A stretch of 35,277 bases of DNA, taken from Candidatus Omnitrophota bacterium. GTDB taxonomy: Bacteria; Omnitrophota; Gorgyraeia; Tantalellales; Tantalellaceae. The position numbers were made by a program, and so were the translations under genes. The notes below the pieces were generated by a model. It did not search any database and had not been told where the DNA came from. It was given only the letters and a program-made list of their open reading frames with translations. Location: contig JADGBR010000035.1 in assembly GCA_015231405.1 (NCBI GenBank), forward strand, positions 1-35,277, given 5' to 3'. Shown here piece by piece: positions 1 to 35,277 of this stretch. Numbering within the stretch: the first letter of the stretch is position 1; each line of letters opens with the position of its first letter.

Positions 1-1254
1 CTGGAAGAGGTCCCACCCGAAGAGGTCTTTGCCAAGCTCAAGGCCATCAATAAATATATGCGCAGCCGGGCTTCAGGAGCGAACGTCAAGCCGCCCGTGT
101 TCGTTAAGCCCCAGAAGAAGATCGCCCGCGTGTCCAGCGACGTTTATACCGAAAAGGTCGAGGAGATCGGAGAGAACATCGAAACGGACGATGATACCGG
201 GACAGGCGAAACGGCGACGGTCGTGCTTCCCGATATCGTTACAAAAGCCGACAGGGTGGCGCGGCTCGGGGTGGGGCTCGATCTCGGCACGGCGTATATA
301 GTGGCGAGCCGCGAGGTCGAGGATAAGAAGGTTTTTGTCAAGAACGAGCGCAACGCTTTTCTATCCGTCCGCTCGGACAATTCCACTAAGGAACTGCTTT
401 CCAAGCTCAAGATAAAATACGTCGCGATGGGCGACCAGCTCTATGTGCTGGGGGCGATGGCGCTTACGCTCGCGGATATTTTCGGACGTGAGACACAGAG
501 GTCCATGAATATGGGCATTCTTAACCCGTCCGAGTCGAGTTCCATACCAATAATAAAGCTCATCGTCGAGAACATTTTGTGGCCGCCGCGCACTAAGGGC
601 GAGATCTGCTGTTTTTCCGTTCCCGCCCAGCCGATAGACAGGGACCAGGACACGATATACCATAAAGGGGTTTTTGAGGGGATACTCCGGGCGATAGGTT
701 TCGACCCGATGATAATAGACGAGGGCTACGCCGTGGTCTTGTCGGAGATGGAAAGTAACGATTTCACGGGCATAGGGGTATCCTGCGGAGGCGGGATGGT
801 GAACGTTTGCGCGGCTTTTAAATGCATGCCCGTTCTTTCGTTCTCTATTACCAGGGGCGGTGACTGGATAGACAGGAGCGCTTCGAGCGTCCTCGGGGTA
901 CCGTCGACGCGGGTCACGGCGATAAAAGAGCAGGGCATGAATATTAAAGATCCGAAAACGAGGGAAGAAGAGGCGATAGCCATATATTATCGAAACTACA
1001 TAAACTATTTTCTTACGAGCATTGCCAAGGTCCTCGGAAAGAGCCAGGATACGCCTAAATTCGAGAAGCCAGTCGATATCGTTTTCGCCGGCGGGTCGAG
1101 CATGGTCGGAGGATTCATGGATGTCGTGGCGGAAGAGATACAGGGAATGAATTTCGGGTTCCAGGTCGGGAAATTGACTAAAGCCGAGGAGCCGTTTACA
1201 AGCGTGGCGAGAGGGTGTCTATTCAACGCGATAACCGCGGAGAAGAAAGGATGA
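1..1254 (+). CDS. Actin-family ATPase (MreB/MamK/ParM-like), 5' end outside the window
   Basis: The frame is open from base 1, so the gene is cut by the left edge and 417 residues are visible. The in-frame ATG at 58 has no good ribosome binding site, so the start is probably upstream. Counting from that ATG, a polar tail of about 65 residues precedes the actin fold. Phosphate-1 is GVGLDLGT (71-78), the phosphate-2 region is GIGVSCGGG (238-246), and an adenosine-type motif is IVFAGGSSMVGG (341-352). This set is typical of the actin/Hsp70 superfamily. The block YVLG...NMGILNP resembles MamK/MreB-class proteins more than DnaK, and no Hsp70 substrate domain follows. Phosphate-2 has Ser where the usual Asp stands, so ATP hydrolysis may be altered. 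The gene overlaps the next by 4 bp (ATGA), and two coiled-coil genes follow, suggesting a filament plus partner proteins. The exact subfamily is not resolved. Confidence 0.8.
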   Translation: MEEVPPEEVFAKLKAINKYMRSRASGANVKPPVFVKPQKKIARVSSDVYTEKVEEIGENIETDDDTGTGETATVVLPDIVTKADRVARLGVGLDLGTAYIVASREVEDKKVFVKNERNAFLSVRSDNSTKELLSKLKIKYVAMGDQLYVLGAMALTLADIFGRETQRSMNMGILNPSESSSIPIIKLIVENILWPPRTKGEICCFSVPAQPIDRDQDTIYHKGVFEGILRAIGFDPMIIDEGYAVVLSEMESNDFTGIGVSCGGGMVNVCAAFKCMPVLSFSITRGGDWIDRSASSVLGVPSTRVTAIKEQGMNIKDPKTREEEAIAIYYRNYINYFLTSIAKVLGKSQDTPKFEKPVDIVFAGGSSMVGGFMDVVAEEIQGMNFGFQVGKLTKAEEPFTSVARGCLFNAITAEKKG

Positions 1255-1889
1255 CGGACGGGTACGTAGAAATGCCTTCGTATTTCAGGAGTTTCCTGAG
1301 AGAGAAGAAAGAGGAAAAAATAGCCTCCGATCCCCTGGCGGCCGTCGCGGAGCTGCGCGACCGGGTCGAGAAGACCCGCGATAAGCGTACGGCCCTCACC
1401 GAGGAGCTGGACCTCATTGAGGGGTCCCTTGACGGTTTTATCGGGAACATGGAACTTATTAACCGGCGTCTTAAGGATATGCACGGGGCTTTGGCGAAAG
1501 TTCCCCAGGCTCCGGAAGCCCCGGTTAAGCCGGCCGCTACAGGCGGAATCTCGATGGACGAGTTTAAGACCTATTTCGAGTCGATGCTGAAAGGGTCGCT
1601 TGAAAGCGTTAGCGACAAGATATCCGACAAGATGGCCAAGATGCTGGGCGAGCTTCGCGGCCTTGCCGGGCCGGCCAGGGAAGCGAAGATACGGGAAATA
1701 GAAGAGGCTACCGGGTTCGCGAACATCGATTTTTCGAAGCTGTACCAGAAAAGCGACGTTCAGTCAAATATCGGCGACGTCGGCGTCGAGGAGAAGGAAT
1801 CTAAAGGGATAGACTCGAGCCTCGATAAACTGAGGAAAATGCGCGGCGGGAAACCCAAAGGTGATAGTTCGGGAGATAAGAAGGCGTAA
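1251..1889 (+). CDS. Small soluble coiled-coil protein coupled to the actin-like gene
   Basis: This gene encodes 212 residues from ATG 1251, which overlaps the upstream stop (ATGA). The purine-rich AGAAGAAAGG just before it can act as ribosome binding site; an ATG at 1215 lies inside the upstream gene and is less likely. The protein is highly charged. Residues about 20-80 form a heptad-rich coiled coil, followed by a Pro/Ala linker, a second helical stretch (about 100-155) and a basic, disordered tail. No signal peptide, membrane segment or catalytic motif is visible and I do not recognise the family. Translational coupling suggests it is made in fixed ratio with the actin-like ATPase and may be its assembly partner. 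The tail contains DKLRKMR, which also occurs just after the membrane anchor of the next protein. Confidence 0.75.
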   Translation: MTDGYVEMPSYFRSFLREKKEEKIASDPLAAVAELRDRVEKTRDKRTALTEELDLIEGSLDGFIGNMELINRRLKDMHGALAKVPQAPEAPVKPAATGGISMDEFKTYFESMLKGSLESVSDKISDKMAKMLGELRGLAGPAREAKIREIEEATGFANIDFSKLYQKSDVQSNIGDVGVEEKESKGIDSSLDKLRKMRGGKPKGDSSGDKKA

Positions 1890-1944
1890 CGAATTGAAAG
1901 TGGTGTATAGAGGTACATCGTCACTGCAAGGACCTGAGAGATGC

Positions 1945-2110
1945 CGTCATTGCGAGGAGCAAAGAGACGCCGTCATTGCGAGGAGCGGAGAGACGCCGTC
2001 ATTGCGAGGAGCGATAGCGACGAAGCAATCTCTATATAGATTGCTTCGGGCACTTCGTGCCCTCGCAATGACGGACAATATTCGCAATGACGGACGATGT
2101 TCGCAATGAC
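1945..2110. repeat. Cloverleaf repeat, copy 1 (three left and three right outer arms)
   Basis: The outer arm CGTCATTGCGAGGAGC occurs three times on the left and CGCAATGACG three times on the right. The central part pairs GAAGCAATC with GATTGCTTC. The right side hairpin is GGGCAC-TTC-GTGCCC (2048-2062). It fills the gap between the two coiled-coil genes; short open frames across it are repeat translation, not genes. Confidence 0.9.
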
Positions 2111-2143
2111 GAATGATATGGAGTTAGTAAAATAGGAGCTACT

Positions 2144-3991
2144 ATGAAAAACATCTTTTACCCTATGTACATATTCGCCGTTATTTTCGCGATATGCGTG
2201 GCTTCTTGGCTGGTCTCCGTGATCAACTATTATTCGCGTATCCTTTTCCCGGAGGATAAACTCCGGAAGATGCGTGACGCGAGGAAACAGAAGGACGCGA
2301 AGATAAAGGAACAGGAAGCCGAGCTGAAAGAGCTGAGGCGGGAGAATGAAAGGCTTTCGAAAGAGCTGGGCGAGCCCAGGGAAGACCGTCCGGCGAAAAA
2401 GGGCTTTTTCAAGTCGAAGGACGATAAGGAGCTTGACGAATTAAGGTCCGAGGTCGAGAAGTTCAGGGAGGAAGCCGCAAAGTCGCGTCTCGAACTCGCG
2501 TCGGCTAAGTCCGAAATATCGGCGCGTTCGGTCGTAGAAAAGGAGACGGCGGGATTAAAGGCCGAGATAGAGAAGAAGGACGCCGAGATAAAGAAACTGA
2601 AAGAAGCTCCGGCGGACGGGTCGAATAACGAGGGCCAGGCTGCGAGAGCCGCTTTAGGCGAGAAGATAAGGGAGCTTGCCTCGAAGGACAGCGAGATAAA
2701 AAGGATGAAAGCCGAGATCGCGCTTATTAACACTAAGAATAAGGAAACGATGGCGGCGACGGGCGAGCTTTCGGTGCGGGATAACGCCATAAACGATCTA
2801 AAAGCGAAGCTTTTAGATAAGGATAGGGAACTTTCGAGGGTCAACGCCGAGATAGGCGATATGCGTAAACGGATGGGGGGACTTGAAAAGGGATCAGAGG
2901 AAGAACTTGCGAAAGCTAAAGAAGACCTCTCGAAACGGGAACATCAACTCACCGCGAAAGAATCCGAGATAAAAAGGCTCGTCGAGGAGACGGTGCGCCT
3001 CAAAGACGACCTGGGCGTCAAGGCGCGGAGGTCTGTCGAAAAAGAAAATGAGATAGAGAAGCTCCGGGCTGAAATTAAGAGCGCCGGCAGCAGGCTGGCC
3101 GCGGCGTCGATATCGGCCGGAGAGGTCGAGGCGAAGAATAAGGAGATAGCGAGGCTGGGAGAAGAGCTTGAGAAAAAAACCGCCGAGTTGTCTACGAAAG
3201 AGCGTGAGATAGAAAAGCTCCGCGCGGAAACCGTCGAGACCCGAGAAAAGTTGAAAGGCGTTTTAAGTTCCGCCGGCGAGGCCGGGCTCAAGGATAAGGA
3301 GATAGTTAAGCTCAGGGAAGAGTCGGTGAAGCTGGGCCGACAGCTGGAAGCTAAAGTGGAAGAAGCGGCGAAGGTCTGGGGAGATCTCGCGGCGAAGGAA
3401 GAGAAACTGCGCGCTGCGGCGTCCGAACTTACCGACGCGAGGGAACGAGTGAAAGGGCTCGAAAAACGGATGCGAGAGGAGGCGACGAGGGTCACTTCCG
3501 AGATCGAAGGGCTTACGAGACAGGTAGCCGCGAAGGAAGTGGAGATAAAAGCTCTCAACAAGGAACTCGCCGAAACTAAGGCAAGTTCCGGTAAAGACGG
3601 GGGATCCCAGGAAGAGATCGAAAAACTGGCCGCCGAGCTCGGCACCGCCCGCGGGAGAATAATCGAACTCGAGAAGACGAAGGGGCCAGTCACCAATATA
3701 AGCGCCGTGGGGGCGGGAGTATCCGAGATAGAGAAGATACTCGACGGGGAAAAGAACGAGATGCATTCGATGAAAATGCGGCTACAGGAATATAAAATGA
3801 AACTGCATCTTCTGAACGAGAAGACCAAAGAGAATGTCGAACTTATCGCCGCTTTCGCAGGGGGCAAGGATTTCGACGAGTTCAGAAAATCGGTGCATAT
3901 GGACGAAACGGCGCGTGAATACGAGGAAACGATAAAGTCGCTCAAGATGAAGAATATCGAACTTGAGAAGAAGTTGGCGAAACCGGAGTGA
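2144..3991 (+). CDS. Membrane-anchored long coiled-coil protein
   Basis: This protein has 615 residues, starting at ATG 2144 with AGGAG about 6 bases upstream. Residues about 4-27 form one hydrophobic segment (MYIFAVIFAICVASWLVSVI); the rest is cytoplasmic if the usual orientation holds. From about residue 40 to 500 the sequence is almost continuous coiled coil, rich in Glu, Lys and Arg, with recurring KEIxxLxxE-type units; a Gly/Val-rich break near 520-535 is followed by a shorter helical end. No ATPase head is present, so it is not an SMC protein. The likely role is a scaffold or tether at the inner membrane. Its place after an actin-like ATPase and a small coiled-coil protein suggests it positions the filament, but that is inference. 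It was probably cotranscribed through repeat copy 1. Confidence 0.8.
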   Translation: MKNIFYPMYIFAVIFAICVASWLVSVINYYSRILFPEDKLRKMRDARKQKDAKIKEQEAELKELRRENERLSKELGEPREDRPAKKGFFKSKDDKELDELRSEVEKFREEAAKSRLELASAKSEISARSVVEKETAGLKAEIEKKDAEIKKLKEAPADGSNNEGQAARAALGEKIRELASKDSEIKRMKAEIALINTKNKETMAATGELSVRDNAINDLKAKLLDKDRELSRVNAEIGDMRKRMGGLEKGSEEELAKAKEDLSKREHQLTAKESEIKRLVEETVRLKDDLGVKARRSVEKENEIEKLRAEIKSAGSRLAAASISAGEVEAKNKEIARLGEELEKKTAELSTKEREIEKLRAETVETREKLKGVLSSAGEAGLKDKEIVKLREESVKLGRQLEAKVEEAAKVWGDLAAKEEKLRAAASELTDARERVKGLEKRMREEATRVTSEIEGLTRQVAAKEVEIKALNKELAETKASSGKDGGSQEEIEKLAAELGTARGRIIELEKTKGPVTNISAVGAGVSEIEKILDGEKNEMHSMKMRLQEYKMKLHLLNEKTKENVELIAAFAGGKDFDEFRKSVHMDETAREYEETIKSLKMKNIELEKKLAKPE

Positions 3992-4005
3992 TAATACGCA
4001 TGACC

Positions 4006-4164
4006 CGTCATTGCGATGAGCAGGAGACGTCGTCATTGCGAGGAGAAAGAGACGTCGTCATTGCGAGGAGGCCCAGAGGCCGACGAAGCAATCCCTATAG
4101 AGATTGCTTCACCCCGCTTTCGCGGGGTTCGCAATGACGGAGAGACTCGAGCTCGCAATGACGG
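4006..4164. repeat. Cloverleaf repeat, copy 2 (three left, two right arms)
   Basis: Three left arms CGTCATTGCGA and two right arms TCGCAATGACG enclose the left hairpin GGCC-caga-GGCC, the central GAAGCAATC/GATTGCTTC pair and the right hairpin ACCCCGC-TTTC-GCGGGGT (4111-4128). An open frame runs through it into the CBS kinase, but that frame only translates the repeat. Confidence 0.9.
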
Positions 4165-4183
4165 ACAGGATAAGGATGGAAAG

Positions 4184-5842
4184 ATGAACCTAAGGCAGTT
4201 CTCGATACTGAGGGCGTCGGACATAATGGCCAGGAAGGTCGTTACAGCCCCTCCCGGCGATACGGTGCGCGAAGCCGTCCGCAAAATGTCAGCGGCCAAT
4301 GTCGGGTCGGTGGTCGTCGTCGACGATAAGAAGAACGTCCTCGGGATATTCACCGAACGGGATATCATGAAAAGGGTCGTAGGCGAAGGGAAGGACCCCG
4401 GAGTTACTGTGATAAAGGACGTAATGACGACCGATCCGGAGACGCTCGTATCTTCGACTTCGGTTTCCGAGATATTCAGGGTGATCAATACCAGGGGTTT
4501 CAGGCATGTCATAATTAAAGACGGAGGAGTTCTCTCCGGCATGGTGTCGGCAAGGGACTTAAGCCGGCTGTTCCTCGAGCTGATCAAGGAAATGCTGTTT
4601 GACGGGCAGGAAGAAAAAAAAGCGCCGCATGAGAAGACCCCCTCGATACTTTTCATCGACGACGAGATAGAGATACTGAACGGGTTAAGCGAGCTTTTCG
4701 AAAAGACGGACTATAAGATATACACCGCGCTTACGGGCGGCGAAGGCCTTGATATTTACTGGCGCGACGCCCCGGACATAGTTTTTACCGATATAATGAT
4801 GCCGGGAGTGAGCGGACTCAGGGTCCTCGAGGAGATAAAAAAGGCGCCGACAAATACCGAAGTCTGCATTATAACAGGCCACGGGACACTGGAAAGCGCC
4901 ATCCAGTCGATGGAAGCCGGGGCTTTCGACTATCTCATAAAACCGGTGGATTTTTCCAGGATAAACATGGTAGTTAAACGCGCGCTTGAAAAACAGAAAC
5001 TGAAGAGGGAGCTCGCGAAACATATCGAAAAGATCGAGGGCATGAACCTCGAGCTGAAAACCCAGCAGCTTCAGATAATCCAGGCGGCCAAGCTGACGGC
5101 GATAGGGGAACTCGGGGCGGGTGTTGCTCATGAGATGAACCAGCCTCTTATGGCCATATCGACCAATATGGAATCGCTTCTCATGAACGATACGGTCAAT
5201 TCCGACGAGAAGCTGAAGACGAAACTAGCCAAGCTCAAGGACCAGTTCGTCCGGCTTTCGAAGATAGTCAGGCGCATGCACGAGTATTCCGGCCAGAGGA
5301 TGGGCGGCGTCGCGCCGGAGGATATCAGCCGGCCGGTCAAGGACGCGGTATACCTTTTCGGACAGCAGTTCAAGGACCACAATATCGCTCTCACTATGGA
5401 TTGCTCCGAGGACCCGCCAAAGGTCGAGATAGACAGGTACCAGATACAGGATGTCGTCGTCAACCTCCTCGTCAACGCCCGCGACGCGGTGGACGAGCGG
5501 TTCAAGCAGTACGAGGGCGGAGCCGTGGATGTGTTCACCAAAAAACATTCCGGGGGTCTCGGCGTTATCGTCGCGGTCATTGATAACGGCATCCCGGTTA
5601 AAGAGGGTACGGAGACAGACATATTCAATATGTTCTTCACCACGAAACCGGTAGGTAAAGGCACGGGCATAGGATTATCCGTATGCCACAACATAATCAA
5701 AAGGCATAGCGGGATAATAGGTTTTCAGCTCCTCGCGGGCGGCCGTAAGATGTTCTATTTTATGATACCGTTCGACAAGAAAAGCGTTTTAGTGAGGAGC
5801 CCGGAGATAGAGGCCGGGATAGTTAAGGAATTTACGGAGTAG
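4184..5842 (+). CDS. CBS-REC-histidine kinase
   Basis: This is a 552-residue cytoplasmic kinase. I start it at ATG 4184 (MNLRQF), with a purine-rich GGATGGAAAG before it; the upstream in-frame extension from 4016 encodes only repeat sequence. Two CBS motifs occupy about 8-130 and usually bind adenosyl ligands such as AMP, ATP or SAM. A receiver follows (about 153-270) with acidic pair D159/D160, phospho-acceptor D203 (FTDIMMP) and K253. The kinase core has H316 in GVAHEMNQPL, the N-box near N427/N431 (NLLVNARDA), VIDNG and GTGIGLSV. No membrane segment or DNA-binding domain is present. The CBS pair could make kinase output depend on adenylate charge, an inference from the family. The REC-coil gene follows after one repeat copy and is the nearest candidate partner. 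Confidence 0.9.
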   Translation: MNLRQFSILRASDIMARKVVTAPPGDTVREAVRKMSAANVGSVVVVDDKKNVLGIFTERDIMKRVVGEGKDPGVTVIKDVMTTDPETLVSSTSVSEIFRVINTRGFRHVIIKDGGVLSGMVSARDLSRLFLELIKEMLFDGQEEKKAPHEKTPSILFIDDEIEILNGLSELFEKTDYKIYTALTGGEGLDIYWRDAPDIVFTDIMMPGVSGLRVLEEIKKAPTNTEVCIITGHGTLESAIQSMEAGAFDYLIKPVDFSRINMVVKRALEKQKLKRELAKHIEKIEGMNLELKTQQLQIIQAAKLTAIGELGAGVAHEMNQPLMAISTNMESLLMNDTVNSDEKLKTKLAKLKDQFVRLSKIVRRMHEYSGQRMGGVAPEDISRPVKDAVYLFGQQFKDHNIALTMDCSEDPPKVEIDRYQIQDVVVNLLVNARDAVDERFKQYEGGAVDVFTKKHSGGLGVIVAVIDNGIPVKEGTETDIFNMFFTTKPVGKGTGIGLSVCHNIIKRHSGIIGFQLLAGGRKMFYFMIPFDKKSVLVRSPEIEAGIVKEFTE

Positions 5843-5872
5843 GTATAGTAGCTAGACAAAGTAAGCACCGGG

Positions 5873-5946
5873 CGTCATTGCGAACCCCGCGAAGGCGGGG
5901 TGAAGCAGTCCATATAGAGATTGCTTCGCTTCGCTCGCAATGACGG
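5873..5946. repeat. Cloverleaf repeat, copy 3 (single, inverted)
   Basis: A single-arm copy bounded by CGTCATTGCGA and TCGCAATGACGG. The strong hairpin ACCCCGC-GAAG-GCGGGGT is on the left side here, where copies 2 and 8 have it on the right, so this copy is in reverse orientation. It lies between the CBS kinase and the REC-coil gene. Confidence 0.85.
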
Positions 5947-5979
5947 CTGTAAGTTGCTAATGGTAATAAGGGGGGAGAA

Positions 5980-6516
5980 ATGGCTGATAGATTAAGGAAA
6001 GGGCTTGTGCTGATAGTCGACGACGAGGAGCCGATAAGGGAATCTTTAAGCGAACTCCTGGAAGCGTGCAGGTACGAAGTCCTCGTCGCAGACTGCGTCG
6101 ATAATGCCATCAAAGTGATAGATAAACACGCCGATATAGACGCGATAATAAGCGATCTCAAAATGCCCGGTAAGCCCGGCACGGAGCTATTGCACTATAT
6201 CTACAAGACCGGTAAGAAGATCCCCCTCATGTTCCTTACGGGTTTCGCTACGCTCGAAACATGCCAGCAGGCCGTCCGGGAAGGCGCATTCGATTACATC
6301 CTTAAGCCCATAGACGATAAAGACAAGATCCTCATGCCACTTAAACACGCCATAGACCAGTCGGGTCTCGAAAAAAAGAACAAAGAGCTCCAGCAGGAGA
6401 TCCTCAGGATGGCCGAAGAACACCAGGAACTGATGGACCAGCTCCTCGACGACGCCGAGACCAGGGACATCGTCCAGAAAAAAATAAACGACATTGTGGA
6501 AAAATGGAAAGAGTGA
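5980..6516 (+). CDS. Response regulator with C-terminal coiled coil
   Basis: This gene encodes 178 residues, starting at ATG 5980 after a strong GGGGGGAGA ribosome binding site. Residues 8-125 form a receiver: IVDDEE acidic pocket, phospho-acceptor D59 (ISDLKMP), T87 and K109 (LKPID). The C-terminal 55 residues are a charged, heptad-like helix (KKNKELQQEILRM and on) with no DNA-binding, enzymatic or kinase domain. Such regulators act by protein contact or dimerisation. It follows the CBS-REC kinase, separated only by repeat copy 3, and is a plausible target of that kinase. The last helix might contact another coiled-coil protein, such as those encoded upstream, which is speculation. Confidence 0.9.
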   Translation: MADRLRKGLVLIVDDEEPIRESLSELLEACRYEVLVADCVDNAIKVIDKHADIDAIISDLKMPGKPGTELLHYIYKTGKKIPLMFLTGFATLETCQQAVREGAFDYILKPIDDKDKILMPLKHAIDQSGLEKKNKELQQEILRMAEEHQELMDQLLDDAETRDIVQKKINDIVEKWKE

Positions 6517-6572
6517 CAGGGACATCCCGATAAGGACCTGTTTGCGGACGCGACGGCCGATCCGGATAAATG

Positions 6573-6600
6573 TTGACAAAGATCATGCGAATGGTAAGGT
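6573..6600 (+). promoter_or_regulatory. Probable sigma-70 promoter of the metal-efflux operon
   Basis: TTGACA (6573-6578) and TAAGGT (6595-6600) are separated by 16 bases. The first gene starts at 6610, so the leader would be only a few bases. The only Shine-Dalgarno-like bases (AAGGTG) overlap the -10 element. Confidence 0.5.
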
Positions 6601-6609
6601 GACTAACAT

Positions 6610-6873
6610 ATGGCCTTCAAGGTAATGACATTAGTTCTCGTGTCGGCATCCCTCTTCCTGGCGTTAGATTTCTGCGGTGATCTATGTTCAGCCGATGAAG
6701 TCGATCAGCACTGTGTCAGTTGTTGCGCCGCTGGTTGTCACAATGCGGCCGTATTGTCGGCGCGGAGCTTTACTGAACCGTCTTTCTCATCGTACCTTTT
6801 TCACATAAACGTCCTCATCCGCCAGGAGCGGTTCTTAAGAGACATCGAGTGCCCTCCTAAGCGCGTTATCTAA
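6610..6873 (+). CDS. Small Cys-rich exported protein of the efflux operon
   Basis: This gene encodes 87 residues. The N-terminus is a probable signal sequence (MAFKVMTLVLVSASLFLALDF) with possible cleavage after CSA near residue 28. The mature part begins with a dense thiol/imidazole cluster, HCVSCCAAGCH, which could bind soft metals such as Cu, Ag, Zn or Cd. The rest is short and has no known domain. It is the first gene of the operon for the TolC-like channel, adaptor and RND pump. Small periplasmic Cys/His proteins at the head of heavy-metal pumps often act as metal chaperones or sensors; that role here is inferred. I do not recognise a named family. Coding status is supported by the signal sequence and the position right after a promoter. 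Confidence 0.6.
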   Translation: MAFKVMTLVLVSASLFLALDFCGDLCSADEVDQHCVSCCAAGCHNAAVLSARSFTEPSFSSYLFHINVLIRQERFLRDIECPPKRVI

Positions 6874-6950
6874 AAGGCGGAAGTAATTTATATTCCGTGG
6901 TCAGCTCTTTCCGGACAGTGAATATCCTATTTACAAGAGAGGTTTGCCGA

Positions 6951-8207
6951 ATGATCAACAGAATCTGGATCATCGTAACGATAATAGCGGTTTTTATGAA
7001 CGCTATCCCCAAAGCAGTATATGCCGGCGAAGCGTTAACATTAGAAAGAGCCTTGTCGCTGGCTTATGAGAACAATCCGGACATGGTCGAAGCCGGAAAG
7101 AACATTGATGCGGCCAAAGGGGATATGATAACCGTAAGCAGTTTAGCCGCCCCCGAGGCCGAGTTTGAGATAAGCGGGTTGAAACAAAACGATGGAGGGG
7201 AACGCGATCCTCATCTCGGAGGCTTTTCGATAACGCAGAGATTTGATCCTCCCGGTGTTTTGGGGTTAGAGAGAAAGATCTCAAAACGCCGGATCTCGAT
7301 ACGGGAAGAAACCAGGAGGGTCGTCTGGTCCAGGGTTTACACGGAGGTAAGAGATGAGTATTCTCATATCATCCTGGACAATAAAGTCCAAGGATTGGCA
7401 AATGAAAAGCTTAACATCATGAGGCAGTTCTTTGGACGCGTGCAGCAGCAATTTCAATCGGGAAAAGCGATAAAAAACGACCTGCAGCGCGCTAAACTGG
7501 AATTATTGAACGCGGAAAATGATCTATTAGCCGGCGAAAAGGAAATAAGAACGGAGAAAGCCAAGCTCAACCTGCTTTTGGGGCGTCCGATGGAAACCCC
7601 ATTTGAGATAGAGGGAGAACTTGAAGAAGAGGAACTTGTCCTTGATCTGGAGAAATTGACCGGGTACGCGATGGAGCTGAATCCCGAGATCAAGACAGAA
7701 GGGCTTCTTCTTGAGTCCAAAGAAAATGATCTCGGAAGGGAGCAGCTTAACCGGTTCCCGGCCCTATTTGCCGGTTTTAAAGGGACGAATGAGGATTACG
7801 ATAATGATTATTCGGCTGTCGCGGGGTTTAGCGTCCCCATATGGGACCTGAACCAAGGCGGGGTAAAGAAGGCAAAGGCTGAAAAAGAGGCGCAAGCGGC
7901 AAGGTTTGAAGCTGTAAGGAGAGAGATCGCTTTCAGTGTATTTGAAGCATATCTTAACGCGGAGTTGGCTGGGAGGCAGTTCGCGCTTCATAAGAGGTCG
8001 CTTGATGAAGCGAATGAGCTTCTCCAGCTGGCGAATCTCCGATACAGTGAAGGCGAGATAAATTTTCTCAGTTTTCTCGATCAGGTGAAAGCGGCCATAG
8101 AAACAAGGGTCAGGTATTACCAAGGGCTGTATAACCTTTCGAAAGCTATTACTGAGCTTGAAAAGGCGGTTTATATGTCGGTTCGACAGGAGGGATATTT
8201 AAAATGA
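6951..8207 (+). CDS. TolC-family outer-membrane efflux channel (CusC/CzcC-like)
   Basis: This is a 418-residue protein from ATG 6951, with AGAGAGG upstream. A GTG at 6897 would add 18 residues in front of a clear signal peptide, so I reject it. The signal peptide runs MINRIWII...AVYA, with cleavage after about residue 25. The mature protein begins with LTLERALSLAYENNP, the usual opening of outer-membrane efflux proteins, and has the two internally similar alpha-helical halves (such as LQRAKLELLNAENDL and LRYSEGEINFLSFLDQVKA). It forms the periplasm-spanning tunnel of a tripartite pump. Length matches the metal-pump subgroup. It overlaps the adaptor gene by 4 bp (ATGA), so channel and adaptor are translationally coupled. 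Confidence 0.9.
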   Translation: MINRIWIIVTIIAVFMNAIPKAVYAGEALTLERALSLAYENNPDMVEAGKNIDAAKGDMITVSSLAAPEAEFEISGLKQNDGGERDPHLGGFSITQRFDPPGVLGLERKISKRRISIREETRRVVWSRVYTEVRDEYSHIILDNKVQGLANEKLNIMRQFFGRVQQQFQSGKAIKNDLQRAKLELLNAENDLLAGEKEIRTEKAKLNLLLGRPMETPFEIEGELEEEELVLDLEKLTGYAMELNPEIKTEGLLLESKENDLGREQLNRFPALFAGFKGTNEDYDNDYSAVAGFSVPIWDLNQGGVKKAKAEKEAQAARFEAVRREIAFSVFEAYLNAELAGRQFALHKRSLDEANELLQLANLRYSEGEINFLSFLDQVKAAIETRVRYYQGLYNLSKAITELEKAVYMSVRQEGYLK

Positions 8208-9160
8208 GAATTCTCAAATTATCGTTAATTATTTTAATTTCTTTCGGTTTGGGGGCGGCGGTATCACGGAGTCTTTCAGGCAAAGCCGTGCCTAAAGCGG
8301 AAAAAGCCGAGGTGTGCCATGAAGAGGCGGAAGAGCTCAAGCTGAGCGAAAGAGCGCAGGAGCTTATCGCGTTAAATACGGAAAAGGCCCGGCTTGGTAC
8401 GTTCAGTAAGAGTATCCCGGTCATAGGCGAGATCGCCGAGGACGCTGAAACGTCGGTTCATGTGGTTTCCCCGGTAAGAGGCGAAATTACGGAAACGAAA
8501 GCGGGGATCGGTTCGGTCGTCAAAGAGGGCGATGTGCTATGCAGAGTATCTGAAATGAACGGTGAGACGGCGATCCATGAAGTCAAGGCTCCGATCGCGG
8601 GCACGGTAATTGGAGCTTTCGCCAAAGTTAAAGACATGGTCGATACGGTATCCTCCGTGTATACCATCGCTGACCTTACCAAGCTATCGGCAACGTTTGA
8701 TGTTTACGAAAAGGACATTTCCGGGATCAAATTAGGCCAGAAGGTAACGATCCATTCCATCGCATACCCTGACAAAGTCTTTGAAGGAGCGATCACGTTT
8801 ATTTCTCACAGGGTCGATGAAAACTCGAATACGATAAAGGTGCGCGCGCTCGTAAAGAATCCGGATAATTTTCTTAAGCTGGGGATGTTCGTTAACGCCG
8901 ATATTATGATCGAGTCGGAGGGTAGAGCTATCGTTTTGCCTAAGGGAGCCGTTTATACGATGAATTCCAAAAAGGTCGTTTATATCAAGACGGCCTCCGA
9001 TAAATTCGAGGCGAGGGAAATTAAAGTCCGGGATGAGAACACTCGCGAGGTGGTCCTCGCCGAGGGTGTCAGCGAAGGGGAAGAAGTTGTTGTAGAGAAC
9101 GGCTTCCTTCTTAAATCGGAATCGTTGAGATCAAGAATGGGCGATGGTTGCGCTGAATAG
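8204..9160 (+). CDS. Periplasmic adaptor (HlyD/CusB family) lacking the alpha-hairpin
   Basis: This gene encodes 318 residues from ATG 8204, preceded by AGGAGGG inside the upstream gene. An N-terminal hydrophobic segment (residues 4-21) anchors or exports it. The two lipoyl half-motifs, about 86-118 (VVSPVRGEITETKAGIGSVVKEGD) and 124-157 (HEVKAPIAGTVIGAFAKVKDMV), follow each other with about five residues between them. In most RND adaptors 60 or more residues of alpha-hairpin stand there to dock the outer-membrane channel. A beta-barrel domain (about 160-240) and membrane-proximal domain complete it. Cys/His near the N-terminus (VCHEE) and a Cys near the C-terminus could contact metal. It probably links the RND pump at 9183 to the TolC-like channel in a non-standard way. 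Confidence 0.9.
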   Translation: MRILKLSLIILISFGLGAAVSRSLSGKAVPKAEKAEVCHEEAEELKLSERAQELIALNTEKARLGTFSKSIPVIGEIAEDAETSVHVVSPVRGEITETKAGIGSVVKEGDVLCRVSEMNGETAIHEVKAPIAGTVIGAFAKVKDMVDTVSSVYTIADLTKLSATFDVYEKDISGIKLGQKVTIHSIAYPDKVFEGAITFISHRVDENSNTIKVRALVKNPDNFLKLGMFVNADIMIESEGRAIVLPKGAVYTMNSKKVVYIKTASDKFEAREIKVRDENTREVVLAEGVSEGEEVVVENGFLLKSESLRSRMGDGCAE

Positions 9161-9182
9161 CCATAGGAAGGAGAAATAGCCG

Positions 9183-12100
9183 ATGAATAGTTTTTTGTCA
9201 TTTGTATTGCGTCAGCGGGTTTTGGTCATTTTCATGACGCTTGGGATCGTTGCCGCGGGCGCCGCCGCGTGGATAAAGATCCCGATCGACGCATACCCCG
9301 ACGTTACCAACGAACAAGTAATGATACTTACCCAGGCGCCCGGCCTTGCGCCGGTAGAAGTGGAACGGCTTATCAGCACCCCTCTTGAAAATGAAATGAA
9401 CGGACTCCCCAAAGTAACTATGATACGGTCTCTTTCAAAGGCGGGGCTTTCGCAGGTTGTCGTTGTGTTTGACGATTCAACCGACATATATTTCGCCAGG
9501 CAGATAGTCTTTGAGCGGATCCAGACGGCAAGGGAGAATCTTCCGGAAGGGGTTCTGCCTGAACTTGGGCCTATCAGTACCGGGCTCGGCGAGATATATC
9601 AGTATACCCTTGAAGGAAAAGACTCGGACTTGACCGAAATGAGGACGGTGCAGGATTGGGTCATACGGCCTCAGCTGCGTACTATCCCCGGCGTTACGGA
9701 GATAAACTCATTCGGCGGCTTCGCGAAGCAGTATCAGGTAATTGTTGACCCGGACCGCCTCATGAAATACGGGCTTACCCTCCAAAGCGTTACGGGATCA
9801 TTAATAAAAAATAACTCTACGGCCGCGGCCAACTACATTGTTACCGGCCAGGAACAGATCGTTGTCAGGGGAAACGGGCTGATCAGGTCGTTGGACGATA
9901 TCGGGAGCATCGTGCTTGCCGGCGTCAAAGGCGCTCCCGTATATGTGCGTGATATCGCCGATATCCGGATAGGGCACGAGATCCGCTGGGGCGCGGCGAC
10001 ACGGGACGGGAAAGGCGAGACGGTTATCGGCATGGCGATAATGCTAAAAGACGCCAATTCAAAAACAGTAGTCGATAAGATAAAGAGGGGTATTGAAAGG
10101 ATCGAAGAACGCCTGCCGGACGGGATCAGGATAAAACCATTTTACGACCGGACCGAACTTATCAAGGCATGCATAGACACCGTCGTTAAAGCGCTCCTCG
10201 AAGGCGGCGTGCTGGTCATTCTTATCCTCTTTTTGTTCCTGGGAGATTTCCGGACCGCGACGGTAGTATGTTTGTCACTGCCCTTATCCGCGCTTATCAC
10301 TTTTATCATGATGAGATGTTTCGGCCTTTCCGCGAATTTGATGTCCCTGGGCGGGCTTGTTATCGCCATGGGGATGATCGTTGACGCGAGTATCGTGGTC
10401 GCGGAGAATATATTCAGGCATCTATCGAGAAGGAAAGGCGTTCTGGGAGAGGAAAAGACGGCAGTTTGTCTTAGCGCGACGATAGAGGTAGCGCGGCCGA
10501 TATTTTTCGCGATCCTTATCACCATAATAACCAAGGTGCCTCTTTTTGCCCTTCAGTCGGTAGAAGGCAAGATGTTCAAGCCTATGGCCTTTACTCTTAT
10601 TTTTGCCATGGCAGGGTCGCTGCTTATATCGTTCACTATCGTGCCGGTAATAGGGTCTTACTTCATTAGGGGCAGTGCAAAAAATGAAGAGAGCGCCGTT
10701 ATCCGATGGGTCAAGAGGTTCTATATGCCTCTATTGCAGAAGGCGATCAGGGCGAGGAAAACAACTGCGCTTTTCGCGCTTTTCCTGTTCATTGTGTCCA
10801 TCCTGCTTTTCCGGTTTGTCGGCACCGAGTTCTTGCCGTACATGGATGAAGGCTCTATCGCGATCAACATCGTGAAGTTCCCGACCGTATCGCTGGAAGA
10901 GTCTAAACGTATCGGAGACCAGATAGAAAAAATGCTGCTTGAGTTCCCTGAAGTGGGAACGGTTGTCACGAAGACAGGCCGCGCCGAGATCGCTGAAGAC
11001 CCGATGGGCCCTGAGCAGAACGACGTGTTCGTCATGCTTAAGCCCAAAAAGCTGTGGAAAGCGAGATCCAAAATGGAGCTGATCGCTCAAATGGAAGCGA
11101 AGCTCTTAGAGCTCCCGGGTATCAAGCTGACCTTTTCACAGCCGATCGCTTTAAGGGTGAATGAACTGATATCGGGCATAAAGTCCGACGTCGCGGTGAA
11201 GGTCTTTGGCTACGACCTTGCGCTTCTGGCCGAAAAAGCGGAAGAGATAGAGCATATTATCGGCGGTATTCATGGCGCGAAAGACATAAAAGTCGAGCAG
11301 ATCGCCGGGTTCCTGCAGCTTAATATCGATATCGACCGCGCGGCCATTGCCCGGTATGGCATAAACGTGAGCGATGTAAATGAGATCATAGAGACCGCGG
11401 TCGGAGGTAAAGCGGCCGGTACGGTGTATGAGGAAGACCGCCGTTTCGACCTCGTCGTGCGATTCCCTGAAACCCGGCGGAACAGTGAAAAAGCGATAGG
11501 TGATATACTTGTAACCTCCCCGCATGGTCAAAGTGTGCCCTTGGGTCAGATCGCGAGGATAGATCTCGTAGAAGCGCCGAATCAGATAAGCCGCGAGAAC
11601 GGGATGCGCCGGGTCGTTATAGAGGCTAATGTCAGAGGAAGAGATATCGGCAGTTTCATTTCTGAAGCCCAGAAGAAGATCGGTAAAGTCGAAAAGGAGC
11701 TTCCATCTGGATATTACATCGATTGGGGCGGTCAGTTTGAGAACCAGGAGCGCGCGATGAGAACGCTTTCGGTAGTCGTACCTGTAGTAATGCTGATAAT
11801 CTTTATACTGCTTTTTTCCGCTTTTGGCTCCCTGAAGCCTGCCGTTCTAGTACTTATGAATCTGCCGTTCGCGTTGGTTGGCGGTATATTCACCGTATTG
11901 ATATTTAAGATCACGCTGAGCGTATCGGCTGTAGTCGGATTTATCACATTGTTCGGTATAGCGGTAGCTAACGGGACGGTATTGGTGGCATTCTTTATAC
12001 AACTTCGGCGGGAAGGGATGGGGCTTAACGAGGCTATCGTTAAAGGCTGCGAAGTTCGTCTTCGCCCGCTTCTTATGACAAGTCTTACCGCGACGCTAGG

Positions 12101-12257
12101 GCTGGTCCCCGTGCTTCTGGCGACCGGACCAGGTTCCGAGATCCAAAAGCCTCTTGCCGCGGTCGTGATGGGAGGGCTTGTTTCATCATTTGCGCTCACG
12201 ATGTTCGTGCTGCCTGTATTGTATGGATGGATCGAAAAGGGTGAGGCCGCGAAGTAG
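9183..12257 (+). CDS. RND heavy-metal efflux pump (CzcA/CusA family)
   Basis: This is a 1024-residue inner-membrane proton antiporter from ATG 9183, with AGGAAGGAGA 8-17 bases upstream. It has the full duplicated RND layout: a membrane segment at 11-31, a periplasmic porter domain, a bundle at about 337-490, a second periplasmic loop and a C-terminal bundle. The proton-relay segment is GMIVDASIVVAEN, with D401 and E408. At the position of the CzcA extra Asp in this helix there is A395, as in CusA-type pumps. The periplasmic block NELISGIKSDVAVKVFG is CzcA-like and lacks the Met residues of the CusA copper triad as far as I can align by eye. The substrate is a heavy metal of uncertain identity. 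It is the last gene of the efflux operon and works with the channel and adaptor upstream. Confidence 0.9.
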   Translation: MNSFLSFVLRQRVLVIFMTLGIVAAGAAAWIKIPIDAYPDVTNEQVMILTQAPGLAPVEVERLISTPLENEMNGLPKVTMIRSLSKAGLSQVVVVFDDSTDIYFARQIVFERIQTARENLPEGVLPELGPISTGLGEIYQYTLEGKDSDLTEMRTVQDWVIRPQLRTIPGVTEINSFGGFAKQYQVIVDPDRLMKYGLTLQSVTGSLIKNNSTAAANYIVTGQEQIVVRGNGLIRSLDDIGSIVLAGVKGAPVYVRDIADIRIGHEIRWGAATRDGKGETVIGMAIMLKDANSKTVVDKIKRGIERIEERLPDGIRIKPFYDRTELIKACIDTVVKALLEGGVLVILILFLFLGDFRTATVVCLSLPLSALITFIMMRCFGLSANLMSLGGLVIAMGMIVDASIVVAENIFRHLSRRKGVLGEEKTAVCLSATIEVARPIFFAILITIITKVPLFALQSVEGKMFKPMAFTLIFAMAGSLLISFTIVPVIGSYFIRGSAKNEESAVIRWVKRFYMPLLQKAIRARKTTALFALFLFIVSILLFRFVGTEFLPYMDEGSIAINIVKFPTVSLEESKRIGDQIEKMLLEFPEVGTVVTKTGRAEIAEDPMGPEQNDVFVMLKPKKLWKARSKMELIAQMEAKLLELPGIKLTFSQPIALRVNELISGIKSDVAVKVFGYDLALLAEKAEEIEHIIGGIHGAKDIKVEQIAGFLQLNIDIDRAAIARYGINVSDVNEIIETAVGGKAAGTVYEEDRRFDLVVRFPETRRNSEKAIGDILVTSPHGQSVPLGQIARIDLVEAPNQISRENGMRRVVIEANVRGRDIGSFISEAQKKIGKVEKELPSGYYIDWGGQFENQERAMRTLSVVVPVVMLIIFILLFSAFGSLKPAVLVLMNLPFALVGGIFTVLIFKITLSVSAVVGFITLFGIAVANGTVLVAFFIQLRREGMGLNEAIVKGCEVRLRPLLMTSLTATLGLVPVLLATGPGSEIQKPLAAVVMGGLVSSFALTMFVLPVLYGWIEKGEAAK

Positions 12258-12298
12258 CGGAGGGATGACTCGGGGAGGATACGGAGGGGAAATAATAG

Positions 12299-12327
12299 TT
12301 GACGTTTATAAACAGGATTGATAGCCT
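12299..12327 (+). promoter_or_regulatory. Possible promoter of the porin gene
   Basis: TTGACG (12299-12304), 17 bases, then TAGCCT (12322-12327). A short palindrome GATAG-C-CTATC (12320-12330) overlaps the -10 element and could be an operator. The match is moderate. Confidence 0.35.
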
Positions 12328-12416
12328 ATCAAAGAACGTTCTCGGAGGCGGCTCGGCCTTCTGGCCAATGCTTCTAGGGGGTGGGGAGGGGAATAGTATA
12401 TAACTTGGGGGGAGTC

Positions 12417-13910
12417 ATGAAACGGATATTTGCCGGATTTATCCTTTGCCTTGTCTCGGTCGCGGGAAGCGCGTTCTCCGAAGGGGTCTCTAACGAGCAG
12501 ATAATGAAGGAAATGAAAGAGCTCCGGGACGTTGTTAAGGCCCAGAACGAGCGGATAACCCGGCTTGAAGCGAAGCTCGCCGAAAAGGGCCAAGGACTCG
12601 CCGCCTCCTCAGCGTCGGTCCCGGAAGCTAAGGATGTGGAAGGCATTAGAAAAAGCCTGTTGCCCGAAATAAAGGACGAGGTCCGATGCGCCGTGGATTC
12701 AGAGCTGAATAAGAGGGATATAAGGATAGCGGATCAGGGATATACGATCCCCGGCGGCTTGAATATAGGCGCCGACGGCACATTCGTTTTTCAGGGCACG
12801 CCTAACGCCAATAATGCCGGAGACGGCGAGGACGACCGCTTCGACGGCGGATGGTCGTCGGACATAGAGATCACAAAAGATTTTTGTTATGACGAGTACG
12901 GGAAAGGACTTGTCCTAATACTTTTCGAAACGGGCGATAATGATATCCTCGGGGATGATCTCAACCTGTTCACTTTCACGAATTACGATATCGACAATTC
13001 AGACTCAATGCTGAGGCTCACCGAACTCTGGTACGAGCATCATCTTTTCGATGACCAGCTGGTGCTCCGAGGCGGAAAGATCGACGTCGGGAGCCGGTCG
13101 ATAGACACGAACGCTTTTGCTAACGACGAGACCAGTCAGTTCCTCTCGGACATGTTCAGGAATTCTCCGGTTATAGAATTCGCCTCCGGGAGTAACGCCT
13201 ACAGGGTTTTGGGAGGAAGCGCGGCCGTTAAGCCCGCGTGTATAAAATATGTGGAGCTCAGCGGCGGATACTATAACGCCGACGGTTCATGGGATCAGGT
13301 ATTCAGCCATCCTTTCTACACCGGGGAGATAAACCTTATGCCCGACAAGCTCATGGAATGGGACGAAGACCAGTGGGGCGGAAATTACAGGTTCTATTCC
13401 TGGGTGAATGATCTGAAACATACGAAGATAGTCGAGTACGGGGTGGACCCGAATACGGGTAGTACCGATGTCTCGACGCGGATTAACAGGGCTAATTATG
13501 GTTTCGGGATGAGCCTCGACCAGAAAATAACCGATGTCTACGGAGTTTTCGGTCGGGCCGGCTGGCAAAGGCCCGAGCTTGTTCCGATAGCGGGCACTGC
13601 GACGCTATACGCCGCATGGTCAGCCGGCGCCCAGATGACCGGTAAATACTGGAATAGAACGGGCGACGTTCTCGGCGCGGCTATAGGTACCGTGTACCCC
13701 AGCGAACGATACATCTCGTCTACCGACCCGGGCAGGCCCTCATCGCCCGAGACGCATTTCGAGACTTATTACAATATCCGTATCAACCCGCACTTATCCA
13801 TATCACCCGACCTCCAGTGGATATGGGATCCCTTCGGCGTGGGACGCGCCGACCAGGGCGACCACGACGCGATATTCATATACGGGCTTCGCTGTCAGTT
13901 GGATTTCTAA
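12417..13910 (+). CDS. Outer-membrane porin, OprB-like, with N-terminal coiled coil
   Basis: This is a 497-residue protein. I choose ATG 12417 (MKRIFAGF), with GGGGGGAG about 5 bases upstream; the ATG at 12381 adds a tail before the signal peptide. The signal peptide ends after about residue 21. Residues 25-58 form a short coiled coil (EQIMKEMKELRDVVKAQNERITRLEAKL) like those that trimerise or tether porins to the cell wall. From about residue 100 the sequence shows alternating beta strands with aromatic girdles and paired Asp/Asn turns. It ends in QLDF, the C-terminal Phe recognised by the barrel-assembly machinery. The pattern matches carbohydrate-selective OprB-type porins, but substrate cannot be told. 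It stands between the metal pump and the phosphate region with its own likely promoter. Confidence 0.75.
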   Translation: MKRIFAGFILCLVSVAGSAFSEGVSNEQIMKEMKELRDVVKAQNERITRLEAKLAEKGQGLAASSASVPEAKDVEGIRKSLLPEIKDEVRCAVDSELNKRDIRIADQGYTIPGGLNIGADGTFVFQGTPNANNAGDGEDDRFDGGWSSDIEITKDFCYDEYGKGLVLILFETGDNDILGDDLNLFTFTNYDIDNSDSMLRLTELWYEHHLFDDQLVLRGGKIDVGSRSIDTNAFANDETSQFLSDMFRNSPVIEFASGSNAYRVLGGSAAVKPACIKYVELSGGYYNADGSWDQVFSHPFYTGEINLMPDKLMEWDEDQWGGNYRFYSWVNDLKHTKIVEYGVDPNTGSTDVSTRINRANYGFGMSLDQKITDVYGVFGRAGWQRPELVPIAGTATLYAAWSAGAQMTGKYWNRTGDVLGAAIGTVYPSERYISSTDPGRPSSPETHFETYYNIRINPHLSISPDLQWIWDPFGVGRADQGDHDAIFIYGLRCQLDF

Positions 13911-13937
13911 TAGACCATAGACCATGGACCATGGACC
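13911..13937. repeat. Short tandem heptamer (CCATAGA/CCATGGA)
   Basis: The bases after the porin stop repeat a 7-base unit about four times: CCATAGA, then CCATGGA twice. A related stretch (AGTCCATAGTCCATGGTC) is near 31048. It has no coding sense. Confidence 0.6.
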
Positions 13938-13964
13938 TTTGGCGGACGGGTTTAGGGTTCCCAT

Positions 13965-14003
13965 GTTACGCAAAATTAAATAAAGTATTTGATTTTGCGT
14001 AAC
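13965..14003. repeat. Near-perfect AT-rich palindrome
   Basis: GTTACGCAAAAT (13965-13976) is exactly inverted at 13992-14003. Inside, AAATA and TATTT pair around the loop AAG with one T/G mismatch between the two stems, giving a hairpin of about 18 pairs. No T-run follows, so it is not a standard terminator. It may be a small mobile palindromic element or a regulatory hairpin between the porin and brnT. Confidence 0.7.
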
Positions 14004-14015
14004 TGTTCAGAGCAC

Positions 14016-14044
14016 TTGACATATGTACAAAATGTATGTACACT
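14016..14044 (+). promoter_or_regulatory. brnTA promoter with TGTACA operator candidate
   Basis: TTGACA (14016-14021), 17 bases, TACACT (14039-14044). Two TGTACA boxes (14024-14029 and 14037-14042) start 13 bases apart, the second overlapping the -10. Toxin-antitoxin operons of this family are autorepressed by the antitoxin, so these boxes are likely binding sites. Confidence 0.65.
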
Positions 14045-14061
14045 ATATTTGGGATTAGAGC

Positions 14062-14340
14062 ATGAAATATGAATGGGATTATCGGAAAAACCGGAACAAT
14101 ATTGAAAAACACGGTTTGGATTTCAATGATGCGGTGTTATTTTTTGAGAACCCGTATTTAACATTTTCTGATCTCAGGTTCAATTATGGGGAGGAAAGGT
14201 ATTTTGCTATAGGGACCATCAGATCGCGGGTAATTGTGCTTATATTCACGAAAAGAAAAGACACGATACGCATAATATCTATGAGGAAAGCAAATGAAAG
14301 GGAAAGCAAAAAATTCAAGGACAGATTGGGAAAAAATTGA
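14062..14340 (+). CDS. brnT: BrnT-family ribonuclease toxin
   Basis: This gene encodes 92 residues from ATG 14062, with a weak GGGATTAG ahead. The sequence follows the BrnT family closely along its length: YEWDYRKNRNNIEKHGLDFNDA at the start, GEERYFAIG in the middle and RIISMRKANERESKKF at the end. BrnT toxins are RNase-fold ribonucleases that stop translation and are neutralised by BrnA. The toxin-first order and the 47-base overlap with the next gene are typical. The likely catalytic or RNA-contacting residues are the conserved Trp/Asp, Lys/His and Arg positions in these blocks. Expression is likely autoregulated through the TGTACA boxes just upstream. Base composition is lower in GC than in neighbouring genes, which suggests horizontal acquisition. 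Confidence 0.9.
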   Translation: MKYEWDYRKNRNNIEKHGLDFNDAVLFFENPYLTFSDLRFNYGEERYFAIGTIRSRVIVLIFTKRKDTIRIISMRKANERESKKFKDRLGKN

Positions 14341-14560
14341 TCTATTGGCGGATAAGCAGATCGACTACTCCGAGATCCCCGAACTGGATGAACTCTTCTG
14401 GGAAAACGCTGAAATTGTCCATCCACGCGCAAAGGTTAAAGTTACGATACGAATAAAGCCGAGAGTTCTCGAATGGTTTAAATCCCGGGGAAAGGGTTAC
14501 CAGACAAGAATAAATTCGATACTGGAAGCATATATCGAAGCGGTCCAAAAACACAAATAA
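14294..14560 (+). CDS. brnA: BrnA-family antitoxin
   Basis: This gene encodes 88 residues from ATG 14294 inside the end of brnT, with GAGGAAAG as ribosome binding site. The N-terminal half is acidic and flexible (IDYSEIPELDELFWENAEIV), the usual toxin-wrapping part. The C-terminal half, KVKVTIRIKPRVLEWFKSRGKGYQTRINSILEAYIEA read as separate segments, is a ribbon-helix-helix DNA-binding fold typical of BrnA. It would bind BrnT and repress the shared promoter. The start codon choice is supported by the ribosome binding site and by the usual BrnT/BrnA overlap. No other domain is seen. Confidence 0.9.
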   Translation: MKGKAKNSRTDWEKIDLLADKQIDYSEIPELDELFWENAEIVHPRAKVKVTIRIKPRVLEWFKSRGKGYQTRINSILEAYIEAVQKHK

Positions 14561-14586
14561 CAATAATAATCCTCCGATCATAATCA

Positions 14587-14641
14587 TTGACAACATCCTC
14601 GCCGGCAGGTACAATTTAGCAATGTCTACTGGAATTGTAGA
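14587..14641 (+). promoter_or_regulatory. Promoter of the Rrf2-pst operon with operator candidate
   Basis: TTGACA (14587-14592), 17 bases, TACAAT (14610-14615) is a near-consensus sigma-70 promoter, with start of transcription expected near 14622. A small dyad TCTAC-7-GTAGA (14625-14641) lies right after it, where a repressor such as the Rrf2 protein could sit. Confidence 0.7.
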
Positions 14642-14673
14642 GTATAAAATGTTGAAAATCGATAAGGCTCGAG

Positions 14674-15096
14674 ATGAAACTTTCTAAAAAGGCTGAGTAC
14701 GCGCTCAGGGCTATGACGGAGCTGGTGACGGCGGGCGGGGATGGGCCCGTCAGGATAGCTCAAATATCCAGGAACGAGAAGATACCCAGGAAGTTCCTCG
14801 AGCGGATACTTAACGACCTTAAAAAGGGCGGGATCCTTAAGAGCGTGCGCGGGGCGCGGGGGGGATATATCCTGGCAAAAGAACCCGCGGATATCACTTT
14901 CGCCGATGTGGTGCGGTTGATGGACGGGCCTTTGGCGCCTCTCCGGTGCGTGAGCAAATACGCGCATGTTAAGTGTTCCCGGGAGAAGATCTGTTTATTG
15001 AAGAACGTAATGATGGAAGTGCGTAACGCCGTAGCGGGGGTCCTCGAGACGAGGACATTCGCGGATGTGGCGGAAGTGAAAAGGAGGAAAAAGTGA
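14674..15096 (+). CDS. Rrf2-family transcriptional regulator with three cysteines
   Basis: This is a 140-residue protein from ATG 14674. The N-terminal winged helix is typical of Rrf2/IscR/NsrR: MKLSKKAEYALRAM, then IPRKFLERILNDLKKGGIL and SVRGARGGYILAK (the wing). Three cysteines, C92, C101 and C107 (spacing C-x8-C-x5-C), match the cluster-binding loop of Fe-S members such as IscR and NsrR, whose spacing differs slightly. It may therefore sense iron-sulphur status, oxygen or nitric oxide. The stop overlaps the GTG start of pstS (GTGA), so regulator and phosphate transporter are co-translated. Linking Rrf2 to phosphate uptake is unusual, since PhoB or PhoU normally fills this place. Confidence 0.9.
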   Translation: MKLSKKAEYALRAMTELVTAGGDGPVRIAQISRNEKIPRKFLERILNDLKKGGILKSVRGARGGYILAKEPADITFADVVRLMDGPLAPLRCVSKYAHVKCSREKICLLKNVMMEVRNAVAGVLETRTFADVAEVKRRKK

Positions 15097-16031
15097 ATAA
15101 GCTGGCGGCGGCGTTACTGGGGTTGGTTCTGGTCATGGGATGCTCGGGCAGAGCCGCTTTCGCGGAAGAGAGGATAACGTTATCAGGCGCCTGGGCGCTT
15201 TATCCGATGGCAGTGAAATGGGCCGAGGAGTATACGAAGATAAATCCGGGAGTGAAAATAGACGTATCGGCGGGCGGGGCCGGTAAGGGCATGGCGGATT
15301 GTCTCGCGGGGATAGTGGAGATAGGCATGGTATCGAGGGACATAACTAAGGAAGAAGAAGGTAAGGGGGCGTACGCCGTCGCCGTGACGAAAGACGCGGT
15401 AGTCGCGACCGTCAATTCCGGGAATCCGGCAATAAAAGAGATAGCGGAAAAAGGCCTTACTAAAGAAGCTTTCGCTCAAATATTCATAGACGGTAACATC
15501 GCTACATGGGGTGACGCGCTGGGGACGGGCGATAAGAATACCATAAACGTGTATACGAGGTCCGATTCATGCGGCGCCGGGGAGTCGTGGGCGAAATATT
15601 TAGGGAAAAAGCAGGAAGACATAGCCGGGCTCGGCGTTTACGGCGATCCGGGAGTGGCGCAGGCCGTTAAAAGCGACGTACTCGGGATCGGATATAATAA
15701 TATAAACTTCGTATATGACAACTCCACAAAAAAACCGCTTGCCGGTATCCAGATAGTGTCGATAGATATAAACGGTAACAGGGTCATCGACGCGGAAGAA
15801 TCGTTTTACGGGGATCGAGACTCTTTGACCGCCGCGATAGCGGGCGGTAAATACCCCTCTCCCCCGGCGCGCGAGCTCTTCTTTGTGACGAAAGGCAAGT
15901 CCTCGAATACAACGGTCGAAGGCTTCATTAACTGGGTCCTTACCGAAGGACAGAAATACGTTGAGGAAACGGGATATGTCAAATTGCCGAAAGAGATGAT
16001 AGAGAGCGAACTGTTTGATTTAGGGGAGTAG
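15093..16031 (+). CDS. pstS: Phosphate-binding protein PstS
   Basis: This is a 312-residue periplasmic protein. The GTG start at 15093 overlaps the rrf2-type gene and follows AGGAGG closely. The N-terminus is a signal sequence; VMGC (Cys17) could be a lipobox, but AFA-EE near residue 24 could equally be cleaved by signal peptidase I. Ligand-loop motifs of the PstS-like family are SGAWALYP (31-38), SAGGAGKGMADCLAG, GMVSRDI and RSDSCGAGESW. It would capture phosphate and deliver it to PstC/PstA. The SGAW form differs from the SGST/TGAGS of classic PstS, so a related oxyanion remains possible. A strong hairpin after the stop probably keeps PstS more abundant than the permease. Confidence 0.85.
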   Translation: MNKLAAALLGLVLVMGCSGRAAFAEERITLSGAWALYPMAVKWAEEYTKINPGVKIDVSAGGAGKGMADCLAGIVEIGMVSRDITKEEEGKGAYAVAVTKDAVVATVNSGNPAIKEIAEKGLTKEAFAQIFIDGNIATWGDALGTGDKNTINVYTRSDSCGAGESWAKYLGKKQEDIAGLGVYGDPGVAQAVKSDVLGIGYNNINFVYDNSTKKPLAGIQIVSIDINGNRVIDAEESFYGDRDSLTAAIAGGKYPSPPARELFFVTKGKSSNTTVEGFINWVLTEGQKYVEETGYVKLPKEMIESELFDLGE

Positions 16032-16046
16032 CGAACAGAAACCGTA

Positions 16047-16076
16047 GGGGCGGGGTTACCCCGCCCCTGCTCTTTT
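16047..16076 (+). terminator. Intercistronic hairpin between pstS and pstC
   Basis: GGGGCGGGG (16047-16055) pairs exactly with CCCCGCCCC (16059-16067) around a 3-base loop and is followed by TGCTCTTTTATTT. It looks like a leaky Rho-independent terminator. The same form, GTAGGGGCG..., also looks like a dispersed repeat, so it may be an inserted element put to use. Confidence 0.65.
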
Positions 16077-16084
16077 ATTTAATA

Positions 16085-17005
16085 ATGTTTAACAGACTAG
16101 CGATTAACAACAAGCGTCTCTTCGCTGACTGGCTGATCGGCCGAAGCATGCGGGGGATCGCGTTACTCTCGGCTTCGCTTATTCTTGTTATCGGAGCGGC
16201 GCTTGTGTGGAAGTCAAGGCAGGTGGTAGGGGGTCATTCGCTGCTCGATCTCTTTTTAGGATCATCATGGAAACCTTCACGGGGAGAGTTCGGGTTCCTT
16301 CCGTTCATACTAGGGACCGTCTGGGTGACGATAACCGCTTCCATAATAGCGATACCGCCGGCGATACTTACATCGTTATACCTGACGGAATACGCGGATA
16401 AAAAACTTGGGCGGTGGATAGATCCGCTCGTAGACATACTTGCGGGGATACCGTCGATAGTTTACGGCATATGGGGAGTGCTTGTCGTGGTGCCTTTCAT
16501 AAAGGACCATTTCGCCCCTTTCTTCGGGGTCCCGAGCGCCGGGTACAGCGTGCTCGCCGGCGGGACGGTACTCGCTATCATGATAGTCCCGATAATCATG
16601 CATGTCTCATGCGAAGTTCTCCGGAGCGTGCCCAAAGAGCTGAAGGAAGCCTCGCTCGCTCTCGGCGCGACCAAATGGCAGACCATTAAGGGAGTCGTCC
16701 TTAAACGCGCCATGCCGGGTATGGTCGCGGCCTGTGTTCTGGGCATATCCCGCGCTTTCGGCGAAACGATGGCGGTCGTGATGGTGGTGGGCAATGTCGC
16801 TAAACTCCCGAAAACGGTGTTTTCCCCGGCTTATCCTCTACCGGCGCTTATCGCGAACCATTACGGTGAAATGCTTTCGATACCGATGTACGATTCGGCG
16901 CTCCTTTTCGCGGCGCTTATACTCTTCCTGGCGGTGATATATTTCAACCTTGTTGCCAGGATGATACTTACCGGCTCTAAATGGAGCGTGTATTACGGTG
17001 GATAA
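16085..17005 (+). CDS. pstC: Phosphate ABC transporter permease PstC
   Basis: This is a 306-residue inner-membrane protein from ATG 16085, with no clear ribosome binding site between the hairpin and the start. Six membrane segments fit the PstC topology. The EAA loop that contacts the ATPase is KEASLALGATKWQTIKGVVL (residues about 189-208), and the channel motif SRAFGETMAVVMV is canonical for PstC. It pairs with PstA to form the phosphate pore. The stop overlaps the GTG start of pstA by 8 bases. No odd residues are seen in the core motifs. Confidence 0.9.
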   Translation: MFNRLAINNKRLFADWLIGRSMRGIALLSASLILVIGAALVWKSRQVVGGHSLLDLFLGSSWKPSRGEFGFLPFILGTVWVTITASIIAIPPAILTSLYLTEYADKKLGRWIDPLVDILAGIPSIVYGIWGVLVVVPFIKDHFAPFFGVPSAGYSVLAGGTVLAIMIVPIIMHVSCEVLRSVPKELKEASLALGATKWQTIKGVVLKRAMPGMVAACVLGISRAFGETMAVVMVVGNVAKLPKTVFSPAYPLPALIANHYGEMLSIPMYDSALLFAALILFLAVIYFNLVARMILTGSKWSVYYGG

Positions 17006-17849
17006 ACGAAAACTTGAAGAGAATTTCTTTGTATTTCTCATGATATGTTCCGGGCTCATTATCCTCGGGACACTGGGTCTCATTTTGGTCAAAATAATCG
17101 CCGAAGGCGCCAGACACCTAAGCTTCACGATGATAACCCAGCCTCCCAAAAGCGGGTATTATCTGGGTAAAGAGGGCGGCATACTTAACGCCATTCTCGG
17201 GTCTTTCTACCTGACGGGAGGCGCGACTGTCCTGGCTTTGCTCCTCAGCCTTCCGATAGTCCTTTACATAAACGTTTATTCGCGGTCAGGGTCGCGTCTC
17301 GCGTATCTTGTCCGGTTCTCGCTGGATGTGTTGTGGGGGATACCGTCGATAGTTTACGGAGCTTTCGGTTTTACGATCATGTTGATACTGGGGCTTAAGG
17401 CGTCGCTTCTCGCGGGCATGATCACGGTGACTTTTCTTATGCTGCCCATCATGGCGAGGGCCATGGACGAGGTGGTTAGGATGGTTCCCAGGGAACTCGC
17501 TGAAGCGTCATACGCGCTCGGGGCTACAAGGGCCGAGACCGCGTTCAAGGTCATTACGCGCCAGGTCGTGCCGGGAATATCCACGGCCGTACTCATAGCT
17601 TTTGGAAGGGGGATAGGCGACGCCGCGTCGCTTATTTTTACGGCGGGTTTTACAGATTCCGTACCCACCTCTCTTTTTACGCCGGTAGCGACTTTGCCGC
17701 TGGCGATATTTTTCCAGTTCGGCGTACCGATACCCGAAGTCCAGGGGAGGGCATACGCCTCCGCGCTCGTCCTGACGCTTGTAATACTGGTTATCAGCGT
17801 AACGGCGAGGCTGATCGCGGGGAAGTTGAACCGGAATGTTGTGAAGTAG
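16998..17849 (+). CDS. pstA: Phosphate ABC transporter permease PstA
   Basis: This is a 283-residue inner-membrane protein; the GTG at 16998 overlaps the end of pstC and has GGAGCG about 10 bases upstream. Six membrane segments are visible, and the EAA loop is AEASYALGATRAETAFKVI. The segment after it reads GRGIGDAASLIFTAGF, where classic PstA has an SRAIGETAPLL-type sequence, so this belongs to a divergent PstA branch. It forms the second half of the phosphate pore with PstC. A repeat copy separates it from pstB, but gene order and direction support one operon. Confidence 0.9.
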   Translation: MDKRKLEENFFVFLMICSGLIILGTLGLILVKIIAEGARHLSFTMITQPPKSGYYLGKEGGILNAILGSFYLTGGATVLALLLSLPIVLYINVYSRSGSRLAYLVRFSLDVLWGIPSIVYGAFGFTIMLILGLKASLLAGMITVTFLMLPIMARAMDEVVRMVPRELAEASYALGATRAETAFKVITRQVVPGISTAVLIAFGRGIGDAASLIFTAGFTDSVPTSLFTPVATLPLAIFFQFGVPIPEVQGRAYASALVLTLVILVISVTARLIAGKLNRNVVK

Positions 17850-17885
17850 GGGGGAGCGTTAAAGCGAGTAGACCGAAAGCGAGAC

Positions 17886-18050
17886 CGTCATTGCGAGAAG
17901 GCCGGATGTCAGACCGTCATTGCGAGAAGGCTGAATGTGAGACCGTCATTGCGAGGAGGCCGAGAGGACGACGAAGCAATCTCTATAGGGATTGCTTCGG
18001 GCGCTATCGCGCCCTCGCAATGACGAACTGAGTGATGCGCGCAATGACGG
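17886..18050. repeat. Cloverleaf repeat, copy 4, inside the pst operon
   Basis: Three left arms CCGTCATTGCGAGAAGG with near-identical spacers and two right arms surround the central GAAGCAATC/GATTGCTTC pair and the right hairpin GGGCGC-TATC-GCGCCC. It lies between pstA and pstB. Confidence 0.9.
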
Positions 18051-18071
18051 GACGAAGAAAAAAGGAAAGAA

Positions 18072-18833
18072 ATGACCAAGCAACCAATAATACAAGTAGA
18101 GAACTTATGCGTCGCCTACGGCAAGGATAAGGTCCTCGAGGATATCACGGTCGCGATACCCGAGAAGAAGATAACCGTTATCCTGGGGCCGTCGGGGTGC
18201 GGGAAAACGACGCTCCTAAAATCTTTCAACAGGCTTATCGATGTCACGGAGAACGCCAATGTTTCGGGTAAGGTGCTGATAAACGGCGAGGATATTTACG
18301 CGCCGGGGGTCGAGGTCACGCATATAAGGCAAAAGATGGGTCTCCTTTCGCAGAAGCCGTTCCCCCTGCCTATGTCCATCTACGAGAATGTCGCCTATGG
18401 GCCGAGGCTGCACGGCGATAACAGTAAAAGAAAACTCGACCGTATCGTCGAGCATTTTCTACGGACGGCGGGGCTTTGGGACGAGGTGAAAGAAAAATTG
18501 CATTCTCCGGCATCGCGCCTTTCTGTCGGGCAGCAGCAGAGGCTTTGCCTCGCGCGGGGCCTCGCGGTGGGCCCGGAAATAATACTCGGCGACGAGCCGA
18601 CGTCGGCGCTTGACCCGATCTCATCGAGGCATATCGAGCAGATGTTCCTCGAGTTGAAACAAAGATATACGATAGTGATAGTCACGCATATTCTCAGACA
18701 GGCCAAACGCCTCGCCGACCACGTGATCTTCCTCTACATGGGCCGCCTCATTGAACACGGCCCCGCCGGCCAGATCTTCAACGACCCGAAAGAGCCGATG
18801 ACGCGGGAGTATATGCTGGGAGTTATCAGCTAG
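18072..18833 (+). CDS. pstB: Phosphate ABC transporter ATPase PstB
   Basis: This is a 253-residue cytoplasmic ATPase from ATG 18072, with AAAGGAAAG upstream. Walker A is GPSGCGKTT (39-47), the Q-loop is at Q94 (SQKPFPLPMSIYENVAYG, a PstB hallmark), Walker B is ILGDEP with D174/E175, and the H-loop His is H206. The ABC signature reads LSVGQQQR (150-157) where almost all PstB have LSGGQQQR, and Walker B has Gly before Asp. Both are unusual but may be tolerated. It couples ATP hydrolysis to phosphate import by PstC/PstA. No phoU or phoB gene follows, so control by phosphate must lie elsewhere or rest with the Rrf2-type regulator. Confidence 0.9.
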   Translation: MTKQPIIQVENLCVAYGKDKVLEDITVAIPEKKITVILGPSGCGKTTLLKSFNRLIDVTENANVSGKVLINGEDIYAPGVEVTHIRQKMGLLSQKPFPLPMSIYENVAYGPRLHGDNSKRKLDRIVEHFLRTAGLWDEVKEKLHSPASRLSVGQQQRLCLARGLAVGPEIILGDEPTSALDPISSRHIEQMFLELKQRYTIVIVTHILRQAKRLADHVIFLYMGRLIEHGPAGQIFNDPKEPMTREYMLGVIS

Positions 18834-19107
18834 TAACATTGCTTCTGATGCGCTTCTGTCACCGATGGCGTGAATGAGCTGGGAACCTTCTACCGGCACA
18901 TTGCGAACTTCTAGGTCGGCATGCGGTCTGCAATGTAATATTTTCAAGGTCCACGCATAAGGCTAACTCGTGGCCTGGGACAGGCAATGTGCCGTACGAA
19001 GAACCCCAACTCCTTCACGCCCACACCCCTTTCGCAAGCACCGGGTAGTTACCAGGGATGTCCACACCTCGCCGATCGCGTGATGAAAGTCATCATTCTA
19101 TCGGGGG
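18834..19107. other. Intergenic region without a recognisable gene
   Basis: About 270 bases between pstB and the second toxin-antitoxin promoter hold no convincing open frame or repeat copy. ACATTGC occurs twice directly (18836, 18898) and once inverted (GCAATGT, 18930), and a small hairpin GCCTG-gga-CAGGC follows. The minus-strand reading is open for a while (RPHADLEVRNVPVEGSQLIHAIGD), which could be a gene remnant, but I cannot name it. Confidence 0.4.
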
Positions 19108-19129
19108 TTGACAGTGAGTTGAGCTTTTG

Positions 19130-19158
19130 TTGCCAAAAGGCACACACTATGGTAGACT
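19130..19158 (+). promoter_or_regulatory. Possible promoter of the second toxin-antitoxin module
   Basis: TTGCCA (19130-19135), 17 bases, TAGACT (19153-19158). Transcription would start near 19165, exactly at the GTG start of the toxin. An alternative TTGACA at 19108-19113 has no good -10 at normal spacing. TGCC-AAAA-GGCA (19131-19142) is a small dyad that could be an operator. Confidence 0.5.
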
Positions 19159-19164
19159 ATATAT

Positions 19165-19467
19165 GTGAAAATAAGTCCGTATTTCAGATGGAATAGCGAA
19201 AAGAATGAGCAGCTTAAAAGGACAAGGGTTGTCTGTTTTGAGCAGATAGTAATGGCGGTTGAGAAAGGCGGGATCTTGTCTATAACAAAACATCCTAATA
19301 CCGGTAGATACCCGAACCAGGAGATCATGTCAGTAGTTATGGATGAGTATGTCTTTATTGTTCCTTTTGTCAGGGAAGAAGACGGGACATTCTTTCTTAA
19401 AACTATTATTCCGAGTCGGAAGGCGACCAGGGGACATACGGGAGGGAATGATCATGAAACGATATAA
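19165..19467 (+). CDS. BrnT-like toxin (second module)
   Basis: This gene encodes 100 residues from GTG 19165. No ribosome binding site is visible and the predicted transcription start coincides with the codon, so it may be leaderless. The sequence fits a BrnT-related toxin family: FRWNSEKNEQLKRTRVVCFEQIV, then HPNTGRYPNQEIMSVVMDEYVFIVPFV and FLKTIIPSRKATR (quoted in parts). These correspond to the WxxxKN...H...IIS(x)RKA pattern of the RNase-fold toxins. It is clearly different from the brnT at 14062, so the two modules are not recent copies. The antitoxin gene starts inside its 3' end. Lower GC than the pst genes suggests transfer. Confidence 0.8.
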   Translation: MKISPYFRWNSEKNEQLKRTRVVCFEQIVMAVEKGGILSITKHPNTGRYPNQEIMSVVMDEYVFIVPFVREEDGTFFLKTIIPSRKATRGHTGGNDHETI

Positions 19468-19759
19468 ATTGGATAAATACGAAAATGAACTATTGGAGTC
19501 TGTTAATAGAGTGGAATGGAAGCCTGTAAAGAACATGAAACAGGAAATACGAAGGTTCCAGAAATATGCGAGGAATACGCTGAAAAAAGACAAACGGGTG
19601 AATATACGGATGTCGTCAAAGGATCTCGCGGAGATACAGATCGTCGCTGTAAAAGAAGGATTGCCATACCAATCATTAATGTCCAGCATACTGCATAAAT
19701 TTGTAAGAGCCTACTATTCTAAAAAGGCACGCCCGGTCGAGATCTTCTCTGATCTGTAA
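19454..19759 (+). CDS. CopG/ribbon-helix-helix antitoxin (second module)
   Basis: This gene encodes 101 residues from ATG 19454, with GGGAGGG 8 bases upstream; a longer in-frame start at 19343 lies inside the toxin gene and is rejected. The N-terminal half (KRYKLDKYENELLESVNRVEWKPV read in parts) is charged and probably binds the toxin. The C-terminal part RVNIRMSSKDLAEIQIVAVKEGLPYQSLMSSILHKFV (in parts) is a typical CopG-like ribbon-helix-helix domain of antitoxins paired with BrnT-like toxins. It should repress the shared promoter. A strong terminator follows the stop within a few bases, so the module is a closed transcription unit. Confidence 0.85.
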   Translation: MKRYKLDKYENELLESVNRVEWKPVKNMKQEIRRFQKYARNTLKKDKRVNIRMSSKDLAEIQIVAVKEGLPYQSLMSSILHKFVRAYYSKKARPVEIFSDL

Positions 19760-19761
19760 AA

Positions 19762-19791
19762 AAAAAGGAGCTGATCTCTCAGCTCCTTTTT
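19762..19791 (+). terminator. Rho-independent terminator of the toxin-antitoxin operon
   Basis: GGAGCTGA (19767-19774), loop TCTC, TCAGCTCC (19779-19786), flanked by A5 and T5. The symmetry means it can work in both directions. Confidence 0.9.
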
Positions 19792-19923
19792 GCCCCCCAA
19801 CGGATTTGTTTAACACCATCATTATACAAAAAATCGGGAGAATAGTCAACTTTTATTGGACTAACGAATATTATCCAGGCACGCGATAACAGACTGTGTC
19901 TCAATTCGAATAAAAGCTTAATC

Positions 19924-20054
19924 CGTCATTGCGGGGGGAGCGATGAAAGAGCGAACGACGAAGCAATCCCTGTATTAATAACAAGTTTTAGAGATTGCTT
20001 CGTCGCCTTCGGCTCCTCGCAATGACGGCGTCCTTTTCCCCCTCGCAATGACGG
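19924..20054. repeat. Cloverleaf repeat, copy 5 (inverted, with a loop insertion)
   Basis: One left arm and two right arms. The central GAAGCAATC and GATTGCTTC are separated by about 17 extra bases (GTATTAATAACAAGTTTTA region). The hairpin GCC-TTC-GGC is on the right side here, so the element is in reverse orientation. Confidence 0.85.
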
Positions 20055-20091
20055 CCAATTTATTCAAAACTATTGTTATGACACAGCCTGT

Positions 20092-20108
20092 AAATCTCGC
20101 CCCTACAC
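20092..20108 (-). repeat. Fragment of a GTAGGGGCG-type repeat
   Basis: On the minus strand this reads GTAGGGGCGAGATTTAC, resembling the start of the pstS-pstC hairpin element (GTAGGGGCGGGG). Only one half is recognisable. Confidence 0.35.
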
Positions 20109-20124
20109 TTTTATTTGGTCTCGT

Positions 20125-20153
20125 TTGACTCTCCCACGTATAGAATATATACT
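20125..20153 (+). promoter_or_regulatory. Promoter of the split sensor kinase
   Basis: TTGACT (20125-20130), exactly 17 bases, TATACT (20148-20153): a near-consensus sigma-70 promoter. The leader to the start at 20245 is about 85 bases and contains the AGCTGAA repeats. Confidence 0.65.
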
Positions 20154-20192
20154 TCACTCATCAATTGAAACTATTCATAACGATCCCCAAAA

Positions 20193-20236
20193 AAGCTGAA
20201 AGCTGATAGCCGAGAGCTGAAAGCTGAAAGCGGAAA
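20193..20236. repeat. Short AGCTGAA-type tandem repeat in the kinase leader
   Basis: AAAGCTG and close variants (AGCTGAT, AGCCGAGAGCTG) repeat about five times just before the start codon at 20245. It is a low-complexity tandem of unit 7, possibly slippage-prone. Confidence 0.6.
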
Positions 20237-20244
20237 AAACACTT

Positions 20245-21264
20245 ATGACTGATTTCTGGAAAAATCAGATGGATTATGTTTTCTTTGTTTACGGGTTCGC
20301 TTTTATAGCGGTCGCCGCGGTGCTTTTAGGCAGAAAACGCGCGAAAGAAGGCGAACGGTTCGGGTGGAACTGGCTTCTCTGGTTCGGGTTATTGCACGGC
20401 GTTAATGAATGGATGGATATGTGGGCTATCGGGTTCGGGGATAGCGCGGCGTTCAAATGGGTCAGGTTATGGATAATGGCGGCGTCGTTCCTGGCGCTTT
20501 TCGAATTCGGCCGGCGGGGTTTGATCTCAGGCGGGCTTAAATGGCCGGGAGGATGGTTATACGCGATCGTGTTGCCCGCGGCGGCTATGGGTTATCTCTA
20601 CGGCCCGAACGGGCTTAACGCCTCGTTACGCTATTTTCTCGGGTTCACGGGGGCGTCGTTAACGGGGATGGTCTTTTTACGCGTTTCCGGACGGCAACCT
20701 GCCGAGAGAGGGATATTTCATACCTTAGCGGGAGCGGCGTTTCTCCTCTACGGCGCCTCGGCGGGGCTTATCGTTCCAGCCGCCGGTTTTTACCCGGCGA
20801 ATATCCTTAACCACGACGCTTTTTTTGCGGTTCTTGGTTTTCCGGTACAGGTGTTAAGGGCTTTATGCGCGGGTGTATCGGCTTTTTGCGTATGGGGAAT
20901 ATTCAGGGGAGAACCCCGAAAGGGGAACGAAGAGTCGCTATGGTTTAGAGCCTGGTTCCTTCCCGGCTGTATCGTGTCGGGTCTTATCTTTGGAGTATTC
21001 CTCGTCAACTGGCAGGGCAATATCGCGGATAAGGAACAGCGAGGCGAGATCTTATCGCAGGTAAGGGCCGTCGCCCGGACTATGAACGTCAAGGACATTA
21101 AGGCCCTCTCATTCACTCCTAGAGATAACAAGAACCCGTCTTTCCTCAGATTGAGGCAGCAATTGATATCTTATGGGAAAGCCATGAACTTAAGGAGCAT
21201 TTACTCCATGGCTCTCCGGGACGGGAAGATCGTTTTCGGACCCGAGAACATACCGGAGGGTTAG
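20245..21264 (+). CDS. N-terminal part of a split giant sensor kinase: multi-pass membrane domain and half a sensor
   Basis: This part is 339 residues from ATG 20245 to a TAG at 21262. Eight hydrophobic segments (from YVFFVYGFAFIAVAAVLL to CIVSGLIFGVFLVNW) make a multi-pass domain with WNWLLWFGLLHGVNEWMDMW in the second segment. From about residue 255 a helical extracytoplasmic segment leads into a Cache-like sensor (SIYSMALRDGKIVFGPENIPEG). The reading frame then meets TAG and continues in the same frame after one codon with [11 protein letters not shown]. In related kinases, from memory, FGPE...ASPPGTVYE is one uninterrupted stretch. The gene was therefore one reading frame of about 1624 codons broken by a single amber codon. 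It has a good promoter and no kinase domain of its own. Confidence 0.85.
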   Translation: MTDFWKNQMDYVFFVYGFAFIAVAAVLLGRKRAKEGERFGWNWLLWFGLLHGVNEWMDMWAIGFGDSAAFKWVRLWIMAASFLALFEFGRRGLISGGLKWPGGWLYAIVLPAAAMGYLYGPNGLNASLRYFLGFTGASLTGMVFLRVSGRQPAERGIFHTLAGAAFLLYGASAGLIVPAAGFYPANILNHDAFFAVLGFPVQVLRALCAGVSAFCVWGIFRGEPRKGNEESLWFRAWFLPGCIVSGLIFGVFLVNWQGNIADKEQRGEILSQVRAVARTMNVKDIKALSFTPRDNKNPSFLRLRQQLISYGKAMNLRSIYSMALRDGKIVFGPENIPEG

Positions 21265-21270
21265 GCTATG
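21255..21270 (+). promoter_or_regulatory. Shine-Dalgarno sequence at the split, allowing restart
   Basis: GGAGGG (21255-21260) lies just before the TAG stop and 7 bases before ATG 21268. The bases also encode the last residues (PEG) of the first part. Ribosomes ending at TAG could restart at once. Confidence 0.6.
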
Positions 21271-24200
21271 GCGTCTCCGCCCGGGACCGTTTACGAGGAA
21301 CCGCGTCCCGAGGACTTTAGCGCTTTCACTCATCCGCGGTCTTATACGGTAGGGCCGGTAAAGGACGAATACGGGACATTCGTTTCGGCAAGCGCGCCGG
21401 TTGTGGACGTGCGAACAGGAGAAGTACTTCTTCTCATCGCTATGGATATCGACGCCGCTGAGTTCATGAGAGTAATTTCTTCTGCCAGAATGAAGAGCAT
21501 CGGGACGACCTTTATACTCGCGATGATATTCCTCTCGGGTATAGGGCTCATCCGGTGGCGGGATGGTCTCTCCCGGGACCGGATGGAAAAGCTGAGGTAT
21601 ATCGAGGCGCTCACTGCCGGGATGTATCTTGGCGCGATATCGGTACTGGCGCTGGCCTATCTGTACCAGATCGAAACACGGAACATGCGGGATCTCTTCA
21701 AGGAAGTGGGAGAATCGCTTTCTTACAATGTCGTTTCGGAATTGAAAGAGGTGCGCGACAATGAGCTGGCAAGCCTCGCGGATTTTATCGCCGCGAACAA
21801 TGATCTGACGCTTGCCGGATTCGGAAATTTCGCGCGAAGCCAGGTCTCGGTAAGCCCGGCTAAAGCCTGGGTATGGGTGCCGGCTGTACCCGCTCTCGAA
21901 AAAGCGGCTTTCGAGGCCGGCGCGGCTAAGGAATGGTCGGGCGGTTATGAGATCTACGAACTGGATCCTTCCGGAGCCCGGGTAAAAGCAGGGGAGAGGC
22001 CGGTCTATTATCCAGTACTCTACGCCGAACCCGCCGGAGACAACAAAACGGCGCTGGGGTTCGACCTGGGTTCAGAGAAGTGTCGCGGGGAGGCTATGGA
22101 GGAAGCTCTGGCGACGGGACTACCGACAGCGACGGATCTTATCACTCCCGTACAGGAGAGCGGCAAAGAGGGATCAATACTCGTAATGAAGCCGGTTTTC
22201 AAGGCAGGTCCGCCCGGGCCGGAGAGCATAAGGGGTTTCGCCGTTCTTTTACTCAGCGTAAAAGACCTGCTGGATTTTATCCTTAACACTGCCAGCAACG
22301 ACGAAAAGGCCGATATTGTTGAAGAGATAACATTGTTCCAGCTGGAGGAAGACGGAAGGTATTCACTTATAGCGTCAGCAGGGAATAATGAAAAGACAGA
22401 GATCGGAGAAGACGGAAATGGGTTCGCCACAGCGCATGACGGATTGGACTATGTGGCTCCTTTACTCATATTTGGAAAAGCTTACGCCGTGGTCATCCAT
22501 CCATCCAGGGGAGCTGTGGCGGGGACTTACTGGGGGAATATCGTTTTTATTTCTCTATTGCTGGTCATTGTCACGCTGGTATTCACTGTGCTGGTATGGG
22601 CTCTTACCAGCCAGAAGGCTACCCTGGAAAAAAAGGTCAACGAAAGAACGGACGATCTCTATAGAAATACGCTCATCCTCGAGAGGGAAAGGGAGAACCT
22701 CCAGAAAATATTCGATTCGGCCCAGGTGGGTCTTCTTCTCGTCAATTCCAGGGGTGACGTGAAACGAGTTAACAGTATACTCGCTAAGATGGTACATGCG
22801 GGCGGGGAAGAAATGGTCGGCAAAAGACCCGGCGAGGCTCTATGCTGCGTGAATGCTATGACGAAAGAAAAACGTTGCGGTGAGACCGAAGAGTGTAATG
22901 CCTGCGCTATCCGGATGGTTCTTCTTGACATTCTGAACGGCAAAGCGTCCCAGGGACATCTGGAGATAGGTAAGGAGCTCTGGGTGATGGGAGAAAAAGC
23001 CGTCATCTGGCTCGATATCAATTTCAGCAGGATTGATGTGGAAGCCTCGGAGCATGTCCTCATATCCATGTTAGACGTGACCGAGAGAAAGCTTTTTGAG
23101 GATAAGCTTAAAGGATCGAAAGAGGAAGCCGAATCCGCTAACCGCGCTAAAAGCGAGTTCCTGGCCAATATGAGCCATGAGATACGCACCCCCATGAACG
23201 GTGTTATCGGCATGGCCGGACTTCTTTTGGATACGACCCTGGACGACGAGCAGAGGAAATACGCGGATGTAATTCGTTCGAGCGGAGAGATGCTCCTGGG
23301 ACTTATAAACGATATACTCGATTTCTCCAAGATGGAAGCCGGCAAGATCGAATTCGAGGACCTGAATTTCGATCTCAGGAGCATGCTGGACGACATGATG
23401 GATATGCTCGCCGTCCGGGCCAGGGAAAGATCGAACGAGATCACACTTATGGTCGCCCCGGAAGTCCCGGGCCTTTTGACCGGCGATCCGGGCCGCTTAA
23501 GGCAGATCCTTATCAATCTCGCGGGTAACGCCTTAAAGTTCACCGCTAAAGGCGAGGTCGCGATCAAGGTGTCGCTGGAAGAGGAAGGGGATATGAGCGC
23601 GAGGCTTAACTTCGCCGTAACGGATACGGGCGTGGGGATACCCAAAGACAAGATAGGGCTACTTTTTAAGTCCTTTCAGCAGGTGGACGCTTCTGTCACG
23701 CGCAAATACGGCGGGACCGGGCTCGGGCTGGCCATCTCAAAAAAACTGGTCGAGATGATGGGCGGAAAGATCGGGGTCGAGAGCGAGGAGGGGAAAGGAA
23801 GCACGTTCTTCTTTTCGGCCAATTTCGAGAAATGGGAAAGGACCGCCGGGAAGGATAAAGGCCATCTCGCCGATATCGGCGGGACGAGAATCCTCGCCGT
23901 CGACGACAATAAGAATACCAGGATGCTCCTGGCCGCGCTCGTAAAGAAGAACGGGGCTATAGTCGGTGAGGCCGCGGACGGCAGGAAGGCCGTCGATGCG
24001 CTCATCGAGGCCGCGAAAAATGGGGAACCGTATAAGATCGCGGTAATGGATATGATGATGCCGGGAATTTCCGGAGAAGAAACGGCGAGGCTCATAAAGT
24101 CCGATTTCCGGATCAAAGACACGATACTTATAATGCTGACGGCGTTCGGTCAGCGAGGAGACGCCAAAAGGTTCCATGAAGCCGGTTTCAGCGGATACCT

Positions 24201-25119
24201 TATTAAGCCGGTAAGAGAGGAAAGGCTCATTAACTGCATATCCCTGGCTCTGGGGAGGAAAGCTTTCGCGGCGGACGGCCTGACCCGGACGGCCGGGATA
24301 ATAACCGCGCATACGGTAAACGAAGCGCGTAAGGACAATGTCAGGATACTGGTCGTCGACGATAATAAGACCAACCAGGACGTGGCTTTAGGCATGCTCG
24401 CCAAGCTTGGATACCGCGCCGATCCCGCGTCGGACGGGTCGGACGCCCTTGGCATGGTTAAAGCGGTCCCTTACGATATAGTCCTCATGGATTGTCAGAT
24501 GCCCGTAATGGACGGGTTCACGGCTACGAAAGAGATCAGGAAGCTGGGCGGCGCCCGAATGAACGTGCCGATCGTGGCGATGACGGCGCATGCGATGACC
24601 GGCGACCGCGAAAAATGTCTGGCGTCGGGGATGGATGATTACATTTCTAAACCCGTATCCCCGTCGGAGCTGGTTAGGGTGCTGAATAAATATCTCGTTA
24701 AAAAAGAGGGGAAGCCTGAACCTGACCGGGCCGCAGCTGTGGAAGCAATAAAGCCCGGGGAAGCACCCGAACGGGCCGTTACCGGCGTGTTCGACCGTGC
24801 GGCGTTCATGGAACGCATGATGGGCGACGAATCGCTCGCCAAAATGATAGTCGAAGGTTTTATCGGGGATATACCGGGCGAAATACGGACTCTGCGTGAA
24901 TACGTCGATAAAGGAGATACGGGTAACGCCGGTGCGAGAGCGCATAAGATAAAAGGAGCGTCAGCTAACATGGCCGGCGAGGGGCTCCGCGAGACGGCGC
25001 ACAATATGGAGATAGCCGGCAAGTCCCAGGACGCGGCTAAACTTAAGGAACTGATGCCGAGGCTCGAGGAGGAGTTCGAAAAAATGAGAATTGAGCTTTC
25101 GCGGGCGTTCGGGGTTTAG
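21268..25119 (+). CDS. C-terminal part of the split sensor: CHASE-PAS-hybrid histidine kinase with two receivers and Hpt
   Basis: This is a 1283-residue protein from ATG 21268, in the same frame as the gene before it. Order: second half of the first sensor (1-75), two membrane segments (about 78-96 and 114-134), a CHASE-type extracytoplasmic domain (about 150-410, with WVWVPAVP and YYPVLYAEP), a membrane segment (421-446), a coiled coil, and a PAS domain (about 475-610) with five cysteines from C526 to C546. The kinase follows: H637 in [12 protein letters not shown]750/N754, DTGVGIP and GGTGLGLAI. Receiver 1 has D928, receiver 2 has D1075, and Hpt has H1226 ([10 protein letters not shown]). 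All phosphorelay residues are present, so the cytoplasmic half appears active. It is closely similar to the kinase at 27552. Confidence 0.9.
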
Positions 25120-25131
25120 CGGGTAGTTGTA

Positions 25132-25378
25132 GTCATTGCGAAGGAGTCTCGCGACGTCGTCATTGCGAAGAGTCCCGCGACGCCGTCATTGCGAGGAGTC
25201 CCGCGACGCCGTCATTGCGAGGAGGCCAGTGGCCGACGAAGCAATCCCTATAGAGATTGCTTCGCTTCGCTCGCAATGACGGAGCATATACGGCTCGCAA
25301 TGACGGAGCATATACGGCTCGCAATGACGGGGCATACAGGGTTCGCAAGGACGGAGCATATACGGTTCGCAATGACGG
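25132..25378. repeat. Cloverleaf repeat, copy 6, largest, with a 24-base tandem array
   Basis: Four left arms (GTCATTGCGA) and five right arms (CGCAATGACGG). The right arms with the spacer AGCATATACGGCT form a 24-base unit repeated about four and a half times from 25272. The centre has GAAGCAATC/GATTGCTTC and the left hairpin GGCCA-g-TGGCC. Confidence 0.9.
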
Positions 25379-25411
25379 ATTACGCGCGGCGCATGTGATA
25401 AAAGGAAAACT

Positions 25412-27397
25412 ATGATCAAACGGACTTCCGGGAGACTGGGCGTGTTCCTTCTGATACTCACGATAGGGCTTGTCATATCCCTTGTCGCAGCGGCGGCAAT
25501 ACACCGGAAAGTGGAAGAGCGCCTCCGGAACGATTTCGATATGTATTCTTCCGAACGCGCGGAAGCTATCATGAACACTCTGGGGTCCGACATAGATGTA
25601 TTGAGGAGCATAGGCGCTTTATACGCGAGTTCCGAGAGTGTGGATAGGAAAGAGTTCCATACGTTCGCGAACATCCTCCTGGGTTTTAATCCAGAAATAT
25701 TCCAGTTCAGGCGGCTGGAAAGGGTAAAGGCCGGGGATAAAGAAGAGTTCGAAAGAAAAATTTCCTTGGATCTGGGCGGCGCTTTCACGATCAAGGATAA
25801 CTCGTCCAGCGGAAAAATGACCGGTGCCGGACGGCGCGACGAATATTACCCGGTCGTTTACGTCGAACCGGATACTACTCAGGGTGAAGAATTAGGCTTG
25901 GACGCCTCGGGTATCCCCGAAAGATGGGAATGCTTGAAAAAGGCCCGCGACACTGGAGAACCGGTTATCTCCAGGGATCTACCCGTAGGCGCCGTCGAGG
26001 GAGTAAAAAGGGCTACAAGGGTTTTCCTCCCCATTTACGCGAATGGCAAACCCGCGGGCACAGTTGAGGAAAGAAAGGCCGGTATCGCCGGGTTCGCGGT
26101 AATGCTTTTCGATATGGGACATCTGGTCGAAAGGGCTTTGAAGAATATCGTTTCCCGCGGGGTAGACGTTTACCTTTATGATCTCTCTGCCCCGGCGGGA
26201 CAGAAACTCCAGTATTGTCACTTGTCCAGGAAGAGGACCAGTTCGGAGGAACCCAGATACGGGGAAGATCAGCTGGATTCGCCGAAAGGGCTTTTTTGGC
26301 GTACTGACCGCGCGATAGCCAACGCTAAAATAGCGATAGTATGCCGTCCAAACCGGGCCTTTTACGGGAAGTACGACAAATTATTCCCGTGGCTGGTTTT
26401 CGCCTCAGGGATCGGATTGACCCTGATCGTGAGTCTTTACATAGAGATGCTTTACAGAGGGAAGAGTATAGCCATTCGAGAAGTATCAAGAAAAAATATG
26501 GAGCTCAAAACGAGCGAAGAGAGGTACAAGGGTATTGTGGACAGCCAGAGCGAACTCGTCACCAGATTTTTGCCTGACGGGACTTTTACGTTCGTGAACA
26601 AAGCTTGCGTGAGATTTTTCGGTAAGTCCGAAGAGCAGCTTTTAGGCGGCAAGTTCATGCCGTTTATCGTTGCCGCGGATATACCCCGCGTCATGGCGCT
26701 AGTCGGAACTTTATCGCCGTCGAAGAACGACGAGATTCTCGAAATTCGCGTGTATGACGGCGATGGGGTGATAAGGTGGCTGCAGTTAACGTTCAGAGCT
26801 TTTTTCTCAGAGGCCGGAACTCTCGAGGATATACAGGGGGTTGGGCGCGATATCACCGATAGGATGAGAGCCGAAGAGGCTCATCGTGAAAGCGAGAGAA
26901 AATACAAGGCCATTATCGATAACACGGCCGATCTGATAATTATGATGAGGCTCGACGGGATCATAACGTTCCTTTCTCCGGCATGCGAAAAAGTAACCGG
27001 TTATCCGCCCGGGGCGCTTATGGGTAAGAGTATTTTTTCGATATGCGCCGACGACCCCGTGAAGGTCCGGCAAAAGTTCTCGGAATGCCTGGAAAGCGGC
27101 GACAGGGCGGATATCGAATTCCGTGTATTGACGGGTGAAGGAAGGACGAAATGGGTGTCACAGTCGATATCGGCGGTTACGGAGGGCGGGAAAATCGTCT
27201 TCGTCTCGAGCGTGGTCAGGGACATAACGGCGCGGAAAGAATTGGAAGACGTGACGGCGACGAGGTTGAGGGATATGGAAAAGTTCACGAAGTATACGAT
27301 AGGCCGGGAGAAGGACATTATCAGGCTGAAGGAAGAGGTCAACGCGATCCTGACGAAAGCCGGCGAGCCGGAAAAGTATTTAAAGGGTACTCTGTGA
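25412..27397 (+). CDS. CHASE-PAS-PAS sensor protein without a kinase domain
   Basis: This is a 661-residue protein from ATG 25412, with AAAAGGA before it. A membrane segment (about 10-30) is followed by an extracytoplasmic CHASE domain (about 50-310; LGFNPEIFQFRRLERV, EYYPVVYVEP, ELGLDASG) and a second membrane segment (326-347). Two PAS domains follow (about 370-488 and 495-615), each ending in DIT. The C-terminus is a short helix, YTIGREKDIIRLKEEVNAIL, then GEPEKY. No histidine-kinase, cyclase or receiver domain follows. I recall this ending from many PAS proteins that also lack a kinase, so it is probably complete rather than truncated. It may act as an auxiliary sensor for the hybrid kinases on either side. 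Confidence 0.85.
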   Translation: MIKRTSGRLGVFLLILTIGLVISLVAAAAIHRKVEERLRNDFDMYSSERAEAIMNTLGSDIDVLRSIGALYASSESVDRKEFHTFANILLGFNPEIFQFRRLERVKAGDKEEFERKISLDLGGAFTIKDNSSSGKMTGAGRRDEYYPVVYVEPDTTQGEELGLDASGIPERWECLKKARDTGEPVISRDLPVGAVEGVKRATRVFLPIYANGKPAGTVEERKAGIAGFAVMLFDMGHLVERALKNIVSRGVDVYLYDLSAPAGQKLQYCHLSRKRTSSEEPRYGEDQLDSPKGLFWRTDRAIANAKIAIVCRPNRAFYGKYDKLFPWLVFASGIGLTLIVSLYIEMLYRGKSIAIREVSRKNMELKTSEERYKGIVDSQSELVTRFLPDGTFTFVNKACVRFFGKSEEQLLGGKFMPFIVAADIPRVMALVGTLSPSKNDEILEIRVYDGDGVIRWLQLTFRAFFSEAGTLEDIQGVGRDITDRMRAEEAHRESERKYKAIIDNTADLIIMMRLDGIITFLSPACEKVTGYPPGALMGKSIFSICADDPVKVRQKFSECLESGDRADIEFRVLTGEGRTKWVSQSISAVTEGGKIVFVSSVVRDITARKELEDVTATRLRDMEKFTKYTIGREKDIIRLKEEVNAILTKAGEPEKYLKGTL

Positions 27398-27444
27398 CGC
27401 CGTCACAGAGTGGAGCGGCAAGACCGTGATCGCTGGGAGAGAGC

Positions 27445-27524
27445 CATCATTGCGAGCGAAGCGAAGCAATCTCTATCTCTAAACGGATTGCTTCGCCGCC
27501 CTCAGGGTCTCGTCGAAATGACGG
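27445..27524. repeat. Cloverleaf repeat, copy 7 (single, diverged right arm)
   Basis: The left arm CATCATTGCGAGCG and the central GAAGCAATC/GATTGCTTC pair are clear, but the right arm is altered (CGTCGAAATGACGG). It lies between the CHASE-PAS-PAS gene and the next kinase. Confidence 0.8.
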
Positions 27525-27551
27525 ACTCCAGAGGCATAGAAGGGAGAAAGA

Positions 27552-30500
27552 ATGAGAATATCGCGAAAGTTAGCCATAGGGTTTGCCCTGGTCGGAGCGG
27601 CTGCGGGGTTGTTCGGCTATATTTCAGCCCAGGCTTTCAGGGTTATCTCCATGTCGGTCGATAGAGAGATCAGGACCGGGGTCGACGGGATAGCCGCGGC
27701 GGGGCATCTCCGGGACCTTGCCGATTCCATCCGCTACTACGACGAAGTGCTGACGCAGTCCGCCCGCAATTATGCGTTCACCGGGAACACGCGGTGGCGC
27801 GACAGGTATAAGCAGTTCGAGCCGGAGCTCGATAAGGCCATCAAAGAGGCTATAGAAAAAGGTGACGCTCTGGATAAAGAGATCTTCGCTCGGGTGAACG
27901 CGGCCAATACGGCCCTTGTCGAAATGGAGTACCGCGCTATCGGACTCGCGGACAATGGAGCGTTCGACGAAGCCGCCTCGACACTCGAGAGCGCCGGGTA
28001 CCTTAGAGAAAAAGCGGTATATTCCGACGGGCTTAACCGGTATTTCGCCAGAAAATCCGGCGACAATCTCACCACCATAGATAAGGGAAGGGATAAGGCG
28101 GACATGATATCCGCGAAACTCCTTAGGGTTGTAAAGGATAACGAACGCGGGGCTTTCTTGATGGTATCGATCGTCGCGCTCCTCGCGATCGTCGGGTGGG
28201 TATTTTTATCGCGGCGTATATCGTTGGCGGTATCCCGGCTCTCCGTGGCGCTAAAGGCGGCCGGGGAGGGCAGGTGGGATAAAGAGGTCGAAATATCCTC
28301 CGACGACGAGATAGGCGAACTCGCCGTGGCTTTCAATAAAATGATAGCGAGTCTCAGGCAGTCGGAAATATCTATGGAACGGCTGAACAAGGAGATCATC
28401 GAAAGGAATCGCCTGGAAATTGTCCACAGGAAGGCGTCGGCCGAATGGGAAGCCATATTCGATTCCATAAAGAACATGATATCCGTACAGAGTATCGACC
28501 ATACCATCCTCAGGGTAAATAAGGCGTACGCCGAAGCCATAGGAAAAACAAAGGAAGAGATAGTCGGCAGGAAATGTCATGAGGTCATACACGGCGGCGC
28601 TGCCGAGTCGTTCGTTTGCCCGCAGAAGATCGCGGTCGACGGAAAAAAGCCGGGTTTAGCTGAATTCTTTGAGCCCAGGTTCGGGATATTCGCTGAAGTG
28701 ACCGTTATTCCCATATTGGACGATGCCGGGAACGCGAGCGGGATCATCCATGTGATAAGGGATATAACCGCCAGGAAAAAATCGGAGGAAGATCTTAAAC
28801 GGGTGAATGAGGAGCAGAAAGAACTCCTTCACATTTCCGAATCGCTGAGAGAGGATATGTACGAGGCGCAGGTGAAGGCCGAAGGGGCGGCGCGCGCCAA
28901 GGGTGAGTTCCTCGCGAATATGAGCCACGAGATACGGACGCCTATGAACGGCGTAATAGGTATGGCCGGGCTTATCCTGGATACCGAGCTTGAACCCGAG
29001 CAGAGGAAATACGCCGAGGTCATCCGATCGAGCGGCGAGATGCTACTGGGCCTCATCAATGATATCCTTGATTTTTCCAAGATGGAGGCCGGCAGGCTCG
29101 AGTTCGAGACGATGGATTTCGATCTCCGGAGCATGATGGACGATACGATGGATATGCTGGCGGTGAAAGCTCACGCGAAAGGGCTCGAGCTCATACCCCT
29201 TATCGACCCGGCGGTGCCGTCGCTATTAAGGGGCGACCCGGGGAGGCTCCGGCAGGTCGTTATCAACCTGGTCGGGAACTCGGTTAAATTCACTGAGTCG
29301 GGAGAGGTGGTCATCGTCGTATCTCTCGAGAAAGAGGATCCAGAGAAGGCTTTCGTGAAATTTTCCGTGAAAGATACCGGGATAGGCATACCGGCGGATA
29401 AGACGGGGGAACTGTTCAGATCGTTCCAGCAGGTCGACGCGTCAACTACCAGGAGATTCGGGGGAACGGGCCTCGGGCTCGCGATATCGCAGAGGATAGT
29501 CTCGAAGATGGGCGGCTTGATCGAGGTCGAAAGCGAGGAAGGTAAAGGGAGCGATTTTTTCTTCACTGTCGCTTTCGATAAACAGAAAGATCCTGTCGAG
29601 AAGGCGGCGGAAATACCGGCGGACATAAAAGGGTTCCGCGTTCTTATCGTGGACGACAACGCGAACAACCGTTTTCTCTTAAGAACATTACTGACCAAAT
29701 GGGGCATGCGGTGGGGAGAGGTCTCGAGCGGTACGGAAGCGGTAGGAGCCATCGTTGATGCCGCCGGCGCGAAAGACCCCTACAAGGTGGTCTTAATGGA
29801 CATGAACATGCCGTATATGGACGGAGAGACGACCGGAAGGCGATTGAGGAAAAGCCCCCAGGGTGAAGATATCCTGCTCATAATGATAACATCGCTCGGC
29901 CAGCGCGGGGACGGTAAGAAATTCGAGGAAGCCGGTTTTAACGGGTATCTCATCAAGCCCGTCAGGGAGGACAGGCTATTCGAATGCCTGTCGATGGCGC
30001 TCGGGAGGCGGATCCTTTCGGAAAAAGGGATCAAAGCGCCGGGAGGGATAATAACCACGCATACGATCACGGAAGCCAGGAAGGAACGCGCTCGGATACT
30101 CGTGGTAGAGGACAATAAGACAAACCAGGAAGTGGCCTCAGGCATAATTAACAAGATGGGATACCGCACCGACGTCGCCTCGAACGGCGAGGAAGCGATA
30201 AAAATGTTAAAGCTCATGCACTATGATCTTATTTTTATGGATTGCCAGATGCCCGTCATGGACGGGCTAACGGCGACGCGGAATATCCGGAACCTGGAAA
30301 ATGAGAAAAAGAATGTCCCGATAGCCGCAATGACGGCGCATGCAATGCCGGGGGATAAAGAGAACTGCCTTCAGGCGGGCATGGACGATTATATCTCTAA
30401 ACCGATCTCGCCGGCGGAGATCCAGAGGGTGATAAAAAGGTTCCTTTCGGAAAAAGTGACGCTGAAGGCGGGTCCGCCAGGGAATATCATTAAAAAAGAG

Positions 30501-30857
30501 GCGGTTAGTTCGGAAGGTCCGTGTGTATTCGACCGAGAGGGATATTTGTCGCGGATGATGAATGACGAGGCTCTGGCTAAAGTCGTGGCCCAGGGCTTTC
30601 TCGGTGATATGCCGGAGCAGGTGGCTATCTTGAAAGGATACGTAATTGGCGGCGACGCGAAAAAAGCCGGTGAGCAGGGGCATAAGATAAAAGGCGCCTC
30701 CGCGAATCTCGGCGGCGAAGCGCTCCGTGCCGCCGCCTACGCGATAGAAATGGCGGGGAAAGCGGGGGATATGTCTAAGCTCGAAAGCCTTATGCCGGGG
30801 GTTGAGGCGGAGTATGAGAGACTTAAAGTTGAGTTGGGGAGAGTGTTCGGGATATAG
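27552..30857 (+). CDS. HAMP-PAS hybrid histidine kinase with two receivers and Hpt
   Basis: This is a 1101-residue protein from ATG 27552, with AGGGAG at 27541. A membrane segment (8-29), a helical periplasmic sensor (30-200), a second membrane segment (201-220) and a HAMP domain (about 221-275) resemble chemoreceptor-type sensors. A PAS domain (about 295-410) has Cys342 and Cys356 (GRKCHEVIHGG...VCP). The kinase has H459 ([11 protein letters not shown]), DTGIGIP and GGTGLGLAI; receiver 1 has D750, receiver 2 has D897, and Hpt has H1044 ([10 protein letters not shown]). All relay residues are present. From the H-box onward it is almost the same protein as the kinase at 21268, so the two share a duplicated output half with different sensors. 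No DNA-binding domain is present. Confidence 0.92.
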   Translation: MRISRKLAIGFALVGAAAGLFGYISAQAFRVISMSVDREIRTGVDGIAAAGHLRDLADSIRYYDEVLTQSARNYAFTGNTRWRDRYKQFEPELDKAIKEAIEKGDALDKEIFARVNAANTALVEMEYRAIGLADNGAFDEAASTLESAGYLREKAVYSDGLNRYFARKSGDNLTTIDKGRDKADMISAKLLRVVKDNERGAFLMVSIVALLAIVGWVFLSRRISLAVSRLSVALKAAGEGRWDKEVEISSDDEIGELAVAFNKMIASLRQSEISMERLNKEIIERNRLEIVHRKASAEWEAIFDSIKNMISVQSIDHTILRVNKAYAEAIGKTKEEIVGRKCHEVIHGGAAESFVCPQKIAVDGKKPGLAEFFEPRFGIFAEVTVIPILDDAGNASGIIHVIRDITARKKSEEDLKRVNEEQKELLHISESLREDMYEAQVKAEGAARAKGEFLANMSHEIRTPMNGVIGMAGLILDTELEPEQRKYAEVIRSSGEMLLGLINDILDFSKMEAGRLEFETMDFDLRSMMDDTMDMLAVKAHAKGLELIPLIDPAVPSLLRGDPGRLRQVVINLVGNSVKFTESGEVVIVVSLEKEDPEKAFVKFSVKDTGIGIPADKTGELFRSFQQVDASTTRRFGGTGLGLAISQRIVSKMGGLIEVESEEGKGSDFFFTVAFDKQKDPVEKAAEIPADIKGFRVLIVDDNANNRFLLRTLLTKWGMRWGEVSSGTEAVGAIVDAAGAKDPYKVVLMDMNMPYMDGETTGRRLRKSPQGEDILLIMITSLGQRGDGKKFEEAGFNGYLIKPVREDRLFECLSMALGRRILSEKGIKAPGGIITTHTITEARKERARILVVEDNKTNQEVASGIINKMGYRTDVASNGEEAIKMLKLMHYDLIFMDCQMPVMDGLTATRNIRNLENEKKNVPIAAMTAHAMPGDKENCLQAGMDDYISKPISPAEIQRVIKRFLSEKVTLKAGPPGNIIKKEAVSSEGPCVFDREGYLSRMMNDEALAKVVAQGFLGDMPEQVAILKGYVIGGDAKKAGEQGHKIKGASANLGGEALRAAAYAIEMAGKAGDMSKLESLMPGVEAEYERLKVELGRVFGI

Positions 30858-30869
30858 TGAGTTGAATGC

Positions 30870-31041
30870 CATCGTTGCGAGGATCGAAGAGACGCCGTCA
30901 TTGCGAGGAGCGAGTGCAGCTTCGCCCGTCATTGCGAGGAGCGAGTGCCGCTTCGCTCGTCATTGCGAGGAGGCCCGAAGGCCGACGAAGCAATCTATAT
31001 AGAGATTGCTTCACCCCGCTTTCGCGGGGTTCGCAATGACG
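30870..31041. repeat. Cloverleaf repeat, copy 8 (four left arms, one right)
   Basis: Left arms repeat with a unit of about 32 bases (GTCATTGCGAGGAGCGAGTG, then CMGCTTCGC). The left hairpin is GGCC-CGAA-GGCC, the centre is the usual pair and the right hairpin is ACCCCGC-TTTC-GCGGGGT. A CCATAGTCCATGG heptamer stretch follows at about 31048-31068. Confidence 0.9.
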
Positions 31042-31084
31042 AATTTAAAGTCCATAGTCCATGGTCAAACACGGAGGATATTCG

Positions 31085-31741
31085 ATGAAGATACTCATCG
31101 CCGAAGACGACACTACGTCGAGGATAATACTTAAGGCAATGCTCGAGAAGCTCGGGTATGAAGTGGCCGCGACCAGGGACGGGACCGAGGCGTGGGAGGG
31201 GCTGAGTGCCGCCTCGGGCGTTCCGGAACTGGCTATACTCGATTGGATGATGCCCGGGATGGACGGTGTCACGATCTGCCGGAAGCTTCGTGAAGCAAAA
31301 AGAGACAAGCCTATTTACGTAATCCTCCTAACATCGAAAAGCTCTAACGAGGATATAATCGAGGGCCTCGAAGCCGGCGCGGACGACTTTATCGCCAAGC
31401 CTTACGACTCGGCCGTACTTAACGCCCGCATAAGGGTCGGGTGCCGTATACTTAACTTCCAGGCTGAACTCCGCGAGAAGGATAAACTGCAGGGAGTTCT
31501 TGAGATGTCAGGCGCGGTATGCCACGAGTTCAACCAGCCGCTCCAAAGCGCGGCAATGTCATGCGAGGTGGTCCTCATGAACGCGAAGCCCGACGATCCC
31601 AGCTACAAAGCCGTCAAAAGGATCAAAGCCAGCATGGACCGGATCGGAGAACTGACAAAAAAAATAATGACCATTTCCAAATACTCAAAAAAATCATACG
31701 TCGACGGCCAGGAAATAATCGACATCGACCAGTCGGCATGA
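31085..31741 (+). CDS. Receiver fused to a histidine-kinase dimerisation domain, no ATPase domain
   Basis: This gene encodes 218 residues. I choose ATG 31085 with GGAGG 6 bases before it. Residues 1-120 are a receiver: IAEDD pocket, phospho-acceptor D53 (LDWMMPGMDG), T83 and K105. After a linker helix, residues 135-205 look like a DHp domain with H147 in GAVCHEFNQPLQ, very like the H-box of the CBS kinase (VAHEMNQPL). No N-box or G-box follows; the protein ends with IIDIDQSA. I recall a group of short REC-DHp proteins ending this way, so it seems complete. It may take phosphate from a kinase in trans or hold a partner kinase in an off state. It follows the second hybrid kinase. Confidence 0.85.
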   Translation: MKILIAEDDTTSRIILKAMLEKLGYEVAATRDGTEAWEGLSAASGVPELAILDWMMPGMDGVTICRKLREAKRDKPIYVILLTSKSSNEDIIEGLEAGADDFIAKPYDSAVLNARIRVGCRILNFQAELREKDKLQGVLEMSGAVCHEFNQPLQSAAMSCEVVLMNAKPDDPSYKAVKRIKASMDRIGELTKKIMTISKYSKKSYVDGQEIIDIDQSA

Positions 31742-31754
31742 AGATTAAAGTAAC

Positions 31755-31808
31755 GGTGTCAGGCCTCCCCATTAGACAAAAAAATGTCTAATGGGGAGGC
31801 CTGACACC
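31755..31808. repeat. Perfect 24-base inverted repeat with A6 loop
   Basis: The left arm (31755-31778, beginning GGTGTCAGGCCTCCCC) and the right arm (31785-31808) are exact reverse complements around six A. No T-run follows on the plus strand. From memory, GGTGTCAGG...-type palindromes are linked to REP-associated transposases in other genomes; no transposase gene is here. Confidence 0.9.
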
Positions 31809-31827
31809 ACAACAAGTCTACTCAAAT

Positions 31828-33333
31828 ATGAAGACTTACGTGGCCTCCATTGACTCGGGAACATCCGCCATTAAGACAGCCCTTTTCGATATGGAAGGTA
31901 ATATCAAGGGATTGGTGATCAAAAAATGCCCGTGTATTTTTCATAAGAACGGTTTTATCGAACAGGATCCACGGGGTATTCTCGGCGGGGTATTTTCGTC
32001 TCTCAAAAAAACGGTCGAGATGTCCGGGGTAAGGCCTATTCAGGTGGCGGCCATATCGTTCTCGAGCCAGCGCGCTACGGTCATACCCGTCGACCGTAAC
32101 GGGGTAAATATAGGGAACGCTATATCGTGGCAGGATATGAGAGGCGCCAAAGAGATAAAAAAACTGAAAAAAACTATCGATGACTCACGGTATTATCAAA
32201 TTACGGGGCTTCCCGACAATCCAGTTTTTACTCTTGGGAAAATATTGTGGTTCAAAAAAGACTCACCCGGCACCTATAAGAAAATATGGAAGTTCGCGCT
32301 CGTAAACGATTACATATCACGAAGTGCCGGGCTGGACGATCTTTACGCGGACTGGTCAAACGCGTCATTGACGGGGATGTTCGATATATCGGGTTTTTCG
32401 TGGAGCGAAGAGATCCTGAAATTGACAGGGATATCCCGGGATAAGCTTCCTCTTTTGGTCAGCCCGGGGAAAAAGACTGGCGCTTTGAACGCCGCGCTCG
32501 CCAGGAAATGCGGCCTTCTCCCGGGGACGCCCCTAATATCCGGAGGAGGCGACCAGCAATGCGCGGGGCTCGGGGCGGGGGCGGTTGAGCCCGGGGTAGC
32601 TGAGATCACGCTCGGGACGGCGGCGGTAACGCTTCTTTATTCCGATAAAAGAGCGGTCGATCCCGGAAGGCGCATAATGTGCGCGGCGCATGCCGTTCCC
32701 GGTAAGTGGGAAGTCGAAGGCCTCCAGAATTCCGCGGCCGGGAGCCTCGCGTGGATAAGCAGGATCGTTAATAACGGGAAGGATTTTAATAAAAAATTCT
32801 TTTCCAAAATGGAGAAAGAGAAAAGAAATATTCCCGGGAAAACGATATTATTCTATCCTTTTCTCTCCGGTTCGTCAGCCCCGAACTGGATATCCGGAGC
32901 GAGTGCCGTACTTCTGGGGCTCGGGCATGCCCACGATAAACATGATATCGTCCGCTCTATTATGGAAGGTGTGACGCTGGAAACCCGGGAAATACTGGAC
33001 GTTTTCGGGTCATTGGGGATACCTTTAGAGGAATTGCGGATAACCGGAGGGGGCTCGACCATTGAGAGCTGGATGAGGATGCAGGCGAATATCTTCAATA
33101 AAAAACTGACCGGACTCGAATGCCACCAGGCGTCCCTCTTGGGCGCCGGAATGCTGGCGGCTTACGGGATAGGGGCATTCAAAGACCTTAAAGCCGCGGC
33201 AAGAAAAATGGTCAGGGTTTCAGGTACTTATTTGCCAGACGCCGAAAAAGCGGTAAACTATAATAGGGTGTATGAAAAGTACAAGAAAATACAGAAAACG
33301 CTCAGGGCCGCGGGGGTATTTGGTGAGTTGTAG
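31828..33333 (+). CDS. FGGY-family carbohydrate kinase
   Basis: This is a 501-residue cytoplasmic kinase from ATG 31828, with no clear ribosome binding site after the palindrome. Phosphate-1 is SIDSGTSAIKTALFD (7-21), the substrate region has ISWQDMRG (99-106), and the catalytic Asp is D242 in ISGGGDQQCAGLGAG. Later blocks are VEPGVAEITLGTAA and ITGGGSTIESWMRMQANIF. The length and order match FGGY kinases (xylulokinase, glycerol kinase, gluconate kinase group), which phosphorylate sugars or polyols. The closest subtype by eye is xylulokinase-like, but the substrate cannot be fixed. It stands alone among signalling genes, with no transporter or isomerase nearby, so its role here is unknown. 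Confidence 0.85.
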   Translation: MKTYVASIDSGTSAIKTALFDMEGNIKGLVIKKCPCIFHKNGFIEQDPRGILGGVFSSLKKTVEMSGVRPIQVAAISFSSQRATVIPVDRNGVNIGNAISWQDMRGAKEIKKLKKTIDDSRYYQITGLPDNPVFTLGKILWFKKDSPGTYKKIWKFALVNDYISRSAGLDDLYADWSNASLTGMFDISGFSWSEEILKLTGISRDKLPLLVSPGKKTGALNAALARKCGLLPGTPLISGGGDQQCAGLGAGAVEPGVAEITLGTAAVTLLYSDKRAVDPGRRIMCAAHAVPGKWEVEGLQNSAAGSLAWISRIVNNGKDFNKKFFSKMEKEKRNIPGKTILFYPFLSGSSAPNWISGASAVLLGLGHAHDKHDIVRSIMEGVTLETREILDVFGSLGIPLEELRITGGGSTIESWMRMQANIFNKKLTGLECHQASLLGAGMLAAYGIGAFKDLKAAARKMVRVSGTYLPDAEKAVNYNRVYEKYKKIQKTLRAAGVFGEL

Positions 33334-33341
33334 TTCGGGCC

Positions 33342-33408
33342 AGCCATTTGAGGAAGCGATAGCGACGAAGCGATCCCCAGGTCGGTCTCTGGCCTCCGCG
33401 CAATGACG
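33342..33408. repeat. Cloverleaf repeat, copy 9 (degenerate)
   Basis: It has a damaged left arm, GATAGCGACGAAGCGATC and a good right arm CGCAATGACGG, but lacks the GATTGCTTC half of the centre. It appears to be a decaying copy between the sugar kinase and the PAS kinase. Confidence 0.65.
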
Positions 33409-33426
33409 GCGTAACAAGGACAACAC

Positions 33427-34590
33427 ATGGACAACATAGCCGGGCTGTTCACAAAACCCGAGAACATATCGAGCCTGTACAAGCGGTTGATCGAGTTCAC
33501 CGGGGACGCGGTTTACGTTTATTCCATCGACGACGGGAAGATACTGTTCACTAACAAAGGCCTGCCAAGAATCCTTGACCTGGACTCGACGCCCGAGGAG
33601 CTTACCGGTAAATACCTTAAAGACCTCTTTGTCTATACGGAAAGGCCCGGGACTATCAGGGACCTGGTCAGGGATAGCGGCGAGATCCATAACTACGTAT
33701 ACCATTTTAAAACACTTAAAGGCGACGAGAAATGGGTCCTGCACGACTCGTTCATAGTGGAGGATAAGGATACGGGGGGGAAGTTCGTCGAGGCCGTAGT
33801 TAAGGACATAACGGAACAGAAAACGGTAGAGGCGGAGCTCTTAAAGCTGAAAACCAACCTTGAAGATGAGGTGAACAATAAGACGCAGGAGCTCATTAAC
33901 GCCTATGACAAGCTCCGTCAGGCCGAGAAAATGGCTTTTGTCGGGAAGATCTCCGGGACGGTCGCGCATGAGCTCAGGAGCCCGCTCTCGGCGATAAAGA
34001 ACTCAATTTATATCCTCAAGATGAAACTGGACCTGGAGAAATGTGATCCGCTCGTGACGAAATACCTCAACCTTCTCGAGCGGGAAGTCGACGTTTCCAA
34101 CAACACGATATCCAATATCCTGGCTTATTCCCGGATAAAAGAACCGCTTTTCCAGAAAAAGAACATCAACGACGTTATCAGGGAAACTCTGAACTCGCTG
34201 GTGCGTCCGGAGAACATCAATATAACATGGGAATTGAACCCGGACCTGCCCGAAGTCGACATCGATGAGGAACAGATAAAGATAGTTTTCAGGAACCTTA
34301 TCATTAATTCGTTCAAGGCGATGATAAGGACCGGGGACCTTAGGATATCCACATCGAAGGAGGACCATATTATCAGGATATCATTCACCGACACCGGGTG
34401 CGGTATCGAGGAGGAGAGGAGGAAAGGGATATTCGACCATCTTTTTACCGTCGAAAAGGACATAAAAGGGTTCGGGCTTTCAATATCGAAATTGGTAATA
34501 GAGAAACATAGGGGGTCCATAGGTTTCGAAAGCGAGATAGGCAAGGGAACGACATTCGTGATAAAATTGCCGGTGGAACAGAAGCTATAA
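33427..34590 (+). CDS. Cytoplasmic PAS histidine kinase
   Basis: This gene encodes 387 residues from ATG 33427, with AAGGA upstream. No membrane segment is present. A PAS domain covers about 15-130 (DAVYVYSIDDGKILFTNKG, ending VVKDITEQK), followed by a coiled coil (about 132-165). The kinase has H181 in VAHELRSPLSAI, an N-box (FRNLIINSFKA), DTGCGI, and FGLSISKLV plus GKGTTF as ATP-lid motifs. Lid and G-boxes are intact. It is a simple soluble kinase, and the single receiver at 34683 follows after one repeat copy, so the two form a likely pair. The signal would be cytoplasmic, such as redox, a ligand or a partner protein. Confidence 0.9.
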   Translation: MDNIAGLFTKPENISSLYKRLIEFTGDAVYVYSIDDGKILFTNKGLPRILDLDSTPEELTGKYLKDLFVYTERPGTIRDLVRDSGEIHNYVYHFKTLKGDEKWVLHDSFIVEDKDTGGKFVEAVVKDITEQKTVEAELLKLKTNLEDEVNNKTQELINAYDKLRQAEKMAFVGKISGTVAHELRSPLSAIKNSIYILKMKLDLEKCDPLVTKYLNLLEREVDVSNNTISNILAYSRIKEPLFQKKNINDVIRETLNSLVRPENINITWELNPDLPEVDIDEEQIKIVFRNLIINSFKAMIRTGDLRISTSKEDHIIRISFTDTGCGIEEERRKGIFDHLFTVEKDIKGFGLSISKLVIEKHRGSIGFESEIGKGTTFVIKLPVEQKL

Positions 34591-34591
34591 A

Positions 34592-34673
34592 CGCCATTGC
34601 GAGGAGGCCGAAGGCCACCGAAGTAATCTCTATGTAGATTGCTTCGGGCGCTCGAGCGCCCTCGCAATGACGG
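34592..34673. repeat. Cloverleaf repeat, copy 10 (single)
   Basis: One left arm GCCATTGCGAGGAGG, left hairpin GGCC-GAA-GGCC, centre AAGTAATCTC/GATTGCTTC and right hairpin GGGCGCTC-GAGCGCCC, which is a perfect palindrome. Confidence 0.9.
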
Positions 34674-34682
34674 GAGACGCAA

Positions 34683-35039
34683 ATGAAAAAGAAAAAAATA
34701 CTGATAGTCGACGACGACCGGTTCCTTACCGAAAGTATATCGGATATCCTTAAGCTGAAAGGCTACGATATCGAGATGGCGTATGACGGTATTGAGGCCG
34801 TTGGAATGATGTCGTCCGGAAGGGACGATATCGACTGCATACTGATGGACATAAAAATGCCCGAGATGGACGGCGTTACGGCCCTCAAAAAGATACTGGC
34901 GCTAAAACCCGGGATGGATATCATAATGATGACCGGGTATTCCATCGACGAGCTGATAGACGAGGCCTGGGCCAACGGCGCGAGGGAAGTTCTTAATAAG
35001 CCGTTCGATATAGAGCGGTTCGTAGAACTGATCGGATAG
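34683..35039 (+). CDS. Single-domain response regulator (CheY-like)
   Basis: This gene encodes 118 residues from ATG 34683, with GGGAGA 5-10 bases upstream. The whole protein is one receiver: acidic pocket IVDDD (8-12), phospho-acceptor D56 (LMDIKMPEMDG), T at MMTG and the conserved Lys in LNKPF. No output domain is present. It follows the PAS kinase at 33427 and is its likely phosphate target. Single receivers act by binding partners or as shuttles to Hpt domains, such as those in the two large hybrid kinases; which applies here is not known. Confidence 0.92.
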   Translation: MKKKKILIVDDDRFLTESISDILKLKGYDIEMAYDGIEAVGMMSSGRDDIDCILMDIKMPEMDGVTALKKILALKPGMDIIMMTGYSIDELIDEAWANGAREVLNKPFDIERFVELIG

Positions 35040-35277
35040 GGATATTTTCACTGTTCGGACAAGGGGCTCAGATCGTGCCACAAGATGAAATTCACCGAAC
35101 ACAGTTTGAGCATTTTCCTGTATTTTCGGCAACTAGTTGTCTAGCCCTTCGGATGAGCCTCTAAAAGTGCTAAAGGCTTATCCGGAGGCATTTGTTCGCT
35201 CAAGAAACCTCTTTTGTTCTCATACTTGGTCTAAGCGTTCCGGCCTAAATCCCTAGTGCGGTGAATAAATCGCACCC
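35040..35277. other. Terminal intergenic region with a wobble-compatible hairpin
   Basis: No gene is seen. CCTTCGGATGAGCC (35146-35159) pairs with GGCTTATCCGGAGG (35175-35188) over 14 positions, with the two mismatches being G-U pairs in RNA. TGTTCGG (35052-35058) pairs with CCGAACA (35095-35101), and CAACTAGTTG is palindromic. The edge ends GTGCG...CGCAC. It could be a structured RNA or leader of a gene beyond the window. Confidence 0.4.

Follow-up and report, generated by a model that had tools for sequence, protein, structure and literature searches.

Tandem volactin-family actins in a conserved gene cassette that likely belongs to the magnetosome island of Omnitrophota

What is the role of an actin-like gene that is coupled to a small coiled-coil gene and followed by a gene for a long coiled-coil protein with a membrane anchor? 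The original prediction for this locus of a Candidatus Omnitrophota bacterium was a filament system that positions a cargo at the membrane, with MamK and its accessory coiled-coil proteins as an analogy. The window (the whole stretch of DNA analyzed here, 35,277 nucleotides) is the start of contig C28, and it opens with three co-directional ORFs at 1-1254 (417 aa), 1251-1889 (212 aa) and 2144-3991 (615 aa). We identified the following features:

1..1254, + strand: volactin-family actin B (VolB), truncated 5' by the contig boundary (PF25216, E 9.4e-79; 68% to G015:C93:6545-8020; cassette-VolB clade in the tree)
16..72, + strand: helix at the VolB N-terminus that carries the second copy of the motif xxKLxxINxYxRxRA (motif in homologues; predicted helix at residues 6-24, pLDDT ~95)
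271..1230, + strand: actin domain of VolB (PF25216 positions 3-321; predicted actin fold)
274..291, + strand: phosphate-1 loop GLDLGT of VolB (motif table)
769..798, + strand: phosphate-2 loop GIGVSCGGGM of VolB, with Ser where MamK and MreB have Asp (motif comparison)
1251..1889, + strand: CC2, small coiled-coil protein, all-helical and conserved in its C-terminal half, coupled to VolB (ATGA overlap; 14-member family)
2144..3991, + strand: CC3, long coiled-coil protein with a predicted membrane anchor and a motif conserved at the C-terminus (hydrophobic segment in 13/13; EKTKE...FRKSIHMD)
2168..2224, + strand: residues 9-27 of CC3, predicted to span the membrane (19-residue hydropathy 2.54)
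4184..5842, + strand: CBS-receiver-histidine kinase hybrid (Pfam CBS, Response_reg, HisKA, HATPase)
5980..6516, + strand: response-regulator protein paired with the kinase (Response_reg, E 5e-24)

VolB and CC2 overlap in the ATGA at 1251-1254, which is preceded by GAAAGG. A second genome has the same gene order, with identities to the window of 67-68% for the actin, 57% for CC2 and 34% for CC3. Because order and identity are kept there, the three-gene set is not a chance arrangement. The first ORF is open at the contig start and, judged from its orthologue, VolB is without about 57 N-terminal residues. Since the assembly breaks at this point, the upstream genes are absent from the window, as had been anticipated; contig C65 of the same genome and the relatives supply the second actin, the ParA ATPase and the HEAT proteins.

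VolB matches the Pfam Volactin family PF25216 with 265.6 bits (cut-off 35) over positions 3-321 of 321. Its AlphaFold model has a mean pLDDT of 84.6, and among solved structures the MamK filament 5LJV is the best match (Foldseek E 1.2e-14). With the curated cut-off passed, the phosphate loops of the family and a predicted actin fold, VolB is by sequence and model a volactin-family actin. None of the MamK, MreB and ParM profiles fits it: VolB reaches 19.5 bits against the NCBIfam MamK cut-off of 400 (NF040964), the window is absent from the PF06723 (MreB) matches of its own genome, and ParM, PilM and FtsA are missing among its Pfam and NCBIfam matches. A best match to PilM/FtsA or ParM, which the original prediction took as the outcome that would speak against it, did not occur. 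No PHROGs entry was found for the VolB family. Volactins do occur in huge phages and on many viral contigs; we rejected an origin from a mobile element or phage, as the viral volactins branch apart from the Omnitrophota pairs in the tree and CC2 is without a viral relative.

The predicted coupling of an actin-family gene to a small coiled-coil gene held on both sides. CC2 has a long predicted helix at residues 28-82 (pLDDT mostly >90), and its 3.5-residue periodicity exceeds that of all 200 shuffles; comparison with Pfam returned nothing consistent and no family. For CC3, a membrane anchor remains the prediction: all 13 homologues have a hydrophobic segment near the N-terminus, and most also carry the EKTKE...FRKSIHMD motif. 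The coiled coil is less clear, as the heptad signal peaks at 3.5 but lies just inside the shuffle maximum (0.423 versus 0.462). Profile comparison returned no relation between CC2 and CC3.

We detected at least 14 Omnitrophota loci with a common gene order, namely HEATa, small, HEATb, ParA, CC1, actin A, actin B, CC2, membrane CC3 and kinases, where actin B corresponds to the VolB of the window. In the window genome, the upstream part lies on contig C65 as HEATa, small, HEATb, small, ParA, CC1 and actin A. A second tandem actin pair is often present elsewhere.

We took the magnetochrome domain as a magnetosome-specific marker and surveyed 384 Omnitrophota genomes. Magnetochrome occurs in 12 of them, and all 12 carry the cassette, with actin pairs in ten and partial versions in G229 and G367 (P-value 2.5e-16 for the co-occurrence of actin pair and magnetochrome, calculated on pairs alone and with kinship ignored). 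Six further cassette genomes have magnetochrome in all six cases. Cassette and magnetochrome genes lie on the same contig in five genomes (G343, G246, G226, G439 and G438), and homologues of MamB, MamE/O, MamN and MamP were identified in G343. The window genome has its own magnetosome cluster on contig C21, with five magnetochrome matches (C21:4138-18472), CDF pairs and mam-type neighbours, as well as a separate true MamK on C16 (427.5 bits, NCBIfam cut-off 400). Cassette and mam genes are on different contigs in this genome, and their linkage there is drawn by synteny with relatives. Further observations also count against a magnetosome role. Genome G188 (AM5_bin-0692, 84% complete) has the cassette, and neither magnetochrome nor MamK was found in it. 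Among four magnetochrome-positive Planctomycetota, only one has any volactin, a single copy that lacks cassette neighbours; in the planctomycete cluster G796:C33 there is MamK and no volactin.

Taken with gene order, family and predicted fold, the magnetosome cluster of the genome, the co-occurrence and the physical linkage in relatives make it likely that these three genes form the downstream end of a cassette conserved in the magnetosome island of magnetotactic Omnitrophota, for which we propose a filament mechanism. Because related uncultured bacteria carry this gene set in the magnetosome island, the cassette probably arranges or anchors magnetosomes with a filament distinct from that of MamK. 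These data support a filament that positions cargo at the membrane, the positioning itself being what we infer. They also suggest that the magnetosome analogy is, as far as sequence can tell, close to literal, since the cassette tracks magnetochrome genomes and, in relatives, shares contigs with magnetochrome and mam/feo genes. Where the analogy falls short is MamK itself: VolB shares with it the predicted actin fold and the magnetosome context, but it is volactin- and Mad28-like, only 22.8% identical to the MamK of its own genome, and falls in a distinct tree clade.

The same loci could encode a general cytoskeleton of cell shape or size, which would be a mere genomic neighbour of magnetosome genes in Omnitrophota with large genomes. 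Haloferax volcanii VolA (volactin) acts in disk cell shape (PMC10869688), single volactins occur in Planctomycetota without magnetochrome, and the genomes of Omnitrophota with the pair are mostly larger than those of relatives without it. However, within family f1 the pair is found only in the two magnetochrome-positive genomes, in three genomes the cassette continues into mam/feo genes without a break, and the combination of HEAT, coiled-coil and ATPase proteins fits the Mad module. We therefore consider a shape cytoskeleton unlikely. Less probable still is a scaffold for signalling or motility, such as a magneto-aerotaxis platform, driven by the adjacent multi-sensor kinases. Kinases and response regulators do follow CC3 in most loci: the hybrid kinase has 48-55% homologues with response regulators beside the cassette in several relatives (L068, L069, L071, L073, L074 and L075), and the response regulator has 56-65% homologues at the same place. 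Yet the kinase architecture differs between loci where the actins, CC2 and ParA are constant, and chemoreceptor, pilus and gliding genes were not recognized among the cassette proteins scanned. Equally improbable is the partitioning of a chromosome or plasmid by ParA and actin filaments, which the basic coiled-coil protein CC1 directly downstream of ParA might suggest, given that no ParB-type gene was recognized among the cassette proteins scanned, the actin is unlike ParM by profile, a partner gene encodes a membrane-anchored protein and the cassette sits in the magnetosome island.

By published descriptions, the cassette resembles Mad28 and the chain-organization module of Mad23, Mad25/26 and Mad29 in Desulfobacterota and Nitrospirota. 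Mad28 has an SxGxG phosphate-2 loop and an xExx connecting region (PMC10653835), and its N-terminal amphipathic helices are required for filaments (PMC12713370). Its gene neighbours mad29 (PMC9376291), whose product has an ATPase domain (PMC9840458); Mad23 is a HEAT protein and Mad25/26 are coiled-coil proteins (PMC12748827). Likewise, VolB has the SxGxG loop, with Ser in phosphate 2, and the xExx region; like Mad28, the cassette actins are actins other than MamK in the magnetosome island, for the window genome by synteny only. Helices are predicted at the N-terminus of actin B, and the ParA, HEAT and coiled-coil proteins that adjoin the cassette actins may correspond to the Mad proteins. The SxGxG loop is common to all volactins tested, including those of Planctomycetota without magnetochrome, and is therefore not magnetosome-specific; we rejected it as a mark specific to Mad28. 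Among the 11 complete VolB homologues, a regular expression finds the motif xxKLxxINxYxRxRA twice in 10, and in the eleventh (L077) a second copy is visible by eye. Cassette actin B proteins have this repeat and most actin A proteins do not. In the VolB of the window the contig break has removed the first copy, and the amphipathic moment of the truncated tail, reached by 59 of 500 shuffles, is not above shuffles. Unlike Mad28, the cassette has two diverged tandem actins, and its CC2 is without a Pfam family.

VolB also resembles archaeal volactin: it is about 38% identical to a relative from Haloarcula and has the same phosphate loops. Unlike the Haloferax protein, the cassette is bacterial, has a tandem pair with an N-terminal helical extension in actin B and lies in a magnetosome-island context. 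Planctomycetota volactins are 46-50% identical to VolB but single copy, and magnetochrome was found in 0/32 of the genomes tested. On sequence grounds, the cassette may be viewed as a magnetosome cytoskeleton of the Mad28 type, in which two diverged actins of the archaeal-volactin family stand in tandem.

The proposed mechanism, which covers polymerization, membrane anchoring, partner contacts and cargo, would start with the Mad28-like actins A and B forming a filament, either as one copolymer or as two filaments. CC3 would tie it to the inner membrane, CC1, CC2 and the HEAT proteins would bridge it to the magnetosomes, and the ParA ATPase with CC1 would space or partition the chains, while MamK, encoded elsewhere, would have a separate job. 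More tentatively, A and B may be obligate partners in a two-component, ParA-regulated and CC3-tethered filament of the magnetosome chain, with Mad28 actins descending from the volactins of haloarchaea, Planctomycetota and huge phages. A literature search for the link between Mad28 and volactin found no paper that states it or names both.

In magnetotactic bacteria outside Pseudomonadota, organelle placement has so far been tractable mainly in RS-1. The two-actin module, the membrane-anchored coiled-coil protein and ParA provide a defined set of parts for a surrogate host. Should the Mad28 actins prove to be volactins, one actin family would serve both organelle placement in bacteria and cell shaping in archaea.

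The window covers bases 1-35277 of contig C28 in the genome under study. The assembly breaks at its first base, and the leading gene lacks its 5' end (its orthologue in the relative G015 has 491 aa). Three genes follow each other:

1-1254: actin B, 5'-open ORF, 417 aa
1251-1889: CC2, coiled-coil gene, 212 aa, ATGA overlap with actin B at 1251-1254, GAAAGG upstream
2144-3991: CC3, membrane-anchored coiled-coil protein, 615 aa

The original prediction had described this arrangement of an actin and two coiled-coil partners correctly. CC2 belongs to an all-helical family with no Pfam model. All CC3 homologues (13/13) have an N-terminal hydrophobic segment, and most members share the C-terminal motif EKTKE...FRKSIHMD. 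Palindromic repeats (GTCATTGCGAGGAG...CGAAGCAATC) lie on both sides of CC3 (1919-2110 and 4010-4150), with more copies across the window. Downstream are an OEP/HlyD/AcrB-type efflux operon (6897-12257) and a PBP/ABC-type, phosphate-like transporter (15093-18833), homologues of which occur beyond the second actin pair of the relative G343.

Pfam identifies actin B as Volactin (PF25216, E 9.4e-79). We rejected MamK, as actin B scores 19.5 bits with the NCBIfam model, which requires 400; the true MamK of the genome (427.5 bits) is on contig C16 (25788-26789). A PDB search with the single actin B sequence found nothing. A five-member profile matched actin-like ATPase structures named as MamK (5LJW/5JYG/5LJV, E about 1e-4), and the AlphaFold model of actin B (pLDDT 84.6) best matched the MamK filament 5LJV, with MreB next. 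The phosphate-2 loop reads GIGVSCGGGM, whereas the genome's own MamK and MreB have IDIGxGT; its serine is common to Planctomycetota, viral and haloarchaeal volactins. Volactin-family actins are also encoded by the huge phages LR745208.1 and LR756511.1 (485 and 595 kb) and by many viral contigs (among loci L145-L224), and the two such actins tested against PHROGs match none of its families.

The genes upstream of base 1, which the original prediction had proposed to read, were supplied by two contigs. Contig C93 of G015 carries the full cassette in the order HEATa, small, HEATb, small, small, ParA (Walker A KGGVAKTT), CC1, actin A, actin B, CC2, CC3 and kinase. In our genome the HEATa-to-actin A part is on contig C65, with HEATa, ParA, CC1 and actin A 60-89% identical. 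C65 (L013) is a scaffold interrupted by a run of Ns (560-628) and, within actin A, by an inverted join (near 1241); it is probably a misassembly. A contig scan for relatives returned 155, with Omnitrophota as best matches, and the cassette order was seen again in loci L065-L079, apart from minor gaps where contigs end.

In G343 (contig C111), the cassette at 6.7-17 kb leads, without a change of strand, to FeoB (20.3-22.4 kb), CDF pairs, magnetochrome genes and MamE/N/O/P-like genes; the second actin pair (64.3-66.4 kb) lies on the far side of these. The NCBIfam scores (MamB 239.5, MamN 270.3, MamP 209.6 and MamE 249.9 bits) are under the strict equivalog cut-offs, and these genes are therefore homologues rather than certified equivalogs. 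The same gene run is found in G439:C11 and G438:C33, and cassette and magnetochrome genes share a contig in G246:C11 and G226:C11. In our genome, contig C21 bears five magnetochrome occurrences (PF18509) among CDF transporters and mam-type genes, to which the cassette would be linked by synteny only. This cluster, the MamK and the linkage in relatives support the magnetosome likeness more strongly than the original prediction, which offered it only as an analogy, had claimed.

A tetrapyrrole block (glutamyl-tRNA reductase, ALA dehydratase, porphobilinogen deaminase, HemD/methylase, radical SAM) lies inside the magnetosome cluster of G343:C111 (41-48 kb, L272), and likewise in G246:C11 and G438:C33; perhaps it serves the magnetochromes. 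In the stretches examined, MamK of our genome and of six other Omnitrophota genomes lies apart from the remaining mam genes; in 7/7 it adjoins a conserved gene of ~150 aa.

Among 384 genomes of the phylum, 12 have magnetochrome and 12 have actin pairs, with 10 shared (P = 2.5e-16, hypergeometric law, kinship ignored). The two magnetochrome genomes without a pair retain cassette parts: contig C37 of G367 carries HEATa to actin A up to the contig end, and contig C48 of G229 a 59-residue actin B remnant, then CC2 and CC3. Cal1bin1, a published magnetotactic genome (PMC5955933), has an actin pair and MamK and no magnetochrome; AM5_bin-0692 has a pair, but neither magnetochrome nor MamK was found. 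In one family of 19 genomes, the two pair carriers are exactly the two magnetochrome-positive genomes, and six additional cassette genomes are all positive (6/6). By naming style, many of these MAGs look like the kind in PMC7602337, which come from magnetically enriched samples and were checked by their authors for magnetosome clusters; the main text of that paper does not list the bins. Carrying a volactin does not in itself mark a magnetosome system: magnetochrome occurs in 0/32 Planctomycetota volactin carriers tested, and volactin in 1/4 magnetochrome-positive Planctomycetota, without cassette neighbours.

The genome has a second tandem actin pair, without other cassette genes:

C42:12393-13466 and C42:13453-14643: second actin pair

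Loci L083, L085, L088, L125 and L127 likewise have such an extra pair; in L083 (nCal2bin1) three volactins stand in tandem. Small HTH_17 regulators with a common TPGGHR motif recur at several magnetosome-cluster sites, and one copy (C42:11370-11954) is divergent from the second pair. In the tree, cassette actin B clusters with the B' copies (support 89/99), and A and A' are joined weakly, the A side being unsure because of long branches. Planctomycetota volactins are separate; a further group unites haloarchaeal and viral volactins with two single ones from Omnitrophota. This topology suggests that A and B arose by duplication first and that the whole pair was duplicated later.

In RS-1, the partners of MamK and Mad28 are the coiled-coil proteins Mad20/25/26 and Mad23, a HEAT protein, and loss of mad28 shifts chains off the concave side (PMC12748827). 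Mad28 has an SxGxG loop (PMC10653835), and truncating its N-terminal helices abolishes its filaments (PMC12713370); mad29, which adjoins mad28 (PMC9376291), encodes a protein with an ATPase domain (PMC9840458). Parts of similar kinds make up the cassette, whose actin is a candidate Mad28 by likeness to published descriptions rather than by sequence; our literature search found no paper naming both Mad28 and volactin. The N-terminal tail of actin B, which most actin A proteins lack, contains a helical motif, mostly in two copies. Its amphipathicity is a lead only, since the moment of the truncated window copy, the one shuffle-tested, was reached by 59/500 shuffles and is not above them. From the Mad-like parts and this tail, we infer a membrane-tied filament. 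By analogy, the actin would polymerize, contact its cassette partners and, tied to the membrane, serve magnetosome placement.

Follow-up and report, generated by a model that had tools for sequence, protein, structure and literature searches.

The interrupted receptor gene

The window analysed here, 35,277 nt in length, is one complete contig (G000:C28:1-35277) of an Omnitrophota draft assembly with 93 contigs. Its plus strand carries a frame of 1,624 codons (20245-25119; final stop at 25117-25119) with a single interruption, a TAG codon at 21262-21264. A sequence-only reading of this DNA had described the genes at 20245 and 21268 as sharing one frame and being separated by TAG and one sense codon, and this can be read directly: TAG is followed by GCT (21265-21267) and then by ATG (21268-21270), all in frame with ATG 20245. 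The gap between TAG and ATG is thus 3 nt, and seven bases separate this ATG from the hexamer GGAGGG (21255-21260), which provides it with an SD-like GGAGG; the motif, also pointed out in that reading, is indeed well placed for restart. The features are as follows.

20194-20238, plus strand: AGCTGAA-type 7-bp repeat, directly 5' of the first ATG (20245)
20245-21264, plus strand: N-terminal part, 339 aa, ended by TAG; no Pfam family at E ≤ 0.001
21255-21260, plus strand: GGAGGG, Shine-Dalgarno-like, formed by the codons preceding the stop
21262-21264, plus strand: in-frame TAG, the sole stop within the 1,624 codons
21268-21270, plus strand: candidate restart ATG; methionine also in 4/59 unbroken homologues
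21268-25119, plus strand: C-terminal part, 1,283 aa
21814-22305, plus strand: CHASE domain, residues 183-346 of the C-terminal part

Both parts look coding. Their GC content at third positions (0.63 in the N-terminal and 0.64 in the C-terminal part) is similar to that of most neighbouring genes, and the receptor frame contains neither a frameshift nor a second stop. The first ATG has no SD-like match of at least 4 bases upstream, and predicted RNA folding of 21215-21304 is nothing unusual (z 0.75). A cysteine pattern, CC-x9-CG-x4-C-x2-C, was also recorded.

Receptor architecture and the place of the break

The N-terminal part comprises, in order, a multi-helix membrane module (approximately residues 1-222), which by our reading of the structure model would have seven helices; a membrane helix; and the first half of a Cache/PDC sensor, which runs to residue 339. 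The C-terminal part resumes with the second half of this sensor, followed by two membrane-helix-like peaks, CHASE, a third such peak, a PAS-like region recognized by eye, HisKA, HATPase_c, two receiver domains and HPt; CHASE, HisKA, HATPase_c, the receivers and HPt lie in one frame and all score above the Pfam cut-offs. In the structure model, a strand (328-334) and a helix (355-362) of a Cache/PDC-like domain flank the loop in which the break falls, in keeping with the earlier placement of the break inside the first extracytoplasmic sensor. Four homologues out of 16 aligned carry 3- to 5-residue insertions in this loop. The first 76 residues of the C-terminal chain contain no membrane-like peak, as judged by hydropathy only.

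Homologues at the stop site

Is the gene interrupted elsewhere? A search for unbroken homologues, as the sequence-only reading had advised, found many: among 111 homologous loci (L064-L079, L095-L174 and L176-L190; loci from other searches stand outside this count), the frame is open across the stop site in 83, representing 59 distinct genes. The remaining 28 do not align there: 26 align to residue 298 at most, L181 aligns only from residue 346, and L142, the one locus among the 28 whose sequence was inspected, has a run of N. Since the figure of 59 counts genes that align across the site, the result is in part built in; it was checked by listing the non-spanning loci and by a stop-counting read-through search. 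In the latter, residues 325-356 are covered by 19 of 32 rows, all of them free of stops. In pairwise alignments, the stop column is occupied by a sense residue in 57 of the 59 distinct genes and by a gap in two, and most homologues that span both halves do so without a gap at the stop position. Because single open frames of homologues match both sides, the two halves are one gene, and the alignments indicate that the intact type of this locus is a one-chain receptor composed of a multi-helix module, Cache, CHASE and a hybrid histidine kinase. A split arrangement, with a stop-start pair, was not seen at the site in any of the 111 loci. The earlier reading would have taken as a refutation the consistent absence of the stop from homologues coupled with further decay of the present gene; the former holds throughout this homologue sample, whereas the latter fails, with no second stop or frameshift found.

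The nearest homologue (in G428) shares 50% identity over residues 1-477, and identity to homologues is in the ordinary range both upstream and downstream of the stop; even the nearest relative is too distant for dN/dS. The N-terminal part is found in none of 18 same-family genomes, and none of the 59 relative genomes is labelled as the same genus; as a sole query, it gave no matches in genome contigs or in phages. A Riflebacteria protein (L096) has CHASE, HisKA, HATPase_c, two receivers and HPt, as does the present receptor. While methionine occupies the position of the restart ATG in 4 of the 59 unbroken homologues, none of them (0/59) combines a start codon near the site with a 5-base SD match, and thus the SD-ATG pair arose in this lineage.

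L142 was considered as a second split homologue, matching residues 1-309 in one frame and 343-467 in another, but was not counted as split because a run of N separates its two parts; in the stop-counting search, frames of G449:C161 match its two lengths. Some other search rows show stops away from the present site: a match to residues 5-89 with TAA, beside a second piece (75-230), in G181:C29; a match to residues 11-99 with TGA in G133:C2; and, in G135:C33, a weak match with TAA beyond the site. They give a hint of breaks at other positions in relatives.

TAG as an ordinary stop codon

The sequence-only reading considered recoding of TAG unlikely, since neighbouring genes use it as a normal stop, and we concur: TAG terminates 10 of the 23 other open reading frames listed in the window. 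None of the 45 called tRNAs carries a CTA anticodon (46 matches, one of them partial and uncalled by ARAGORN), and the best PylS match scores 22.7 bits against a cut-off of 178.15, with the Methanosarcina control above it. An RF1-type sequence is present; its best prfA score of 417.4 bits falls below the cut-off (423.25) because part of the gene reads N. A prfA match above cut-off was obtained in 34 of the 39 genomes searched, the present genome being among the 39 and not among the 34. Two prfA pieces in different frames, both below cut-off, raised the idea of a broken RF1 gene; the sequence of this stretch reads N in part, and therefore only the presence of RF1-type sequence at both ends follows. 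With no CTA anticodon among the called tRNAs, no PylS above cut-off, RF1-type sequence present and TAG as an ordinary stop, recoding was set aside as a likely cause.

Readthrough by a suppressor tRNA, pyrrolysine or natural leakiness would restore a full-length receptor. The frame past the stop is intact, and one study proposes readthrough for many bacterial in-frame stops (PMC7918605); however, the same tRNA, PylS, RF1 and stop-usage results speak against it, at least in its suppressor-tRNA and pyrrolysine forms, and we regard readthrough as very improbable here.

How often would a restart site arise by chance?

Across both strands of the window, GGAGG lies 4-9 bases 5' of an ATG nine times, against 8.4 expected, and such a pairing is thus no rarity in itself. 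In the receptor frame, 39 of 525 possible nonsense sites, the present one counted, have a nearby ATG with an SD match of at least 5 bases, or 18 of 525 when a tight window is applied; in 15 other genes of the window, the figures are 84 and 33 of 2,581, respectively. A restart as good as the present one is therefore available at 1-7% of possible nonsense sites: one this good by chance is somewhat unlikely, which is suggestive but no proof. The search for this genome's own anti-SD brought no confirmation: the pattern gave five matches versus three for the control, and its sole exact match lies outside any Rfam family at gathering score.

Origin of the interruption

How, then, did a stop come to lie in this frame? 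We favour, with a probability of about 0.6, a one-chain receptor gene that carries one nonsense codon, acquired recently or present as a population variant. As no second lesion is seen, the stop is young, false or tolerated, and bacterial in-frame stops tend to be short-lived, on the timescale of polymorphism, according to one study (PMC7918605). The 41 HATPase_c and 59 receiver matches of this genome contain no stops, which supports a nonsense allele. Counting against it are the absence of the SD-like part from all 59 relatives, the 1-7% chance of such a restart and the lack of visible decay in the first part; yet because the relatives are only 50% identical, a young lesion could show no decay. 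If the organism does carry the stop, ribosomes would terminate at TAG and some may restart 3 bases on at ATG 21268, guided by GGAGGG. With the start at +2 nt from the stop, coupled restart was kept at 30, 80 and 95% in three gene pairs of E. coli (PMC10666635). Restart would give a CHASE hybrid kinase without the front module and with only half of the Cache sensor. The second membrane helix of this product could still serve as an anchor and place CHASE outside. Since relatives too have methionine at this position and the SD-like stretch falls in a freely varying loop, the site probably did not arise to serve restart.

The stop could instead be false. Assembled contigs seldom contain single-base substitution errors, and the 100 domain matches checked in this genome are free of stops; we thus rank a base-call or assembly-consensus error, with an unbroken gene in the organism, second and rather unlikely, even though the stop is absent from all relatives aligned at the site and signs of decay are missing. 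A re-sequencing study ascribes 28 of 73 interrupted genes of one older genome to sequencing errors, which were over- and undercalls; by its own account its program was blind to miscalls, so it bears only loosely on a substitution (PMC1852416). More doubtful still is a true two-chain receptor, in which termination-reinitiation would yield, at a set ratio, N- and C-terminal chains that together form the Cache domain. We give equally little credence to its evolutionary counterpart: one codon change in the Cache loop together with a start that evolved there, so that termination-reinitiation would set both ligand sensing and the proportion of front module to kinase. The sequence does offer GGAGGG at an apt distance, a 3-base gap close to those with measured coupling (PMC10666635), two intact parts, a break in a loop that tolerates insertions in some homologues, and an SD-ATG pair of this lineage. 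Against these stand that no relative is seen to be split at this site, a break within a fold rather than between domains, a C-terminal chain whose first 76 residues would have to cross the membrane with no membrane-like peak (by hydropathy only), and a restart within chance (1-7%). The earlier suggestion of a sensor built from two chains, one of several options in that reading, is thus not supported, given the 83 loci open at the site, the methionine in 4/59, the break in a domain and the base rate of such restarts.

Relation to known systems and significance

The locus resembles interrupted coding sequences, single-nonsense cases or young pseudogenes, in that a gene of a known family has one in-frame stop, intact homologues and a frame that continues; unlike these, the stop adjoins an SD-like sequence and an ATG, and the C-terminal part may still be made. 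It also recalls termination-reinitiation pairs, here with stop and start 3 bases apart, inside the range that marks such pairs (from overlap up to about 20 nt), and the SD-like sequence within the first frame; but the published pairs, which are enriched in complex subunits, usually overlap, the shared stretch being 4 or 1 bases (PMC10666635), whereas the two present "genes" are halves of one gene in relatives. Among CHASE-type hybrid histidine kinases with a multi-helix/Cache front, unbroken homologues in Omnitrophota and other phyla have the same front; the present gene differs in being broken in Cache. Histidine kinases split over two adjacent genes exist, e.g., Rv0600c/Rv0601c of M. tuberculosis, in which the split separates catalytic parts; in contrast, the present locus has a whole kinase and a cut sensor. 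A literature search for nonsense combined with restart in sensor kinases found none.

If the split is true, a membrane sensor domain would be made from two chains born of one gene in one step, an arrangement of which we know no example. If the case is ordinary, as we favour, it means that one stop codon in a draft genome can mimic a gene split by design, and that an SD-ATG pair of chance origin needs to be judged by its base rate.

The interrupted frame

The frame that opens at ATG 20245 and closes at 25119 runs for 1,624 codons ahead of its final stop, and a single one of them, TAG 21262-21264, is itself a stop; the sequence-only reading, which saw one receptor gene split by a lone in-frame amber codon, stands. 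Most likely, the receptor is an otherwise intact one-chain protein whose gene carries a young nonsense allele. One codon, GCT, separates the TAG from ATG 21268, and the last codons ahead of the TAG make GGAGGG (21255-21260). The window comprises one entire contig of its assembly.

From 20245, + strand: upstream part of the receptor gene, 339 residues, ended by TAG 21262-21264
21268-25119, + strand: downstream part, 1,283 residues
1946-2072, 4007-4070, 17887-18024, 19925-20052, 25159-25328, 30897-30972 and 34593-34671, both orientations: GTCATTGCGAGGAG repeat clusters

No SD-like match of at least 4 bases precedes the start at 20245; directly 5' of this start (20194-20238) lies an AGCTGAA-type heptamer repeat, with 5 overlapping matches (at most 3 mismatches) against 0.13 expected. 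BrnT-like and CopG-like ORFs, both below Pfam cut-offs and low in G+C (0.41-0.42), sit just upstream of the receptor gene at 19165-19759. A gene at 25412-27397, separated by 154 bases from the hybrid kinase that follows it at 27552, encodes a CHASE-PAS-PAS protein in which no kinase domain was found. The GTCATTGCGAGGAG repeat clusters fall mostly outside listed genes (26 matches with at most 2 mismatches in the window, 0.27 expected); positions 27509 and 33394 each hold one isolated match.

TAG as a stop codon

Could this TAG be read as an amino acid? TAG terminates 10 of the 23 other ORFs listed in the window (the receptor gene's own end counted); no CTA anticodon occurs among the 45 tRNAs given an anticodon (46 tRNA matches in the genome); PylS was not found above cut-off in the genome, while the Methanosarcina control was; and none of the genome's 41 HATPase_c and 59 receiver matches contains a stop. 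An RF1-type sequence is present, falling below the family cut-off because a stretch of N lies between its readable parts, the beginning and the GGQ-bearing part. Taken together, these observations make recoding of TAG 21262-21264 unlikely, as had been proposed from TAG usage in neighboring genes. Elsewhere in the genome, two HATPase_c matches (G000:C2:22183-25350) share one open frame of 6,804 codons, possibly a giant protein.

Homologues across the stop site

Homologues with an unbroken frame, for which the sequence-only reading had proposed a search, were found. The named collection yielded 154 candidate stretches and 111 relatives, of which 80 were kept. Open frames were counted in one set of 111 homologous loci, and in 83 of these (59 distinct genes) a single frame continues unbroken across the site. 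Among the remaining 28, 26 align no further than residue 298 (read-through numbering from ATG 20245), the alignment of L181 begins at residue 346, and in L142 a run of N occupies the site. A spanning frame is open by definition, so a search that reads through and counts stops is the fairer check: residues 325-356 are covered in 19 of the 32 rows it gave, none with a stop. The column of the stop holds a residue in 57 of the 59 genes and a gap in two.

Matches to the upstream part occur in 51 of 285 genomes sampled across the phylum, and matches to the start of the downstream part in 45 of 384 genomes of the class (own genome counted in both). The nearest homologue, in genome G428, shares 50% identity over residues 1-477 and forms a single open frame (1,597 codons) with CHASE, PAS, HisKA, HATPase_c and one receiver; residues 1-480 are matched in 16 of 32 genomes of its family. 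The receptor gene is isolated in its own family, since the upstream part occurs in 0 of 18 genomes from that family; one of these genomes, G290, matches the start of the downstream part weakly (E 3.6e-5). A front-module homologue at G181:C29:14412-15283 is divided into two pieces, one of which contains an in-frame TAA, and is perhaps another relative broken at a different place.

Domains and predicted structure

The downstream part contains CHASE, HisKA, HATPase_c, two receiver domains and HPt, all above Pfam cut-offs; no Pfam family reaches E ≤ 0.001 in the upstream part. Residues 1-480 were modelled with AlphaFold2 (TAG read as Q, 16 homologues aligned; mean pLDDT 85.4); the prediction has helices as far as residue 220 or so, a long helix at 229-279, a Cache/PDC-like domain with strands at 318-325, 328-334, 367-374, 377-387 and 394-403, and another long helix from 404. 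Foldseek places Cache sensors on top among solved structures (Campylobacter Tlp3, E 2.0e-4), with the KinD and CitA sensor domains lower down (E > 0.001); normalized by query length, TM-scores stay low (0.15-0.34 among the 50 matches listed), which is expected where a single domain of the 480-residue model matches. In the model the stop, residue 340, falls in a loop (335-354) between a strand and helix 355-362, and this loop carries insertions of 3 to 5 residues in 4 of the 16 aligned homologues. The PAS-like region carries a cysteine cluster, CC-x9-CG-x4-C-x2-C (22843-22905, residues 867-887), possibly a metal or cofactor site; a loose form occurs in 5 of 59 homologues.

Young, false or tolerated stop

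The receptor frame has no second stop or frameshift, and third-position GC is similar on either side of the TAG. Identity to the G428 gene is 0.49 in the membrane module and, in the Cache domain, 0.64 before the stop and 0.69 after; nine intact homologues compared among themselves over these three stretches give 0.33-0.77. Such intact flanks fit a young, a false or a tolerated stop alike and do not separate the three. In-frame stops of this kind are common and short-lived according to PMC7918605; the same paper argues against calling many of these genes pseudogenes and holds that they may be read through. Next after a young nonsense allele comes a base-call error: errors lay behind 28 of 73 re-sequenced interrupted genes in PMC1852416, although the method described there is unable to show miscalls.

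A two-chain receptor made from the two parts is possible, at rather long odds; its case rests on the intact state of both parts and on how well the restart site fits. How good is that fit? Methionine stands in the column of ATG 21268 in 4 of 59 unbroken homologues (the G428 codon is TTG), and a start codon near the site has an SD match of at least 5 in 0 of 59 and of 4 in 1 of 59; by this alignment, the ATG is not peculiar to the receptor gene, and the GGAGG is. The genome's own anti-SD was sought and not confirmed; eight of 21 window starts examined, ATG 21268 among them, have an SD match of at least 5. For nonsense changes placed at random, an in-frame ATG with such a match lies within -24 to +33 bases of 39 of 525 possible sites in the receptor frame and within -9 to +12 bases of 18 of 525 (present site counted in both); over the same two ranges, 15 other genes of the window give 84 and 33 of 2,581. 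For a stop placed at random, a restart of this quality is therefore a coincidence at the 1-7% level, and it was on account of the restart that the finding was selected.

Consequences of a possible restart

In three E. coli gene pairs, coupled reinitiation fell by 5, 20 and 70% when stop and start were +2 nt apart (PMC10666635); by analogy, reinitiation at ATG 21268, at +3 nt, is plausible. The product would begin in the second half of the Cache domain. Its hydropathy profile has membrane-like peaks at residues 77-95 and 112-132, both before CHASE; the first would need the N-terminal tail outside, and the second alone could anchor CHASE.

The same front with CHASE precedes varied outputs (histidine kinase, hybrid kinase, GGDEF-EAL) at loci L095-L098 and L185: L097 and L098 place the front module ahead of GGDEF-EAL, and a Riflebacteria gene in L096 has the receptor's own output order (CHASE, HisKA, HATPase_c, two receivers, HPt). 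A restart product would likely be a CHASE hybrid kinase unable to perceive the signal, whatever it is, that the front module detects.
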